64,000 nt of DNA from Adhaeribacter arboris. GTDB taxonomy: Bacteria > Bacteroidota > Bacteroidia > Cytophagales > Hymenobacteraceae. Shown here in pieces: positions 1 through 64,000 of the stretch (the first letter of the stretch is position 1; every line of letters starts with the position of its first letter). The position numbers and the translations under genes were made by a program. The notes beneath the pieces are model-generated. The model did no database searches, was not told the origin of the DNA, and saw nothing but the letters and a program-made list of their open reading frames with translations. The stretch is taken from NCBI RefSeq assembly GCF_003023845.1, contig NZ_PYFT01000001.1:5208001-5272000 (forward strand), written 5' to 3'.

Positions 1-2
1 TT

Positions 3-701
3 AACCAGGATCTCGACAACTTTGTCTATACTGCTTCCCATGATCTCAAAACGCCGGTCATTCATATTCAGCAACTTATTCAGGTATTACATGAGCAGGC
101 TCAGTTTCAGACGGCTGATGCGGAAATACTACAGGAGCTGCTGGACAAATCATTAAAACAATTACAGCATACCATTCAGGATTTATCTGAAATCGTGAAA
201 GTGCAAAAGAATCAGGAAGCGGCCGTTGAGAAGTTAGAACTGGCTCAGATAATAGAGGAGGTAAAGGTAAGTTTACAGGTAGCCATATCCGAAACTGACG
301 CTAAAATAATTACCCGACTAGAACAATTGCCCATCCTTCCCTTTAGCCGGGTAAACTTAAAAAGTATTCTTTACAATTTAATCAGCAACGGTTTAAAGTA
401 CCGCTCAGCTAAACGAACCCCGGAGATAACAGTAACCAGTAGCCTGCAACCTGGGTATTATAAAGTTAGTGTATCGGACAATGGCCTGGGCATGGACTTG
501 GCGCAACGGGGGCATAAATTATTTCAGATGTTCTCCCGCTTTCATGATCACGTACCGGGCTCCGGGATAGGCTTGTACATTGTTAACCGCATCATCAAAA
601 ATAATGGCGGCTATATTGAAGTAGAAAGCAAACTTGACGAAGGAACTACTTTTAACCTGTTCTTTAAACACGGGATAGAAACGGAAGAACTTAATTCGTA
701 A
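3..701 (+). CDS. Sensor histidine kinase, C-terminal part (truncated by window start)
   Basis: The reading frame is open from base 3, so the start lies outside the window; the GTG at 195 is internal. The first codons give the dimerisation/phospho-acceptor motif FVYTASHDLKTPV with the H-box histidine. An HATPase_c domain follows, with N box NLISNGLKYRS, G1 box VSDNGLGMDL and G2 box GSGIGLYIVNRI. It autophosphorylates and passes phosphate to a response regulator, but the sensory domain and partner are not visible. The tail shows no fused receiver domain. Family assignment is firm; the signal sensed is unknown. Confidence 0.93.
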   Translation, partial: NQDLDNFVYTASHDLKTPVIHIQQLIQVLHEQAQFQTADAEILQELLDKSLKQLQHTIQDLSEIVKVQKNQEAAVEKLELAQIIEEVKVSLQVAISETDAKIITRLEQLPILPFSRVNLKSILYNLISNGLKYRSAKRTPEITVTSSLQPGYYKVSVSDNGLGMDLAQRGHKLFQMFSRFHDHVPGSGIGLYIVNRIIKNNGGYIEVESKLDEGTTFNLFFKHGIETEELNS

Positions 702-718
702 TATCCCAAGGTAAAGAG

Positions 719-748
719 GTAAGACGAAAAGTTGTAAAGTCGAAAAGT
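719..748. repeat. Short imperfect direct repeat after the kinase gene
   Basis: The motif CGAAAAGTT occurs twice, separated by GTAAAGT, in the 64-base gap between the kinase stop and the convergent tamL gene. It looks like simple intergenic repeat sequence. No hairpin terminator was recognised here. Confidence 0.35.
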
Positions 749-765
749 TATCTCAAACTCCGGAA

Positions 766-3120
766 TTAAAACGGATACCCAATCGCAATATTTAAAATAG
801 CTTTCCTGCTGGGCGAAGGGAAAGGTTTTTCGCCGGGTGCTAACTCTTCTGCTGAGCGTGTTGGGATGCGTAACGGAAAGCCCACATCAAACCGCAATAC
901 AATTACTTGAGCATCGATTCGGATACCGGGACCGGCGCCTACGGCTAATTGCTCAAAAAATTTGTTGGCTTGGAATTTAGCCCCCGGCTTTTCGAGTTTA
1001 CCAGTTGCTTCATCGACTGCTTCGCGGGATAACCAAATATTACCGGCGTCTACAAACAAGGCACCTTTCACGTACGGAAATAAATCTACCCGGTATTCCA
1101 GGTTGGCTTCAAAGCGAATATCACCCGTTTGGTCGAAGTAACTGGTATTTGAGGAATCGCGGAAAGTACCAGGGCCTATGGCTCGTGAGCGGAAAGCCCG
1201 TAAGCTGTTCGGACCGCCAATAAAAAATTGTTTCACGTAGGGTAAAGCGCGCGAGTTTCCGTACGAAAAGCCAACTCCCGTGAGCAGGCGCATGGCAAGC
1301 ATACTCCCTTTGGTTAATTTTAAATAATAACGCGTATCTAAGTCCAGGCGGGTATATTGCGAATAGGCTTGGTTAAATAAGGTGCCGCTGTTATTTACTA
1401 AACTAAACAAATTACCGGAGGCATCCAGGTTGGCATTAAAATAAAAGTGATTGCGTAAATCGGAACGGGCCTGGTCGTTAAAATTAAAATTATAAATCCC
1501 GCCCAGAATAAACTGGTTCTGAAAACTTTGCCTTAAGTAAGCACTGGTATCTAAACGCGCCTGAAATTCGGGCGATACTTTCGCCAGGTTCACGTATTGT
1601 AAGTTAATCGGCGTAAATTCGTGGGTAACCGTTGCCCGCGGTTTCCAGATGTAACTGTAACTGGCGTTGTAGCCGGTCATCTGGAAAAAGCCTACCCGGT
1701 TCGTGTAATTGGCCCCTAAGCGGAACCGGGTTTTAGGTACAAATTCACTCCGTACATTGCGTAAACCTTTAATCGGGCTAATGATCCGGGGAACGTATAA
1801 ATCGGCGGTAACGCCAATGCTAAACGAATTTAGGGAGGCATTAGCCGTATTGTTGTCGCTGCCGGTTTGTTGTTCGTCTTTTTTACTACCGCCCACTTGG
1901 GTTTCTTGGTTGGCATTTAAACTCAATACTAATAATTCGGCTCCGCGCCCTAGGTTGCGGTGCCGGTAATTTAAATTAATTCCCGGGCCGGTAAAGTTGT
2001 TACTTTTACTCACGTATTCGGCCTCGGCGCGTAATGATTGGTTTACTACCGGCGTTAAGCGCATTTCGGCGTTTAAAAGATTGGGTTCGGCATCTACCTC
2101 AAAAAATTTTAAATCTACAAACTGAAACGTTCCCAGGCCCATTAACCGGCTCAGGGTAAGCGCATGATCGCGACGGGTGTAAAGCGAATCGGGCATTAAA
2201 AATACCGAAGGCAGCATCCGTTTGGCTTTTAAGGTTAATTCGTTGGGGTAATATTTATACCCTTGCACCATAACCGGTGGCGTTTTGGGCGGATTTTCGT
2301 AACCTATTCTATAATCGGTAAAAATGGAAATTTCGTTCAGGCGGTAAGCACGTTTGGCCCGGGCGGGAGTTTCGGGCTTTAGTTGCACGTATAAATCAAT
2401 GGTGCGGTCGTGGCGCGTGCTGTCGGCTTTAAAAATAATGACATCCGGCCCAAAGAAGAAAAAGCCCTGGTTTTTTAGTTCCCCGTCAATGCGGGTACGT
2501 TCGGCAATAAGGGTATTTAAATTGTATAGGTCGCCTACTTTCAGCAACGACGTTTTTTGCGTGCCCGCCATGGCTCTGGAAGCTTCGCTGATAGAATCAC
2601 CGGTAGGGAAATGAATAGATTTAATGCGGTAAGGAGTGCTCACCTGGGCGTGGTAAATAACCCGGGCCATTCGTTCTTTTTCTTCTTTAACCTGGTAAGT
2701 AACCCGGGAGCCAAAATAACCATTGTTGTTTAATCGGTTATGCATGAGACTCACCACGTTTTTTACTTTTACCGAATCGAGCAATACTGGTTCCTGACCA
2801 AATCTTTTTCTGATCCAGTAAGCAATACCTTTCTTTTTATTCGGGTTGCCAATATTGTTAATCCACAAGCCCGGACGAATGCCGAAGAAAGAAGTATTGG
2901 GTTTCGGAACAATAACACTTTCGAGCTCCGGCTCCAGTAGCTTTTTAGTCGGAATAATGGTGTCGGATTTAATTTCTAATTTATGCCCTATGTATAATTT
3001 CCGGCCAGGGGGTAGAGTTTTGGTGCTACTGCAGCTGCTCAAAACCAATACAAAACCACCGACTGCCAGAACCAGCATCTGCCGAAAAGAGAATAGACGC
3101 AAAAAATAAAATCGTATCAT
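766..3120 (-). CDS. tamL: TamL-like BamA/TamA-family outer-membrane lipoprotein
   Basis: Omp85-superfamily protein of about 784 residues. N-terminal signal peptide with lipobox LSSC (lipidated Cys about residue 30), then POTRA-like repeats, then a 16-strand-type barrel ending in a C-terminal phenylalanine (IGYPF), as expected of a BAM substrate signal. A lipid-anchored TamA variant is the usual Bacteroidota form (TamL) and pairs with TamB to help insert outer-membrane proteins. I chose ATG 3120 because the protein then starts directly with the signal peptide; an upstream start at 3207 would overlap the preceding gene and add an unlikely leader. It follows tamB on the same strand, separated by a hairpin, so it is probably co-transcribed or attenuated from the tamB promoter. 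Confidence 0.88.
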   Translation of the reverse strand: MIRFYFLRLFSFRQMLVLAVGGFVLVLSSCSSTKTLPPGRKLYIGHKLEIKSDTIIPTKKLLEPELESVIVPKPNTSFFGIRPGLWINNIGNPNKKKGIAYWIRKRFGQEPVLLDSVKVKNVVSLMHNRLNNNGYFGSRVTYQVKEEKERMARVIYHAQVSTPYRIKSIHFPTGDSISEASRAMAGTQKTSLLKVGDLYNLNTLIAERTRIDGELKNQGFFFFGPDVIIFKADSTRHDRTIDLYVQLKPETPARAKRAYRLNEISIFTDYRIGYENPPKTPPVMVQGYKYYPNELTLKAKRMLPSVFLMPDSLYTRRDHALTLSRLMGLGTFQFVDLKFFEVDAEPNLLNAEMRLTPVVNQSLRAEAEYVSKSNNFTGPGINLNYRHRNLGRGAELLVLSLNANQETQVGGSKKDEQQTGSDNNTANASLNSFSIGVTADLYVPRIISPIKGLRNVRSEFVPKTRFRLGANYTNRVGFFQMTGYNASYSYIWKPRATVTHEFTPINLQYVNLAKVSPEFQARLDTSAYLRQSFQNQFILGGIYNFNFNDQARSDLRNHFYFNANLDASGNLFSLVNNSGTLFNQAYSQYTRLDLDTRYYLKLTKGSMLAMRLLTGVGFSYGNSRALPYVKQFFIGGPNSLRAFRSRAIGPGTFRDSSNTSYFDQTGDIRFEANLEYRVDLFPYVKGALFVDAGNIWLSREAVDEATGKLEKPGAKFQANKFFEQLAVGAGPGIRIDAQVIVLRFDVGFPLRIPTRSAEELAPGEKPFPSPSRKAILNIAIGYPF

Positions 3121-3155
3121 TAAATAAGTAAAAAGTTCTAGATTAATAAGGGTTG

Positions 3156-3186
3156 AACCCGGTAGGTTTTGAAAACTTACCGGGTT
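3156..3186 (-). repeat. Hairpin between tamB and tamL
   Basis: Near-perfect 15-bp inverted repeat (arms 3156-3170 and 3172-3186, one G-T wobble), core CCCGGTAGG/ACCTACCGGG type. It sits in the short gap between tamB and tamL and could act as an intra-operon attenuator or mRNA-processing site. A sister hairpin with the same outline is at 56375-56407, so it belongs to a dispersed family. Confidence 0.6.
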
Positions 3187-3193
3187 TGGAAAT

Positions 3194-4153
3194 TTATTTC
3201 TGAGCACTTACGTCATTCGGGTCTTGCTGTTTCGCCTTACGTTGGGCTTTAGATATGCGCCGGAAAAGTTCCGCGAAGCTGTTGTAATCGCGCTGGTAGA
3301 CAACCGCTCCTCCCGTTTCAATCACCTGCACATCGGTTAAGGTTTCAGAAGCATCTTGTTTAAAGCCCCGCACCCGCAAGCGGCCATCGGGTAATACCAA
3401 ATATTCTACGGAGAAGTTACCGGCGAAACCGCCGCCGCTGTTTTGTTCACTGCTTTGGCTCCGGCCTTCTAAGCCTACGTTGGTACCTACTCTAAACTGC
3501 AGCCGGTCGTTAAAGAACTGACGACGTACAGCTACGTTTAAATCGGTCCGGTTCTGCGAGGACCCGGTTGAATAATCTTCGTAGGTATTTAATCCTAACT
3601 CCAGACCTAAGCCGCCGGCGTATCGGTTGGTTAAATTATCTAACTGATCGTTAAGCACATCGCTTAAACTGTTGCGGATAGTACCTTCTAAACCACCGCC
3701 TCCGGACGATTGCAGTGGATCAGGCGCCAGGAACCGGTTGAGCACTAACAAGGCAAATACTTGTTTGTTCATTTCCGATGGTTCGCTGCGTAATTGTTGA
3801 ATGGCGGGGTAGGCGGCGGTAGCTGCCGGCGAAGAGGCGCGTTCCTCTTCCGGAATATCAATATCAAACGTAATATCTGGTTTGAGTAAAGCGTTTTTAA
3901 CATTTACGTACACCAAAAACGGTACCTTTTGCTTGAATCTTTCATCCTGGCTACCTGGTGTCTGACTGGCTAACAGCTCTCGGGGGCTGTTTCTACCTTG
4001 TATACGGCTCTTAAATCAGCGGTAGCTTCTAATGGGTCGCCTAACCAGGTAATGGTACCGCCTTCGGCAAATTCCAGTTCCCGTTTTACGTTTAAGAAAC
4101 TCAGCCGGTATTTACCTTCTTTTATGGTATAGGTACCCGTTAAATCCATGCTG
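3194..4153 (-). pseudogene. tamB: Out-of-frame C-terminal part of tamB
   Basis: Continuation of tamB after its frame is lost. Between 4153 and about 3987 the encoded sequence continues in a second frame (GSMDLTGTYTIKEGKYR..., LEFAEGGTITWLGDP), typical of the TamB C-terminal DUF490 domain. From about 3982 down to 3194 it continues in a third frame (PRELLASQTPG, then VYVNVKNALLKPDITFDI). Only the last stretch looks like an independent ORF, starting at GTG 3916, but that is an internal Val codon. The two breaks coincide with G/C runs of five at 4154-4158 and 3982-3986; restoring one base in each gives one continuous protein. This is either real decay or homopolymer under-calling. Confidence 0.85.
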
Positions 4154-7100
4154 CCCCCGGATCAATGCCAAAATTGAGCTTGGTATTGCCGCGCACATCC
4201 AGGAAGTCGCCGGTAATGGGGTCTACAATAACGGTAAATAAAGTTTTATCCGTTAAATTAATGGTAGCCGCTAATTCAAAGCCACTCATAGCCACATCTT
4301 GGGTAGTATCTTCTTCGGTTTCCACTAGCTGGTTCTGTCGGCGGCGCATACTTACAAACTGCACAATACCTTCCTGCGATTGCTCCGTGGCTTCGTTTGG
4401 CAATACCATCGTTAACCGGGAACCATCTACCACGGTTACATCGGAATTAATAATAGGCGTGTTGATATCGCCTTGAATCCGGGTGCGGCTATCCAGAATC
4501 AGTTTGCCGTAATACAACTGGTAATTCTTTTCGTTGGAATTTATCGCCAGAAAATCATCGGTAGTAGCGGTTAAATCAAAACGATAATACACGTAATCCG
4601 GAGTATATACCGCGCCGGAAATAACGGCTTTGTTATTCAGGGAATCGAGAATAGTGAAATTATTAAACCGGATGCCTTCTTCGTTGAAGGAGATAGTTTC
4701 GTTAACTAAGCGGTAAGCCGAATTGTACATGGCTACCGTAAACGCGGCATTGTTAAAGGTGGCAGCTCCTCGGATGACCGGTTTACTGGTGCTACCCGTA
4801 ATGGTAAAATTGCCGCCTACGTTACCCGATACCCGTTTTAACATGCCGGCGCTAAATCCTTCGACCATAGCCATGTTTATGCTGCCAATCGTAGCCGTTA
4901 AGTTCAGGGCATTGGTAGTATCCTGCGCCAGGTAATAACCGGTAACGTTGGCGTTGTTGCCATTACCGCTCAAACTGGCGTTTACATTGTAGCGGGTTGT
5001 TTCGGGGTTGCTGGCCTGCACGGTAATATTGCCGATGGGAATACCCGTATAGGCTAAATTCGTTACCGAAGCATCGGAGGTAAAGCGTAAAGCTTTCATG
5101 ATATCCCGTAATACTACGTTCCCGTTCAGCACCCCGGCCACTAATAAAGTATCCGGACTTTGCTGGATGGAGCGCGAAATGTAACCTAAGTCGAAATTTC
5201 CGAAATTAACCTCCAAGGGAGCGTTTACGGTATTGGTGCCCTGGCTATTGATGGACAGCGAACTGTTACCGTAGGATAGGCGCACATTGCGGGCAAAAAT
5301 ATTGTTGTCCTGGTATTGAATGTAGTTATCCGGCGCTACGGTCCATTTTTCGCTGTTAATAATTAATTCGTCGGGCGCAAAACTAAACCGGTAACCTTTG
5401 GCAATGGTAGAAAGTAATCCTCCTAAAGCAAACCTCGCCTGACCGTTATTATTCGAAATCTGAGCGTGCGTGCGCAGCGTGTTATTTTGTAAATCGGTCG
5501 TTAAAGCAATGTTGCGCACCTGCATCGACGAATCCGCCAGTTCCATTACGTTCATAGCAAAGGAAATTTTGTTGGGGTCGCTGTTAACATTTACCCGGGC
5601 GGTATCAATGTTGTAACTCAGGTACTTCAGGCCGGGGACGTTGGCATTTATTCGTAAATTTTGACCAGCGCTGGCGTAGGAGCCGGCGAAAGTGCTGGGC
5701 CGTAACCGTTTTAAATCCGGTACGAAGGCCCGGATAACCCGCGACCGCCGCAGCTTAAAGTTAAACTCAAAATCCTGTAAGTTGACGGGCGAGGTAAAAG
5801 GCGCTTCCTGAATATCGAAATAGCCATCGATAAACTTCTGCAAGGCCACCGGCAAATCGGTTAAGCTGTTGTTACCCCGGAAAAAACCCGAAAGAATACT
5901 CGACTGCAACCGGATATCGGTACGGCCAATGGCATTATTTAACTGCATCTGTAAGGTATCAATCGGGTAATTGCGTTTGTTCTGGCGCATCAGTAAATTG
6001 CTAATACCCAAGGTTCCTTTCATTTCGTCCGGCGTTGCTCCACTTAAATCGGCGCTTATTAAGCCGCGTAAGGTAAAATCGGTAGCATAGAAATGCAGCG
6101 CCTTTAGATTAGCATTATCTATATTTAAGTTAGCGCGGTAAACGGGTACTTTCTCGTTGCGTAAATCAAAATTTCCATCCAGATTAAAGGCTAAATTCGA
6201 ATCTTTCATATTACCGGTTACCGCGTACACGTTCCGGTCGATGTTGCCTTTCAGGTTCACATCTTTGTATTGGTATTTATTGTAGAAAGCTTCCTGCACG
6301 GTAGCCGTAAAATCGGCCTGCATTTTTTCCGGACTGAAACCACTTCCGGCGGCTGTAGCCGTTGCCGTAACAGTACCCAGCGTAGGTTCTTGTTTTAGTA
6401 AACGGCCAACGTTAAACCGGATTAAGCGAGCAGTAGCGTTAAAGCGTTCTCCGGGTTGAAGTTGCGCTTCTACGCGGCCATTGCCAAAGGAGGTAACAAT
6501 ATTGGCATTGGTAATAAAGTTTTCGAGCGAGCCGTTGAAGCTGCCAGCAAGTTTTAGATTTTCCGGTAATCGGATAGTAGTAGGTATAGTGCCTTTGGGT
6601 AGTAAATTCACCAAGGCCGTGCGTGAGGTAGAAAAGTTCGCAATTTGTAAATTCATCCGCAGCCGGTCCGGATCAGTGGCATTGTGAATAGTTCCGCTGG
6701 CCGCCAAAGCTGTACCCCCGGCAGCAGTAACCCGAAGATTGTTCAGAGCAAGATTTTTTAGGGTACCTCGTACTCCTCCCGAAAGAGCAATACTACTGGG
6801 CAAAGAAATATCTTTCGGCATGGTGCCGGGCGGTAGTAGGGCTAATACATCGGTGCGCGTAGTTCTAAATTCGTTTACGCGTAAATCCAAAGCGCCTTTA
6901 TTCACGAAATCCAGCATTTGCTTCAGGTTACCGGTCAGGTTGATGGCCGTGCCCGTCAGGCCTTGCAGCCGGAATTTATCGGCATTTAAATTATCCAAAC
7001 GGCCAAACAAGCGACCATCCAACGTGATGGAGCGGTTGGTAATTTTCCGGAAAGAAGGATTTTCGGCCAGAGTAGGAGCAAAATATAACACATCCTGTAA

Positions 7101-8414
7101 GCCAATAATTGAGTTTTCCAGGTCGGCATCAATCCGCAGTTGGTTGATATCTTCCCCGATTGTGGTTAAAGACGGATACCCTAAAGCGAAGCTCGGGCGT
7201 AAGTGACTTTCGCCGGTTTGCAGGTCCAGGTTGGTTAAAGACGCACGGGTAGAATCGACGTTAATGTTGGCCGCGAAATTATTTAACCGGAAACCGCTTT
7301 TTTCCTGTAAGGTTAACTGGTTTAAATCGGCAGTAATTCGGTCGGTGCTGTAATACAGGTCATTTAGATCGAGGTTGATATTTTTAAAAGCCAGGTGGTT
7401 AAAGTCCATGCCGGTCTTTTGTTCGGGCGTGTTATAATTGCCAAAATCAACGTTTAAATTACCCACGTTTAAATCGCCGAGCGTGACTACCCAGTTTAAG
7501 GTATCTCCGGCTGTTGCTTCGGCGGCACTGTCAATTTTTGCCGCGGTTTTGGCCGGGTTAATCGCTAGTGAGTCGGGAGAGGTATTTTTATCCTGGAAGT
7601 AAGCAAAATAAGCATTATTCAGATCAAAGCGTTTTAAATCGATCCGGGCATTTTTCAGGTCAATTTTATCCGCAGCCAGTTCCGATTTTTTTACGTCCAG
7701 AATAATCCGTTGCGCGGCTACCTTGTTATTAAAATTAAATTTAATGTTCTCGAGGTTTACTTTCCGGAGGCCAATATCTAAAGTAGTAGAATCGGTAGTG
7801 GTGGTATCGGGGACAACCTTGCTCTGGGTAATGTTGGCGTAGCTGTTGCGGAGCGTTACTTCCCCAATATGGTACAACGATTTCTCGGGGTTAAATTCGT
7901 CCATGTTTGCCGAAGCAAAGCCTATCCGGGTGCGAATGTCATTGCCACCCACTTCGTCGGCCATGGTAAAGAAAATATTGTTCAGTTGCAGGGTACCCAC
8001 TTTGTACTCCCAAGGCGTACCGGCGGCGGTATCTACGGGAGCGGCGGTAGTATCGCCGGCAAAAGCCGCGATAATAAAGTCGTAGTTGGTGGCGCTATCG
8101 GGCATGGTAGAACTAATGTGCACCGTGGCTTCGTCGAGCTTCACCGAACTAACGTTGATCTGGTTTTTAAGTAATCCGAAAATATTAATGTCTACTCCCA
8201 GCCGGCCGGCATAGAGCAGTGTATCGCGCTTTTGATCTTCGAGATAAAATTCTTTTAAAACCAAACTATTGCGCCAATCGGTAGTGAAACCGCCGATAGT
8301 TACTTTGGTATGTAAAGTTTTAGCCAGGTAACTAGCGCCTTTTTGAGCGGCAAAACGCTGTACACCCGGAATCTGGAGAGCAATAACGATCAGGAGAACC
8401 AGGGCCAGCGGCAC
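4140..8414 (-). CDS. tamB: TamB, translocation/assembly module (N-terminal and central part; frameshifted)
   Basis: Large inner-membrane-anchored protein (1424 codons here, about 1730 when the frames are joined) rich in repeated beta-strand segments, as in the bridge-like TamB/AsmA family that spans the periplasm. An N-terminal hydrophobic segment PLALVLLIVIALQIPG precedes an AsmA-like region, and the ORF stops inside DUF490 at DPGAAWI because of a missing base at 4154-4158. The start is uncertain. GTG 8414 cuts into the membrane segment, while the frame stays open upstream to a stop at 8553 and encodes a basic stretch plus the first half of the anchor (KALLWIIGV), but has no ATG/GTG/TTG. An ATT near 8483 would give the expected positive-inside N-terminus. 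Partner: TamL immediately downstream. Confidence 0.85.
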   Translation of the reverse strand: MPLALVLLIVIALQIPGVQRFAAQKGASYLAKTLHTKVTIGGFTTDWRNSLVLKEFYLEDQKRDTLLYAGRLGVDINIFGLLKNQINVSSVKLDEATVHISSTMPDSATNYDFIIAAFAGDTTAAPVDTAAGTPWEYKVGTLQLNNIFFTMADEVGGNDIRTRIGFASANMDEFNPEKSLYHIGEVTLRNSYANITQSKVVPDTTTTDSTTLDIGLRKVNLENIKFNFNNKVAAQRIILDVKKSELAADKIDLKNARIDLKRFDLNNAYFAYFQDKNTSPDSLAINPAKTAAKIDSAAEATAGDTLNWVVTLGDLNVGNLNVDFGNYNTPEQKTGMDFNHLAFKNINLDLNDLYYSTDRITADLNQLTLQEKSGFRLNNFAANINVDSTRASLTNLDLQTGESHLRPSFALGYPSLTTIGEDINQLRIDADLENSIIGLQDVLYFAPTLAENPSFRKITNRSITLDGRLFGRLDNLNADKFRLQGLTGTAINLTGNLKQMLDFVNKGALDLRVNEFRTTRTDVLALLPPGTMPKDISLPSSIALSGGVRGTLKNLALNNLRVTAAGGTALAASGTIHNATDPDRLRMNLQIANFSTSRTALVNLLPKGTIPTTIRLPENLKLAGSFNGSLENFITNANIVTSFGNGRVEAQLQPGERFNATARLIRFNVGRLLKQEPTLGTVTATATAAGSGFSPEKMQADFTATVQEAFYNKYQYKDVNLKGNIDRNVYAVTGNMKDSNLAFNLDGNFDLRNEKVPVYRANLNIDNANLKALHFYATDFTLRGLISADLSGATPDEMKGTLGISNLLMRQNKRNYPIDTLQMQLNNAIGRTDIRLQSSILSGFFRGNNSLTDLPVALQKFIDGYFDIQEAPFTSPVNLQDFEFNFKLRRSRVIRAFVPDLKRLRPSTFAGSYASAGQNLRINANVPGLKYLSYNIDTARVNVNSDPNKISFAMNVMELADSSMQVRNIALTTDLQNNTLRTHAQISNNNGQARFALGGLLSTIAKGYRFSFAPDELIINSEKWTVAPDNYIQYQDNNIFARNVRLSYGNSSLSINSQGTNTVNAPLEVNFGNFDLGYISRSIQQSPDTLLVAGVLNGNVVLRDIMKALRFTSDASVTNLAYTGIPIGNITVQASNPETTRYNVNASLSGNGNNANVTGYYLAQDTTNALNLTATIGSINMAMVEGFSAGMLKRVSGNVGGNFTITGSTSKPVIRGAATFNNAAFTVAMYNSAYRLVNETISFNEEGIRFNNFTILDSLNNKAVISGAVYTPDYVYYRFDLTATTDDFLAINSNEKNYQLYYGKLILDSRTRIQGDINTPIINSDVTVVDGSRLTMVLPNEATEQSQEGIVQFVSMRRRQNQLVETEEDTTQDVAMSGFELAATINLTDKTLFTVIVDPITGDFLDVRGNTKLNFGIDPGAAWI

Positions 8415-8553
8415 ACCGATAATCCATAGTAAGGCTTTTAAAAGCCGACGCGGAGTTCTACTTAAAGGTGAAATATGTTTAATAATTAAATTTAACAGGA
8501 CGAAATCAAGCTTTCTACGGATTAATTTAAAGAAAGGTGCTATTTTGTTAAAT

Positions 8554-8561
8554 CAAAGCTA
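8554..8561 (-). promoter_or_regulatory. Putative Bacteroidota -7 element for tamB
   Basis: On the minus strand this reads TAGCTTTG, an exact match to the TAnnTTTG -7 consensus. No clear -33 TTG was found at the usual distance. It lies just upstream of the open tamB frame and would put the transcript start near 8547, which fits a translation start between 8545 and 8414. Confidence 0.4.
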
Positions 8562-9228
8562 AAAGATGAATCCCCTTAGCTAAATGGAGCGGGAGTATTA
8601 TACGTATTTAGAAGCTTAATTCCGGTAAAAGGAAGAGTTTTGGGACAGTAAGATTCTAATTTTTAAATTTATTGGATGCCTAAACTTATAATTAGGTTAC
8701 ATAAGGAAATACATTTCGCTGTTTCCAGTTGGCAACCGGCGAAAACTGGTCTTTTATTTCTTTTCTGAACATTTATAATAACTGCCACGGTCCATTGGCA
8801 CGGGCAGTTCCTTGCGCATACGGGAGGGTAGTATCCCCGAAGGTTAGTTAATGGAAGTTTATTAGATCTACCCATGCGCCCGGGAATAGACTGACTGGTA
8901 AGCTAATCTATTTAGGAGAAATTACCGCAAAAATTACGTACTACAGCCGCAACGGAAAGGACGGATAAAGATATAAATAACCCCCAAAATTTAGAAGCTT
9001 ACTGAGTCTGGTATATTTCCTTCCGCAATGTTATTGAATGCAATAGTAGAATGAAAAAATAGGTTTTACTGACTTTGCGGAAAGCTGTTTGGAACTGGTA
9101 AAACGTTGCTTTAGCCGGGTACTTCTTCTATAACAGATAATTATTTATTTTAACGCAGGTTTACTTTTAGTCATTCTACTGGGATAGGTGCTTATCGCTT
9201 TTTAATATTTTAAGCTGATGGCGACCAA
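8562..9228. other. Intergenic stretch without recognised gene
   Basis: AT-rich spacer between the upstream side of tamB and the 3' end of the LEA-2-like gene. A 68-codon minus-strand frame at 8669-8875 has no recognisable features. No hairpin or repeat stood out. Confidence 0.5.
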
Positions 9229-10098
9229 TTATTTGGTTTTAGGCGATTGTATGGTGTCACTTATTGTTGTATTCAAGCGGATTATGCCCACTGCTTCGCT
9301 CACGGGTTCGGCAACCAGATTCGCTTTTAACGTGTAAGGGCCCGATAAATTGCTTGTTTGATTTAAAGAATCTGCCGGTACTCGTTCGATTGCAGTAGCG
9401 GAGGGCAGAGAAAGAGAAGTTACCTGCTGCGCTTTTACCCGTAAATCTTTCGGCAGACTTCCGGCCGCGGCCAGATAGGTTTTTAATTGCACATTTACTT
9501 TCAAATCGCGGAGGTAAAAATCAAAATTATTTGGATTGGTAATAGCCAAGGTTAAAATTAGCCGCTGGTGCCGAAAACCAATGTCCTCGGTTTTTACTGC
9601 CGTAATTCGGGGTGCCGATAGCACGGGTAGAACAATCGGTAACTTTCTGGTTACGTTAAAAGTCCGGCGACCCAGTAAAGGTAAGTTGCAGTGAACCTGG
9701 AACCGGGCTTCTACCGAATCTTGGCGGGCTATCTGTTGCTGCACCAAATTGCCTGTTTGTTTAAACTGAAGGCTTACCGGCAGGGTGATGCGTTGGATTT
9801 TTCCGGTTTGGCTATTTTGCTTTAAATTTTGCTCCCCAAACGTAATACTTTGGCCGTAAAGCCGGAAATCATACTTTAGACGATAGATAAACACCGGAAC
9901 TATTTTAGAAGTAGCATCGAATTGTACCTTCATGGTAGCTTTTTGGTTGGTAAGGTAAACATCAGTTACCCGAATGTTATTTATTTCTGGAACTACGTAG
10001 GTGAGTAGTTTTTCGCGGGGAGTAAAAGCATATACCACTACTCCGACTATGAAAAGTAAACCCACCAAAATGCCCGTTATTTGCAGAAATCGTTTCAT
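9229..10098 (-). CDS. LEA type 2 family-like membrane-anchored protein
   Basis: 289 residues with one N-terminal membrane anchor (GILVGLLFIVGVVVYAF) and an exported remainder of two beta-rich domains. The second half contains the hallmark AITNPNNFDFYLRDLKVNV, typical of late-embryogenesis-abundant group 2 / WHy domains, in which an NPN-type motif sits in a small beta-sandwich. Residues about 35-150 resemble a first, more divergent copy. Such proteins are common in Bacteroidota, often linked to desiccation or membrane stress; no enzymatic residues are seen. It stands alone between non-coding stretches. Family call is good; role is inferred. Confidence 0.72.
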   Translation of the reverse strand: MKRFLQITGILVGLLFIVGVVVYAFTPREKLLTYVVPEINNIRVTDVYLTNQKATMKVQFDATSKIVPVFIYRLKYDFRLYGQSITFGEQNLKQNSQTGKIQRITLPVSLQFKQTGNLVQQQIARQDSVEARFQVHCNLPLLGRRTFNVTRKLPIVLPVLSAPRITAVKTEDIGFRHQRLILTLAITNPNNFDFYLRDLKVNVQLKTYLAAAGSLPKDLRVKAQQVTSLSLPSATAIERVPADSLNQTSNLSGPYTLKANLVAEPVSEAVGIIRLNTTISDTIQSPKTK

Positions 10099-10342
10099 TG
10101 GCTTATAGGCAGCTTCAACATGTTACTTTCCAGATTACTCTTTCGGCCGCAAAATGTTGAAGAGATTGGAACAAGTGATTGGTATACGCCAAATTAGAAT
10201 CTGAGACCGGGTAATAACGTAGTGTTTTAGAAGAATAAAAATAAGGAAAGTCTGGTTTAAATATAGATTTGGATAAGAATGCCTTTCCGTTTGGGAATAC
10301 AGTTACTAGTACCCGTAACATTCGCTAATAATGAAAAACGAA

Positions 10343-10384
10343 AAAGCCGGTAATTCTTTGGTTCTACCAACAATTACCGGCTTT
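10343..10384 (-). terminator. Rho-independent terminator of the cmoA/methyltransferase pair
   Basis: Perfect 13-bp stem (arms 10343-10355 and 10372-10384, core AAAGCCGGTAATT) followed on the minus strand by a T-rich tract. It lies 20 bases beyond the stop of the minus-strand gene ending at 10405. Confidence 0.85.
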
Positions 10385-10404
10385 ATAATTATACAGAACG
10401 TGGT

Positions 10405-11127
10405 TTAAGCTACCATTTTGCCCGTTTTTTTCAGGTACTTTACAAAAAGATAAATTATTAATAATACCGGTAAAATAACAAAAAGCAAATTATTGCGGGT
10501 GTCTTCGCTGGAGTTGGTTAACTGCGGATACTTAAACAAAAGAATTAAAGTAATACCCACCAACCATACAAATTGGGTGTTGTATTCTTTTAAAATCCAG
10601 CGGTTCGCGTTAAAATGCATGCCTTCAAAGGTTTTGCTTATTCCATTTAAGTTGGGAATCCAGCGGTTTACGCGCTGGCAATAAGCATCAAACTGCGCCC
10701 CGAATTTATTACGTAAGAAATTTTCTTCGGCCAGCACAATGGCCTGATAAATAAACAGGAAAAGCGGAATAAGAATACCCACGTAAATAAGCGAGTTCGA
10801 TAAAATGCCTACCCCAAGCAGCATTAGAATATTGCCTACGTAAAGCGGGTTGCGGCAATGGTTAAAAATACCTTCGGTAACCAACTTTTCGGCGTACACT
10901 TTTTTGTCTTTTCCGCCCCGGATTATGTACGCTAAACCAATGGTAGCTCCCCGGATAGCCTGACCGGTTATTGTCACCACTAAGCCAATAATAATGGGCC
11001 ACCAATAATAATTCTCGCCGAAATTTTCCGGGGTAAAAATATCCGGCGACGGAATAAACAGCGCTAAATACAGAAAAATAAAAAGCAGGTTACGGTACTT
11101 AAAAAAGAAATTACCTATGGTTACCAT
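10405..11127 (-). CDS. Isoprenylcysteine/phospholipid methyltransferase-family membrane protein
   Basis: 240-residue polytopic membrane protein with about five to six hydrophobic segments. The central motif EGIFNHCRNPLYVGN and the downstream EENFLRNKFGAQFDAYC...RWIP match the SAM-binding core of the ICMT/PEMT superfamily (isoprenylcysteine carboxyl methyltransferases and phospholipid N-methyltransferases). A SAM-dependent membrane methylation is therefore likely; the substrate cannot be told. Its start lies only five bases after the stop of the CmoA-like gene, so the two are surely co-transcribed, and a strong terminator follows. The tight pairing of a carboxy-SAM synthase with a membrane methyltransferase is unusual. 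Confidence 0.75.
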   Translation of the reverse strand: MVTIGNFFFKYRNLLFIFLYLALFIPSPDIFTPENFGENYYWWPIIIGLVVTITGQAIRGATIGLAYIIRGGKDKKVYAEKLVTEGIFNHCRNPLYVGNILMLLGVGILSNSLIYVGILIPLFLFIYQAIVLAEENFLRNKFGAQFDAYCQRVNRWIPNLNGISKTFEGMHFNANRWILKEYNTQFVWLVGITLILLFKYPQLTNSSEDTRNNLLFVILPVLLIIYLFVKYLKKTGKMVA

Positions 11128-11132
11128 ATTTT

Positions 11133-11878
11133 TTAATTTTTTACGGCAATTAAGCCCGAGAAATTATACCATTTAAAAAATACTTCGCAATGGCCGAAGC
11201 CAGCGTCGCGCAGCATGTGGATATTTTCGGATAGTTTGTAAGGAATTAATACATTTTCTAAAGCTTCGCGTTTCTGCGAAATCTCTAACTCACTATATTG
11301 GTTACGGCGTTTGTGATTATAATAATACTTGATAAACTCGCGGTTAAATACGCTATCTTCGGCCAGAATTTTTTCTACCAGAATTAAAACGCCGCCGGGT
11401 ACTAAGCCCGATAGAATGGTTTTTACCAGTTTTTCCCGGAAAATAGGCCGCACAAACTGCAAAGTTAAACACAGCACAACTACCGAAGCATTCTGAATAT
11501 CTACGTTTACGTTTAAATCGGCTACCTGCAAATCATAAGGCCGCTCAAAGCCGGCTTCTTTTAATTTAGAGTCGCATTTTTCCAGCATTTCTACCGCATC
11601 ATCCACCCCAATAAATTTAATATCCGGCGGTATTAACGTGTTCATGCCAATCATGGTGGTACCGGTAGAACAACCTAAATCGTAGACATTGGTACCGGGT
11701 TGCACAAAGTCGGCGGCAAGTTCGGCAATCATGCGCTGCATTTCGCCGTAAAACGGCACCGACCGGTTTACCATATCATCGAATACGCCGGCCACTTTTG
11801 CGCTGAATTTAAAGTCAGAAACTTTATTAATCTCTTCTTTAAAAACTTCGTCCTTTTCTTTTTTACTTCTGAATCCAT
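11133..11878 (-). CDS. cmoA: CmoA-like carboxy-S-adenosyl-L-methionine synthase (one-base frameshift near start)
   Basis: Class I SAM-fold enzyme. Motif I VYDLGCSTGTT, a VVLCLTLQFV strand and the very characteristic YSELEISQKREALENV segment are all as in CmoA, which makes carboxy-SAM from SAM and prephenate for tRNA wobble-uridine modification. The uninterrupted frame begins at GTG 11795, but conserved sequence continues upstream (KFSAKVAGVFDDM, matching the family N-terminus) with no usable start codon. An ATG at 11878 followed by DSEV lies one base out of frame. Adding one A in the A6 run (complement of T 11859-11864) joins it to MDSEVKKEKDEVFKEE. So the true start is probably 11878 and the sequence has a one-base deletion, real or technical. 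The partner cmoB is not in the window. Confidence 0.82.
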
Positions 11879-12101
11879 GTAAAATTAAGTGCTGGAAATA
11901 ATGGAATAAAAGCCGCTTTTTGCGTTACTAAAGAATTAATTTTAAAAATCTTAAATAAATTGGGTGGTATTAAGAAGCTAGCCAATTTATTTGAATTAGT
12001 AACAAAACAAGCCTTTAACGGGGCAATTTAATTAAATTTTGTATTTGCTCCGTTTAATACCTTAAAATATTGTTGGTGCGTGCAGACTGATTACTTCTCT
12101 T

Positions 12102-12578
12102 TTAAAAGTTCGTATTGAGGCTGTAATAGTGAATCACACTTTCTTTGGTGCTGGCAATTTCACCGTAGGTAAGAGTGATATTTTCGCCGTTCCATTCCAA
12201 TACATTATCAAAGGATTCTACCCAGGGATACAGCCGTTCGCCCTCGCCGTATAAGCTTTCGAGCAAGTTCACAAATTTGCGGCTGTTTTCTACGCCATTA
12301 AGCGTAATAAAAATGTGGCTGAGTCGGTCTTTATAAAAGGCATAGGTAATATCGGCAAATTCTACGCCTTTCATGGTTAATACGTCGGTTTTACGGCGGT
12401 AATATTTGGTATTACCTTCGGTTTCGGTGAGCACCAGGTTCCGGAAAGATTTAACGGAAGCTCCTAAGCGAGCATCGCGGAATCCATTGCGTTTTTCGAG
12501 CTGAGCAATGCTTTGACCATAAGAAGAAAAAGAAACAAGGAAACTAAAAAATAAAATAAATCTGAATAATCGAATCAT
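12102..12578 (-). CDS. Small secreted protein of unknown function
   Basis: About 158 residues with a clear signal peptide (MIRLFRFILFFSFLVSFSSYGQ, cut near GQ-S). The mature part is a mixed alpha/beta domain without recognised catalytic motifs. I prefer ATG 12578 over the upstream start at 12608, because the protein then begins with the signal peptide and a perfect -7 element (12606-12613) sits just upstream, overlapping the alternative start. Neighbours give no functional hint. Not recognised as a named family. Confidence 0.7.
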   Translation of the reverse strand: MIRLFRFILFFSFLVSFSSYGQSIAQLEKRNGFRDARLGASVKSFRNLVLTETEGNTKYYRRKTDVLTMKGVEFADITYAFYKDRLSHIFITLNGVENSRKFVNLLESLYGEGERLYPWVESFDNVLEWNGENITLTYGEIASTKESVIHYYSLNTNF

Positions 12579-12605
12579 CCCGGATAGCTTTCGTCGTATT
12601 TCCGG

Positions 12606-12613
12606 CAAAATTA
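12606..12613 (-). promoter_or_regulatory. Putative -7 element for the small secreted protein
   Basis: Minus strand reads TAATTTTG, matching TAnnTTTG, about 28 bases before ATG 12578. A -33 TTG is not evident. Confidence 0.4.
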
Positions 12614-12778
12614 ATTATTATTTTTTACTCTGAAACGGTTTAAAAATTAAGGTAAGAATTAGTTAAACGAATTATAAAATAATTTTAAATTTTATTACAG
12701 TACTGGGAATTTTTTGGAAACCTTTTAAGTTAAAAATCAAATTGTTATTACTTTATTAATTTATTGTTGTTTTATTTT

Positions 12779-12786
12779 TACCTTTG
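12779..12786 (+). promoter_or_regulatory. Putative -7 element for the 68-residue protein gene
   Basis: TACCTTTG matches the TAnnTTTG consensus and lies 66 bases upstream of ATG 12853 in a very AT-rich region. TTG triplets occur upstream but not at the ideal spacing. Confidence 0.5.
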
Positions 12787-12852
12787 TAAAAAAACGATAA
12801 CGAAAACCCGAGCACTAACTATAAAAGAATACCTATCTAATTTAACTAAACT

Positions 12853-13059
12853 ATGACTAATCTTTCAACAACTGACGCGAAGAAGATGGTAAAAACAGTT
12901 AGAAACAATTGGCTTTTTGTTCAGGAAAACGAAGCACTTTCAGCGGGGTCTGGTTGGAACGAAGGTTATCAGTCTTCTAATAAATTTTTATATTTTTCAG
13001 AAGCTGTTTCCACCTTACCGGAAAAAGAACTTACAAAACGAATTAGCTTAATTAATTAG
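12853..13059 (+). CDS. Small uncharacterised protein (68 aa)
   Basis: Begins MTNLSTTDAKKMVKTVRNN and has no membrane segment or signal peptide; predicted to be a small soluble cytoplasmic protein. It is supported as a real gene by its own -7 element (12779-12786), a long AT-rich leader and a strong terminator 28 bases after the stop, so it is a single-gene transcription unit. The aromatic stretch NNWLFVQENEALSAGSGWNEG is unusual. I do not recognise the family. Such a compact, isolated and well-punctuated gene could encode a regulator or a peptide product, but the sequence does not show which. Confidence 0.6.
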   Translation: MTNLSTTDAKKMVKTVRNNWLFVQENEALSAGSGWNEGYQSSNKFLYFSEAVSTLPEKELTKRISLIN

Positions 13060-13086
13060 AAAATAGATTAGTCTGTTAATTTTAAC

Positions 13087-13129
13087 AAAAGCCCCGCGCC
13101 CGATAAAAATTATCGGGCGCGGGGCTTTT
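13087..13129 (+). terminator. Strong terminator hairpin
   Basis: Perfect 19-bp stem (13087-13105 with 13111-13129) with a five-base loop, GC-rich core flanked by A and T runs. It follows the small gene ending at 13059 and could also stop transcription coming from the other side. Confidence 0.9.
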
Positions 13130-13288
13130 GTTATTTAGGGAAAAATTTACTTTCGTTATCAGGTTAGATTTTTCTCTGCTTAATATATCCAAAAAATGAC
13201 TTGCAGCATACTTGTAAAGCTACCCGGCATTCTTTTCAACGGGCGACTTATTAGAAAATGGTTTTGGGAGCAAAGGAACGGAAGAATT

Positions 13289-14749
13289 TTAATGAACGAC
13301 CGGAATTTCTTTAAACTGCTTCCGGAAAATATAATACACCGGCACACCTAAACCAACCAGAATTAAACCGGCCCCCGCATACGCCGGCTGAAACAATAAT
13401 AACACCAGGCAAATGCCGGAAGTAAGAACCACGTAAATAGCCGGAAGAACGGGATAACCCAAAGCCCGGTAAGGCCGGGGTCGCTCAGGTTGCGTCCGGC
13501 GCAGAATAAAAATACCGATAATGGTAATAATGTAAAAAAGCAGCACCGCAAACATGACGTAATTTAACATGTCGCCGTACTTGCCCGAAACGCACAATAA
13601 ACAGGCCCAGGCGGTTTGGCAATGCAAGGCTACGGCCGGTACGCCGTTTTTATTTAAACGGGCTAACTGCGGAAAAAACAAACCATCGCGGGCAATGGTG
13701 TAATAAACGCGGGCTCCGGAAAGCATAACGGTATTGATGCAGCCAAACGTAGAGACCATTATTAAAAAAGCAATGAACAAGGTAGCTTTAGGCCCGCCTA
13801 CCGCTTCGGCGACGGCCGTTCCTACCCGGTCGTCGGCAGCAAACTGAATGCCGCGGCTTAGTACGGTAGCGCCTTCCGGCGAGCCTTGCAAGGGCAATAC
13901 CAACAAGTAAACTACATTTACCAGGGCGTACAATACCGTTACGACAATGGTACCGATTACCATACTCAGCACAATAGTACGCTTGGGATTTACAATTTCA
14001 TCGCCCGAAAAACCAATCACGTTCCAGCAATCGCTCGAGAACATAGAACCAATCATGGCCAGGCCAATGGCAATTAATAAACCGGAGCCGGCTAAAGGTA
14101 GGGGAGCGGTAGAGTTGGCGGTTACTTGTTGCGCCTGCCAAAAATTACTGAAATTAGCCTGTACTACGTCGGCATTCATGCCAAACGCAACGCCTAAAAC
14201 AATCAGGGCCAGCAAAGCCAGAATTTTAGTACTACTGAAAATATTAGCAATCCATTTCCCACTTTTTACGCCGCGCGCATTTATAAAATTAAGCAACAGC
14301 AACACGCTAACCGCTAATAATTGCACGGTGGTAAACGAAAAACTACCCACGGTAAATAAAACATTCGTTTCCGAAAACCAAGGTAAGAATACCCCTGTGA
14401 AACGGGCAAAAGCCATGGCGACCGCTGCAATTACTCCCGTTTGAATTACCAGAAAAAGAGTCCAGCCGTAGAGGAAAGCTACCATTTTGTTGTAGGCTTC
14501 GCGCAGGTACACGTACTGTCCGCCCACATTCGGGAACATAGACGAAAGCTCGCCGTAACTCAGGGCCGCAATAATGGTAATAAAACCGGACAGCAGCCAA
14601 ACTAACAATAACCAACCCGCCGAACCTACCAGCCGCGCAATGTCGGCGCTAACAATAAAAATTCCGGAGCCAATCATGCCCCCGGTTACTATCATAATTG
14701 CGTCGAATAATTTTATTTCTCTTTTAAAACCTGTCGTGTTTTCTGCCAT
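13289..14749 (-). CDS. APC-family amino acid permease
   Basis: 486-residue integral membrane protein with about 12 hydrophobic segments. The first one contains the APC signature GGMIGSGIFIVSADIARLVG (unwound substrate-binding helix 1), and helix 6 carries the matching AIGLAMIGSMFSSDCWNVIGFSGDEI. This places it in the amino acid-polyamine-organocation superfamily, close to LAT/SteT-type exchangers. The transported amino acid cannot be told. Start ATG 14749 gives a short cytoplasmic N-terminus. It is monocistronic, with no obvious partner gene. Confidence 0.88.
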   Translation of the reverse strand: MAENTTGFKREIKLFDAIMIVTGGMIGSGIFIVSADIARLVGSAGWLLLVWLLSGFITIIAALSYGELSSMFPNVGGQYVYLREAYNKMVAFLYGWTLFLVIQTGVIAAVAMAFARFTGVFLPWFSETNVLFTVGSFSFTTVQLLAVSVLLLLNFINARGVKSGKWIANIFSSTKILALLALIVLGVAFGMNADVVQANFSNFWQAQQVTANSTAPLPLAGSGLLIAIGLAMIGSMFSSDCWNVIGFSGDEIVNPKRTIVLSMVIGTIVVTVLYALVNVVYLLVLPLQGSPEGATVLSRGIQFAADDRVGTAVAEAVGGPKATLFIAFLIMVSTFGCINTVMLSGARVYYTIARDGLFFPQLARLNKNGVPAVALHCQTAWACLLCVSGKYGDMLNYVMFAVLLFYIITIIGIFILRRTQPERPRPYRALGYPVLPAIYVVLTSGICLVLLLFQPAYAGAGLILVGLGVPVYYIFRKQFKEIPVVH

Positions 14750-15244
14750 TAATCTAAAAATAAAGGGAAGATGTTGTGCGTACCTACGGAAAAGGAAAGA
14801 TACACTGATTTTTTTTAAGGAAAAATTCCATCTACGTGTCTAGTCACGCGCGGTAAGTTGTTTTAATGAACGGCTTTTAAGTTCTTTCCATTCTCCTGGC
14901 TAATATATCTATTACAAATAATGTTTTTGTAAATAAATGATACCGGCCCTGAATACGGGTTTTTTAGATGTTCTAAAGAAATTCTTCCACCGCCAGCCCT
15001 AACTTACCGAAGGCAATTTTAGCAATGGCAGTTTTGAAAAATAAGTAAGGTAAATAGCCCGGATAAATGCAAATTCTGAAACTCCGGTTAAGGTTCATAC
15101 GCCAAAAATGAATAAGTTTGCGGCAGATTTTTGACGGTTACCCGAAGCCATTAAAAATTGGGATACAGTTAGGGTGAACACCTGCGTTCTGAAAGAGAGT
15201 CAGTCTAAGATCGGGCGAAAAAAATAGCGTTTATACCGGAATTC
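14750..15244. other. Divergent intergenic region between permease and corA
   Basis: Carries the promoters of both genes. A near-consensus -7 (minus strand TATCTTTC, 14795-14802) points toward the permease. No further gene or strong hairpin was seen. Confidence 0.4.
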
Positions 15245-16198
15245 ATGATCAGAAGCTTTTATATCCAGGACAACGAACTACATTGGGAGAAAAACCCGAC
15301 TAAGTTTTTGCCAGACGGAGACAAACAAATTATTTGGGTTGATTTGCAGTCGCCGTCGGCGGAAGAAATGAAACACGTAGAAAAGCATTTCGGCATCGAG
15401 TTCTTTACCGCTCAGGAAGCGGCCGAAATTGAAAGCAGCTCGCGTTATTTCGAAGACAGCAGTGGGTTCGAAGCCAATAGTGCTTTTGTGGTGTACGAGA
15501 GCGCTTCTTATACCACCCGCCAGATATCTTTTATTTTAAAGGACGACTTGCTTTTTACCCTGCGGCGCGCCGACCTGAAATCGTTTGCCGAAACGGTCCG
15601 GAAAATCAAAACTTTTAAAAAAGGCACTACTACCAAAGCCATTCAGATTTGGATCTTGCTCCTCGAAACGCAGATCGATTACGATGCCGACTTTATCGAA
15701 TATTTAACCCGCACCACCAATACGGTTAGTAAAAAGCTGGTAAAGGAAAAATCTATTCAGGAAGAAAACCTGCTGCGCATTACCGAATTGCAGGAAAATA
15801 CCATTCTTATTCGCGAAAGTATCGTGGATAAACAGCGCCTGGTATCGTCGATGTTAAAAAGTTTTCAGGTAGAAGAGCCGGAAAAAGAGCGTTTACGGAT
15901 TATCATTAAAGACATAAACTCGTTGCTGCAGCACACGCAGTTTAGCTTTGAGCGCCTCGAATATCTGCAAAATACCTTCCTGGGTCTGGTAAATATTGAA
16001 CAAAACCAGGTAATTAAAATATTTACGGTAGTTACCGTGGTTTTTATGCCACCCACGCTTATTGCCAGTATCTACGGGATGAACTTTAAATACATGCCCG
16101 AATTAAATTGGTGGGCGGGTTACCCCCTGGCCTTAGCTTTAATGGTATTTTCGTCGCTGGCTTTTTTGTGGTATTTTAAACGCAAAAAGTGGCTGTAA
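15245..16198 (+). CDS. corA: CorA-family magnesium/cobalt transporter
   Basis: 317 residues. A soluble N-terminal funnel domain and a long helical region lead to two C-terminal membrane helices. The pore signature GMN is present in IYGMNFKYMPELNWWAGYP, with a basic tail KRKKWL. CorA pentamers conduct Mg2+ (also Co2+/Ni2+) across the inner membrane and are gated by intracellular Mg2+. Length and architecture are standard. The gene is alone on the plus strand, convergent with a lipoprotein gene. Confidence 0.93.
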   Translation: MIRSFYIQDNELHWEKNPTKFLPDGDKQIIWVDLQSPSAEEMKHVEKHFGIEFFTAQEAAEIESSSRYFEDSSGFEANSAFVVYESASYTTRQISFILKDDLLFTLRRADLKSFAETVRKIKTFKKGTTTKAIQIWILLLETQIDYDADFIEYLTRTTNTVSKKLVKEKSIQEENLLRITELQENTILIRESIVDKQRLVSSMLKSFQVEEPEKERLRIIIKDINSLLQHTQFSFERLEYLQNTFLGLVNIEQNQVIKIFTVVTVVFMPPTLIASIYGMNFKYMPELNWWAGYPLALALMVFSSLAFLWYFKRKKWL

Positions 16199-16200
16199 TA

Positions 16201-16318
16201 CTTTAGATGCTAGACTCTAGACGTTAGACACTAGATGTTAAATCAATCTCACCAATATATTATTTCGTTACCTACAATCAGATAATTCAAAAAAAAGTCT
16301 AATATCTAGCATCTAAAG
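16201..16318. terminator. Inverted repeat between convergent genes, possible bidirectional terminator
   Basis: Arms 16201-16214 (CTTTAGATGCTAGA) and 16305-16318 are perfect reverse complements. The region between and around them is filled with TCTAGAC/TAGACAC-type short repeats. It fills the gap between the stops of corA and the lipoprotein gene. Low-complexity repeat origin is as likely as a designed terminator. Confidence 0.45.
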
Positions 16319-16330
16319 TCTAGCGTCTTT

Positions 16331-16813
16331 TTACTTACGAGTCGCTTTTACTTGCCACAGCATACTGCGGTTCTGGTAAAGAACGGTATTCTGCGCTTCC
16401 AGTTTACTGCCTTGTATGGTCCCCTTCATAGTGAAAGGAATGTCGCCGTTCGGCGCTTTTAACCTACCTTCATAAATAAAGTTCGAGCCATTTAATTGGG
16501 CTTTGGTAATATCCGTATCGCTGTCTAAACTGATTTCGTTCGAGGTGATATGGCCCGTGTAGCCGGCGTTGCCACCTCTTTGGATGGTTAATACTCCCGT
16601 AATGGTTTCTTGCTGTTCGTTCGTCATGACGTAATCCCAGGAACCGCTCAGATCGGCGTGTTCGGCGGGTTGACTATTGGTAGATGCCGGAGAGATAGAA
16701 TTGCTGCTACTGTTGTTAACCGATGCCGAAGTCGGTTTCTGACTGGCGCAGCCGCTTAGTAAACTAATACTTACTGCTAAACCTACAAACCAGGTGCGTA
16801 CAGGTGTTTCCAT
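16331..16813 (-). CDS. Small lipoprotein of unknown function
   Basis: 160 residues. A type II signal peptide with lipobox LLSGC (Cys about residue 22) is followed by a Ser/Asn/Thr-rich linker (residues about 27-50). A beta-rich domain then starts at LSGSWDYVMTNEQQETITG and resembles small lipocalin/calycin-like beta barrels of envelope lipoproteins, although no ligand motif is visible. Likely outer-membrane or periplasmic. Monocistronic; convergent with corA. Confidence 0.75.
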   Translation of the reverse strand: METPVRTWFVGLAVSISLLSGCASQKPTSASVNNSSSNSISPASTNSQPAEHADLSGSWDYVMTNEQQETITGVLTIQRGGNAGYTGHITSNEISLDSDTDITKAQLNGSNFIYEGRLKAPNGDIPFTMKGTIQGSKLEAQNTVLYQNRSMLWQVKATRK

Positions 16814-17083
16814 GAAGAGATGGTATTTTTTGGTAATATATTAATTTCTAATTTATTTTTATCTGCTTACTCTATAAATCCTAAGTATATATCCGGCAGC
16901 TGTTTACCGCTTTAACTAGTGGTTCCGCCAGCAGCCGGCGCTATATTCACAGGTTCCGGCTCCGACCAGGCCGGTAAATTTTAAAAACTTTCTGCGGTTA
17001 TTATTTATTTTACACTAAATCAAATTCCTGGGTGCGCTTTTAAATACCTGAAGTCCAAATTTTTATCTATTTTCAGATTCGTT

Positions 17084-18376
17084 TTAAGCTTTGAGCCAGC
17101 GGTCGAACCAGGCAAACGCTTCTTTTTGCATAGTTGCATCAAACTTGTGCGGCCCGGGGTGAAAAGAACATTTATAATGCTCACTAGCACCGGCTTTCTG
17201 GTAAATTTCGGTTAGTATTTTATCGGCTCGCTGCATTTCCGGTAGGGTAAATAAAGTGTCGTGGGTATTGTTTAAGACTAAAGTGGGCAGCGGGGTTCGT
17301 AATCCTAAAATCTCCGGGAAATCTAATTCGTTAGGCAGCAGGGGAACATAGGTCATCCAGGTGTGCGTAAACGATTTATGCAGCACTAAATCCTGCCAAG
17401 TAGTCATAAACCCAATCGGTACCGCGCATTTAATTCGGGAGTCCAGGCCGCCCATCATCACGGTGCGCAAACCTCCCCCGGACAAACCGCCGCAGCCAAT
17501 CTGGTTAACATTCACCTCCTGGCGGGCACATAATATGTCCAGCGCAATCTGATCTTCGGCAAAAAATACCCCCGGCCAGGTAGTGCCGGCGCTAAATAAC
17601 GATTTGGCCATTACATGTTCGTGCTCTCCCGCCCATTGGTTATAAGCGGCAATATTTTTAGCATTTTCCGGTTCCTGATCGGTCAAACCTTGGCGCATGG
17701 ATTCCGGAACATCTTGCAGCATTACTCTCCGGCTGGCAAAGGTGAAAGCATCGGGCACCAAAACTACGTAGCCGCGTTTAGCTAGCTCGTTAGCCCAGGC
17801 AAAACCACTGTAATATCGTTGCTGGTGTTCGGTCATTAAAGCATGGGGCTGATCATTGGTACGGGTAATTTTGCGGGTGCCAAAGTATTTATTTCCACCG
17901 TGGTCGTGAAAAGCCAGAATACCGGGTAAAGGTTTTTTTGCTTGCTGTGGTTTGAGTAAAATAGCTTCTGTAGGGCGGCCATAAGGTAATTGCCAGCTTA
18001 GTTCCTCTACCTGCAAGCCATCATACGTATATTGTTTATTTATTTTAACCTCGGGTAATTTACGAATATGGGGAATGGCTAAACGTTCCGTTAAACGTTT
18101 TAAAGCCGTTTTTCGCCAGCTATTTAGGTTTACCCATTCTTTATTGCGAAAAGAAAAGGCCGGCAGTTTACTTTCCATTTGGGCAGCTACCCAAGGGCCG
18201 TATAAGCCGATAATACTTAAATCCGGCGCATCGGAAGGAGTAGGAGGAAAAGACTTTTCCGTAAATAGACTGGTTGCCTCGGAAGCAGCGGCCACTTCGG
18301 ACAAAAAACCAGAACCTACTAAGCCCAGACCCGCCAGGCCAGTTGATTTTAAAAATTCTCTCCGTCTGTTTTTCAT
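17084..18376 (-). CDS. Tat-exported alpha/beta hydrolase (acetylxylan-esterase/dienelactone-hydrolase type)
   Basis: 430 residues. The twin-arginine-type signal NRRREFLKSTGLAGLGLVG precedes an alpha/beta-hydrolase domain. The oxyanion segment is GILAFHDHGGNKYFG, the nucleophile elbow is GCGGLSGGGLRTVMMGG (Ser in G-L-S-G-G), an acid-loop candidate is TLVLNNTHDTLFT, and the catalytic-His region is CSFHPGPHKFD near the C-terminus. This architecture is shared by large esterases annotated as acetylxylan esterases or prolyl-oligopeptidase-like hydrolases in Bacteroidota and Planctomycetes. Probably folded before export to the periplasm. Substrate unknown; the polysaccharide-type genes beyond it suggest a carbohydrate ester, but this is weak. 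Confidence 0.78.
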   Translation of the reverse strand: MKNRRREFLKSTGLAGLGLVGSGFLSEVAAASEATSLFTEKSFPPTPSDAPDLSIIGLYGPWVAAQMESKLPAFSFRNKEWVNLNSWRKTALKRLTERLAIPHIRKLPEVKINKQYTYDGLQVEELSWQLPYGRPTEAILLKPQQAKKPLPGILAFHDHGGNKYFGTRKITRTNDQPHALMTEHQQRYYSGFAWANELAKRGYVVLVPDAFTFASRRVMLQDVPESMRQGLTDQEPENAKNIAAYNQWAGEHEHVMAKSLFSAGTTWPGVFFAEDQIALDILCARQEVNVNQIGCGGLSGGGLRTVMMGGLDSRIKCAVPIGFMTTWQDLVLHKSFTHTWMTYVPLLPNELDFPEILGLRTPLPTLVLNNTHDTLFTLPEMQRADKILTEIYQKAGASEHYKCSFHPGPHKFDATMQKEAFAWFDRWLKA

Positions 18377-18801
18377 TTTTTAGAAAAGTGCTGATAGATC
18401 TGGATTTGGCTTGTTTAGTAAAGTTCAAAGGAAAGCTTTCGAAGCTAAAGGAAAATAGAATAAGGTTCCTGAATTAAAAAGATGGAAACATATTTTTAAA
18501 TATAATCTTTTCTATTTCTTAATGGGGATAATATCGTAACCTTTTAGTATATTTTTCTGGTTTCCGAAGAAAAAACCTTCTCCAACCACTCATTGGCTTT
18601 TCCGGGTAAATAAACCGGATTAAATACTGGATATAACTCATTTTTTGCTTTTAAAACAGTTGTTTACCCGTGTATCTTTTTCTCCTAAATAGAAAATTCA
18701 GTTGGTTAAATTGCTAAGATTGAGGCAGGTATCCGGTAGGTCGCTAAGTAAGGAATTCTGATTGTTTATATCTTTTGCTTACCTTTTAATACATATTTTG
18801 C
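18377..18801. other. Divergent intergenic region
   Basis: AT-rich spacer between the Tat hydrolase and the cytochrome c protein genes. TATCTTTTG-like sequence near 18768-18777 resembles a -7 element with one extra T. No gene or hairpin recognised. Confidence 0.35.
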
Positions 18802-21800
18802 ATGAAAATACGCTATTCTTACCCGCCTCTTCCCTGGTTAGTGTATTTGCTAATAGCACTTTGGGGAGGCACCATCCTACAGTGTAAACAGCAAAACAAT
18901 GCTGCTCCAACGGGCGGAGTACCCCCAGAAAAGGCCCTGAGTACTTTTGAACTGGAACCCGGTTTTAAAATAGAGTTAGTGGCTGCCGAGCCATTAGTAG
19001 CCGATCCGGTGGCCATGGAGATCGATGAAAACGGCCGGATGTACGTGGTGGAAATGCACGGTTACCCGCTGGATAAAAGCGGCAGCGGCAAAATAAAATT
19101 ACTAACCGATACGAATGGTGATGGCCGAATGGATAAAAGTACCACTTTTGCCGAAGGATTGATGCTGCCCACGGGAATTATGCGCTGGAAAAAAGGAGTA
19201 TTGGTAACCGATCCTCCCACTGTTTTATACCTGGAAGATACTGACGGTGATAACCAGGCCGATGTGAAAAAAACAGTACTAACCGGTTTTGCCGTTTCCA
19301 ATCCGCAGCATAATTTAAATAACCCTTTATTGGGATTAGATAACTGGATTTACGTAGGCCACGAATCGGCGGTAACGGCTAAAATTTACCAAGATGAATT
19401 TGGTGACGCTGGAAAAGATATCCTCTATCCGGATAAACCGAATGGTCCTCGCCTGATTAATAATGCCAGCGGCCGCAGTGTGCGCTTTCGGCCCGATGAG
19501 TATGCTTTGGAAATAACTTCCGGTGATACTCAGTTTGGTCATACTTTCGATACTTGGGGACGGCACTTTTTGGTTTCTAATGCCAATCATATTTTTCAGG
19601 AAGTAATTGCTGAGCCGTACCTCCGCCGTAATCCAGATTTACTCGTAACTGATGCCACTCAATCTTTATCAGATCACGAAAACGCCGCGGAGGTTTTTCC
19701 GATTACGAAAAATCCGGAGAACCAACTCTTAACCGATGTAGGGGTAATTACTTCGGCTTGTGCGATTACCTCTTACCAGGGCGGGGCCTTTCCGGAAGAT
19801 TTTAATAGTAACGTAACGTTTGTGGCGGAGCCGGTTAGTAACTTGGTGCACGTAGACCGGCTGAAACCTAAAGGAGCCAGTTTTACGGCCAGTAGGTTGC
19901 GGCCCCATAAAGAATTTCTGGCTTCTACGGATGCCTGGTTTCGACCGGTAAATATGTATACTGGGCCGGATGGCGCGCTTTACCTGGTAGATTACTACCG
20001 GCAAATAATTGAGCATCCCGAATGGATGGCCGAAGACGTAGTTAAATCGGGGGCGCTTTACAATGGAACAGATAAAGGCCGTATTTACCGCATTAGTGCC
20101 GCCGATGCTAAACCTGTTGCCTGGACCAAAGAATTAAACCTGGGGAATGCTACCGATGAACAATTAGTTGCTAAGCTGGCCGAACCTAACATTTGGTGGC
20201 GGCGAAATGCCCAACGCTTACTCGTAGATAGAAAAAGTGAAAAAGTAATACCGGCTTTAAGGCAGATGGCGCAAAATAAAGCTGCTGCTCTCGGCCGGTT
20301 ACACGCTTTATGGACTTTGGAAGGCATGCATCAACTCTCTCCCGATTTAATTATACAAGCTTTACAGGATTCGGAACCGGGTATCCGGGAGAACGCCATT
20401 AAGCTGGCAGAATTACACCTGAAAGAGGCACCGGACCTGGCGGCAAAACTTCTTTCCCTGCAAAACGATTCAGATGCTAAAGTACGCTACCAACTGCTCT
20501 GTACCTTAGGCTTTATCAATACGCCGCAGGTTAACCAGGTGAGGCAACAAATTTTATTTAAAGATCTAGCCGACGAATGGATACAGGTGGCGGCGCTTTC
20601 GGCTTCCTCCGGGCAAAATGCTGCTTTATTAGAAGCCGTGCTGGCCCAGTATAAACCGGGTAATCCGGCTTATGCTTCATTGGTGCAGCGTTTAAGTGCC
20701 CTGGTGGGGGCTAGGCAAGAGCCCCAAGCTATTCGCCAACTGCTGCAAAAAGCAACCACGACCATAGCGGAAGGACAAGAAGCTTGGCGAGCGCCGGTGC
20801 TAATGGGGTTAGCCCAAGGACTTAAAAACAGAAAAAGCTTACCGGCGGAACTGCAAACAGCACGGAATATACTTATCCAAACTTGCCTGGAACACCCCTC
20901 AGCATCGGTTCGGGAAGGTGCTCTTAAAATATTGCAAGTAACCAAACTGCCGGCTGGAACACTCACCCAGAAAGCCCGGCAGCAAGCCCAGCAAATAGCC
21001 AAAAACAAAAAGCTCCCAGAAGACCAAAGGGCTCTTGCTGTTGAATTTTTGGCCTTGGCGAACCCAAAACCTTATACTACTTTTTTAACGAATATAATTA
21101 ATCCTCGCGAACCCTTGCCCGTGCAATTGGCCGCTTTACACACGCTAAGTGTTATTCCGGATCTTACGGTGAGCCGCTACGTTATGCAAAAATGGTCTAC
21201 GCTTACCCCGGAAATAAGAGATGCTGCCATAAACACTTTTATGAAGAACCCGCAACGAATTAGCTTACTGCTCGATGCCTTGGAAACGAATAAAATTCAG
21301 GCGGCTACCATTGGCTGGCCCCGCAGTGTAAGTTTGATGGCCCAGGAAGACGAAAAACTTAGAAACCGCGCCCGGGCTTTACTAACTAAAAAAGAAAACA
21401 AACGCCAGGAGGTAATTCAGGAATATCAAACCGCTTTAAATTTGCAGGGAGATCGGGTTCAGGGCAAAGCCGTATTTCAAGGTAATTGCTCCGTTTGCCA
21501 CCAAATGAGAGGAAGCCAAGGCGTAGCTTTTGGCCCGGATTTAGGAACCGTGCATAATTGGCAGCCAGCCGGTATCATGACCAATATTTTAGATCCCAAT
21601 CAGTCTATCTCGGATGGCTACGATATGTGGGAGGTCGCCCTTATAAACGGTAAATCCATACAAGGAATTATTGCCACGGAATCGCCTAATGCGCTGACGT
21701 TGCGCAATGCGGGCGGCCAGGTGACAACCATTGCCCGCCCGGATATTAAAGCTTTAAAAGCGTTAGGTCTGTCGGCGATGCCAACCGGGTTGGAAAAGAA

Positions 21801-21855
21801 AATTAATCAGCAGCAAATGGCCGATCTTTTGGCTTACCTCCGGCAGGTAGACTAG
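18802..21855 (+). CDS. PVC-type propeller/HEAT/c-type cytochrome lipoprotein
   Basis: 1017 residues in four parts. There is an N-terminal lipoprotein signal (lipobox TILQC) and a beta-propeller of the membrane-bound-dehydrogenase type (about residues 45-430; PTGIMRW, FGHTFDTWGRHFLVSNANH, GPDGALYLVDYYRQIIEHP). A long HEAT-repeat alpha solenoid (about 450-870) follows. A C-terminal haem-binding domain carries the CxxCH motif CSVCH at residues about 896-900. These large proteins are abundant in Planctomycetes and Bacteroidota and are thought to oxidise sugars or related compounds at the cell envelope; the substrate is not known. A polysaccharide-deacetylase gene follows closely on the same strand. 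Confidence 0.88.
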   Translation: MKIRYSYPPLPWLVYLLIALWGGTILQCKQQNNAAPTGGVPPEKALSTFELEPGFKIELVAAEPLVADPVAMEIDENGRMYVVEMHGYPLDKSGSGKIKLLTDTNGDGRMDKSTTFAEGLMLPTGIMRWKKGVLVTDPPTVLYLEDTDGDNQADVKKTVLTGFAVSNPQHNLNNPLLGLDNWIYVGHESAVTAKIYQDEFGDAGKDILYPDKPNGPRLINNASGRSVRFRPDEYALEITSGDTQFGHTFDTWGRHFLVSNANHIFQEVIAEPYLRRNPDLLVTDATQSLSDHENAAEVFPITKNPENQLLTDVGVITSACAITSYQGGAFPEDFNSNVTFVAEPVSNLVHVDRLKPKGASFTASRLRPHKEFLASTDAWFRPVNMYTGPDGALYLVDYYRQIIEHPEWMAEDVVKSGALYNGTDKGRIYRISAADAKPVAWTKELNLGNATDEQLVAKLAEPNIWWRRNAQRLLVDRKSEKVIPALRQMAQNKAAALGRLHALWTLEGMHQLSPDLIIQALQDSEPGIRENAIKLAELHLKEAPDLAAKLLSLQNDSDAKVRYQLLCTLGFINTPQVNQVRQQILFKDLADEWIQVAALSASSGQNAALLEAVLAQYKPGNPAYASLVQRLSALVGARQEPQAIRQLLQKATTTIAEGQEAWRAPVLMGLAQGLKNRKSLPAELQTARNILIQTCLEHPSASVREGALKILQVTKLPAGTLTQKARQQAQQIAKNKKLPEDQRALAVEFLALANPKPYTTFLTNIINPREPLPVQLAALHTLSVIPDLTVSRYVMQKWSTLTPEIRDAAINTFMKNPQRISLLLDALETNKIQAATIGWPRSVSLMAQEDEKLRNRARALLTKKENKRQEVIQEYQTALNLQGDRVQGKAVFQGNCSVCHQMRGSQGVAFGPDLGTVHNWQPAGIMTNILDPNQSISDGYDMWEVALINGKSIQGIIATESPNALTLRNAGGQVTTIARPDIKALKALGLSAMPTGLEKKINQQQMADLLAYLRQVD

Positions 21856-21917
21856 TTTTTATGAGTTTTAGAGCAAATAAATTAAATTTCTAAACTGGAT
21901 TGCCTTATTCTTTCAGC

Positions 21918-22757
21918 ATGAAATCAATTCCATTCATCTACCCAACAAAAAACGTAATCAAATATTCTCTATTTTTTCTTTTTCAACTTCTATTCTTCGG
22001 TAATGTAAGCTATGCGCAAGAGGCAAAACCTGCTTTTTCCTGGCCGGCCGGAAAAAAGGTGGCGGTGAGTCTCAGTTTTGATGATGCCCGCCCGAGCCAG
22101 GTAGAGGTTGGTACGGCGCTACTCGACCGCTATGGGGTAAAAGCAACTTTTTACCTGGTGCCCGGCACCGTAGAACAGCAGTTGGAGGGATGGAAGAAAG
22201 CCGCGGCTAACGGCCACGAAATGGGCAATCATTCGCTTAACCATCCTTGCACCGGTAATTTCCCTTGGGCCCGGCAAAAAGCCCTGGAAGATTATAACTT
22301 GGAGAAAATGCGTCAGGAATTAACAGAATGTAATAAGCGGATTCAGAAGTTACTGGGCGTGAAAACGGAAGTTTTTGCCTACCCGTGCGGGCAGAAATTT
22401 GTCGACCGCGGGCGCAACACCAAAAGCTTTGTCCCGCTAGTGGCCGAATTATTTATTTCGGGACGTGGTTGGCTAGACGAAGGGCCGAACGATCCTCTTT
22501 TCTGTGATCCGGCGCAATTAACGGGTATGGAAATGGACGGAAAGGATTTCGAAGAAATTCTACCGTTGCTTCTGCAAGCTCAAAAATCCGGTCAATGGCT
22601 AGTGCTGGCCGGCCATGAAATGGGAGAGCAAGGGCCACAAACTACCCGCCTGAGTATGCTGCAAAAGTTGATAGAATATGCGCAAAATCCGGCTAATGGC
22701 GTTTGGCTCGCTCCGGTGGGTACAGTAGGTAAATACATACAAGAACATAGAAAATGA
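21918..22757 (+). CDS. Secreted polysaccharide deacetylase (NodB-type, CE4)
   Basis: About 279 residues from ATG 21918. A TTG at 21900 would only lengthen the leader. Signal peptide ending near SYAQ, then a NodB homology domain: motif 1 SLSFDDARP (catalytic base and metal Asp), motif 2 GHEMGNHSLNHP (metal histidines in HSxxH), and a downstream EVFAYPCGQK segment. CE4 enzymes remove N- or O-acetyl groups from chitin-like polymers, peptidoglycan or xylan. The gene starts 62 bases after the cytochrome c gene and probably shares its transcript; a terminator follows. Confidence 0.87.
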   Translation: MKSIPFIYPTKNVIKYSLFFLFQLLFFGNVSYAQEAKPAFSWPAGKKVAVSLSFDDARPSQVEVGTALLDRYGVKATFYLVPGTVEQQLEGWKKAAANGHEMGNHSLNHPCTGNFPWARQKALEDYNLEKMRQELTECNKRIQKLLGVKTEVFAYPCGQKFVDRGRNTKSFVPLVAELFISGRGWLDEGPNDPLFCDPAQLTGMEMDGKDFEEILPLLLQAQKSGQWLVLAGHEMGEQGPQTTRLSMLQKLIEYAQNPANGVWLAPVGTVGKYIQEHRK

Positions 22758-22784
22758 AAAAGAATTTACCTTTTTTTGCCGGTA

Positions 22785-22829
22785 AAATAAGAAACCCTCC
22801 TGGCCATTTACCAAGAGGGTTTCTTATTT
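22785..22829 (+). terminator. Rho-independent terminator after the deacetylase gene
   Basis: Perfect 15-bp stem (22785-22799 with 22815-22829, core AAGAAACCCTC) ending in T/A-rich sequence, 27 bases after the stop codon. Confidence 0.88.
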
Positions 22830-22975
22830 ACCATTTAAGATAAGCGCTACCTAATTTATTTTTCCATTCCAGAGATTCGAATAAATTTTTCTCGAGCATG
22901 GATACGGATGAGACGCGTTTCCATGAATGCATTTTGCTACATTATTTCTCTATAGAGGAATGACCAAAGTTAGAT

Positions 22976-23266
22976 TTAACTAGGCTCTATCGCGAAATGC
23001 TTGGCAGCTTTTGGTTTTTTATCCGTTATTGTTGGTTCTTGTCCCCCGGAGACTTCCGCGTCCTGTTTTCCGCCGATACTTTTTAGAGTATTCGTAAAAT
23101 TGTCGATTATTTCGCGGCCTTTATCCGTACCAAAAACAGAAGCCAGCGCTACTCCTACTCCTGCCGCCCCCAGAATGGAGTACAGCACCCGGTTGTCCTT
23201 AATGTAAGGTTTAACTGCTTTGTAAAAAGTACTATTCTTTTTACCTTTTTTCTTGTTCTTTCCCAT
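22976..23266 (-). CDS. Small membrane protein, YtxH-like
   Basis: 96 residues: a lysine-rich N-terminus (GKNKKKGKKN), one hydrophobic segment (SILGAAGVGVALASVFG), then the motif TDKGREIIDNFTN typical of YtxH-domain proteins, and a polar tail. Probably a single-pass inner-membrane protein linked to general stress. Monocistronic. Assignment rests on the short motif, so it is tentative. Confidence 0.6.
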   Translation of the reverse strand: MGKNKKKGKKNSTFYKAVKPYIKDNRVLYSILGAAGVGVALASVFGTDKGREIIDNFTNTLKSIGGKQDAEVSGGQEPTITDKKPKAAKHFAIEPS

Positions 23267-23463
23267 GGTATTTCGTTCAGACGACGGTTATAAGTTAGAT
23301 AATAAATCGGTTAGTATGTATTATACATACGTAGCGACTTGGTACCAGTTTAAAAGATTAGTTAAAAAGTAATAAACGAAGCAGCCGTTCGCCAATTGAA
23401 TTTACGCGGCGAATCCGGTAAAAATCAGACTAATTAAATTGTTTTTAGTGCCGGACGAATTGA

Positions 23464-24588
23464 CTATTTAGGCGAAAAAGGAATTTTGGAAATTTCAGTA
23501 GAAATGGCCTTGCTCTTCTTCAACAGTTGGCTAAACTGCTTAACAGAAAATACGCTGATTCCTTGCTTATCTACCAGCCAGTAGTTGTTCTTGGTATCTG
23601 ATTGAAAAATCACGGATTGAGAAAAATCAATATTAGTATGGGGTAAAGTAATAGAATGCAAAATTTGTTTATTCTCTACAATATCGGTGGTCGAAGACTG
23701 TTCTAAACCGGTTAAAGCGTCGGAGTGGCTTTCCGGTAAAAACAGCAAGCCCAGCCCGGTAGCAAATACGTAGCCTTGCTGTTTCAGGTAGCTAACGCTG
23801 TAAATGGCGTTCTGAGGTTTGCCAATAAATTTAACCGCGGGAATATGTTCGGAACGCTCCTTCGCGTGCGGCTTGGTTTCCAACACGGCAACGCCTTCGG
23901 GCATTATTACCCATAAATTGTTATTATTATCGGTATACAGGCTGGTAACAATATTATCCGGAATTTCAAAATTAGTTACTCCTTCTTCGTTGTAGCGTAT
24001 CCACTGTTTATCTTTCCAGCGGTATAATCCGGTGTTGGTACCTATCCAAACAGAATTCTCGCCGGTTGCCGCGCCCGCGTTAACCGGAAAGGCGCCCAGT
24101 ACTTTTTCAAATCCAGTATCGGTTAATTTAAATACGCCATAAGCTTCCGCGCCCACCCAAATCTGGCCCATACTATCTTTTACGATAGTGGTAATAAGGG
24201 GCTGGGTTTCGGAAAGCGGGAGCGTTATTGGTACAGCCGAAAAAGTTTTTTTGTTTACCCGCTGTAATCCTTTTTGCGTACCCAGCCAAAACGCGGAATC
24301 CTCTTCCAGAGCGCAGGTAATAATAGCCGAAGCAGTATATCGGGTCACCAATGTTTTCCCTGCTTGTTGATAAATACCCTTCTGAGCTATTAAGAATTTG
24401 TTTTTCGCGGTATTAAATAAGGCTACGGGAACTGCCGGATCAGGTAAAGAATAATAAGTGCTTTTCAAACGCGGGTTAACTTGTCCGTTTACCGGTGCCG
24501 CTAAAGTTAAAAGCCAACCAGTAAAACTTAAGAAAAAAGTAAGGGTCCGATTAATAAAAAGAGGGTAAGCCCAACCAAGAAATAGCAT
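23464..24588 (-). CDS. Exported beta-propeller protein with regulator-propeller-like repeats
   Basis: 374 residues with an N-terminal hydrophobic signal/anchor (TLTFFLSFTGWLLTLAAP). Several blades have the W-G/V-x-T-x-G-L-x pattern (FWLGTQKGLQRV, IWVGAEAYGVFKL, VWIGTNTGLYRW, LWVIMPEGVAVL) known from the two-component regulator propeller domains of Bacteroidota sensors. No kinase or DNA-binding domain follows, so this is a stand-alone propeller. It may be a ligand-binding or surface protein. The monocistronic context gives no more clue. Confidence 0.68.
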   Translation of the reverse strand: MLFLGWAYPLFINRTLTFFLSFTGWLLTLAAPVNGQVNPRLKSTYYSLPDPAVPVALFNTAKNKFLIAQKGIYQQAGKTLVTRYTASAIITCALEEDSAFWLGTQKGLQRVNKKTFSAVPITLPLSETQPLITTIVKDSMGQIWVGAEAYGVFKLTDTGFEKVLGAFPVNAGAATGENSVWIGTNTGLYRWKDKQWIRYNEEGVTNFEIPDNIVTSLYTDNNNNLWVIMPEGVAVLETKPHAKERSEHIPAVKFIGKPQNAIYSVSYLKQQGYVFATGLGLLFLPESHSDALTGLEQSSTTDIVENKQILHSITLPHTNIDFSQSVIFQSDTKNNYWLVDKQGISVFSVKQFSQLLKKSKAISTEISKIPFSPK

Positions 24589-24991
24589 AGTAACGAAGCA
24601 AAAAAACAGAGTGAATGAAATAGTAATTTACGCACAAGATAGGTCGGGAGAAAATAATTTCATGTCAAATAATTGTTAAATGTTTTCTCTAAAAAGTCAC
24701 AATTTGATAATCGGTAAAAATTGCCCATAAAAATAGTTGCCCGTACTATTGAACTAAAATAGAAAGTACTCGTTTCTCGCTGCTCCCAAGTTTAGCACCA
24801 TCCATCATTCTTTTTTATTTGGTATAAAGCCTTTTTAGCCGCAAACCAAATATTAAAAAAGTAAGCCCATTAAAATTTAATGGATTTTACTTCTAGGAAA
24901 CATTCACCCTTTATCGCTTCGGGTTTTAAGTACCTGCAAAAGAGAATTTACTTTTTACTTCTTAATTATTCCCAACCAACAAACTACTAAA
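24589..24991. promoter_or_regulatory. Divergent intergenic region with palindrome upstream of the alkaline phosphatase
   Basis: The region separates the propeller gene from the phosphatase gene. It contains a long imperfect palindrome at 24859-24892 centred on CCATTAAAATTTAATGG, with outer arms AAGTAA/TTACTT, about 100 bases before ATG 24992. The position suits an operator or a leader hairpin. No CTGTCAT-type PHO box was seen. Confidence 0.4.
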
Positions 24992-27079
24992 ATGAAAACT
25001 AAACTTTTACTCGTAAGCGTATTCTTGCTTTCGTGCAGCGGCGTTTTTGCGCAAAAAAACGCCCGAACCAACACCAGTAGCGCGCGTAACGTTATTATTT
25101 ACATTGGCGATGGCTTCGGGCTGGCGCCTAAAACCGCCGCTCGCATGGCCATGGGGCAAGGCCGGGATGGCCGCCGGTATACTTCTGATCCTAACTTTCA
25201 AACGTTAGCTCTGGATAATCTTAAATACAGCGCTACGGTTACCACGCATTCGCTTAATTCCTGGATTACGGATTCCGCTCCCGGAGCTTCGGTGTACGCG
25301 GCTGGCAAAAGCGGTAAGCAGGATAACGAAGTAATTGCCCTGGACCCCTCCAGCGGCGAACCCATTGAAACAATTCTGGAAAATGCTAAAAAACAAGGGT
25401 ATGCCGTTGGCTTGGTAACTACTACCCGGGTAACCCACGCTACTCCGGCCGCTTTTGCCAGCCATATTTGGTACCGCGACCTGGAAAGTTACATTGCCGC
25501 CCAATACATTGCTTCCTCGCAAGACGAGTACAAAGCAATTTTCAATGCTAGTCCTACGGCTGCTTACCGGTACAATGCTAGTCGTGATTGGGTACTGCCG
25601 GCTCCGAAGGTAGGCGTGGAATTAGATGTGATTTTGGGCGGTGGTTCCCGTTTCTTTTTGCCGCGTAATGTAGCCAGTTCTAATGCTGCGGTGGTCGATG
25701 CCCAAGGGAAGCCCATTAAAAATCCGGCTACTGGCGCGGAAGTAACGCTGGGTTCCGGCAGCCGGGCTGATGATGTAGACCTGATAGAATTTGCTAAAAA
25801 AAATAAGAACTACCAGTTCGTGAATAGCCGCGATGCGCTGATGAGAGTAGATATGTCGCAATTTAAGCCGGGCAGTGAAAGTAAGTTGCTAGGCCTTTTC
25901 CATAGTTCGCACGTAAATTATGAGCAAGATAGACAAACCAGCGCTCCTTGGGAACCTTCCTTATCGGACATGACGGAAATGGCCATTAAAGTGTTAAAAG
26001 CGAAAGGTGGCGAAAAAGGCTTCTTTTTGATTGTAGAAGGTGGCCGGATAGATCACCTGGAGCACGCCAATGCCGGTGGTATTTCTGTGATTGCGGGGGC
26101 CAATGGTAACCAATACAGCGTAGATGCCGACAAACCAGCCTATGTGGGCGGCGGCGAAGCGGTTTATACGGCTACTCCTTCTACTGCCCGTACAGCCAAT
26201 GTGTACGCTTCCGATTACATGATTAAAGAAGTGTTGGCTTTTGATTACGCCGTAGCCGAAGGCAGAAACTTTATGAACGTACCCGTAAACGGCAAAACTT
26301 TATTATTTACCACTTCCGACCATGAGTGCGGGGGCTTTGCGGTAACCGGTTTGCACGACGAAGCGGATGCGCAAGGGAATGGCACCAAAATCAGAACCTA
26401 CGCCGGCCAGATTGGTAAATCTAATCAAACCGAAGCCGGCTATGCCACTCCTACCAATTTAGTGCGGGGCGATGGCGGCGACGAAGGCTGGTTCCCCGAA
26501 TATTCACTCAAAATGTTTCAGAATAAGTATTACCCCGAAGCGGCTTCCCCTACGGCCCGCCGGATAGTAGTAGCTTACGGCTCTAACCCCGTTACCAATG
26601 GCAACGGCAACAAAGCGGGCGGAACGCCCGGTAACCATACGCCGCAGGATATTTGGGTAGGCGCCGAAGATAATACCGGTTCTCACGCCGTGCAGATAAC
26701 CGGCCGAGGTTTATTAGATAATACCGCTCTTACGCCTATTATGGCTGATTTTTTAAAGCTAACCGAATTTAAAGATAATTTAGGCAAACCCGCTTACCGG
26801 GTAGGCGCCGAGTTGAGCGCCGAAGGAATTAATGTGAGCCCCGTACCGGTGGTAAACCAGAGCAGCGTATCGTTTGAGGTAAAAAAACTGGCCGAAGTAA
26901 GCGTAGATGTATTTGACTTAGCCGGTACTAAAATTAAAACCGTAGTTGGTACCCAAAAGTATCAGGCCGGCAAACATTCACTACCCATTAAAGGCTCCGA
27001 ATTAAAGGCCGGCATGTACGTAGTGGTAGTAAATATTGACGGGGTGATTCAATCGAAAAAAATTATTAAAGTTCAGTAA
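24992..27079 (+). CDS. PhoA-type alkaline phosphatase with T9SS sorting domain
   Basis: 695 residues. Signal peptide (cut near VFA-Q), then an alkaline phosphatase domain. The first metal Asp is in VIIYIGDGFG (Asp about 40), and the nucleophile segment WITDSAPGAS has Ser about 95 after Asp 94. Metal ligands lie in EGGRIDHLEHAN and TTSDHECGGFAVTG. The C-terminal 80 residues (VSVDVFDLAGTKIKTV, LKAGMYVVVV, final KKIIKVQ) form a type A T9SS sorting domain, so the enzyme is expected to be secreted or attached at the surface. It releases phosphate from organic monoesters. It opens the phosphorus-related region; a strong terminator follows, so it is monocistronic. Confidence 0.93.
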   Translation: MKTKLLLVSVFLLSCSGVFAQKNARTNTSSARNVIIYIGDGFGLAPKTAARMAMGQGRDGRRYTSDPNFQTLALDNLKYSATVTTHSLNSWITDSAPGASVYAAGKSGKQDNEVIALDPSSGEPIETILENAKKQGYAVGLVTTTRVTHATPAAFASHIWYRDLESYIAAQYIASSQDEYKAIFNASPTAAYRYNASRDWVLPAPKVGVELDVILGGGSRFFLPRNVASSNAAVVDAQGKPIKNPATGAEVTLGSGSRADDVDLIEFAKKNKNYQFVNSRDALMRVDMSQFKPGSESKLLGLFHSSHVNYEQDRQTSAPWEPSLSDMTEMAIKVLKAKGGEKGFFLIVEGGRIDHLEHANAGGISVIAGANGNQYSVDADKPAYVGGGEAVYTATPSTARTANVYASDYMIKEVLAFDYAVAEGRNFMNVPVNGKTLLFTTSDHECGGFAVTGLHDEADAQGNGTKIRTYAGQIGKSNQTEAGYATPTNLVRGDGGDEGWFPEYSLKMFQNKYYPEAASPTARRIVVAYGSNPVTNGNGNKAGGTPGNHTPQDIWVGAEDNTGSHAVQITGRGLLDNTALTPIMADFLKLTEFKDNLGKPAYRVGAELSAEGINVSPVPVVNQSSVSFEVKKLAEVSVDVFDLAGTKIKTVVGTQKYQAGKHSLPIKGSELKAGMYVVVVNIDGVIQSKKIIKVQ

Positions 27080-27126
27080 GAAGAAGATTTGATAAAACAG
27101 CAGTAGCCTTAAGGCAATTTTACAAC

Positions 27127-27157
27127 AAAAAAGGAGCAAATCTATTGCTCCTTTTTT
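27127..27157 (+). terminator. Terminator of the alkaline phosphatase gene
   Basis: Perfect 13-bp stem (27127-27139 with 27145-27157), AAAAAAGGAGCAA on one arm and a run of six T on the other, 48 bases after the stop. Confidence 0.88.
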
Positions 27158-27379
27158 ATTGTTGGGACTTTGCGGAATGGCTTTTATCTGGTTAAAAAAC
27201 CCCAATAGGATATAACTAAAATTAACTTTAATGTTCCGGGATTCAGAGGGAGAGCCTGATACCAACTTGTATTGCCTTGTTTGCCTAGAGGTGTTTTAAA
27301 GGAGAAGCTGAACCCAGTAGGTTTAGAAAACAGGCTTGTCTGAAACCCAGGCTTTGGCTATGCCCATTAAACTTTTCCG

Positions 27380-27512
27380 TCCTGCTGGCAGGATCTAAGC
27401 GGTAGAAAAGAAGAACTTAAGCGAAGTAGGACCGGTGATTCCCTGCGGAAATGAAAAAATTGTCTGAGTTCCGCCCCAGCCCTCGCTTTAAACCGGTTAG
27501 ATCCTTGCAGGA
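27380..27512. repeat. Imperfect palindromic intergenic element
   Basis: Arms TCCTGCTGGCAGGATCTAAG (27380 onward) and the reverse complement of 27492-27512 match apart from small gaps; the left arm has its own hairpin. The element fills most of the 550-base space between the alkaline phosphatase gene and the convergent TIG/YWTD gene. It resembles a small non-autonomous element or a double terminator, and no coding sequence is evident. Confidence 0.45.
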
Positions 27513-27631
27513 GTTCTCGTAAGAATAGGAGAGGTTGTATTCTACTTGTTTTAAACCCACCTTCCGAACAATCTTGTTTAATGTTCTTACCGGGTTTATA
27601 AAGCAGATTCACTTAAGTTCTAGCTCATTCT

Positions 27632-29416
27632 TTATTCTGGCTGAACAACAAGCGCGTTGCCATAATCTTCTAAGTCATCTAATATTACTTCTGGTTTTCC
27701 GGAGCCATCTATTTTTCCCCGCATTAATTTATTGGTACTGCTGCCACTGTTTATGGTATTACTGATCCAGTAAATAAAACTATTTTTCAGGTCTAAATCT
27801 AGGGCGTATACGGCTGCTACGCCGTCGCCTGCCTCAAATAATACGGTTAAACCACCGGTGCCATTTAAATTACCCATCAGAATACGGTCGGTGGGAGCCA
27901 CTCCTCCCAGAGTTGGGCTGTCGGCTACGTATAATTTACCTGAAGCAGCATTTAGTTTTAAGCCTAAAGGATACCGTAAATTGTCATCCGGGCCGAACAC
28001 TTCTTCGGGGTTGCCCGTGCCATCGATATTGCCGCGGCGTATTTGGTAGCTGCCCACTTCCGTCCAGTATAATTTATTTCCCACTACTTCCATCTCTACG
28101 TCTTGCGCGTAGTTGATACCTTCGTTTTCGGCATCGAAAAGTATTTCTGGGGAACTACCATCCAGGTTGGCCCGGGCAATGTTCGAGGTGCCCTGGTTGG
28201 CCCAGTAAATCTTATTGTTCGCAAGGGCTAAGCCTACCGGGTAATTAATTTCAGCTTCAGAATTTTCATTAAATAGGGATTTAGGAGTGCCCGTGCCATC
28301 TAAATTTCCCGCCATAATTTGGTTGTTCAGCGCATCCGTCCAATAAATCTTCTTGCCCGCTTTATCTATTACCAGATCACTCACATCATCTAAATTGGTA
28401 AACAAAGGGGTATGAACAACCGTTACTTTGCCGTCTTTCTCGGTAATACTGGCCCGGAGGATAGCGGTACGCTGACCATAGTAAATGTATTGATTAGCTA
28501 CGGGTGGCGCGGTTACTTTAAACTTGTTTTTGCTGGTTACTTTTTTATCTCTAACGGTAACTACAAAGGCATAACTGCCGGGCGGTATACCCACCGGAAT
28601 AGTAACTTTAATTTGAGTTTCACTCCGGCTGGTAATAGTGAGGGGAATAGTATTCAGCGTTACCTGAATTTCGTTGGCGGAACTAACGCCTAAATTGCTA
28701 CCGTTGATGGTTACGGGCGTGCCTTCGGGGCCACTAGCAGGCGTGAAAGAAGTAATTACGGGCAAAGGCGCCGTCAGGGTGAAAGTATCGGTTTCCAGTA
28801 CGATTCCGTTTTTTAAATTTAAACTTACCGGCCCGGTCTGGGCCTCGTCGGGTACAATTACTTGTAATTGGGTAGCCGTTGGGTTTAAGATGGATTCGGG
28901 TGCTAAAGCCGTCGTGCCGTTAAACATAACCGTAGAAGTGCCCGCCGTAAAATCGGCCGGTACAATGCCCGTACCGGTAATGGTAACGGTATCCCCAAAA
29001 TAACCACTTTTAGGCGAAAGGCCGGTAATAGTAGTCGGAACCACGGTTAAAATTTTAAAATTTACTCTGGGGCTGGTTTGCTCGGCAATAGTTACCGTAA
29101 CCGGACCCGAAGTAGCGCCTTTCGGCACTTTTACCCGCATCGAGGTGGGGCTCGCCTGTATAATATTAAATGCCTCTATCCCGCTAAACATAACCGACAT
29201 GTTAAAAAAATCCGGGTCGAAGTTGGTGCCGTTAATGGTAATGGTATCGTTTACGTAAGCGCTATCGGGCACAATAGAAGTAATCGTAGGCGGAAGCGGC
29301 TTTGAACTTGAATCATCGTCCCGGCAAGCTGAAAAAGAGGCGATCCATAACCAGCCAAGGGCAACAAAGTAGCGGTAAAAAGTATTTGCTGCAGTTGGGA
29401 GTAATTTATTTTGCAT
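27632..29416 (-). CDS. TIG/IPT-repeat lipoprotein with YWTD-type beta-propeller
   Basis: 594 residues. The lipoprotein signal ends at SFSAC. Three IPT/TIG immunoglobulin-like repeats follow (about residues 40-300; the pattern P-x-x-G-x-x-G-D-T-V-T-I-x-G repeats at SIVPDSAYVNDTITI, SPKSGYFGDTVTI and TPASGPEGTPVTI). A C-terminal propeller of LDL-receptor YWTD-like blades completes it (KIYWTDALNNQIMAGNLDG, KIYWANQGTSNIARANLDG, KLYWTEVGSYQIRRGNIDG). Probably an outer-membrane surface lipoprotein binding a ligand or a partner. It lies after the beta-helix lipoprotein and TonB receptor genes on the same strand, but a terminator separates it from them. Confidence 0.82.
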   Translation of the reverse strand: MQNKLLPTAANTFYRYFVALGWLWIASFSACRDDDSSSKPLPPTITSIVPDSAYVNDTITINGTNFDPDFFNMSVMFSGIEAFNIIQASPTSMRVKVPKGATSGPVTVTIAEQTSPRVNFKILTVVPTTITGLSPKSGYFGDTVTITGTGIVPADFTAGTSTVMFNGTTALAPESILNPTATQLQVIVPDEAQTGPVSLNLKNGIVLETDTFTLTAPLPVITSFTPASGPEGTPVTINGSNLGVSSANEIQVTLNTIPLTITSRSETQIKVTIPVGIPPGSYAFVVTVRDKKVTSKNKFKVTAPPVANQYIYYGQRTAILRASITEKDGKVTVVHTPLFTNLDDVSDLVIDKAGKKIYWTDALNNQIMAGNLDGTGTPKSLFNENSEAEINYPVGLALANNKIYWANQGTSNIARANLDGSSPEILFDAENEGINYAQDVEMEVVGNKLYWTEVGSYQIRRGNIDGTGNPEEVFGPDDNLRYPLGLKLNAASGKLYVADSPTLGGVAPTDRILMGNLNGTGGLTVLFEAGDGVAAVYALDLDLKNSFIYWISNTINSGSSTNKLMRGKIDGSGKPEVILDDLEDYGNALVVQPE

Positions 29417-29480
29417 TGTAAAAGTAAGTAGAGTTGGGAGTAACAGGTTTTTGTAAAATGGCGCCTGGGCTGTATAAAAA

Positions 29481-29524
29481 CTTCAAGCGATTCGGCAACC
29501 AGATGGTGCCAGAACCGCTTGAAG
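29481..29524 (-). terminator. Terminator after the beta-helix lipoprotein gene
   Basis: 13-bp stem with one mismatch (29481-29493 with 29512-29524, CTTCAAGCG core) followed on the minus strand by TTTTT. It ends the receptor/beta-helix transcript. Confidence 0.75.
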
Positions 29525-29592
29525 CCCTTCAATTTAGGAGTAAGAAGCAGTTGGTAAAACTGCTGTTTCGTTTCACCAGCCGGTTAGTGGGC

Positions 29593-30981
29593 TTAGTACT
29601 GAGAGTAACCTTCGCTCGGGAAGCTTAACCAGTCGAAACCAGAATTTTCGGAACGTAAATCCCAGTTATTGTTATTGGCAGCATTGGCGCTGAAGGCACC
29701 GCGGTAATTTGTTGAAACAAAGCCAACGCCCGGCGCAGTAGTGCCGGTAACATCCGAGCTTGGAATCAATTTAGGGCCGGCGCCGGAAGCAATAGAAGAA
29801 GCCGTGCTGTAAGTAGGAATGGGACAAGCATTAAATCTAGGTCCGTAGCTGAAACGAGCTACTCCGCCCAGCGGCGAAGGCGACAGTACGCCGTTGTTGT
29901 ACACGGTAACGGTTTTCAGATCCACGCCCGGCGAACCCACCGCCGAAGGAGCCTGAACGGTAATGGCATTTCCCCAGTTCGCGATAACGGAGTTGTATAA
30001 ATCCAATTGGGAATTACGACGCAGTAACAAACCTTGACCGAATACAGCTGGATCGGTACCGGCACATTGGCCTAATAAGGTTACGTTCGCAAAACGAGGA
30101 TTCGTGCGGGGAGTAGCCGTAGTACCGGTAGCATCGTTATCGGATTCAAAACCGTTAGAAGCGCCGGTGCCGGGCTCCGAAGAAGTAGTTTTTACGCCTA
30201 CCGCAAACTGTACTTTACCTACATAACCAAAGTCCGTATCAAAGTCATCGTCGGAATTACCAAAAGCGTACAAATAACGTGGATTTACCGCGCCACCAAA
30301 AAATTCGAAAGCATCGTCCTGGCTGTATAAAACCTGTACGTGGTCGATAAGGGTACCGCTGCCCACGCCGCCTAAAGTTAAACCATTAATTTCGTTACCT
30401 TCTGATACTTCGGTACCGGGGTATTCAATGCGCACGTACTGGAATTTACCGGAATTATCCGCGTTGTTCGTTCCGCCGTAATAGCCGTAAGTAGTACCAG
30501 AGGCAAAAGCAAGACCTTCCACTGGTACGTTGGTGCCTTGGTTAACAATACCTCTGCCCAAAATAATAACTCCGCCCCAGTAGCCGCGGGTTTTTTTATT
30601 AACGGCTTGGTTAGAAGTAAATACAATTGGTTTAGAGGCAGTACCTACCGCGCTAACTTTAGCGCCTCGTTCAATAATCAGGCTCGCGCCGCATTCACCT
30701 TTAATAATGGTTCCTGGCTGGATCGTTAAAGTAGCCGGCGAAATAATCCGGATGTTTCCTTTGATAACGTAAGAATTGCTGCTGGACCAGGTAGTATTAC
30801 TGGCAATAAGGGTATTTGCCCCGCAGGTACCTACGGTTACCTCGGCCAAGGTAGCCTCGCTGCTGTCTTCCCCGGAAGCGGAACTAGGAGATTCTAACTG
30901 GTCTTTACAGGCCGTTAAGCCTAAAGCCAGGGCAAACCCGAAGGCAGCTGTTAATTTTACTGAACGAAAGTTGAAATTCAT
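29593..30981 (-). CDS. Right-handed beta-helix-type surface lipoprotein
   Basis: 462 residues. The signal peptide has lipobox LGLTAC. The mature protein has strand-turn repeats suggesting a beta-helix, starting at SNSYVIKGNIRIISPATLTI and including GGVIILGRGIVNQG and FQYVRIEYPG. An acidic segment SQDDAFEFFGG and a run NSDDDFDTDFG could bind metal ions. Such lipoproteins commonly sit directly after a TonB-dependent receptor in Bacteroidota. That is the case here: the receptor gene is 149 bases upstream on the same strand and a terminator follows. Role inferred: surface ligand capture for the receptor. Exact substrate unknown. Confidence 0.8.
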   Translation of the reverse strand: MNFNFRSVKLTAAFGFALALGLTACKDQLESPSSASGEDSSEATLAEVTVGTCGANTLIASNTTWSSSNSYVIKGNIRIISPATLTIQPGTIIKGECGASLIIERGAKVSAVGTASKPIVFTSNQAVNKKTRGYWGGVIILGRGIVNQGTNVPVEGLAFASGTTYGYYGGTNNADNSGKFQYVRIEYPGTEVSEGNEINGLTLGGVGSGTLIDHVQVLYSQDDAFEFFGGAVNPRYLYAFGNSDDDFDTDFGYVGKVQFAVGVKTTSSEPGTGASNGFESDNDATGTTATPRTNPRFANVTLLGQCAGTDPAVFGQGLLLRRNSQLDLYNSVIANWGNAITVQAPSAVGSPGVDLKTVTVYNNGVLSPSPLGGVARFSYGPRFNACPIPTYSTASSIASGAGPKLIPSSDVTGTTAPGVGFVSTNYRGAFSANAANNNNWDLRSENSGFDWLSFPSEGYSQY

Positions 30982-31130
30982 AAAAGATAAAGTTTAGAAT
31001 GGTTTGGGTTTGTTTTTTAATTTTTGTTGTGCTATAGAATTAAATTGAAGGCAAAAACAGGGGAGCCAACTGCCGGACCCGCGGTACTATTGGGTAAAAA
31101 GTAAAAGCATGGCGATGAAGATTGTAGAGT

Positions 31131-34100
31131 TTAAAAAGTAAGCTGTACCCCGAACGAGTAGTAGCTGCCCGGTTTGTAACTGGCTTCCAGGTAATCCGAA
31201 GTAAAAGTGGGCTGGTCGGAGCCTGGTATCTCCGCTAACTTGTTAGGTTTATATTTCTGGTCGGGCACTACATCGCGGTAAATTCGGAAAGGTTGGTTTA
31301 ATAGATCTTGCACGCCGAGCCTTACCTGCAGAAAACGGGTGAGCCGCTGCGTAATCGTTAAATCAATTACATTCCGGGCTAACTCGTACTGCTCGGCCGT
31401 GAAGGAATTACCGGCTGTAGTAAGCCGCTGGCCGATTACGTTATAGAGAGCAGTTACTTGCGTACCGGCATCGGTGTTATCGTAGTAAATGCCGGCGTTA
31501 AACGCATACGGCGAAGAACCTTGCAAAGGCCGGATGGTGCGGCGCGGATCGCCGGCGCTGTTGGTAAATAAGGAGTCCGGAAAAACAACTTCGGTTTTAA
31601 GCAAGCTGGCATTCGCAATTACCGACATGTAGCGCGTAAAAGAAACCGGAATAAATTCCAATCTTTTCCGGATTTCCAGTTCTAAGCCATAAGCCGTAGA
31701 TTTAGCCGTATTTAAAAAAGTTATCTCGTCGTTGGCAAAGCCCGAAACCGCTACCGATACGTACTCAATAGGGTTTCGCATGTGTTTGTAGAAGAGGCCT
31801 ACCGAAACTAATTCATCGTCTTGGGGGTAAAATTCGCCGCGCAAGTCTAAGTTCTGAATGGTAGCGTTATCCAAAAAAGGATTCCCCCGGATAAAAGCCA
31901 ATCGGTCCAGGTCGTAGAAAGTAGTGGGTGATACTTCCCGGAATTCCGGCCGGTTCAGGGTTTTGCCGTACGCCGCCCGGACCAAGAATTTCGGCGCAAA
32001 GCGATAGCTGATATTAAGAGAAGGCAAAGCGTATAATTTTTCTTTCGCTGCCACAATAACCGTATCAGCTACAATTTCTTCTCCTTGCCGGACAAAACCA
32101 AACGGAAACACATCGCCGCTCACGTCCAGTTTGTTGTATTCTAAGCGCAGGCCGCCGTAAATATTAATTAATTGGCCCAGTAAAGGAATATTAAATGCGG
32201 CGTAACCGGCGTGCTGCTCGTTGGTAGCGGTGTAGCCTGGGGCCTCCCGTAAGCCGGTATAATCGTTAAAGCCAAAGCCGGAACCGTCCGGGCGAAAGTT
32301 GCGCGGCGCAAACATCCGTTGTCCGTTTATATCGGGCCGGAAGCTGTTTTCTTTAAAAGTTACTAAATCCTCGGCCAGCGGACCCGTAATATTGGTATTG
32401 GTGAGATAATACGTGTATAGTTTCGTGTCGTAATTGCGTTTGCGGTAATCGCTGAAAAAGCCGGCTTTTACCGTAATAGTTCTTTTTCCAATTGCGCGTT
32501 CAACATCGGCCGAAGCCGTATAGCCGTTTTCGGACAAGGTAGAGTAAAACCGGGAATTCAATAAGTTTAAGCGGTCGGCCAGAAATAAGCGGTAATAGCC
32601 CGGTTGTTGCGGCGTATTGCTTGAGTCAATTACTCCCGGTAAGTTCTCGCGGCGCGATAAGTTAAATCGGCGCACATCCGGCTGCTGTTCGTTGGTATGA
32701 GCGTAACCTAAGCGCCAGCCTAATTTTATTGGGTTAACTTTTCCCCATTGATGATCGCCGGAAAGCACCCCGGTATACAAACCCCGGCTGCGGAAATTGT
32801 ACTGAATATTGCGGCGTAATTCTTTTTCGTAGGTACCGTCATCGTCGGTCCGGTATTCCCGCACTAAGGTTTGGTTCCGACCTAGTTGATTAAATACATT
32901 TTTAAATTCCAGGGAATGTTTTTCGTTTATATTCCAGCGGAAGTTTTGCATGGCGCCAATCCGGGCGCTCTGCACATAAGTAGAATCGACGGAACTTTGC
33001 AGCGGATAACTCCGGATAGTAGGGTCAGCGTAACGTCTTATTTCGCCGTATTGCCGGGTAATCCGGTTAAACTCATTGGTGAGGGTATAGCTTAAGGAAG
33101 TTAAACTGTTCAAGCGTTGCTGCCCAAAGTGCCACGAATCATAATAATTAACGGCTGCCCGCTTGTCAAAATCCTGGTAACGGCGCAACAATTTCCAGGT
33201 ATTCGGGAAAGAACGGGCAATCCGGGCGTTTTCGGCCATCACGGCTGCTTGGTCGGTATTATTTTGCCGCTCTACATCGGGAAAATTTTTAATATCCGGC
33301 AACCCGGCCGGTAACTTACGGGTACCATCGTCGAAACCCAAACGGTCGTATTTACCGCTCTGGGAAGTATAATAATTTGTAAAACTAGAGCCCGGCCGGT
33401 ATTGCCCCGAGAACTGGACTTGCAATTGGCGGGCATTGGCGAAGCTTTTGGTATAAACTTTTACTACGCCGCCGGAAAAATCGCTCTGTAATTCGGGCGC
33501 GGGGGTTTTCGAAATAACTACCCGGTCAATTACCGAACTGTTGAGCATGTCGTACGAAAAAGCTTTGCGGTCGCTCTCCGAACTGGGTGCGGGTACATCG
33601 TTGAGCAAGGTTAGCGTATAGCGGGGATCCAGCCCCCGGATAACCACAAAACGGTCGCTTACCAAGGTTACTCCCGAAACCCGGCGTACCACTTCGCCGG
33701 CATCGCGGTCTAGGCTTTTACTAATTTGCTCGTTCGATATCCCGGATAAAATACTTCTTGAGTTACGGATTTCATCAATTAACAGGCGTTCGGTGGTATT
33801 TTCCGGGACTACTTTGGCCGTAATTACTACTTCGGCTAAGGTGCTGTTATCGGTTATTAGTTTATAATCTACCCGGGTGATGGTACCGGCCTTTACCTGC
33901 ACCTTGGGTACTTTCGCCGATTTGTAACCAATAAAAGAAAAAACCAAGGTATGCAGTCCTTCGGGTACGTTTTTAATGGTGTAGGTGCCATCGGTATTTA
34001 CGGCAGCGCCTAGTTGCGTGCCTTCTATTACGGCGGTAGCGCCAATTAAAGCTTCGTTGGTTTCATAATCGCGCAACGAGCCGGCGATAGTACCCACCGA

Positions 34101-34226
34101 GGCAAACCCGCGAAACGGACGGGCATTAGCCGACGGAAGGACCCAAAAAGTGGTAAGTAAAAAGAGAAAAAGAAGGGCCCTTTTCTTGAGTTGATTAACC
34201 GTGGTGCCGGGTAAAAGTTGTTTCAT
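31131..34226 (-). CDS. TonB-dependent outer-membrane receptor
   Basis: 1031 residues. Signal peptide, then a carboxypeptidase-regulatory-like N-terminal domain (TIAGSLRDYETNEALIGATA; GTYTIKNVPEGLHTL; SFIGYKSAKV) about residues 45-130, then a plug domain (IRGLDPRYTLTLLNDVPAP) and a 22-strand-type barrel. The barrel ends in YSFGVQLTF with terminal phenylalanine. It takes up a ligand across the outer membrane using TonB energy. It is not SusC-like and has no SusD partner; instead a beta-helix lipoprotein gene follows. Its place among phosphatases suggests a phosphorus-containing ligand, but this is inference. A near-consensus -7 (TAGCTTTT on the minus strand) lies about 50 bases upstream. Confidence 0.9.
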   Translation of the reverse strand: MKQLLPGTTVNQLKKRALLFLFLLTTFWVLPSANARPFRGFASVGTIAGSLRDYETNEALIGATAVIEGTQLGAAVNTDGTYTIKNVPEGLHTLVFSFIGYKSAKVPKVQVKAGTITRVDYKLITDNSTLAEVVITAKVVPENTTERLLIDEIRNSRSILSGISNEQISKSLDRDAGEVVRRVSGVTLVSDRFVVIRGLDPRYTLTLLNDVPAPSSESDRKAFSYDMLNSSVIDRVVISKTPAPELQSDFSGGVVKVYTKSFANARQLQVQFSGQYRPGSSFTNYYTSQSGKYDRLGFDDGTRKLPAGLPDIKNFPDVERQNNTDQAAVMAENARIARSFPNTWKLLRRYQDFDKRAAVNYYDSWHFGQQRLNSLTSLSYTLTNEFNRITRQYGEIRRYADPTIRSYPLQSSVDSTYVQSARIGAMQNFRWNINEKHSLEFKNVFNQLGRNQTLVREYRTDDDGTYEKELRRNIQYNFRSRGLYTGVLSGDHQWGKVNPIKLGWRLGYAHTNEQQPDVRRFNLSRRENLPGVIDSSNTPQQPGYYRLFLADRLNLLNSRFYSTLSENGYTASADVERAIGKRTITVKAGFFSDYRKRNYDTKLYTYYLTNTNITGPLAEDLVTFKENSFRPDINGQRMFAPRNFRPDGSGFGFNDYTGLREAPGYTATNEQHAGYAAFNIPLLGQLINIYGGLRLEYNKLDVSGDVFPFGFVRQGEEIVADTVIVAAKEKLYALPSLNISYRFAPKFLVRAAYGKTLNRPEFREVSPTTFYDLDRLAFIRGNPFLDNATIQNLDLRGEFYPQDDELVSVGLFYKHMRNPIEYVSVAVSGFANDEITFLNTAKSTAYGLELEIRKRLEFIPVSFTRYMSVIANASLLKTEVVFPDSLFTNSAGDPRRTIRPLQGSSPYAFNAGIYYDNTDAGTQVTALYNVIGQRLTTAGNSFTAEQYELARNVIDLTITQRLTRFLQVRLGVQDLLNQPFRIYRDVVPDQKYKPNKLAEIPGSDQPTFTSDYLEASYKPGSYYSFGVQLTF

Positions 34227-34998
34227 AAATATAATCAGGCTGCTTGTATTTATTTCTGGTCGGTTTAGGCAATAAAAGCTACTCTTACTTTTTTTAAGTA
34301 AGTTTTAACCGGACGCGAGTACTGGTTAACTTTTAGTTTATCTTTATGGAATCTTAGTTTTTAAGACTGCTGTATTAGTGGGAACCATTTTCTCAAACAG
34401 TTCCTAAAAGGCAATAACTAGCATCTCCTTTCCTTAAAAGGTGTTTTTGGGTTTGTGTAAAGTAAGAATGTACTGGGTTTTATATCTTATTTCCGGCCGT
34501 ATTTATTCTCTGACTTGCTTGTTGCAAAAACAAGATCAATTGGTGAAAATAAGGCAGAAGCAATAACTGTTCTGAACGCGCCGAATGAATCTGTTTTACT
34601 CCTATTGAGTAACCTTCAGAGCTTTAACGGTACATCGACTGGTAAATTTTTCTTAAATGTACGGAGTTGTTTCTCATTTAATTACAGTTCGGCTGTTATC
34701 AATTTGTTAATTTAATTGGGAAGAATTTATATCAAATATAAATATAAAGCGATTCTACTATCTTAATACCTTAATTGCTTTGTAGTTATCCGGAAGAGTA
34801 TCCTAAAGTAACGCGAACCTTAAAAAGCTTAATTATCTTTCCGGATTAACGCTTCCCTGTAACTATTAAGTCATAGGAAGTACCTTATAGGAGTTACCTA
34901 TTCTACTGTCCTTACCGAAGCACTTTTAGGCAGGTGAAAATAGTTTGGCGCGAGCAGGTAGAGTTAATGCTCGATGGCGGACTAAAAATCAAGGTGTA
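34227..34998. other. Intergenic stretch upstream of the TonB receptor
   Basis: AT-rich. Holds the receptor promoter region, and no convincing gene: a 66-codon plus-strand frame at 34515-34715 has no recognised features. No hairpin stood out. Confidence 0.4.
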
Positions 34999-35220
34999 TC
35001 AGGCCCACTCTTTCCTGATTTCTGTTAATCTTTTCTCGATTTTTATTTTAATCATCTGGTACTTAATGAAACTCTCCGGACTTTCTTCTTTATCTATCAA
35101 AGTATTGATGTAATACAGACTATCCGTACATTCTTCGAAACTAAGAACCGGGATGTTTAAGTTTTCAAAAATGGTAAATATTAATCCCTCCATGGTCCGT
35201 TCAATAACCCCAGAAAACAT
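34999..35220 (-). CDS. Small hypothetical protein (73 aa)
   Basis: Soluble and acidic in the middle, lysine-rich at the end: MFSGVIERTMEGLIFTIF at the start, KYQMIKIKIEKRLTEIRKEW at the end. Predicted to be mostly helical. No family recognised. The amino-acid composition looks protein-like and no overlapping gene competes with it, so it may be real. No clear promoter or terminator was found. Confidence 0.4.
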   Translation of the reverse strand: MFSGVIERTMEGLIFTIFENLNIPVLSFEECTDSLYYINTLIDKEESPESFIKYQMIKIKIEKRLTEIRKEWA

Positions 35221-36110
35221 TCTTTTATCTATAAAATTTAATATAGCCTGCCAGATTCCCTTTCCGGATTTGCTTTCTGACGAAAATAGTTTGTTTAAAA
35301 CTGATTATAGAAAGTAAATAAGCCTTCTCTAATTTATATACCCCGCCAGAATTACTTGAAAAGCACAAAGCTATACCAATCAGCGAAAGATTTTTAGCTT
35401 TATAGATTAAGCTTTTTTAAAGAAATTATTACGGATACTTTACAGAGGAACTAGTATTTGAACAAAATAAAGCTAGTTTTGGATACTGCTATTCCAGCAG
35501 GCATTTATCCGCTTCCCTAAGTTGTTGGGGGGTTACTTTCTGGAAAGCTTCTAATAGAGTAGTCATTCAACCTTAGCTATACTCTTAATTATTACAGCTT
35601 ATTTTGAAACCCTGCAAATTAGATGCGGAGCGAGCGGATATTCCTATTTACCAATTTTTGTTACGGCGTCTTTTTCTTTTAAAGGTAAGCCGCCTTTTAA
35701 AAGCAATTAATTTCCATCTTTTAAATTTAATTTGTTGCCAGTTATACATGTTCAACAGGTACTTTATAGTAAAAAAGAGCAGAATAGTGCCCAACAAAGT
35801 AAGTAGTAGAGAAACAGAAAGCGGCAACATACAAAAATGTACGGCAGTTTAAAGTAAGTGTTTGTAAGCCAATAATTTATTTTATCACAAATACAGAATG
35901 CTCGGCTTACTTTAAGGAATTACTTTACAAAAACTTAACCTGAAGTAAAGCATCTATTGCCGCGTTACCTTTATTTTTGAGCGGAAGGATGAGTGCTGTA
36001 CGGTTCATCCATAGTTTTGCCCACTACTTATACTCGCTTAAAAGAGGTTGGTAAAGGCCTGGTGACGTACTTAAAAACTTACCTGCAAGTAATTTAAATT
36101 CAACCTATTT
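35221..36110. other. Gene-poor stretch before the AP-superfamily hydrolase
   Basis: Mostly AT-rich non-coding sequence with one possible small membrane protein on the minus strand (35648-35830). A TATTTTTG -7-like motif at 35972-35979 faces the downstream gene at 36111, without a good -33. Confidence 0.35.
35648..35830 (-). CDS. Possible 60-residue single-pass membrane protein
   Basis: A hydrophobic N-terminal helix (LSVSLLLTLLGTILLFFTIKYLL) is followed by a strongly basic tail (KRRLTFKRKRRRNKNW), a pattern seen in genuine small membrane proteins. There is no homologue I recognise and no clear promoter, and AT-rich DNA can produce such frames by chance. Confidence 0.25.
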   Translation of the reverse strand: MLPLSVSLLLTLLGTILLFFTIKYLLNMYNWQQIKFKRWKLIAFKRRLTFKRKRRRNKNW

Positions 36111-37358
36111 ATGAGAGTACTTTTTCGTGCCTTAAAATTTTTACTATTTGGTTTCCTGTTCTTTATTTCTTTTTTCTCCGGATTGGCGCAGGTTAAAAAG
36201 AAAAAGGCTGTTTTTATTATTGTGGATGGTATTTCGGCCGATGTACTGGAAAAGCAAAATACTCCTAATTTAAAGAAAATTGCGGCGGCCAGCGGGTATA
36301 CCCGGGCGCACGTAGGTGGAGAACGAGGCGGGTATTCCGAAACTCCTACCATTTCGGCGGTGGGTTATAATAGTTTATTAACCGGTACCTGGGTAAACAA
36401 ACATAATGTGTGGGATAATGAAATTGCCGCTCCCAATTATTTTTATCCCACTATTTTCTGCTATTTCGAAACTCAATACCCGGATAAAAAAACCGCTATC
36501 TTTTCTACGTGGCTCGATAACCGCACCAAACTGGTGGGCGAAGGCTTGCCGCAAACCCAAAATATTAAACTAGATTATCATTTCGATGGATTGGAACAGG
36601 ATACCGTAAAATTTCCGCACGATAAAGAAAGCGACTATATTCACCGGATTGACGAACACGTAGCCAACGAAGCTGCCCGTTATATCCGGGCCGAAGCGCC
36701 GGATTTATCCTGGGTGTACCTGGAGTACCCCGATGATATGGGCCATCGCTACGGCGACGGTGAAAAAATGTACCGGGCCATTGAAATGGCCGATGACCAG
36801 ATTGGCCGTATCTGGCAAGCCATTGAACACCGCCAACAGAACTACTCCGAAGATTGGTTAATTGTTATTACCACCGACCACGGCCGCGACAGCCAGGGCA
36901 AAGGCCACGGCGGGCAATCGGACCGCGAACGGACTACCTGGATGGTAACCAACGCGAAAAATCTTAATGCCCGGTTTCAGCAAAACCCCGGCGTGGTAGA
37001 TATTATGCCCAGCCTGGCCCGCTTTCTGAATATTACTATTCCGCCCGAGAATGAAAAAGAAATAGATGGTGTACCTTTTATTGGCAAAATTTCTATTGCG
37101 CAACCCACTGCAGTTTACCACGCCGGCCAAATAGCAGTAAGCTGGCAAGCGCTGGAGTCAAAAGGGAAGGTTAAGATATGGGTAACTACCACTAATAATT
37201 ATAAAACCGGCGGAAAAGACAAATATACCTTATTGAAAGAAGTAGACTTAAAAGACAAAAAAGCAAGCTTAAATGTAAAATTCATACCTTCTGATTATTA
37301 TAAAATAGTGTTGGAAGCGCCGTTGAACACCGTGAATAAGTGGGTAGTAATCAAGTAA
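36111..37358 (+). CDS. Alkaline-phosphatase-superfamily hydrolase (type I phosphodiesterase-like)
   Basis: 415 residues. Signal peptide (ends near GLAQ) and an alkaline-phosphatase-superfamily core. First metal Asp in VFIIVDGIS (about residue 39), a probable nucleophile Ser about 82 in TISAVGYNSLLTGTW (nine residues before TG, where nucleotide pyrophosphatases have Thr), metal ligands in EYPDDMGHRYGD and TTDHGRDSQGKGHGG. A C-terminal beta-rich domain of about 85 residues follows (AVYHAGQIAVSWQAL). Expected to hydrolyse phosphate mono- or diesters, or possibly phosphonoacetate, in the periplasm or outside. The next gene on the opposite strand is a Na/Pi cotransporter, which fits phosphate release and uptake. 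Confidence 0.85.
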   Translation: MRVLFRALKFLLFGFLFFISFFSGLAQVKKKKAVFIIVDGISADVLEKQNTPNLKKIAAASGYTRAHVGGERGGYSETPTISAVGYNSLLTGTWVNKHNVWDNEIAAPNYFYPTIFCYFETQYPDKKTAIFSTWLDNRTKLVGEGLPQTQNIKLDYHFDGLEQDTVKFPHDKESDYIHRIDEHVANEAARYIRAEAPDLSWVYLEYPDDMGHRYGDGEKMYRAIEMADDQIGRIWQAIEHRQQNYSEDWLIVITTDHGRDSQGKGHGGQSDRERTTWMVTNAKNLNARFQQNPGVVDIMPSLARFLNITIPPENEKEIDGVPFIGKISIAQPTAVYHAGQIAVSWQALESKGKVKIWVTTTNNYKTGGKDKYTLLKEVDLKDKKASLNVKFIPSDYYKIVLEAPLNTVNKWVVIK

Positions 37359-37542
37359 GATTATTCGCAACGAAATAGCTTATTGGCTGAGATGCTACTA
37401 TCACTCCTTTTTTGCCTTTCGGAAGATTATACCCTAAAACTAGTTGCAGCTTTTTTTATGTTTTGTAATTGCTATTGAAGCTGTACTACGGAGTGATTTT
37501 TACGAAACTGTTTGCAAATGAATAAAACCAACAAAAAAGCAG

Positions 37543-37557
37543 GGCTAAAAAATAGCC
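37543..37557 (-). terminator. Weak terminator after the Na/Pi cotransporter gene
   Basis: Short stem GGCTA/TAGCC with an A/T loop, followed on the minus strand by CTGC and a T run, about 30 bases past the stop at 37586. Confidence 0.4.
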
Positions 37558-37585
37558 GGACTTAAAAGGAAAGAATTTAATTTAT

Positions 37586-38542
37586 TTAAGCTGCTTGCCG
37601 GATTGTCTGCTTTTCCCGGATTAACTGGTTCAACAGCCGCTCCGCCAAGGGTACCACCGGAATAAACAGTACTACTCCTATACAGTTAAATAGCACGTGA
37701 GCATTCGCGATCTGTCGTTCCAAGGGAGCATTGCCGGATATAGCACTTACCAGTTGTACAAAGGGGTTAAATAAAATAAGCGCCACAATAATAGAAATAA
37801 CGTTAAAAAGTAAATGAAATATTCCGGTTTTAACGGCTTGCCGGCTACGGCCAATAGAAGCCAGCAAAGTATCGGAGCAAGTACCTAACTCAGCCCCCAG
37901 CATCACGGCTATACCGGCGGTAATGGTAATGAGTTTTTTAGCGCCCAAGGCGATGATCATGCTTACCGTAGCCGAAGAAGATTGAATAATTAACGTAACT
38001 AAGGCCCCAATACCCACCCCTTTTAAAGGGTTTTCGAGCGCTTGCATCCAATGGGCAAAACGCGGACTTTGCCGCAATGGCGCCACCGATTCTTCCATCA
38101 CGTACAAACCAAAAAATATTAAACCAAAACCCAGTAATACCCGGCCGATATTTTTCGGTAAACGCTTTTTTGCCAGCATTAGCAGCAAAAAGCCAACTGC
38201 CATTAAAACCGAAGAATATTTACCCACGTCCAGGGCAATAATCTGGCTGGAGATAGTGGTACCGATATTGGCGCCCATTACAATGCCTATGGCCTGCCGG
38301 AAAGTGAGCGCCCGCGATTTAACCAAAGCAATGGTCATGATGATTACCGCGGAAGAAGAATCCAGCAGCGTAGTAATAACGGTGCCAGAAGCAATGCCGG
38401 AAAATAAATTGCCGGTAAACTTGTTCAGGTAAAACTGCATCCGTTCCCCGGTTACCGCTTTTAAACTATCCGATAAATAATTAAGGGCATACAAAAAAAG
38501 TGTTAACCCGCCAATTAAGGAAAGTATAATAGATTCCAGCAT
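37586..38542 (-). CDS. Na+/phosphate cotransporter (NptA/PF02690 family), short form
   Basis: 318 residues with about eight to nine hydrophobic segments. The two inverted family repeats are visible: LLDSSSAVIIMTIALV with MGANIGTTISSQIIAL, and LIIQSSSATVSMIIALG with MLGAELGTCSDTLLASIG. The QSSSAT motif is diagnostic. It imports phosphate with sodium at the inner membrane. It ends soon after the core and lacks the C-terminal PhoU-like regulatory domain found in many members. It lies between two hydrolase-type genes likely to supply phosphate. Start ATG 38542. Confidence 0.9.
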   Translation of the reverse strand: MLESIILSLIGGLTLFLYALNYLSDSLKAVTGERMQFYLNKFTGNLFSGIASGTVITTLLDSSSAVIIMTIALVKSRALTFRQAIGIVMGANIGTTISSQIIALDVGKYSSVLMAVGFLLLMLAKKRLPKNIGRVLLGFGLIFFGLYVMEESVAPLRQSPRFAHWMQALENPLKGVGIGALVTLIIQSSSATVSMIIALGAKKLITITAGIAVMLGAELGTCSDTLLASIGRSRQAVKTGIFHLLFNVISIIVALILFNPFVQLVSAISGNAPLERQIANAHVLFNCIGVVLFIPVVPLAERLLNQLIREKQTIRQAA

Positions 38543-38837
38543 AGCTGCATGGTGTTTTTTACTGGAAGGTAAGCTTTTCAGGAGGAATTGTTTTATGGGT
38601 TTGATTAAGAAATAGTTAAGATTTAGAAGGCAGAAGTTTGCTGCTGGCTAAAAGCACAGTTTAAAGAAAGTTTTGATCTTCGGCTAATCGGGTAATTTAA
38701 AAGAGAAGTATTTAAGCAACTTCTACGGTTCTAAGCCGATAAAAATAATTTAATAATATGTTTACAATTTCATCACAATAAAATCATACAAGGCAGCCAT
38801 CTTAGCTTTTCCGAATCTCTTTCTTAACTAAAAAGCT

Positions 38838-41609
38838 ATGATTAAAAACGTATACCTGCTAACTAGTTTATTATTTCTGTATTTGGGCGTTATTGGCGGG
38901 GCATCTGCCGCATCCCTTAAGCAAATAACTGCGGCGGAAGCCCAAATTTCTTTTAAAGATGAATTTTTATCGGTAACAGAAGATGCGGGTTTTGCCCACG
39001 TAACCTTGCGTTTGCAAAATTCAACAACCGCCAGCGTAGACCTGGTATTAAAAGGTGCCCCTTTTAGCACCACCGCTGCTACCGATGTAAATTTTACCCG
39101 CAAAACCCTGCAATTTAACGCCAGTAGCGCCGGTACGCGTACTATTTCCATTTCCATAAGTAACGATGAGTTGGCAGAGCAGGACGAGTACTTTGTATTA
39201 AGTCTGGAAAATTTTAAAGGAATAACCATACAAGGTAAACCTTCTATTACGGTGTATATCCGGGATAACGACCGTCAGGCGCCCCAGCCCAGCCCGGATG
39301 TACAATTAGCTTACGTGAGCAGTTTTAAGCCCAACTCCACCGAAGGTAGTACCACCGAAATTGTGGTACACGACCCGGCTTCGCAGCGCTTGTTTATGAC
39401 CAGCGCCATACAGGATAGGTTAGATATAGCTGATTTTTCGAATCCGGCCGCCATTAAGTTAATTAAATCCATTGATATGAGTCCGTACGGGGGAATTACC
39501 AGTGTAGCCGTCCGGAATGGGGTAGTAGCGGTGGCCAGCCCGAATGCGGATGAGCAACAAAACGGTTCGGTGGTATTTTTTAATACCAACGGCGATTTTC
39601 AGAAAAAAGTAACGGTAGGCGCCTTGCCCGATATGATTACCTTTACCCCGGACGGTAAAAAAATTTTAACGGCCAACGAAGGCCAACCCAACGACGAATA
39701 CACCCTCGACCCGGAAGGTTCTATTAGTATTATTGATATCAGTGGCGGTCTGGTCTCGGTTAATCAAAGTAAAGTAATTACCCTGTTATTTACCGGTTTT
39801 AATGCCAAAGAAGCAGCTTTGTTGGCAACTGGCGTACGCAAAACCAAAACCACCAGCACTTTGTCGCAGGATTTTGAACCGGAATATATCACCGTAGCCC
39901 CTGATTCGAAAAAGGCCTGGGCTACTTTGCAGGAAAACAATGCCATGGCCGAAATTAACTTGGAAACTAATAAAATTAAAGCGGTATGGGCTTTTGGCAC
40001 TAAAGATTTTAGCACTTCTGGTAATGGGTTCGATGCTTCTGATAAAAGCGAGGTGGTGCACCTGGCTAATTACCCGGTAAAATCGTTTTTTCTGCCCGAT
40101 GGAGTAGCTAATTTCAAAACCAATAACCGGACCTACCTTATTACCGCCAACGAGGGCGACGAAAAAGAATACGCAGGCTTAAACGAACGCACTACCGTCG
40201 GCGCCGTAACCCTGGACCCGGTTAAATTCCCGAATGCGGCCGAATTGCAACAGGATTATAATTTGGGCCGCCTGCGCATTACTAACCTGCAGGGCGATAC
40301 CGATAAGGACGGCGATTACGATGAGTTATACATGCCCGGCGCTCGTTCTTTTTCCATTTGGGATGCTGCTACTAAAACGCTGGTGTACGACAGCAAAGAT
40401 GATTTTGAATTTATCACCTCTACCGACCCCCGCGTAGCGCCAATTTTTAACGCCGACAACGAAGAGAATGATTTTAAAGGCCGGAGTCGCGCCAAAGGTC
40501 CGGAGCCGGAAGGCGTAACCGTGGCTACCATCAAAGACAAAACCTATGCTTTTATTACTCTGGAGCGCATTGGCGGCGTAATGGTCTACGACGTTACCGA
40601 CCCCCAGCAAGTTAAATTTGTAGATTATAAAAACAACCGCAGCCTCACCGAATTTGCCGGCGACCACGGTCCGGAGGGCATTATTTACATCGCGGCGCAA
40701 AATAGCCCGGATAAAAAGAATTACGTAGCCGTAGCCAATGAAATTAGCGGTACTATTTCGGTGTACGAGCTAAAAGAAAATACCACTCCGCGGCAATTTG
40801 CTAACTTCTCCCCGCGCCAAGGCTTACCCGGGACAAACGTGGTAATCACCGATAAAGGACTGGCTTCTGCTAAATCGGTACAGTTTAACGGGGTAAGAGC
40901 GGCTTTTAAAATAAGGAGCAATACCGAATTAGTTGCTATTGTACCGCCTGCAGCTACTACTGGCTTTATTACCCTGGAGACAGCCAACGAAAAATTAGTG
41001 AGCGACCAAAAATTTACGGTACGGCAACCTACTATCCGCTTTTTCGCGCCGGAATTTGGCGAAGCAGGCTCTAAAGTAGTTTTATTGGGTGATCATTTAG
41101 AAACTACCCAAGAAGTATATTTTAACGGAGTAAAAGCCGAGAACTTTAACTTATACTTCGGTTCTTTAATTATTGCGGAAGTGCCCCAAGAGGCAACTAC
41201 CGGTAAAATAAGTGTAGTACTAACGGGCGGTGGTAAAGCCGAAAGCGAAACGGATTTTATAATAGTTCCTTCGTTTACCAAGCCAGCCGCACAACCACTA
41301 GCCGACAACAAAATAAATTTGGGGGGGGCCTCACCAGTAGTAGCCTACCCTAACCCATTTTCCAGCGGAATTACCATTCGTGTTCAACTGCCAAAGCAGG
41401 AAGCGGCTAAATTAATAATCTACTCCGAGTCTGGTCAGGTAGTAAAGGAAATTGATTTTAAGATTGTAACACCAGGCACCTCTAGTTTTACTTGGGATGG
41501 CACAGATAAACAGCAAATACCTGTAAAAGCCGGATTATACCTGTATCAACTAATTCAGGGTAATTACATACAAACCGGTAGATGGATAAAAACGGAACTT
41601 GCCAAATAA
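38838..41609 (+). CDS. Calx-beta / choice-of-anchor-I / TIG protein with T9SS sorting domain
   Basis: 923 residues. Signal peptide (about 1-25), a Calx-beta domain (about 35-130; VTEDAGFAHVTLRLQN, ending in VYIRDND), then a long propeller-like choice-of-anchor-I domain (about 155-640; PDMITFTPDGKKILTANEG, PDGVANFKTNNRTYLITANE, RIGGVMVYDVTDP, DHGPEGIIYI). Two TIG-like repeats (about 650-810) and a T9SS sorting domain (AYPNPFSSGITIRVQLP...) complete it. Relatives are often annotated as alkaline phosphatase or phytase-like esterase, but I see no proven active site. A run of eight G (41321-41328, codons 828-831) sits just before the sorting domain. Expected to be secreted or on the surface. Confidence 0.85.
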   Translation: MIKNVYLLTSLLFLYLGVIGGASAASLKQITAAEAQISFKDEFLSVTEDAGFAHVTLRLQNSTTASVDLVLKGAPFSTTAATDVNFTRKTLQFNASSAGTRTISISISNDELAEQDEYFVLSLENFKGITIQGKPSITVYIRDNDRQAPQPSPDVQLAYVSSFKPNSTEGSTTEIVVHDPASQRLFMTSAIQDRLDIADFSNPAAIKLIKSIDMSPYGGITSVAVRNGVVAVASPNADEQQNGSVVFFNTNGDFQKKVTVGALPDMITFTPDGKKILTANEGQPNDEYTLDPEGSISIIDISGGLVSVNQSKVITLLFTGFNAKEAALLATGVRKTKTTSTLSQDFEPEYITVAPDSKKAWATLQENNAMAEINLETNKIKAVWAFGTKDFSTSGNGFDASDKSEVVHLANYPVKSFFLPDGVANFKTNNRTYLITANEGDEKEYAGLNERTTVGAVTLDPVKFPNAAELQQDYNLGRLRITNLQGDTDKDGDYDELYMPGARSFSIWDAATKTLVYDSKDDFEFITSTDPRVAPIFNADNEENDFKGRSRAKGPEPEGVTVATIKDKTYAFITLERIGGVMVYDVTDPQQVKFVDYKNNRSLTEFAGDHGPEGIIYIAAQNSPDKKNYVAVANEISGTISVYELKENTTPRQFANFSPRQGLPGTNVVITDKGLASAKSVQFNGVRAAFKIRSNTELVAIVPPAATTGFITLETANEKLVSDQKFTVRQPTIRFFAPEFGEAGSKVVLLGDHLETTQEVYFNGVKAENFNLYFGSLIIAEVPQEATTGKISVVLTGGGKAESETDFIIVPSFTKPAAQPLADNKINLGGASPVVAYPNPFSSGITIRVQLPKQEAAKLIIYSESGQVVKEIDFKIVTPGTSSFTWDGTDKQQIPVKAGLYLYQLIQGNYIQTGRWIKTELAK
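41321..41328 (+). repeat. G8 homopolymer in coding sequence before the T9SS sorting domain
   Basis: Eight consecutive G bases encode L-G-G-A. Losing one G leads to a TAG stop after three further codons, and gaining one leads to a TAA stop soon after. Either change removes the sorting domain while leaving the rest intact. Confidence 0.9.
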
Positions 41610-41693
41610 TTCGAGCTCTTATTGGGCCTTAGTGCTTTAGTTTGTAGATGTTGGGCTACTCATCAAAACTTAAAACGAACCGGGAAGAATATG

Positions 41694-41738
41694 ATAAGTA
41701 AATAAAACTGCTGGAAGTTGGGGGTTTTATTTACTTAT
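41694..41738 (+). terminator. Terminator of the choice-of-anchor-I gene
   Basis: Perfect 15-bp stem (41694-41708 with 41724-41738; ATAAGTAAATAAAAC) with a 15-base loop, about 85 bases past the stop. Low GC content makes it weaker than others in the window. Confidence 0.6.
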
Positions 41739-41779
41739 TAATACTAGATTGAACTATAAAAGTCGTACCCGAGGCGGTT

Positions 41780-41805
41780 TATCTTTGGAGCTGGGCACCA
41801 GCTCC
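41780..41805 (+). promoter_or_regulatory. -7 element and leader hairpin of the phnZ-like gene
   Basis: TATCTTTG at 41780-41787 is an exact -7 consensus, with no good -33 TTG (nearest about 28 bases upstream). It overlaps the start of a perfect 8-bp hairpin, GGAGCTGG/CCAGCTCC (41787-41794 with 41798-41805), placed about where transcription should begin. A leader of roughly 90 bases follows to ATG 41887. Confidence 0.5.
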
Positions 41806-41886
41806 AGGCGGCGGTGCTCTCTTATTGGTACCGTAACCAGTTTGCCTCGTGGCCGGCTATTGTTTGTTTGAATAAAGCAAAAACTC

Positions 41887-42462
41887 ATGGAACCAGAACA
41901 AATTAAGAACATTGCCGAAGAAATAATTCAATTGTACGTGCAGCACGGGGCCGATGATTACGTGGGCGAGCCGGTATCACAACTAGAACACATGTCGCAG
42001 TGTGCCCAATTAGCCCAGCAGGAAGGCTACGGAGAAGACGTAATTTTGGCGGCCTTTTTACACGATATTGGGCATATTTGCAGCCAGCAAAAACGCGCCG
42101 AAGAAAGCATGGATGGTTTTGGTGTCATTCGCCACGAAAAAGTAGGCGCCGATTTTTTACGTTCCAAAGGATTCTCGGAGCGGGTGGCGCGCTTAGTGGA
42201 AAGCCACGTGCCCGCCAAGCGGTACCTTACTTTTAAAGACCCGGAATATTACAATCAATTATCCGAAGCCAGTAAGCAAACGCTAGAATTTCAAGGAGGC
42301 CGCATGACCGCTGAAGAGGCTGCCGCTTTCGAAGCCGATGATTTATTTAACCTGAGTATCCGGATGCGCCGCTGGGACGAACTAGGGAAAGAAACTGATC
42401 AGCCGGTAGTAGAGTTAGGTCGTTTTAAAGAAATGTTTATCCGGCACCTGGCAAGTAGATAA
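41887..42462 (+). CDS. phnZ: PhnZ-like HD-domain phosphonate oxygenase (phosphonate-associated HDIG protein)
   Basis: 191 residues. Carries the features of PhnZ, a mixed-valent di-iron oxygenase that cleaves 1-hydroxy-2-aminoethylphosphonate to glycine and phosphate. Substrate-sensing loop DYVGEPVSQLEH (Tyr 25, Glu 28), metal ligands His 35, His 59-Asp 60, His 83, His 107, Asp 164, and phosphonate-binding Lys 111 and Arg 161 in the expected spacing (HDIGH, RHEKVGADFLRSKGFSERV, ESHVPAKRYL, RRWDELGK). The Tyr and Glu distinguish it from ordinary HD phosphohydrolases. The usual partner PhnY is not visible in the window. It opens a cluster with other phosphonate-type genes but is transcribed alone. 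Cytoplasmic. Confidence 0.85.
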   Translation: MEPEQIKNIAEEIIQLYVQHGADDYVGEPVSQLEHMSQCAQLAQQEGYGEDVILAAFLHDIGHICSQQKRAEESMDGFGVIRHEKVGADFLRSKGFSERVARLVESHVPAKRYLTFKDPEYYNQLSEASKQTLEFQGGRMTAEEAAAFEADDLFNLSIRMRRWDELGKETDQPVVELGRFKEMFIRHLASR

Positions 42463-42628
42463 GTAGTTGTTGGTTATTAGTTGTTTGTTGTTCGATAGCT
42501 AAAACGCTTTCCATCCAACTAGTATCACAAATTATACTTCCTTTAATTCTCTTTATACTTATTAAGTACACTGTGAACGAAATAAGTTAATAAAAAAATT
42601 ATTAGTGGAAAGTTCCCCTTTAGAGATA

Positions 42629-42853
42629 GAGCCGTTAAGTTCTATTGTCAAAAGCTGGAATAATGCGAGCAGCTTCGCTCGGGTTGCGCATCGTCCGGCC
42701 TCCCCGAACTACTTCGGGATTTGCAACTGGCCGATAGAAATTTGACTTAATTGCATGTAGAAAGTACTATTGGTTTGCCCGGCCAGAGGCCTCCTGAATA
42801 ATCTTCACGAGCGAAGACGCTCGCGAAAGTAGTATTTTAAGAACGTAACGGCT
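42629..42853. repeat. MITE-like repeat, copy 3 (inverted relative to copies 1 and 2)
   Basis: Terminal inverted repeats GAGCCGTTAAGTTCT (42629-42643) and the reverse complement of 42839-42853 differ at one position. Inside are hairpins shared with the copies at 48574 and 50609: CACGAGCG...CGCTCGCG and GCCCGGCCAGAGGCC. It occupies the gap downstream of phnZ and has no coding sequence. Probably a non-autonomous element or BIME-like repeat. Confidence 0.65.
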
Positions 42854-42978
42854 CTACCCTTTGGAGGAAATAGGCGAAGGGAAATACCTCTAAATTAGTT
42901 CTAATTTTATTTTTTGAAACCTTCACTTACTTTGTTCCCAGAGTACTTAATTTAAAAAAATTATAAGTTTATCTTAAC

Positions 42979-43842
42979 CTACCGTTGTATTCCGGATGAA
43001 GTGAGCGGCACCGGCTGCCACTCGCCATCCAGTAAAACCTGTACTTGCTGGTAACCGGTTTCTAGCAATAGTTCAGCCGCGTAATCAAACTTACCCGCGA
43101 TTTCGCTGGGCTTATGCGCATCTGAATTTATCGTAACCGGAATATTTAATTGCTGCATTTGCGCTAAAATCCAGCGGCCCGGGTAAACCTCCGTGGTTTT
43201 ATTCTGGTACAAACCCCGGGTATTTACTTCGACAATAACGCCGGCAGCGGCAATTTCCCGGAGGGTTTTTACCACTTCTGCCTGGTACCAATCCTCCGTT
43301 TCGGCGAAATAAAACGTGCTGGTATTCTGCATCTTTATCTTATCTAAATGGCCCACTAGAGTGGGGCATTGCTCGCGTACCATTTGGCGGGTTAGTTCGA
43401 AATAACGCGTAACCGCGGCCCGGGTATCTTTTTTAAAAATTTGCTCCCAACCTTCCGCAAATACCGCCGGTTTGTTGTCAATTTCCCAATGGCGGCCATC
43501 CGGTAAAGTATCCACAAAATGCACTGATCCCACGGTGTAATCTAAGTCCGCCGCCTGAATAAATTTACTTTTTGGCCCCATCAATCCCGGAATAAAATCT
43601 ACTTCCAGGCCCGCATAAATTTGAATTTGTGATACATACTGGCTTTGCAAAGCTTTAACCTCGGCTATATAAGCGGGCAGCTTTTCCATTTTCATGCTCC
43701 AGGTTGTCGGGAAGGGTAGTGGCGCGTGCGAGGAAAACCCATAGGCCGTGAATCCTTGGTTAACAGCTTCTTCTACGTAAACAGCGGGCGCATCGGAGCC
43801 ATCGCAGTAAGCACAATGGCTGTGGTAATTCGTCCAGGGCAT
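42979..43842 (-). CDS. PHP-domain phosphatase (histidinol-phosphatase-like)
   Basis: 287 residues, cytoplasmic. The complete set of PHP metal-binding motifs is present: N-terminal YHSHCAYCDG (HxH plus Asp), YGFSSHAPLP, GLEVDF, GSVHFVD, GHLDKI and NSDAHKP. HisJ/HisK-type histidinol phosphatases have this size and pattern, and other PHP proteins act on different phosphoesters. No other his genes are nearby; it lies between the phnZ-like gene and the phosphonate FAD oxidoreductase, 168 bases from the latter and on the same strand. So it may serve either histidine synthesis or phosphonate/phosphoester breakdown; the sequence alone cannot decide. Confidence 0.8.
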   Translation of the reverse strand: MPWTNYHSHCAYCDGSDAPAVYVEEAVNQGFTAYGFSSHAPLPFPTTWSMKMEKLPAYIAEVKALQSQYVSQIQIYAGLEVDFIPGLMGPKSKFIQAADLDYTVGSVHFVDTLPDGRHWEIDNKPAVFAEGWEQIFKKDTRAAVTRYFELTRQMVREQCPTLVGHLDKIKMQNTSTFYFAETEDWYQAEVVKTLREIAAAGVIVEVNTRGLYQNKTTEVYPGRWILAQMQQLNIPVTINSDAHKPSEIAGKFDYAAELLLETGYQQVQVLLDGEWQPVPLTSSGIQR

Positions 43843-44010
43843 TGGTAAATCTGGTTTTTTAAATTAACTTATAAAATTACGGAAATAAGTAGAAGGACAA
43901 AATCAAGTATATACCTGATTTAGGCTGTATATTCTGCGTAAGTTAATTTCGAACAAACATTCACCATAATTAAGTTTAGTGTCTAATATCTTGATAATTG
44001 TGTCTTTTCT

Positions 44011-45171
44011 TTAGTACCCAAGCCTTTGTACGTGGTGCTGGGCAAAACCGGCCGCCGTAGTCATGCCTTTCCCGCCAATACCCGTAACAATGTGAATTTT
44101 TTGGTCGATGACGTGCTCAAAGATTTCCGCTGATTTGGATTGCGAATAATACCCGTTCCAAGTGCGTTTGATGCGCCAATCCGGTAAATGTAAAATTTGC
44201 TGCGCCTCGCGCAATATAGCGGCGTTAATGGTATCTTCTACGCCGTAATCCAGTTCCTGGGTGGCGGTAGTGTCGGCGTATTCGTGCGAGTCACCGATAA
44301 TAATGGACCCATCCAGGGCTTGCTTAAACAAAATATGAATACCCCACTGACGCAAATCTTCCGCAACTTCTGCGGGGTTTAGTTGAGCGTACGACGGACA
44401 GCTTTTAAAAGCGTAGTACCGCCGGATCGATAAACCCGTGAGGATGGAGCCGGGCAAGGCTACTTGCGGCAACGGATAGGTAGCTAGCATTTGCAGCTTA
44501 CAAATTTGCAAATCGCTGGTTTGAAACACCTCCGGGAACAAAAATTTAAAATCGCGGCCGCTGCAAATAATTACCTTGGCCGCGGTATAAACCTGACCAA
44601 AGACATCCCTTACTTCGCAAGAAACATCGTTGAATGTGCAGGCAATTACCGGGGTGGCGGGCCGGTAATCTAATCCTAGCCGGGTTACGAGATATTCCAG
44701 TAACCGATGAATTAAAGTAGCGGGCTCAGCGGTAACTTCCTCCGGAAACAATAAGCCCCCAAAACAATAACTTTCTTTTAAAGCCGGCAAGCGTTGCCGA
44801 CATTGAGCGGCGGTTAGTAATTCGGAGGGGTAACCTACGTTTTGGTACTGCTGATGTTTTTCTTGGAGCACCTGCATTTCCGTTTCTGAAGAAGCTATGT
44901 ACGTGGAGCCATTTTGCCGGATGGTAATATTAAATTCCGCCTGAATGCTTTTGTACGTTTCCAGACTGGCTTTGCCGTAACGGAACCATTCGCCGTCGGC
45001 CATGCCGGAAGGTACAATTTGCCCGAAATTACGAACGGTGGCCTCGGTGGGTCGGGGGTCTTTTTCCAGCAGTAAAACTTTTAAGCCTTTTTGTAAAGCA
45101 AAGTACGCGTGAAAAGCCCCTAATACGCCGCCGCCAATAATAATTAAATCAAAATTTGCTTTACTGCTCAT
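44011..45171 (-). CDS. FAD-dependent oxidoreductase of the phosphonate-associated (TIGR03364-like) type
   Basis: About 386 residues. N-terminal Rossmann FAD site DLIIIGGGVLGAFHAYFALQ, a second family motif EKDPRPTEATVRNFGQIVPSG, and a C-terminal VTGIGGKGMTTAAGFAQHH that closes on the flavin. This DAO-like subfamily is known for gene neighbourhoods with PhnX-like hydrolases and is thought (and for some members shown) to oxidise 2-aminoethylphosphonate or N-methylated forms to phosphonoacetaldehyde. I use ATG 45171 rather than TTG 45189, because a promoter-like element puts the transcript start near 45193. The cupin regulator gene is 106 bases upstream on the same strand and the PhnX-like gene diverges beyond it. 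Confidence 0.82.
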   Translation of the reverse strand: MSSKANFDLIIIGGGVLGAFHAYFALQKGLKVLLLEKDPRPTEATVRNFGQIVPSGMADGEWFRYGKASLETYKSIQAEFNITIRQNGSTYIASSETEMQVLQEKHQQYQNVGYPSELLTAAQCRQRLPALKESYCFGGLLFPEEVTAEPATLIHRLLEYLVTRLGLDYRPATPVIACTFNDVSCEVRDVFGQVYTAAKVIICSGRDFKFLFPEVFQTSDLQICKLQMLATYPLPQVALPGSILTGLSIRRYYAFKSCPSYAQLNPAEVAEDLRQWGIHILFKQALDGSIIIGDSHEYADTTATQELDYGVEDTINAAILREAQQILHLPDWRIKRTWNGYYSQSKSAEIFEHVIDQKIHIVTGIGGKGMTTAAGFAQHHVQRLGY

Positions 45172-45199
45172 ACTAAATACGTCTGTCAATTAAAAAAAT

Positions 45200-45253
45200 G
45201 AAAGGTACTACTGTTTACCATCAGGAAACAATTTGTTTGTTTATTCAATTGTT
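45200..45253 (-). promoter_or_regulatory. Promoter and possible operator for the FAD oxidoreductase gene
   Basis: On the minus strand TTG (45231-45229), 21 bases, then TACCTTTC (45207-45200), one mismatch from the TTG-N17-23-TAnnTTTG consensus. An inverted repeat AACAATT (from 45228) and AATTGTT (ending 45253) overlaps the -33 side and could be an operator for the neighbouring XRE-cupin regulator. Confidence 0.5.
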
Positions 45254-45277
45254 AATTTTGCCTTATTGACTATTAGA

Positions 45278-45856
45278 TTATTCCGTAGAGCGAATCAGGT
45301 AAACTTTAAATAACCGGGCGGGTAAATCAGTTTCGTTTTTAACGGAATGGGGCACAATGCCGTCAAAGTACAGAGTATCGCCTTTTAACAAAGTAATATT
45401 TTCGCCTTTTAACCCGTAAGTTACTTGCCCTTCCAGCACATGAATTAACTCCAGAGCATCCGTCGCAATAGGCTTTCGGTGAGTGCGCGCGTTAATGGCT
45501 ACTTCGTTTACGCGTAAATTAAAACTGGTTAAATTTTGCGAAAGCAAGTATTTGTATATTAATCCTTTAGAATCATTTCGAGGTTCTATTTCTCCGGTTC
45601 CTTCTCTTACCAGTAGGTAGGGCAGTTGGTGGTTGCCGTTCATATTTTTGACCAACACGGCTACGTCTACTTCCAGCGAATCGGCGATGGTCAGGAGCAC
45701 CGGCAGCGAAGGAATGGTCCGGTAATTTTCGATTTTAGAGATCAGGCCCGCCGAAAGATTGCTGCGCCTCGCCAGTTCCCGTAAACTCAATCCTTTCTCT
45801 TTTCTGAGTTGCATAATGCGCAGGCCAATCAAGCTCAATTTGTCGGGTTTCATCAT
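45278..45856 (-). CDS. XRE-family regulator with C-terminal cupin domain
   Basis: 192 residues. An N-terminal helix-turn-helix of the XRE type (residues about 12-65: GLSLRELARRSNLSAGLISKIENYRTIP) and a C-terminal double-stranded beta-helix cupin (about 105-190: ALELIHVLEGQVTYGLKGE, GDTLYFDGIVPHSVKN), the likely effector-sensing part. It is divergent from the PhnX-like gene (83-base gap) and lies just upstream of the FAD oxidoreductase gene. It is thus well placed as the local regulator of the phosphonate genes, with a phosphonate or its product as possible ligand. That link is inferred from position only. Confidence 0.87.
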   Translation of the reverse strand: MMKPDKLSLIGLRIMQLRKEKGLSLRELARRSNLSAGLISKIENYRTIPSLPVLLTIADSLEVDVAVLVKNMNGNHQLPYLLVREGTGEIEPRNDSKGLIYKYLLSQNLTSFNLRVNEVAINARTHRKPIATDALELIHVLEGQVTYGLKGENITLLKGDTLYFDGIVPHSVKNETDLPARLFKVYLIRSTE

Positions 45857-45939
45857 TTAGTAATATAAAAATAACAAAGAGGCAGGAAAATTATACGTAA
45901 ATTTAGTGCATATTAGTAAACATTTTTAAAAAATACAGC
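45857..45939. promoter_or_regulatory. Divergent control region between the regulator and PhnX-like genes
   Basis: Two direct copies of TTAGTAA (45857-45863 and 45913-45919), plus TTTAGTG at 45903-45909, in an AT-rich 83-base gap. These could be half-sites for the cupin regulator. No exact -7 consensus was found for either gene. Confidence 0.35.
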
Positions 45940-46698
45940 ATGGAAACAGTACAATTATTGGTATTAGACATGGCGGGCACTACGGTACAAGATAACAAAG
46001 AAGTAGAAACCTGCTTCGCCGAAGCGGCCCGGCAAACGGGATTACTCGCTTCGGAAGAACGCATATTGGCGGTGCAAGGTATGGCCAAACGAGCCGTCTT
46101 CGAAATGCTCTGGCAAGAACAAACCAACGAACACTCCGCCGCGCTCCAGGATAAAGTGGAACATTCGTACCAGGTATTTCGGTCTATTCTGGAACACCAT
46201 TACCACACCCATTCCGTAAAACCAACGGAGGGCTGTTTAGAATTATTTAGGTTTCTGAAAAAAAATAACATTAAAATTGCTTTAACTACCGGCTTTTACC
46301 GCCAGGTAACCAACATTATTTTAGAAAAATTAGGCTGGCTGAATGGCTTAGATAAAAACTTTATTGGTAATGAGAATTCCTTATTAAATATGTCTATTGC
46401 CAGCGATGAAGTCGAACAAGGCCGCCCCAGTCCTTTCCTAATTCAGAAAGCTATGCGTACCCTTGGTATTACCGATTCTAAAAGAGTGATTAACATTGGT
46501 GATACGCCCTCTGATTTAGCTTCTGGTTTTAACGCGAATTGTGCCGCTAGCTTTGCCGTAACGAATGGTACGCATACCCGGGAGCAATTGCAACAATACC
46601 CGAACGACGGCTTATTTGAGTCCTTAACTGCTTTCCAGCAATATCTAAAAAAGAATGATTGTTTTGTAAAACTGCCCGTTTCCGCCGTAAATTTTTAA
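45940..46698 (+). CDS. PhnX-like phosphonatase (HAD-family C-P bond hydrolase)
   Basis: 252 residues, cytoplasmic. HAD motif 1 is LVLDMAGTTV: nucleophile Asp 10 with the DxAGTT form that sets the phosphonatase group apart from ordinary HAD enzymes. The cap domain has Lys 50 in VQGMAKRAVFEML, in the region of the Schiff-base Lys of phosphonoacetaldehyde hydrolase. Motif 2 is ALTTGFYR; the usual motif-3 Lys is replaced by Arg in EQGRPSPFLIQKAM, as in PhnX; motif 4 is INIGDTPSDLASG. Probably hydrolyses phosphonoacetaldehyde or a close relative to an aldehyde and phosphate. Divergent from the XRE-cupin gene. Whether the substrate is hydroxylated phosphonoacetaldehyde, as proposed for the PhnX-like clade, cannot be told. 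Confidence 0.85.
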   Translation: METVQLLVLDMAGTTVQDNKEVETCFAEAARQTGLLASEERILAVQGMAKRAVFEMLWQEQTNEHSAALQDKVEHSYQVFRSILEHHYHTHSVKPTEGCLELFRFLKKNNIKIALTTGFYRQVTNIILEKLGWLNGLDKNFIGNENSLLNMSIASDEVEQGRPSPFLIQKAMRTLGITDSKRVINIGDTPSDLASGFNANCAASFAVTNGTHTREQLQQYPNDGLFESLTAFQQYLKKNDCFVKLPVSAVNF

Positions 46699-46764
46699 AA
46701 AATCACGCCTCTTCGAGCTTGAGATTTAAATCTCGGCCCCTTATTATCTACTATTTACCGGAAG

Positions 46765-46985
46765 GTATTTTTACCACCCCTGCCCCTCCTAAAATAGGAG
46801 AGGAGCTTTTTACAAATGCCATTTAGCGAGTATCAAGAACCATAATGCTTTTGCGGAGAATCATCCTCTTTTCGCAAGTAAAACTTTGTTGTTTATTATG
46901 GCACGGAAGTAAATTCGCGCCATAGTAAACTTTTGCTTTTACAAAAGAGAAAAGAAACTCCCCTCCTTGGATAAGGAGGGGCGGG
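46765..46985. repeat. Second MITE-like palindromic element
   Basis: Left end CACCCCTGCCCCTCCTAAA (about 46774) and right end with the complement of CACTCCCGCCCCTCCTTAT (ending about 46979) form long imperfect terminal inverted repeats; each end also folds on itself. About 165 bases of unique sequence lie between them. Placed between the convergent PhnX-like and AP-superfamily genes, so it may also end transcription. Confidence 0.5.
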
Positions 46986-47050
46986 AGTGATTGATTCTTT
47001 ATCAAAGCAAACAACATTATATCACCAGCAATCTTTGACAAAGCCTATTT

Positions 47051-48163
47051 TTACCGGTTGGCTCGGATGGGAGCGGAAAATGCCGCCGATACCGGCGCAC
47101 CGGGTTTGGGGTTATTCGTGTAAGAAAGGCCCAGTAGCGTAGCCATCGTACTAGCCACTTGATTTTGGTAGAATTGCCCCGCGGTTTTTACCTCACCCAT
47201 AGCCGGCGTATCCGGACCAATAACGGCTAGCCAGATGGCATCCGCCCCATTTACGTCTTTACCGTGGTCTTTCCAGGCGCCGGCAGCCGCAGCTCCCCGC
47301 CCATGGTCGGTGGTAATTAACAGAGTGGTTTTGTTGCGGTATTGCTCCTCCGTTTGCAAGAAATGCCACAACTGCTGAATAAAAGAATCGGCATTGTTTG
47401 CGGCGTGTAAATAAGCGCCGTACTCGCCCTGGTGGGCAAAATCGTCGGTTTCGTCGAAAGCCATAAATAATACCCGGGGCTTGTTTTTTTTAACATAAGC
47501 CAAAGCGTACTGAAAAGTAAAGGCATCCAGCCGCACTTCGCCTAACGGATTTGGAATACGGGGCATTAATTCGTTCAGGATTTTTTCGGTATCGGTTACG
47601 TTACTGCCGGTAGCGGGCTGCATGCCGGCGCTGACCGGAATGCCACTGCGCTTATCGTTGATGATAAAAGGAAAAACTTCCCAGGAGGAAAATGCGGCTA
47701 CTTTACCGGCAAAAGCGGGCTGCTTGTTTAAGTACTCCAGCACGGTGGTATTAGCATTGTAGTTTTTATCGTTGCTGTTTACCTTTTTATCGGCAAAGCC
47801 GGTTAAAATTTCGTTGTAGCCCGGGTACGAAAACCATTGATCGTTGGTCACGTTTACCTTGTTGTTCAATTTGCGGTTTCCGTAGATCTGGCCGTTCTTG
47901 GCAATTTCGCCCCACAGAAAGGGCATTAACGTTTGCCGCCGTTCCTCCAAGGTATTTTTCGCAAATACTTCGGCTTGCCCGTTCGGGCCTTTAAAAGCTT
48001 TTTGTTGTTTAAATAAAGTAGAATCGGCCCCGTTAAATATTTCTTGCCAGCGCATGCCGTCGAGGGTTACAAGCACGACATTTTCGGTTTTTAATTTTTG
48101 GGCTTTACTGGCGGAGATACCAGTAAGGAGTAATAGTGCAAGTAGATACAGGTGTTTTTTCAT
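47051..48163 (-). CDS. Exported alkaline-phosphatase-superfamily hydrolase
   Basis: 370 residues. Signal peptide (ends near SKAQ). AP-superfamily core: first metal Asp 35 in LVTLDGMRW, probable nucleophile Ser 112 in SYPGYNEILTG, and metal ligands in AFDETDDFAHQGEY, TTDHGRG and WKDHGKD. Related proteins include phosphodiesterases, sulfatases and phosphonoacetate or phosphonate-ester hydrolases; the residues do not decide among them. It follows the susCD pair on the same strand, after a terminator and two structured elements, so it is probably part of the same functional locus. It could trim phosphonate esters or phosphate esters in the periplasm before inner-membrane uptake. Confidence 0.84.
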   Translation of the reverse strand: MKKHLYLLALLLLTGISASKAQKLKTENVVLVTLDGMRWQEIFNGADSTLFKQQKAFKGPNGQAEVFAKNTLEERRQTLMPFLWGEIAKNGQIYGNRKLNNKVNVTNDQWFSYPGYNEILTGFADKKVNSNDKNYNANTTVLEYLNKQPAFAGKVAAFSSWEVFPFIINDKRSGIPVSAGMQPATGSNVTDTEKILNELMPRIPNPLGEVRLDAFTFQYALAYVKKNKPRVLFMAFDETDDFAHQGEYGAYLHAANNADSFIQQLWHFLQTEEQYRNKTTLLITTDHGRGAAAAGAWKDHGKDVNGADAIWLAVIGPDTPAMGEVKTAGQFYQNQVASTMATLLGLSYTNNPKPGAPVSAAFSAPIRANR

Positions 48164-48246
48164 GTTTGAAGGAAATGATTTTTACTGGTAATTTTTGTTG
48201 GCGTAGCTTCGACGGACGCTTTGGTTGCTCAGATATTAACCCTTCT

Positions 48247-48280
48247 GCCCTCCGGGCACCTTCCCTAAAAACAGGGAAGG
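48247..48280. repeat. Two short hairpins upstream of the AP-superfamily gene
   Basis: GCCC-TCC-GGGC (48247-48257) and CCTTCCCT...AGGGAAGG (48259-48266 with 48273-48280) lie side by side about 85-115 bases before the minus-strand start at 48163. They could be part of another repeat or a structured leader. Confidence 0.4.
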
Positions 48281-48573
48281 AGATACAGTTGACGCTGGAA
48301 TGCCCGAAAATTAAAAAACTAAAGACTCGCTGAAACAACGGAACAGGTTAGCGTCCCATTTTGCACCGGGCTAAAGCTGTTTGTTGCATATCTTACTAGT
48401 AGAATTTAATTTTTTTAATTTATTCCCATTGTCATTCAGGAGGAACCTATTTGGCTACAAAGCAAAAAAGTTTTACTCCGTAGTAGCATCTCTTACATCC
48501 CGAAAGTAAAGTAACACTTTTGCAACTTTAACCGGTTAGCTATTTTATCCGGTGAAAAGTCTCCATTCGGAGC

Positions 48574-48752
48574 CGTTCCGTTCTAGTTTATATCGCGAGC
48601 GTCTACGCTCGTGAGAAGTATCGTCCGGCCTCTGGCCGGTAAAATAAAGGCCTGTTTTTTACGGCTCTGTTCATCTGACTGCCCGGCCAGAGGCCTACCA
48701 GATAGTAGCCACGAGGCTTGAGCCTCGCGCCAGCTTAATATTTTTATAGAAC
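48574..48752. repeat. MITE-like repeat, copy 1
   Basis: A 179-base element almost identical to copy 2 at 50609-50786; only about seven bases differ. Hairpins are CGAGCG-TCTA-CGCTCG, CCGGCC-TCT-GGCCGG and CGAGGC-TTGA-GCCTCG, and the ends carry a degenerate inverted repeat GNCGTTNNGTTCTA. It sits downstream of the susD terminator and upstream of the AP-superfamily gene. Non-coding. Confidence 0.8.
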
Positions 48753-48870
48753 ATTACGATCCTACCCTTCGAAGGGAATTAGGGGGAGAACTCTGCGGTT
48801 GAATGTTCCAAATACTAAAGGGAATGAAGAATCTGGCACTTGGCCCATACCGATTCAAATAGCCCATTTA

Positions 48871-48910
48871 AAAAAATACCTGGCTGCTTTCATACAACCA
48901 GGTATTTTTT
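48871..48910 (-). terminator. Terminator of the susCD transcript
   Basis: Perfect 13-bp stem (48871-48883 with 48898-48910, AAAAAATACCTGG) six bases past the susD stop, followed on the minus strand by a T run within the stem end. Confidence 0.85.
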
Positions 48911-48915
48911 AAATT

Positions 48916-50490
48916 TTACTGCAGTAACCACATTACGGCGTCTACGTCGTCTTTCCCGTTGAATTGCCTTTTGATGGCTTCGGTGTAATTGGCGGCGTTG
49001 GTGCTGCGTTCGTTATCGGGGTACTGCCAGCGGAGCGGTAAAGTGGTACGACCGCCGCCGGTGCCGGGTCCGCCGACGTCGAATTTGGGAGTACCGGTGC
49101 GGCGGTGATTATAGAAGGCTTCCCAGCCGGAATTTTGAAAAAAAGCAATGTATTTCTGCGTGAGTACCTGCTCTAGGCCTTGGGCATTATTACCGGCGTA
49201 TTTTACTTTGGGCTGAGCGTAATAATCGGCAAAGTTAAAGGGCAGGGCATACGTATCGTACTCGCCAATTTTACCGTCTTTTTTTAACAAAAACACGCTG
49301 TTGTCGCCTTCTTTAATGCCGTAGAAGCTTTGGGAAGCCTGGATGCCTTTGGTATAATACTCTTCGGCGCTGCCGGGAGCCCAGCCTCGGTTCAATCCTT
49401 CGGCAATGTTAAAACACAACTCGGGGTAACCGATTTGGATAGTGGGTTCGCCGGTGTACGAACCGTAGTAGCGGTAACGGTTAATGAGCGAGTATTGGCC
49501 ATTCTGCACTTTCGTCGACATATCATCCAGCCCTTCGTCGGAAGGAGCTCCCTGGTAGGCCTGGTGATCCAAGGGGCTTAAGCCACCGGCTACTTTGGCC
49601 GGAGCGGGTTCGGCGAACACAAATAACCGGGGATCTTTTAACTCGCGCAACGGCGTGATAATAGCGGCGGTCATGTTGTTACGTAAAGCGGTTTTACCAA
49701 ATTCATCCGGGTTTAAGGGGTATTTATTCACCGACGTATTGTACACGTACTGCATGTTATCGGTGAGCGTATTCATTAAAGGATATTTAGCCGGATCGGC
49801 CAGAATGGCAGCAAACTGCTGTTTAATGTTTAATTCCGGGTCGTTTTCTTTTTTGCTCAGGCTAATTAATACCCGCATTTTGTAGGTATTTACCACTTTC
49901 TGCCATTGCCGTAAATCGTTGTTAAAGTAAATATCGCCGCTTAAGGTATTGCTACCGGCCGCAATAAGCGCGGTTAATTCGGTATTCGCTTCGTCGAGCC
50001 ATTGCAAGGCTTGCAGGTAAACGGCTTTCTGGGTATCATACTTCGGACTCACGTTATCAATGCCTTTCAGCGCATCCGTCAACGGAATGTCGCCTACGCG
50101 CTGGGTCATGTTGACGAAGAAAACCGCCCGGAAAAATTTACCCATGGCCGCGTACGGGTTCACTGCTTCGGCCCCGTTGCGAATGGCTTCTTCTTCCATT
50201 TTGGCCACGTTTTTTAAAGTAAAATAATTTAAATCCGTAGTGGTCCAGGTGTATTCCTGGTTGCTGTAGTAATTGTAGTTACTGGCCCAAAACTGGTTGT
50301 ACTGCTGGGTACTGTTCCAGGCGCCTTCCGACATATCGTTGAGGATGCCGTTAAACACCAGCGAAGCGGGTACCGTAGTGGGCCGGTTCGGATTTTTCTC
50401 CAATTCTTCAAAATCATCGCAGCTGGTGGTTACGAACGCCAAGCTTATAGCGAGCAAACAAAAGAAGGTTTTGGTTATATAGCGTGTCAT
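48916..50490 (-). CDS. SusD/RagB-family outer-membrane lipoprotein
   Basis: 524 residues. Lipoprotein signal with lipobox VTTSC (Cys about 24) followed by the acidic DDFEELEKNPNRPT, then the TPR-rich SusD fold (motifs AAMGKFFRAVFFVNMTQRVGDIPLTDALKG and LCFNIAEGLNRGWAPGSAEEYYTKGIQAS), C-terminal GRTTLPLRWQYPDNERSTNAANY. It resembles the SusD-like_2 branch. It caps the SusC channel and delivers ligand. It is downstream of susC, with a MITE-like repeat in the 346-base gap, and is followed by a strong terminator. Context suggests a phosphonate or phosphonate-bearing ligand rather than a glycan; that is inference. Confidence 0.92.
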   Translation of the reverse strand: MTRYITKTFFCLLAISLAFVTTSCDDFEELEKNPNRPTTVPASLVFNGILNDMSEGAWNSTQQYNQFWASNYNYYSNQEYTWTTTDLNYFTLKNVAKMEEEAIRNGAEAVNPYAAMGKFFRAVFFVNMTQRVGDIPLTDALKGIDNVSPKYDTQKAVYLQALQWLDEANTELTALIAAGSNTLSGDIYFNNDLRQWQKVVNTYKMRVLISLSKKENDPELNIKQQFAAILADPAKYPLMNTLTDNMQYVYNTSVNKYPLNPDEFGKTALRNNMTAAIITPLRELKDPRLFVFAEPAPAKVAGGLSPLDHQAYQGAPSDEGLDDMSTKVQNGQYSLINRYRYYGSYTGEPTIQIGYPELCFNIAEGLNRGWAPGSAEEYYTKGIQASQSFYGIKEGDNSVFLLKKDGKIGEYDTYALPFNFADYYAQPKVKYAGNNAQGLEQVLTQKYIAFFQNSGWEAFYNHRRTGTPKFDVGGPGTGGGRTTLPLRWQYPDNERSTNAANYTEAIKRQFNGKDDVDAVMWLLQ

Positions 50491-50608
50491 TTTTTTAAAT
50501 TTTTAGTAATAATCATTCTTGTTCCGGGCGAGAATAGTAAATCGGCTACCTGAAACTTCCGATACTATCCACTTCAAGTATTTTGTTCTCTTGGAAAGGG
50601 TTTAGGGT

Positions 50609-50786
50609 CGTTCCGTTCTAGTTTATATCGCGAGCGTCTACGCTCGTGAGAAGTATCGTCCGGCCTCTGGCCGGTAGAATAAAGGCCTGTTTTTTACGGC
50701 TCTGTTCATCTGACTGCCCGGCCAGAGGCCTACCAGATGGTAGCCACGAGGCGGGAGCCTCGCGCCATCTTAATTTTTAATAGAAC
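50609..50786. repeat. MITE-like repeat, copy 2
   Basis: 178-base direct copy of the element at 48574, placed between susC and susD. Its last hairpin keeps the stem CGAGGC/GCCTCG while the loop changes from TTGA to GGGA. Non-coding. It must be transcribed if susC and susD share an mRNA, so it may act as an RNA structure there. Confidence 0.8.
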
Positions 50787-50836
50787 TAAACGGCCTACCT
50801 ACCAAGGGGGACTTTTCACTTTGTTTCGAGAATTTC

Positions 50837-53800
50837 CTAAAAAGTAAAATTCAGGTTAATGCCGTAACGTCGGGTAGTCGGCGTTTGCAGCGAGGAGTAG
50901 TTATTGTTGCCGTATTGGTCAATATCCACGTCTTTTTCTTTGGCAAAGTACAGCAGGTTGCGGCCCACCAAGGTAATGCCGGCCTGGCGAATAAAGCTTT
51001 TGCCCAGAATACTAGCGGGTAATGAATAGCCAATGGTTACTTCCCGTAATTTGGCGTAGGTTTTACTAATCAGGTCGCCTTCGTCGATGGAATGATAGCG
51101 GCTGATGTAATCCTGCAAGAAGGTTGGCGTGTTGTTGGCCTTAAACTGCAACTCGCTGTAATTGCTGATTAAACCGGTAACCGGGTCGTATTTTATTTCG
51201 CCGCTGGCTACCTGCACGCCTTCCCCGATCCAGGATTTCACGCCTTTGGTATCTTGTTCGCGAGCCACGCCCATGGCGCCCTCGATAGTAGCAATGTGGC
51301 GGCCCCCACGGTACGTCTGGCGTTTAATGTAATCGACCATCACGCCGCCAACCCGGCCATCAAACTGGAAACCAAAATTTAAGCCTTTGTAGCTAAAACG
51401 GTTGGTTAAACCCCACACCCAATCCGGGTTAGAGTTGCCTAAAAACTGCGGCCGCGGATAAGGAATCGGCCGACCACCCGCATCGTTGATAATCTGGCCG
51501 TCGAACTCGCCTCCTTCTACCCGGGCGTATTTCTGCGAATAATACGCATCGGTACGGTCGCCTACGCGGTAAAAATTATACAGTACATCTAAGCCCGGCG
51601 GTAATTTGGTGTACACTTCTTTGTACGTCGACCAGTTGGCCGTTACGTCCCAGCGGAAACCTTTATCCGTTTGCACCGGGTTGCCCGAGATAGTGGCTTC
51701 CCAACCGTTTTTGCGCGTTTCCACGGCGTTAATCAGCAAAGTATTATAGCCGGAAGTTTCGGAAATGGGTACCTGAAATATTTGCGGACCGTCGTTGTAG
51801 ATAAAGTAGTTGACATCCAAACCTAAACGATTTTGCAGGAAGCGTACGTCCAGGCCGGTTTCGTAATTGGTGCGGCTGAACGGTTTTAAATTCGGGTTAT
51901 TAATGGTGTTGGTGTAATAGCCCGCCACCTGGTTATTATACAATAAAGGAGTGGTATACACCGCGCTGTTCTCGTAAGAAGGGCCTTCGTACGACGATTC
52001 GTACTGTGACCCGTAACTCAACGGGTAAGAACCGGCGGGCGTAGCGCCAATGGTGCGGCGGGTTAAAGCGCCTTTTACATTGGCGTAAGAGCCCCGTAAT
52101 TTTAAAAATGAAATGGCTCGCGGCATCGGAATGACATCCGAAAGCACCGCGCTCAACGCCAAAGAAGGATAGAAATAAGAATTGCTCTTAGCCGGTAAAG
52201 TAGACAAAATATCCTGGCGGCCGGTACCCGATAAAGTTAAAAAGTTGCGGTAGGTTACATCTAATAAAGCATACGCCCCAACGACGCTCATGGGGGCATT
52301 AAAGCTGGTCGCAATGAGCGGATCGCGGGTGTTGCCTAAGTTATAGCCCGAGGGATTGAGCGAAGAAGCCGGTACGTTTAAATAATTCGTCGAAACATAG
52401 CTGGAGTTATACTCAAAATCGCGGTAAGCGCCTCCTACCGAGGCCCGTACGTTAAATTGCGGCGCCACATCTTTGTTAAAAGTCAACAGCACATCGGAGT
52501 TGGTTTCAAATAAATGACGGGTATCTTCGCGGTAATCGCCTTTCGCTTCTTCGCGGCCGTATACCGTGGCCGATTGCGGAAACTTCTCGCTGCGGAATAA
52601 GTCGTAGGTAGTGGCCTGGGTGCGTACGGCTAAATCCAGGAAATCCGTGAACTTGTACTTTAACTGCATGTAGCCGTACACGTCGGTTTTGTAGTGGCTG
52701 CGGAGCCATTCGTGGGTAATAAAATACGGGTTGTTGTAGCGGGTATACTCGGCGTAAATCTGCTGGATGCCTTCTTTGCCGGGCTGCCAATAGTTTTTCA
52801 TGTCGTCGATGTTCCAATCGGCGCCGCCCCAAATGGCAATGTTATAGATCATGCTGTTCGGGCCGTAGTTAACGTCCGGAATGTTGGGCGTATGCTGGCG
52901 GTTAAAGTTAATGTTGGAATCGAAGCGTAGCTTCTTCGAGAAATTATAGCCGGCGGATAAGTTAAAATTAAAAATACCGAGCTGGGTATTGGGCACCAGG
53001 CCGCGCTGGTACGAGTTAGAGGCCGAGAAGCGCAAATCGTATTTATCGTTGCTGGAAGAAACCGCAATGTTGTTCGTAGACAAAATACCGGTCCGGATAA
53101 AACGGCTTAGATTATCTTTGCCACGGGCTACCCAGGGCGTACCTTGCCGCACGCCGTTAATGACCGGGCTATCGTACTGCGGAATCAACTGACCTTCAAA
53201 CTTAGGACCCCAGACATCGTAATCGGCATCGTTCACGCCACCGCCTTTGCCGTCGCCGAAAGCGTATTTGCCGTGGTCGCCGGGGCCGTATAAATCCTGC
53301 ACTTTCGGAATGGCAATAAAACCATTGTCGAACTGCGTAGTAGAATTTACCTCCACCGAAAAGCCGCGTTTGTCTTTGGAGCCGCGTTTGGTAGTAATCA
53401 TAATTACCCCAAACTGCCCGCGGTAGCCGTACAAAGCGGAAGCCGAAGGACCTTTTAACACGGTGTAGGTTTCAATGTCATCGGCGTTAATGTTCCAGGT
53501 GTCGGAGTTAATGGGTACGCCATCCACCACAAATAGCGGCTGGTTGCCCCGCAAAAGCAAGGAGGGCGGTCCTAATAATTCGGCCGAAGCCGCTACCGTT
53601 AAACCGGCTACTTTCCCCACCAGGTTGTTTAAAGGGTTGGGTTCGCGGGCTTTCACCAGGTCGGCGCCTTTTACTTCCTGAGTGGCGTAGCCTACTTTGG
53701 CTTTATCTTTTTCTATACCCAGAGCGGTTACCACTACTTCGTTTAGTTGTTTGGTATCCACGGCTAATCGCACGTCCAGAATGGCCTGGTTGCCCACTTG

Positions 53801-54085
53801 GATTTCTTTCGGCTCAAAACCAATAAACGAAAATACCAGAACGGCATCGCCCGAAGCGGCCTTAATGGAGTATTGCCCGTTAGCATCGGTAACGGAACCG
53901 TTAGTGGTGCCTTTTACCAGAATCGTTACGCCGGGTAGCGGCGTTTCGTCCTGGGCTGAAACCACTTTACCCCGCACCGTCACCTCTTGGGCCAGCACCG
54001 GGACTAAAAAAGCGAAATAAAGCAATAGAACCGGACAGGCAGAATGCAGCAGCCAGCGGGTTTGTTTTTGTAAAAGGTTTTTCAT
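50837..54085 (-). CDS. SusC/RagA-family TonB-linked outer-membrane transporter
   Basis: 1082 residues. Signal peptide (ends PVLAQ), CarboxypepD_reg-like domain (about 33-110: VRGKVVSAQDETPLPGVTI, GQYSIKAASGDAVLVFSFIG), TonB box region LNEVVVTALGIEKDK, plug domain with the SusC signature (LLLRGNQPLFVVDGVPINS; ADDIETYTVLKGPSASALYG), then a long beta-barrel ending GINLNFTF. It forms the channel whose lid is the SusD protein encoded next. No anti-sigma/sigma genes lie nearby, so control probably comes from the local cupin regulator or a phosphate-responsive system. The ligand is inferred from the surrounding phosphonate genes. Confidence 0.93.
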   Translation of the reverse strand: MKNLLQKQTRWLLHSACPVLLLYFAFLVPVLAQEVTVRGKVVSAQDETPLPGVTILVKGTTNGSVTDANGQYSIKAASGDAVLVFSFIGFEPKEIQVGNQAILDVRLAVDTKQLNEVVVTALGIEKDKAKVGYATQEVKGADLVKAREPNPLNNLVGKVAGLTVAASAELLGPPSLLLRGNQPLFVVDGVPINSDTWNINADDIETYTVLKGPSASALYGYRGQFGVIMITTKRGSKDKRGFSVEVNSTTQFDNGFIAIPKVQDLYGPGDHGKYAFGDGKGGGVNDADYDVWGPKFEGQLIPQYDSPVINGVRQGTPWVARGKDNLSRFIRTGILSTNNIAVSSSNDKYDLRFSASNSYQRGLVPNTQLGIFNFNLSAGYNFSKKLRFDSNINFNRQHTPNIPDVNYGPNSMIYNIAIWGGADWNIDDMKNYWQPGKEGIQQIYAEYTRYNNPYFITHEWLRSHYKTDVYGYMQLKYKFTDFLDLAVRTQATTYDLFRSEKFPQSATVYGREEAKGDYREDTRHLFETNSDVLLTFNKDVAPQFNVRASVGGAYRDFEYNSSYVSTNYLNVPASSLNPSGYNLGNTRDPLIATSFNAPMSVVGAYALLDVTYRNFLTLSGTGRQDILSTLPAKSNSYFYPSLALSAVLSDVIPMPRAISFLKLRGSYANVKGALTRRTIGATPAGSYPLSYGSQYESSYEGPSYENSAVYTTPLLYNNQVAGYYTNTINNPNLKPFSRTNYETGLDVRFLQNRLGLDVNYFIYNDGPQIFQVPISETSGYNTLLINAVETRKNGWEATISGNPVQTDKGFRWDVTANWSTYKEVYTKLPPGLDVLYNFYRVGDRTDAYYSQKYARVEGGEFDGQIINDAGGRPIPYPRPQFLGNSNPDWVWGLTNRFSYKGLNFGFQFDGRVGGVMVDYIKRQTYRGGRHIATIEGAMGVAREQDTKGVKSWIGEGVQVASGEIKYDPVTGLISNYSELQFKANNTPTFLQDYISRYHSIDEGDLISKTYAKLREVTIGYSLPASILGKSFIRQAGITLVGRNLLYFAKEKDVDIDQYGNNNYSSLQTPTTRRYGINLNFTF

Positions 54086-54813
54086 TGTTGGCTAATTTTT
54101 AAGTAAAAGCTTGGTAGTGGTAGCGCTCACCGGATAAATAAAAAAATCCATCCGGTTAATTCCGTTAGAAGAAAAACTCACCTTGGAGACGGGGTAAGAA
54201 CAAATTGGAAGAATAAGGCCGGATGAACTAGGTGTTTAAAACCAGTTCCGGGGTTAAGTTTTAAGTAGTTGTTTTTATTTCATAGGGTGTAGTAAAATAG
54301 GTCCGGCAACTGTACGTAAATTTTGCATTAGTAGGGACAGGTGCATTTATTCGATTTTATTGCGATGCTCTTATCCTGATTAAAGCTACTCCGTAATTAA
54401 CGGAGGTAATTCTAGTAATGTAACTGGTTACGAAGCCGTTACACTTTCGCGCGGGTAGTGCATTAGATCTTTAACCCCCCTCCGGATGTTCCTGGGTAGG
54501 TTTTCTATTAGGCCCTCCCTTTTAGTGGCGACTATACCGCAAAGGTGCTAGTTTTTCTGCTTTGGCTCCTAAATGGGTAGGTTATATAATTGTTACGAAA
54601 TGGTTAAATTATGTTGACTAAAGGTATATTTTCTCCGGCAGGATTTCTAGTAAATGGAACGGTAGTAGAGAAGAATTACAAAAAATTTAAAAATTATAAC
54701 TTCTTAGCACGTTAATTATCAGCTTTTTAAAAATATTATCTTTCAAGCAATTCTGTTTGCCCGGATAAAGAATAAAATACAAAGTGTTGAGCAATGGTAA
54801 ACAGAAAACTGAC
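54086..54813. other. Intergenic stretch upstream of susC
   Basis: AT-rich region expected to hold the susC promoter. A near match to the -7 box (complement of TAAAGGTA) is present near 54620, too far for a simple leader. No gene, clear hairpin or repeat copy recognised. Confidence 0.35.
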
Positions 54814-56103
54814 TTAAGCAGGCTGGGATTTCGCGGAGTGGCTTTCCTGGGTGCGGTAATAAATAAAGGCGGTACAGGCCGTACCTACGGCCATAGCGGC
54901 CAAGGCCAGAAAGGCGGCATTCCAGCCTACGTACTCGGCTAAAAAACCCGTTAACCATAATGCCAAGGTGCCCCCCAAATACCCTACCGCATCCACTAAA
55001 CCGCCGGCGGTAGCGGCGCCTTTAGGCCCACCGACATCCAACGACATGGCCCCGGCCAGGAATGAATACGGACCTAACAGCAATAAACCGGCTAAGGAAA
55101 TAAAAATCAGTGGTAAAATCTGACCGGTAAACCCAACGGCCATAAAGCCCAGCACGACCGTTAAAAGCATACCGGCTCCCGCAATAAGTAAACCCCGCAC
55201 GCCTTTCATCCAGGCATCCGAAAGGTAACCGGCCACCAGAATAGAAATCATGCCGAAAGCTGAGTACAAAGCACTGTATTGCGAAGCTAATCCCTCCGAT
55301 TGATTGGTAGTTTCGAAGAGGTACGTAGGCAGCCAAAAATTAAGCGCTTCCCGGATAGCGGTAAGGCCGAAGGACATGAGCAAAATGAGGATAAAAGATA
55401 AATTTTTAAAATACGGCGCTAATAACTCGCGTAAACTAGCCGGAGGAGCCAATTGATTGTCCGATTGGGCATGCAGGTTTTTCGGATTAGGTGGGGGCGG
55501 CACCAGACCCACATTTTCCGGGGAATTTTTTAAAAAAAGAACATTAATCATTGCTATTACCACTAACAAACCGGCGGCTATGTAAAATAAACCGCGCCAA
55601 CCCATTCCCAAATTTAAAAAATGGCCCAGCAGTAACTTGGCCACAATGTCGCCGACCAAAAAGCTAAGACTCAAAAAGCTCATGATTTTGCCGTAGCTCT
55701 TGTACGAAAACCAGTTCGCGGTAATTTTTAATAATCCGCCCCAACCCATGGATTGAATCAGCCGGTTGAAAGACCAAACCGCGCCGAAAAACAACACCCC
55801 TTTGCCGAAGCCAAAGAAAATCGTGGCCAGCACCGAGCCCAACATGCCCAGAATAAAGACTTTTTTACCCCCGATAAAGTCGCCCAGTACCCCGTTTATT
55901 ACTTTGCCCACCGCGTAAAATACCACGCCCAGCGCGGCAATTTGGCCCATGACCACTTTGTTTACCCCCACCGCCGCGTACTCCTGAATAATTAGAGGGG
56001 CGGCAATGGCCAGATTACTGCGGCATAAATAATACCCGCTGTAGCCCACAAATAAGCAAATAGCGGTGGAAATTTGCCACGGCTTACTACTTTTATTTTT
56101 CAA
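54814..56103 (-). CDS. OPA-family (GlpT/UhpT-like) MFS transporter
   Basis: 429 residues, about 12 membrane segments. The N-terminal signature FVGYSGYYLCRSNLAIAAP and GWGGLLKITANWF match the organophosphate:phosphate antiporter branch of the MFS, in which the conserved Arg of the first helix binds the phosphate group. Start is TTG 56103: an in-frame stop lies three codons upstream and AAGGAAT sits just before it as a Shine-Dalgarno. It follows the same strand as susC but 728 bases away, so it is probably a separate transcript. In this context it could import a phosphonate or phosphoester in exchange for phosphate, in place of a PhnCDE ABC transporter. Specificity is inferred. Confidence 0.85.
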   Translation of the reverse strand: MKNKSSKPWQISTAICLFVGYSGYYLCRSNLAIAAPLIIQEYAAVGVNKVVMGQIAALGVVFYAVGKVINGVLGDFIGGKKVFILGMLGSVLATIFFGFGKGVLFFGAVWSFNRLIQSMGWGGLLKITANWFSYKSYGKIMSFLSLSFLVGDIVAKLLLGHFLNLGMGWRGLFYIAAGLLVVIAMINVLFLKNSPENVGLVPPPPNPKNLHAQSDNQLAPPASLRELLAPYFKNLSFILILLMSFGLTAIREALNFWLPTYLFETTNQSEGLASQYSALYSAFGMISILVAGYLSDAWMKGVRGLLIAGAGMLLTVVLGFMAVGFTGQILPLIFISLAGLLLLGPYSFLAGAMSLDVGGPKGAATAGGLVDAVGYLGGTLALWLTGFLAEYVGWNAAFLALAAMAVGTACTAFIYYRTQESHSAKSQPA

Positions 56104-56650
56104 AATTCCTTAGGAAATCTAACTATTTCTCGTTCCTGGCTAAGTATTCACCGGAAAAGTAAACTCCTTGACTCGAACTACTAGAATTGTTAAAGCAGAG
56201 AAACGCTCCCCTTGTTAAAAGTGGAAAATTAGACGAAACTGTTTGGTAATAACAGCTATAATAAAAAAATAACAATTTGATAAAGTAGTCGGACGGGAAG
56301 AGGATTTTAAGTTAACTGGATTTATACCCAATAGTATGAGTTACCTTCCATCAGGTTGATTTAAAAAATTGCTTAAACCCGGCGGGTTTTCAAAACCCGC
56401 CGGGTTTCATATCCTGCGTTATGGCAGCTACTTGAAGCGATTGGGTATTACACCAGGTTAAACGCATTAAAAGGAAGGACATGAATGATGAAGGCTTGGG
56501 AAAAGTGTTAAGCTTTAATGGTACAGCAACAATATTTTCCAGAGATGTTGGATGTCAAGCTAGTCCGCAAGTATAAGCATACTTGCTTAGTCACATCTTA
56601 ATGCTGAGTTTATGGGCAATCCTAAGCCAAATGTAGTCCTTCTAAATAAA
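56104..56650. other. Intergenic stretch between the transporter and the MoxR operon
   Basis: Contains the hairpin at 56375-56407 and otherwise AT-rich sequence. No gene recognised. Confidence 0.4.
56375..56407 (-). repeat. Perfect long hairpin, possible terminator of the MoxR operon
   Basis: 16-bp perfect inverted repeat (56375-56390 with 56392-56407, core AAACCCGGCGGGTTTT). It resembles the hairpin at 3156-3186 in sequence and size, and lies about 245 bases downstream of the last gene of the MoxR operon. Confidence 0.7.
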
Positions 56651-58459
56651 TTACCATTTTTCTTCTAGCCAAAGAAAACCCGCACAAACCAAAAGAGTTA
56701 AAAAGAAATAAATTGCCGGTATAGGCTGCTTGCCAGTAAAAGACGTATCAGCGAGTGACTTATTAAGATTAGTTTTTACGAAGTTACGGGTAGCGGTTAA
56801 GCGAGCGGCGAAGCGCCAGGCAATAAAGGAAGAATCCGCAAAAACGTAGAACAATTGGGGAGAGGCTTGTGGTTTGTTAATCTCATGCCAGCCGCTATTA
56901 CGAGGCCAAAACGAGCCGGTAAACCGGTGGGGTAATAACGTTTGCTGTGCCAAGTACACCGTATCCGGCTGCTGACTTACCGCGTGCACCATTCCCTTCG
57001 GAAAAGATTTATTTTTAGAATAGGTATAATCCGACAAATAGAGCGTAAGTACCTGATTAGCCAAGGGGAAGGGGGCAGCGGCTACGTGCCAGGTATGATC
57101 CGTAACCAAAGACTTGCTGGTTTGGCTTAATAGAAAAGACCAAAAATGAGTATAAGCGGATTTATTACTGGCCAATGGCCAGGTATACGTTTGAGGCAAT
57201 AAACTTACCGTTACTTTTCCCCAACCTGTTCGTTTAGTAGCTACCAAAGCGTTTTCGGCGGCGTCCCAGACTAGTTGCTTCAGGTCCGGTGTTAGCTTAA
57301 TAAAATAAGGCAAAGAAGTAGATGTAACAGAATGAGTATAATCCGGCCAGAAGACGGGCGTGGTATTTAACTCTGGTTTTGCCAATGGGCTACGAACGAA
57401 GGAAAAGTTTTTTAGTAAAGCCGGCGCCGAATGTAAAGGCAAAGCTTCGGGTACTATTATTACTCCTAGTCCGGCTTGCTGCACGGCTTGCGTTAAGGCT
57501 TGTTGCTGGCTTGCCGATAATGTTTGGATGGTAGAAACATCCGTAATTAGCAAATCGAACTGCTGCCATAAAACGGCATTCAATGGCTGAAGCGGTACTT
57601 TAGGCATATTTAGCCATTCCGTTTGAAAAATATCTTTACTAACAGGAAGGCGTAGAGCGACGCCGTGTTGTTCGGCGGCCAAATAGTTTTTTAAAAATTT
57701 TATTTCAAAGGAAGGGCTTGCTGGCAATAGCAGAATACGCAGTTTTTGTTTGGGTTTTACTTCGATGGGCAGCTCTCCGACAAAAGAACGCTTATTCCCT
57801 GATTTACAGTGCAGCGCATACACGTACTGGCCGATCTGCTTCGGTAAGTAAGTTACGCTGAAACGATTGACACCGGTATTTTTAATTTGAATAGAATCCT
57901 GGGTTTTACCGGCTACAGTTAAATAAAGCCAGGTAGTTCGTTTGGTAGTTTGGTGGTAGCGCCCGGTTAACGTTAACTTTTCGCCTAGGGTTAATTGCTT
58001 CGTCCAATCCAGGCTGATTACTCCGATGGGAAAGGCATTTAAATGCGGCACCAGGCGAATGGAATCCTGCGGTTTTAAATCTATTTCATCTAAGCCGTAG
58101 CCTAATACGTGCAGGCGCTTTACCCGCGGATAATGTTGCCGGATTTCTGCGACGTTGGTTATGGACTGGTAACCCGTAGCAGCTGTGTCGTAGCTAAATA
58201 TTGGCGGCTTCCTTCGAAATTCTTTTAGTATTTTTTTTAACGAATCGAGCGGATAACCGGGGGTAAGTAAAATGGCTTCCGTGGCATTTACCCGAAGGGT
58301 TCTGTACGCTGGTCGCGCTATAAAAAACAAACTAAGAACGGCACCCGCATTTGCTAAAATCCGAAAAAATAAAAAACGGCGATTCGGGCGTTTCCAGGCT
58401 AACCCAAGCAGGGGAACTAAAAGGAGAATTGCGCCGGCAAAAATTAGTATATCCTTCAA
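56651..58459 (-). CDS. Membrane protein of the MoxR/Bat operon, unknown function
   Basis: 602 residues. Two hydrophobic segments at the N-terminus (ILIFAGAILLLVPLLGLAW and LANAGAVLSLFFIARPAY) and one at the C-terminus (FLTLLVCAGFLWLEEKW). The large part between is probably periplasmic: beta-sandwich strands followed by a Rossmann-like region (LRILLLPASPSFEIKFL, LLITDVSTIQTLS, LGVIIVPEALPL) that resembles the glutamine-amidotransferase-like domain found in BatA-operon proteins. No catalytic residues are recognised. Last gene of the operon, 15 bases after the one before. Likely works with the MoxR ATPase and BatA-type proteins in envelope protein assembly. Confidence 0.7.
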   Translation of the reverse strand: MKDILIFAGAILLLVPLLGLAWKRPNRRFLFFRILANAGAVLSLFFIARPAYRTLRVNATEAILLTPGYPLDSLKKILKEFRRKPPIFSYDTAATGYQSITNVAEIRQHYPRVKRLHVLGYGLDEIDLKPQDSIRLVPHLNAFPIGVISLDWTKQLTLGEKLTLTGRYHQTTKRTTWLYLTVAGKTQDSIQIKNTGVNRFSVTYLPKQIGQYVYALHCKSGNKRSFVGELPIEVKPKQKLRILLLPASPSFEIKFLKNYLAAEQHGVALRLPVSKDIFQTEWLNMPKVPLQPLNAVLWQQFDLLITDVSTIQTLSASQQQALTQAVQQAGLGVIIVPEALPLHSAPALLKNFSFVRSPLAKPELNTTPVFWPDYTHSVTSTSLPYFIKLTPDLKQLVWDAAENALVATKRTGWGKVTVSLLPQTYTWPLASNKSAYTHFWSFLLSQTSKSLVTDHTWHVAAAPFPLANQVLTLYLSDYTYSKNKSFPKGMVHAVSQQPDTVYLAQQTLLPHRFTGSFWPRNSGWHEINKPQASPQLFYVFADSSFIAWRFAARLTATRNFVKTNLNKSLADTSFTGKQPIPAIYFFLTLLVCAGFLWLEEKW

Positions 58460-58474
58460 GTAGCGTGGTTCAAT

Positions 58475-60625
58475 TTATTTTACATTCCGGAAATACTGTT
58501 CGGCCAGCGGGCTCCGATGAACCGATTGAGGAGTTAGCGGTACGGTGGGTTGCGGTAATACGCTTTCAAAAGCCGCAGCTACCGTAACCAAACAGGGGCT
58601 ACACGTAATTTTGCCGGTTTGCACTTCCGTTATCAGCTGCCTTAAACTTTTTAAGCTTTTTAGATATTTAACCGGTTGATTAACCGTAATCTGAGCTAGT
58701 TCCTGACCGGCTTGTTGCAGTAAAAGTATTTCTTTTCCCGCTTTTATAAAGCCCGGTTGCTGGGCGGAAAGCCACGGGAGTGCCTGCCTTATAAAAGGAT
58801 AAGATTGTTTTTCTGTCCGATTCTCGATGTTGTCCGGAGCGTTTATTTTATTTAATTCCCCGGTAAGTCTTTTTTCAGCTTCTTTCAAGGGCGGCGCATC
58901 AAAACCCATTTTACGCACGTAAGCCCGCGATTTTTGCTGTACTTCTTTTAATAAACGTAATGCTTTGTACTCAAAAGGCAGGGCGGCTTCCGGCTGGCTC
59001 AGGCGTAGCCGTAGCTCCGCTTCCCACATTTGGGCTAAAGCCGCTTTTAGTTGCGCTTTCACGGCCGGTTCAAAATAAGTAGCATCTTCTTCGGTGTCGT
59101 GTTGGTGGATATAAGGTGCCAGTAATTCGGTAGCGTTGTTAGGTTCTTTTGAGGTAGCGCTGTGGCCATGACCATCGTCATCGTGGTGTTCCGCGGCTGG
59201 GTTTGCGCCAATCACTGTTTCTGATTCTTCGCCCAAAAATTTGCCGTAACGCAGCCGTAATATTTTCTGGTCGGCACCTAAATTGTTAGAACGTTCCTGC
59301 ACCACTATGGGCGTTAAAACTTTCTTGCCTTGAATGAGCTTCTCCGTATCGATAATTAACTGGCGTTGGCTCCGGAAATAGGCAGGCACCACGGATACCC
59401 CCAAGGATAAAGCTGCGCCATCGGTTACCACGGTAGTATCTTCGAGTTGCACAAAATACGTTTCAGAGCGAGCGTAGCCACGGTGGTTATCCCAGGCTTG
59501 CAAATAGAAATAGAACTCATCGCCGTAAGTCATCCCCAAGGCTTTTAAATCTATATTTTTCCGGACGGAATGCTGTTTTAACGATTTAATCGAATTGAGA
59601 CTTAGCGGGTATGGCACCTCCCGGAATGTAACGCTTTCGCCGGAACCTTGGGCTATGGTGGCCACCAGATTCGCTTTTTGCAAACCGTAATCATCACTCA
59701 AGTTTGCCTCTACGTTTACTTGTTGCGGCTCGCCAAATTGAATTTCGGAATAAGGTTTGGGTTTTTGAATTGAAATAACTGGATTTTGATCCGCTAGGAG
59801 TTCTACGGCGTATAATTCTGATTTTTTAGCATTTAAATCAAGGGTGTAAATAAAAGAACGGGCGGGAGTGAAGGAAGTTGTATACGTGTTTGGTTTAGTC
59901 GCTACCTTCCGGAAAGTAAGCTTAGATTTTTCCGCAGTATTTAGCTGCAAGTTATTTATATTACCGGTAGTACGAACTACCCAGGTTAGGCGGGAGCCTT
60001 CTTCTGCTTTAAAATTAAGATTGTTTAAAGTATAAGCGAGCCGGTGCGTATAAGCCGGCGGTATAACCCGGATGCTCACGGATTGGATTCGCGCTACTGA
60101 TTTTATAGTAGTTTTAATTTGATTTTCCGGTTGCTCCGAGGTAGTTGCCAGAGTAGTTTTTTCCTGGGAAAAATAGGGTAGAAATAAAATAACAGCAGAT
60201 AAAAACAAGCTTAAAAATAAGGTAAACCAAGCCTTGTTATACGAAATTGCTATCGCTTTTTTCGGGTCCAGAGCACGCAGCAAAGGCGCTAGCCGCTGCA
60301 CTTGCAATCGTTCCAACAAGTTCAGGTTTTCCGGAGGCGTGAGCAGCAGGTGGCAGCTTTCTTGAAGTTCCGGTTGCGTTCTGTTTAAATGTTGAACAAT
60401 AGCAGCGGGAGAAATACGCCGGGTTTTTTGAATTTCCCAAATCAGAAAAAAAATACCTATCCCCCAAATAAATAATACAGTAAAACTAGAGCTATTTTCT
60501 GGTTGCCATTTAAAATAGATGGCGAGCCACACTAAACTGAATGCCAGGGACAATAAACCATAAAAGGCGATTTTCCGGCGGATATAGGATTGTTTGACTT
60601 CGTTAATAAAATCTATGCCGCTCAT
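58475..60625 (-). CDS. DUF4175-like membrane protein of the MoxR/Bat operon
   Basis: About 716 residues from ATG 60625, chosen because it overlaps the stop of the upstream gene as ATGA (translational coupling); an upstream start at 60694 is less likely. Two N-terminal membrane helices (FYGLLSLAFSLVWLAIYF, FTVLFIWGIGIFFLIWEI) and a third about 120 residues on (LFLSLFLSAVILFLPYF). A long beta-rich periplasmic part and a helical C-terminal half follow. A His/Asp-rich loop AEHHDDDGHGHSATS near the middle could bind a metal. Typical third or fourth member of Bacteroidota MoxR operons; molecular function unknown. Confidence 0.72.
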   Translation of the reverse strand: MSGIDFINEVKQSYIRRKIAFYGLLSLAFSLVWLAIYFKWQPENSSSFTVLFIWGIGIFFLIWEIQKTRRISPAAIVQHLNRTQPELQESCHLLLTPPENLNLLERLQVQRLAPLLRALDPKKAIAISYNKAWFTLFLSLFLSAVILFLPYFSQEKTTLATTSEQPENQIKTTIKSVARIQSVSIRVIPPAYTHRLAYTLNNLNFKAEEGSRLTWVVRTTGNINNLQLNTAEKSKLTFRKVATKPNTYTTSFTPARSFIYTLDLNAKKSELYAVELLADQNPVISIQKPKPYSEIQFGEPQQVNVEANLSDDYGLQKANLVATIAQGSGESVTFREVPYPLSLNSIKSLKQHSVRKNIDLKALGMTYGDEFYFYLQAWDNHRGYARSETYFVQLEDTTVVTDGAALSLGVSVVPAYFRSQRQLIIDTEKLIQGKKVLTPIVVQERSNNLGADQKILRLRYGKFLGEESETVIGANPAAEHHDDDGHGHSATSKEPNNATELLAPYIHQHDTEEDATYFEPAVKAQLKAALAQMWEAELRLRLSQPEAALPFEYKALRLLKEVQQKSRAYVRKMGFDAPPLKEAEKRLTGELNKINAPDNIENRTEKQSYPFIRQALPWLSAQQPGFIKAGKEILLLQQAGQELAQITVNQPVKYLKSLKSLRQLITEVQTGKITCSPCLVTVAAAFESVLPQPTVPLTPQSVHRSPLAEQYFRNVK

Positions 60626-62142
60626 ACTCTTGCCTTTTGAAAGCTTACCATCCGTTCCAGTAAAAATAAAATAGCGGCGAGTAATAGAAACCAATATTTC
60701 AAATCCCGTAAATGAATATTTTCAGAAACTATATGGCTGGTTGGCCGACGAATTACGGGTTGCACCTGGGTTTCAGCAATAAGGCGGGCGTCGTATTTTA
60801 TTGTTGGTTCCGGCCAGAGCAAGGAGCTAAGAATTTCCGGGAAATAGCTGCTTTCGGGCAAACTGTTCCATTGGGAATTAAACCGGCTGGCAAAGTAATA
60901 AGTGCCGCCTTTTCCGGCGGGTACAAAGTGCAAAATAGATTCGCCGTAATTGTTTTTCCAGCTTTGCAAACTATTTTCGCGGGAAATAGGCGCATGTTTA
61001 CTTAATCGAATGGATGCGGGCCAGCCCGTTACCGTAAGCCAGTTAGCGGTGGTACTTTTTATTCCGGTTGGTACATCCTTAAAAATAAAAAGCCCTTGCG
61101 CTAGTTTAAGCTTGATATTATCCGGAATAGCCGCGTCGGATAGCCAGAAAAGAAAATCTGCTTTACTGTTTAAATTATTAAGGGTAGTGCTCAATTGAAC
61201 AGCAACGGGACGATGCGTGTAGGAGCGAAGCGCTTCCAAGGTCGCCCGCACGTATCCGGCATCTGCTTGGCGGCTTTGGTTATAGATAATAGCAACGCGC
61301 ATGGAATCTTTCTCCACTTCTATTATTTCTGGAGTATTCCGTATTTTCAAAAAAGCTCGTTTACCTTCCTGGGAAAATAGTAAAGCAGGGGCATCAGGAA
61401 TGGTTACTGTCTGGTTAGATATTGGTTTAGCGAAAGGATAAGGCGTAAACCTAGTTTCGGAACTGGTACTACGGCCCAGTAAAACAGTAAGCGAATCGAC
61501 ATTGGATGGAAAAGCTTCCTGCACCCAAATTTTGTTCTGGTTGGTTGGAATAGTTACCCAGTGAATCGTATTATTTAAAACTGGCCGACGACCAGCGAAA
61601 TTATTTAAATTATTTGGTGTAAAAATTAAATGCTCTAATGCAGTTGAAAATTTATGGCTTAACTGTTGGACTAAAGTCCAATAATTTGTCGCCCCAGAAT
61701 CTGCCTTAATTAGTAATTTGCCTTGTTTGATGTTTATCCAATCTTCGGCAGATAGAAGCGGAAAGGTGTTTCTCAGTTGCCGCAGTTCATAATTTTGTTG
61801 GGTCAGGGAATCAAGGGTATTTTGAATAAGCGGTAAATTAGGTGTTATTAGAAGTTCTGGTGCTACCCAAACGTATTTTTGGCTTTTCGGCGGAAGCGTT
61901 TGCCTCCAGACGGGCTGCACCAGAAACAAAACCAATACGGTTAAAAGCAGACAGCGCAGCAAGAGCAAAGGCCAATCCTGAAAACGCAGGCTACGGGCTT
62001 TTTTACTGGCCGTAGCTGCCAGCCATTTAATACTCCCTACCTTAATAACTCTGGGCGGCTTTTTATTCCAGAGGTGAATCAGCACCGGAACCAATAGGCC
62101 AGCCAGTGCGATAAACCAAAAGGAAGAAAGCAGTTGCAACAT
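60622..62142 (-). CDS. BatA-domain membrane protein
   Basis: 506 residues. The N-terminal BatA (aerotolerance regulator) domain has the signature FIALAGLLVPVLIHLWNKKPPRVIKVGSIKWL, the second helix LLLLRCLLLTVLVLFLVQPVW, and an extracytoplasmic remainder with a C-terminal membrane helix (YWFLLLAAILFLLERM). No von Willebrand MIDAS motif seen. It is the third gene of the operon, 28 bases after the DUF58 gene and overlapping the next by four bases. BatA-type proteins act with MoxR ATPases in envelope stress or protein maturation; details for this one are inferred. Confidence 0.82.
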   Translation of the reverse strand: MLQLLSSFWFIALAGLLVPVLIHLWNKKPPRVIKVGSIKWLAATASKKARSLRFQDWPLLLLRCLLLTVLVLFLVQPVWRQTLPPKSQKYVWVAPELLITPNLPLIQNTLDSLTQQNYELRQLRNTFPLLSAEDWINIKQGKLLIKADSGATNYWTLVQQLSHKFSTALEHLIFTPNNLNNFAGRRPVLNNTIHWVTIPTNQNKIWVQEAFPSNVDSLTVLLGRSTSSETRFTPYPFAKPISNQTVTIPDAPALLFSQEGKRAFLKIRNTPEIIEVEKDSMRVAIIYNQSRQADAGYVRATLEALRSYTHRPVAVQLSTTLNNLNSKADFLFWLSDAAIPDNIKLKLAQGLFIFKDVPTGIKSTTANWLTVTGWPASIRLSKHAPISRENSLQSWKNNYGESILHFVPAGKGGTYYFASRFNSQWNSLPESSYFPEILSSLLWPEPTIKYDARLIAETQVQPVIRRPTSHIVSENIHLRDLKYWFLLLAAILFLLERMVSFQKARV

Positions 62143-62170
62143 AAAATATTTTAAATTTTGGAATTTTATC

Positions 62171-63055
62171 TTATCGCTGCAGACGATACTTCAGCAATAA
62201 GCGCAGCGCTTTATCTAAAGGTTCGTGCAATAGCAACTGGTCGTAAGTAATTTGTTTTTTGCGCAAGCTAGCGGCCAATTTTTGCAACCAAGCCTGGTAA
62301 TTGGCTTCGTACAGCAACCGTTGTTGGCTAGAATCTACCTGAATCGTTTCGCCGGTTTCTAAATCCTCCAATAATACCGCACCCGAATAAGCTAAATTTA
62401 ATTCCTGCTTACCCAATAGGTGCAGCAATAGAACCTCCTGGCCGCGACGGCGCAAAGAACTTAATACATCCGTAATTTCCGTTTCCTGTTCGTACATATC
62501 GCTCAGAAAAACGGTAATGGTTTTCTTTTTAGTGGTTTGTAATAAACTATTGCTTACTGGCACTGTAGCAAAACGGCCGGTGGCCGTTAATTTATCGAGT
62601 GCGGTAAAAAAGCGGGGCAACTGACGGTTACTACCGGCGGGTAAAATATTAGTTAATTTGTTTTCGTGTAATACGTGTAAGGAGATTTCATCGCCTTGTT
62701 GGACTGCCAAATAACCTAAACAAGCCACCACTAATTTAGCGTAAGTTATTTTACTCATACCGGCTTCCTCGTAGTTCATGGAATTACTGGCATCTACCAC
62801 AAATTGTACCCGCAAATTGGTATCGGTTTCAGATTCCCGGATATAATATCGGTCGGAGCGGGCAAACATTTTCCAGTCCAGTTGTCGCAAATCGTCGCCG
62901 GGCTGGTAGCTCCGGTATTGGCTAAACTCTAATCCAGCACCTCGTTTCAGACTATTATGCAAACCGGCAGTAAACCCAGCCACCACCATGCGTGCCACTA
63001 AAGACAGATCTTTTAGGGCGGCCAGGGTTTGCGGATCTATTAACTTGGTTTGCAT
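62171..63055 (-). CDS. DUF58 / von Willebrand A-like protein
   Basis: 294 residues, cytoplasmic. The diagnostic DUF58 motif is FSQYRSYQPGDDLRQLDWKM (R-Y-x-x-G-D-x-x-R-x-x-D-W), followed by a vWA-like core with the MIDAS start VVDASNSM (DxSxS) and a FLSDMYEQETE segment. DUF58 proteins are the standard partners of MoxR AAA+ ATPases, encoded directly upstream here (53-base gap). Confidence 0.9.
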   Translation of the reverse strand: MQTKLIDPQTLAALKDLSLVARMVVAGFTAGLHNSLKRGAGLEFSQYRSYQPGDDLRQLDWKMFARSDRYYIRESETDTNLRVQFVVDASNSMNYEEAGMSKITYAKLVVACLGYLAVQQGDEISLHVLHENKLTNILPAGSNRQLPRFFTALDKLTATGRFATVPVSNSLLQTTKKKTITVFLSDMYEQETEITDVLSSLRRRGQEVLLLHLLGKQELNLAYSGAVLLEDLETGETIQVDSSQQRLLYEANYQAWLQKLAASLRKKQITYDQLLLHEPLDKALRLLLKYRLQR

Positions 63056-63108
63056 TTTTTAGTTGAGCTTTATAAGGTAAAGAACATTCAATAACCAAAG
63101 GCTAATTT

Positions 63109-64000
63109 TTATTTTAAACTAGATTTCGGAAGTTTAATGGCTTTTAATAACTCGGAAACTACGCGGTCGGTATTTATTTCTTCCGCCTCGGCGTTAAAAT
63201 CGGTTACGATGCGGTGCCGCAGTACGGGGTAAGCTAAGGTTTGAATATCCGGGGCAGTAACCGAGAAACGATTATGCAGCAAGGCCCGGGCTTTAGCCGT
63301 TAAGATTAAAGCTTGTCCGGCCCTTGGACCAGCACCCCAGCGCACGTATTCTTTTACCATACTAACCGTGGTGGTAGCCGAGCGGGTATTCCGTACCAGC
63401 TGGTTCACGTAAGAAACTAAATCCGGACTAATGGTTACTTCCCGCACTAATTTTTGTAATTGCACTAAGTCGTGGCTGGTTAAAGCGGCTTTTACTTCTG
63501 GTTGGTGGGTGCCGGTTGTGTTGGCCAAAATACTTAATTCTTCTTGTTCGGTGGGGTACTGAATACGGATGTACAATAAAAACCGGTCGAGCTGAGCTTC
63601 TGGTAAGGGATACGTGCCGGCTTGTTCAATGGGGTTTTGAGTAGCTAAAATAAAAAAAGGGCGGGGCAGCACATAGGTTTTACCGGCGTAGGTTATCTCA
63701 AACTCCTGCATGGCTTCGAGTAAGGCGGCCTGGGTTTTAGGGGGAGTCCGGTTAATTTCATCGGCCAGAACAATATTGGCGAAAACGGGACCTTCGTTAA
63801 ATTTAAAAAAACGCTTACCGGTACTATGGTCTTCCTCCAGAATTTCGGTACCTAAAATATCGGTGGGCATTAAATCGGGCGTAAACTGAATGCGCCGAAA
63901 AACACAATCTGTGGCGTTAGCCAACGTACGAACTAATAAGGTTTTTGCCAGGCCCGGTACTCCTTCCAGCAAACCATGACCACCTGCTAATAAAGTAATG
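63109..64000 (-). CDS. MoxR-family AAA+ ATPase (N-terminus beyond window end)
   Basis: At least 297 residues; the frame stays open to base 64000, so the start lies outside. Walker A is LLEGVPGLAKT, Walker B IVLADEINRTPPKTQAALLEAM, sensor 1 FFILATQNPIEQAGTYPLPEAQLDRF, and the C-terminal lid includes VSMVKEYVRWGAGPRAGQAL. MoxR ATPases act as chaperones, working with vWA-type (DUF58/Bat) partners encoded in the same operon, which follow here. First visible gene of that operon. Confidence 0.93.
   Translation of the reverse strand, partial: ITLLAGGHGLLEGVPGLAKTLLVRTLANATDCVFRRIQFTPDLMPTDILGTEILEEDHSTGKRFFKFNEGPVFANIVLADEINRTPPKTQAALLEAMQEFEITYAGKTYVLPRPFFILATQNPIEQAGTYPLPEAQLDRFLLYIRIQYPTEQEELSILANTTGTHQPEVKAALTSHDLVQLQKLVREVTISPDLVSYVNQLVRNTRSATTTVSMVKEYVRWGAGPRAGQALILTAKARALLHNRFSVTAPDIQTLAYPVLRHRIVTDFNAEAEEINTDRVVSELLKAIKLPKSSLK

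Follow-up and report, generated by a model that had tools for sequence, protein, structure and literature searches.

The window analyzed here, a 64-kb stretch of the 7.2-Mb genome of Adhaeribacter arboris, carries between positions 41887 and 56103 nine open reading frames, all of which were found at the positions given in the initial annotation, and profile matches bore out the gene composition that had been read from the letters. The genes and two operator-like elements, together with an exported hydrolase encoded beyond this interval, are as follows.

41887..42462, plus strand: PhnZ-like HD-domain di-iron oxygenase (TIGR03276, 221.1 bits)
42979..43842, minus strand: PHP-domain phosphatase, HisJ family (TIGR01856, 162.2 bits; cut-off 90.2)
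44011..45189, minus strand: PbfD-type FAD amine oxidase, type A (TIGR03364, 384.7 bits)
45278..45856, minus strand: XRE-cupin regulator (HTH_3, 48.7 bits; Cupin_2, 41.5 bits)
45894..45921, minus strand: operator-like element between the divergent XRE and PhnX-like genes, conserved in a sister genome (L013)
45940..46698, plus strand: PhnX-like HAD hydrolase (TIGR03351, 162.3 bits, under cut-off; phosphonatase-type residues)
47051..48163, minus strand: exported alkaline-phosphatase (AP)-superfamily hydrolase (PF01663, 28.9 bits; cut-off 23)
48916..50490, minus strand: SusD-like lipoprotein (PF12771, 207.7 bits)
50837..54085, minus strand: SusC-like TonB-dependent outer-membrane transporter (TIGR04056, 501.9 bits)
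54313..54333, minus strand: operator-like element, gapped copy, about 230 bp upstream of susC
54814..56103, minus strand: OPA/GlpT-type MFS carrier (TIGR00881, 183.3 bits, under cut-off)
36111..37358, plus strand, outside the interval: NPP-type exported hydrolase (PF01663, 76.4 bits)

The PbfD protein exceeds the curated NCBIfam cut-off of TIGR03364 (285.1 bits) and is predicted to convert N-methyl-2-aminoethylphosphonate (N-methyl-AEP) or AEP to phosphonoacetaldehyde. Conversion of N-methyl-AEP to phosphonoacetaldehyde has been shown for enzymes from A. baumannii and M. fucicola (PMC10590968). One PbfD acts on AEP with a kcat/KM of 3400 M-1 s-1 (PMC10590968, Table 2), and PbfD1, the PbfD tied to TIGR03364, is poor on this substrate (130 M-1 s-1; PMC10590968), and the main substrate may thus differ from free AEP.

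The name "PhnX-like" holds with a qualification, as the protein stays under the cut-offs of the named families, TIGR03351 (218.9 bits) and the PhnX family TIGR01422 (95.0 against 220 bits), but keeps the key phosphonatase residues. PhnX uses a nucleophilic Asp, an Ala replacing a second Asp, and a Schiff-base Lys; the window protein has D10, A12, and K50, the last aligned with K53 of PhnX. The gene is found in 102 of 113 PbfD loci, and among these relatives the Asp and the Lys are each kept in 102/102 and Ala14 in 101/102, while His56 of PhnX is substituted by V (53), A (47), or G (2). PhnX (1rql) is the top PDB match of the structure model by E-value.

The PhnZ-like oxygenase, the only TIGR03276 match in the genome, passes the cut-off of that family (214.6 bits) and among solved structures matches PhnZ (4mlm, 164.8 bits) ahead of TmpB (6npa, 119.9 bits), so that it likely cleaves (R)-1-hydroxy-2-aminoethylphosphonate or its N-methyl relative. 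PhnZ needs a hydroxylated substrate; a PhnY-type gene is absent from the nine genes of the locus, and the two PhyH genes of the genome are both unlinked to it. PhnW (TIGR03301) has no match in the A. arboris genome at E<=1e-60 and exceeds its cut-off in only 3 of 390 genomes. Across the 113 PbfD loci, PhnZ (57) and PbfA (20), which converts hydroxy-AEP to phosphonoacetaldehyde (PMC12366243), never occur together and thus appear as alternates, the PbfA swap being seen in two genera. A weak 61-bit PbfA match accompanies PhnZ in one (L179) of the 80 named loci. The PHP phosphatase is an optional part of the locus, with relatives in 7/113 PbfD loci, and relatives of the XRE-cupin regulator occur in 54/113.

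On the transport side, SusC (TIGR04056 cut-off, 368.25 bits) and SusD (PF12771 gathering score, 27 bits) both pass their thresholds, this SusC scoring lowest among the 43 genomic SusC matches listed at E<=1e-60. The nearest solved relative of SusD is 3mx3 (228.4 bits); inspection by eye found a lipobox followed by acidic residues, and the lipoprotein is predicted to form a surface ligand-binding lid. In 38 of 60 cases SusD is directly followed by a phosphoesterase gene, these genes falling into five sequence clusters, which lends support to the earlier proposal that the cargo is cut in the periplasm; in 7 more cases the next gene is PhnZ. The exported AP-superfamily hydrolase of the window is predicted to be a periplasmic phosphono- or phosphodiesterase. 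Its sequence had no significant match in the PDB; its structure model (pLDDT 75) fits PafA best, followed about equally by NPP, ENPP7, sulfatases, and 2w8s, with YejM and LtaS in the leading Foldseek rows, and the fold also suits sulfatases. The NPP-type hydrolase at 36111..37358, whose cluster adjoins PhnX-like genes in Hymenobacter loci, is a possible accessory esterase.

The product of 54814..56103 is OPA-like and lies outside the named subfamilies: it misses the TIGR00881 cut-off of 407.75 bits and scores 107.1, 104.8, and 126.3 bits against GlpT, PgtP, and UhpC, each under its cut-off. The phosphate-binding residues of GlpT are R45, K80, and R269. These are kept in all nine OPA carriers compared, as are Y38, Y42, Y76, and Y393 (9/9), and H165 and K46 are not. 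We predict from this pattern an aminophosphonate permease resembling AepP, the GlpT relative in the OPA family that serves as a 2-AEP permease in Pseudomonas putida (PMC8316502). AepP, known here from its reported residues, likewise keeps the phosphate-binding positions and not the others (PMC8316502), and the initial statement that such enzyme genes usually come with an ABC transporter overlooks this permease. ABC-type uptake was rejected for the locus, as none of the nine genes encodes an ABC transporter. In four other loci (L083, L084, L090, and L097) an ABC cluster (cluster 41) adjoins PbfD.

Among the 113 PbfD loci, the OPA carrier (9, a swap seen in two genera) and a DUF5690 protein (PF18943; 68) are never found together and so behave as alternates, and all nine OPA genomes lack DUF5690. 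At the genome level, DUF5690 is present in 99 of the 122 genomes with PbfD compared with 20 of the 268 others. Some of its basic residues are invariant in 69/69 sequences, and two Arg and one Lys of the invariant set fall on the phosphate-binding trio of the OPA carriers in a weak profile alignment spanning the full length (probability 8% over 377 columns; PbfD control, 0.2% over 22). A profile search of the PDB with DUF5690 found nothing, and the open-licence PubMed Central literature does not mention this family.

The proposed check on linkage between susCD and the phosphonate enzymes in related genomes turned out in its favor, with SusCD a frequent but optional part of the loci. In the order Cytophagales, the SusD subfamily (at least 322 bits, a line set after the scores had been seen, with up to three candidates scored per genome) occurs in 83 and PbfD in 122 of 390 genomes. 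PbfD is present in 79 of the 83 (Fisher 1.6e-45, for genomes that share ancestry), in a co-occurrence test that was not selected on linkage. The two genes lie within 15 kb of each other in 53 of the 79 genomes; in the other 26, some of them with short contigs, they do not. A SusC plus SusD pair is found near PbfD in 57/113 loci from 22 of 36 genera, the genomes being related and the loci non-independent, and in 24 of the 80 named loci. A larger count of 71/113 for any SusC was dropped, since fragments and further TonB-dependent receptors had been counted in it. The 113 loci were fetched from 126 listed PbfD places, eight of them as stretches of up to 40 kb; the 13 left out comprise five fragments or short contigs and eight ordinary places, including all three of genus g100, and a gene missing from a 20-kb stretch may still be elsewhere in its genome.

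Since the genome holds 43 SusC genes, about 14% of 20-kb stretches around random genes would contain one by chance. Eight of the 42 other SusC regions of the genome, taken from the upper part of the list, gave weak matches only: a 24-bit PbfD-profile match in one (L241) and 33- and 42-bit NPP-profile matches in another (L237). The 53/79 linkage, the 57/113 pairs against about 14%, and these weak control regions make a chance neighborhood unlikely. For SusD clade I, linkage is by construction, because this clade was drawn only from PbfD-centered loci. In the SusD clade of the window, 12 of 59 rows have no phosphonate enzyme or esterase nearby, and unlinked members of the subfamily occur in Dyadobacter.

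Regarding regulation, a block of 28 bases between the XRE and PhnX-like genes is conserved in the sister genome and weakly in L032. Its gapped copy upstream of susC is the second-best site in the window (score 32; next, 27) and was matched by 5 of 3000 shuffles. An 11-base core has exactly two perfect matches, these same two sites; with one mismatch allowed there are 5 matches against 4.7 expected, which is not above chance, and a k-mer search for a shared operator returned mainly A/T-rich matches. Joint regulation of the enzyme genes and susC through a shared element is only a lead, because the sister genome showed no such copy upstream of susC.

In nature, AEP and N-methyl-AEP are found largely on lipids and glycans, and to our knowledge the phosphonate uptake systems known so far handle free small molecules. 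The explanation that we consider fairly probable is an aminophosphonate utilization locus built like a polysaccharide utilization locus, in which SusCD imports an ester, an exported esterase frees the aminophosphonate, and PbfD with the PhnX-like enzyme or PhnZ releases phosphate. SusC and SusD, with TonB, would bring in an aminophosphonate esterified to a lipid, a glycan, or another carrier, the AP-superfamily hydrolase would cut the ester in the periplasm, and the OPA carrier, probably in exchange for phosphate, would deliver the freed AEP, N-methyl-AEP, or hydroxy-AEP to the cytoplasm. There PbfD would oxidize (N-methyl-)AEP to phosphonoacetaldehyde, whose C-P bond the PhnX-like enzyme would hydrolyze through a Schiff base, while PhnZ would split hydroxy-AEP directly; the XRE-cupin protein may regulate at least the enzyme genes and perhaps susC. 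The original view of a phosphonate utilization locus with SusCD/OPA uptake is thus upheld for the recurrent enzymes, regulator, SusCD, esterase, and inner-membrane carrier, but the cargo, like all substrates, the ester, the transport direction, and the regulation in this reading, is what we infer. A wider version, a dedicated route for esterified aminophosphonates (phosphonolipids or phosphonoglycans) across Bacteroidota with SusCD, interchangeable esterases, OPA or DUF5690 (as a new carrier family) and a PhnW-free pairing of PbfD with a divergent phosphonatase, is proposed more tentatively, as a possibility short of an even chance.

Several other readings were weighed. SusCD could belong to a general organophosphorus utilization system (PUS) that imports phosphodiesters such as phospholipid headgroups, with the phosphonate enzymes as a sideline of a phosphate-starvation island; the anatomy would be unchanged and the cargo broader or different. 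In its favor, the PusCD complexes of Flavobacterium, which are located among PMEs, PDEs, and enzymes acting on phosphonates, respond to low Pi (PMC8115612). Moreover, the C-P enzymes are constant from cluster to cluster but the esterases change, one of them being a phosphocholine-specific phospholipase C (TIGR03396, 771.5 bits). This very constancy, with the PhnX-like gene in nearly every PbfD locus, and the near confinement of the SusD subfamily to PbfD genomes tell against such a general role, which we judge rather unlikely. Less likely still is that the type A PbfD and its PhnX-like partner act on a related but different substrate, a reading compatible with the layout of the locus. Type A differs from type B (the other TIGR03364/TIGR03351 proteins; PbfD types split at 250 bits, a line set after the scores had been seen) in its lower TIGR03364 scores, 384.7 here against up to 482.9, its PhnX-like protein is under cut-off, and both types coexist in two genomes (G257 and G320); however, the catalytic Lys and Asp are common to both types and invariant in the 102 PhnX-like proteins.

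A role for SusCD in glycan or peptide import, with the phosphonate operon merely next to it, is improbable. The unlinked Dyadobacter members and the many PbfD loci without SusCD would fit such a role, as would a SusCD pair from Maribacter whose neighbors encode alkaline phosphatase, FAD oxidoreductase, and phosphonatase-like proteins. It showed the strongest up-regulation during growth on laminarin, and the study describing it took it for a laminarin transporter (PMC11345257). That pair was also made on glucose, however, and has no CAZyme neighbor in the same direction (PMC11345257), which in our reading would suit phosphorus demand on sugar. In addition, linkage to PbfD is well over the 14% expected, and no CAZyme domain was found in the nine scanned proteins of the window.

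The aminophosphonate locus proposed here shares elements with several known systems. The initial annotation knew of no described locus of this exact composition, a statement to be qualified, since PusCD complexes next to enzymes of phosphonate degradation have been mentioned for Flavobacterium (PMC8115612). The A. arboris locus shows the PUS arrangement, SusCD beside phosphoesterases and phosphonate enzymes, and resembles PUSI-IV/PusCD in having SusCD-type complexes beside phosphoesterases; those systems were defined by their low-Pi response (PMC8115612), whereas the window locus is known from its genes, and it differs in combining PbfD, the PhnX-like protein, PhnZ, and OPA, and in belonging to Cytophagales. 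With the phnWX and phnWAY clusters that carry pbfA, pbfC, and pbfD it shares the PbfD/PbfA/phosphonatase logic through phosphonoacetaldehyde, and phnX clusters without phnW have already been reported (PMC10590968); unlike them, its hydrolase is by score not PhnX, SusCD and an exported esterase are added, and PhnZ and PbfA alternate. Compared with PhnY-PhnZ and TmpA-TmpB, its HD di-iron oxygenase is closest to PhnZ, but the locus has no 2-oxoglutarate dioxygenase partner. SusCD, an exported hydrolase, an inner-membrane carrier, and a regulator are common to polysaccharide utilization loci, from which it differs by the absent CAZyme and a cargo predicted to be a phosphonate ester. The open-licence PubMed Central literature contains no joint mention of 2-aminoethylphosphonate and SusD.

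The locus probably extends a phosphorus-scavenging gene layout that has so far only been sketched in Flavobacterium. If the proposed reading is true, a SusCD-fed locus would make bacterial access to bound phosphonate testable in culturable Hymenobacter, Spirosoma, and Flavobacterium, and DUF5690 would gain a function. It would also call for caution, as not every SusCD pair would be a glycan importer, and the Maribacter pair may be a misread case.

All nine open reading frames proposed in the initial annotation were confirmed in the window, which belongs to a 7.25-Mb genome that we infer to be of the Hymenobacteraceae. Model cut-offs were passed by the PbfD-type FAD enzyme (TIGR03364; 384.7 bits, cut-off 285.1), the PhnZ-type HD oxygenase (TIGR03276; 221.1 bits, cut-off 214.6), SusC (TIGR04056; 501.9 bits, cut-off 368.25) and SusD (PF12771; 207.7 bits, cut-off 27). 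The PhnX-like protein scored under both phosphonatase cut-offs (162.3 versus 218.9 and 95.0 versus 220), and the inner-membrane carrier was OPA-like (GlpT-type) by curated models, with scores under the cut-offs of the named subfamilies. The following further features were observed in and around the locus:

37586-38542, minus strand: Na/Pi-cotransporter-like membrane protein (named by eye), between an NPP-type exported hydrolase gene and the locus
38838-41609, plus strand: choice-of-anchor I protein carrying a T9SS sorting domain, encoded immediately upstream of PhnZ
45894-45921: operator-like element in the gap between the XRE regulator and PhnX-like genes
54313-54333: operator-like element upstream of susC, similar to the preceding one
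about 56380-56410: G/C-rich inverted repeat, terminator-like by eye, between the OPA gene and the next gene

No operator-like element was seen upstream of susC in the sister genome (locus L013), where an in-frame TAA interrupts SusD (G177:C1:558842-560412).

Co-occurrence of SusD and PbfD was assessed in 390 genomes of the order, taken without selection on linkage. TIGR03364 was matched at E<=1e-40 in 122 genomes (above cut-off in 121), and the window-type SusD subfamily (at least 322 bits) in 83. Both were present in 79 genomes, SusD only in 4, PbfD only in 43 and neither in 264 (Fisher 1.6e-45, which overstates the evidence, as the genomes share ancestry). The expected linkage of susCD to phosphonate enzymes in related genomes was borne out, with SusD and PbfD at most 15 kb apart in 53 of the 79 genomes having both, and a SusC and SusD pair in 57 of 113 PbfD-centred loci, representing 22 of 36 genera and six families. 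By PbfD type, these loci fall into 61 of type A, the window's type, and 52 of type B, two genomes (G257 and G320) holding one of each. The pair occurs in 39 type A and 18 type B loci, and the window's SusC subfamily in 38 and 5, respectively; the chance expectation for any SusC is about 14% by our own arithmetic, given 43 SusC genes in the window's genome. Eight other SusC regions of that genome, from the top part of the SusC list, gave only weak profile matches (24 to 42 bits). Among 80 named loci found via PbfD alone, 68 have a PhnX-like gene, 56 DUF5690 and 24 SusC plus SusD; holders of the latter include Hymenobacter, Spirosoma, Flavihumibacter and some Flavobacterium, and many Flavobacterium loci have no SusCD in reach. 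Thus, SusCD is a frequent yet optional addition to a broader core.

Two sets of data count against a phosphonate role for SusCD. In a SusD tree of 75 of the 84 cluster members, the window's branch contains 59 rows: 44 have a phosphonate enzyme nearby, 3 have just an esterase, and 12, including a presumed Dyadobacter group (genus g58), have neither. The neighbourhood label changes 6 times on the tree versus 13.9 in shuffles; therefore, the linkage looks old, with some losses. In a published Maribacter study (PMC11345257), a SusCD pair lying next to genes for an alkaline phosphatase, an FAD oxidoreductase and a phosphonatase-like protein is the most up-regulated on laminarin and is also expressed on glucose; none of its co-directional neighbours is a CAZyme gene. 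Its authors read this as laminarin uptake; taking the locus as published, our own reading is that expression reflects phosphorus demand during growth on sugar.

The recurrent clusters of 141 stretches comprise PbfD, PhnX-like, SusC, SusD, DUF5690, PhnZ, the XRE-cupin regulator and several exported phosphoesterases, at least one of the latter being found in 85 of the 113 PbfD-centred loci. Of 60 genes immediately following SusD on its strand, 38 encode phosphoesterases (15 of the alkaline phosphatase superfamily, 10 metallophosphoesterases, 5 phosphocholine-specific phospholipases C, 4 PF04185-type and 4 NPP), spanning five sequence clusters and three Pfam families, and 7 more encode PhnZ. Among 20 SusD loci chosen away from PbfD or from PbfD-less genomes, six have a phosphoesterase in this position. 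The phospholipase C directly following SusD in L040-L043 and L049 (TIGR03396; 771.5 bits in L042, the sole one tested) hints at lipid headgroup substrates.

Across 102 aligned PhnX-like proteins, the nucleophile Asp and the Lys matching PhnX K53 in the alignment are invariant, the Ala of the DxAGTT motif is kept in 101, and PhnX His56 is replaced. The window's protein was modelled at pLDDT 92, and its best PDB match by E-value is PhnX 1rql (1.9e-15), closely followed by other HAD hydrolases with similar TM-scores. PhnW exceeds its cut-off in 3 of the 390 genomes, and the window's genome gave no match. Table 2 of PMC10590968 gives kcat/KM for the oxidation of 2-aminoethylphosphonate (AEP) and N-methyl-AEP of 3400 M-1 s-1 and 13500 for PbfD2, but of 130 and 2300 for PbfD1, the enzyme that this paper links to TIGR03364. 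According to a review (PMC10574752), a PbfD of the first sort may replace PhnW. On these values, N-methyl-AEP is the safer substrate to propose. The window's genome has one PhnZ match, no PbfA above cut-off, and two PhyH genes, both unlinked to the locus.

PhnZ and PbfA occur in 57 and 20 of the 113 loci, and OPA and DUF5690 in 9 and 68, the members of each pair never together; with PbfA and OPA each represented by two genera of the order, these swaps amount to few events. PbfA identity was upheld by a curated model in the one member tested (725 bits, cut-off 525). As PbfA converts (R)-hydroxy-AEP to phosphonoacetaldehyde (PMC12366243), its exchange with PhnZ suggests that PhnZ meets hydroxy-AEP in these loci. 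DUF5690 (PF18943) follows PbfD across the order, often adjoining it (e.g., L185:19064-20380 and L071:8144-9463). It is encoded by 119 of the 390 genomes, 99 of which have PbfD and 20 of which lack it, is absent from all nine OPA genomes, including the window's, and is predicted to be an aminophosphonate carrier.

Loci of the Flavobacterium PusCD kind, SusCD-type phosphate utilisation systems beside phosphonate enzymes, have already been mentioned (PMC8115612). The present locus is therefore a better-defined form of that kind, extended to Cytophagales, that adds a pathway without PhnW and two types of carrier. We infer that it takes up an esterified aminophosphonate, which, if true, would be what makes this locus new.
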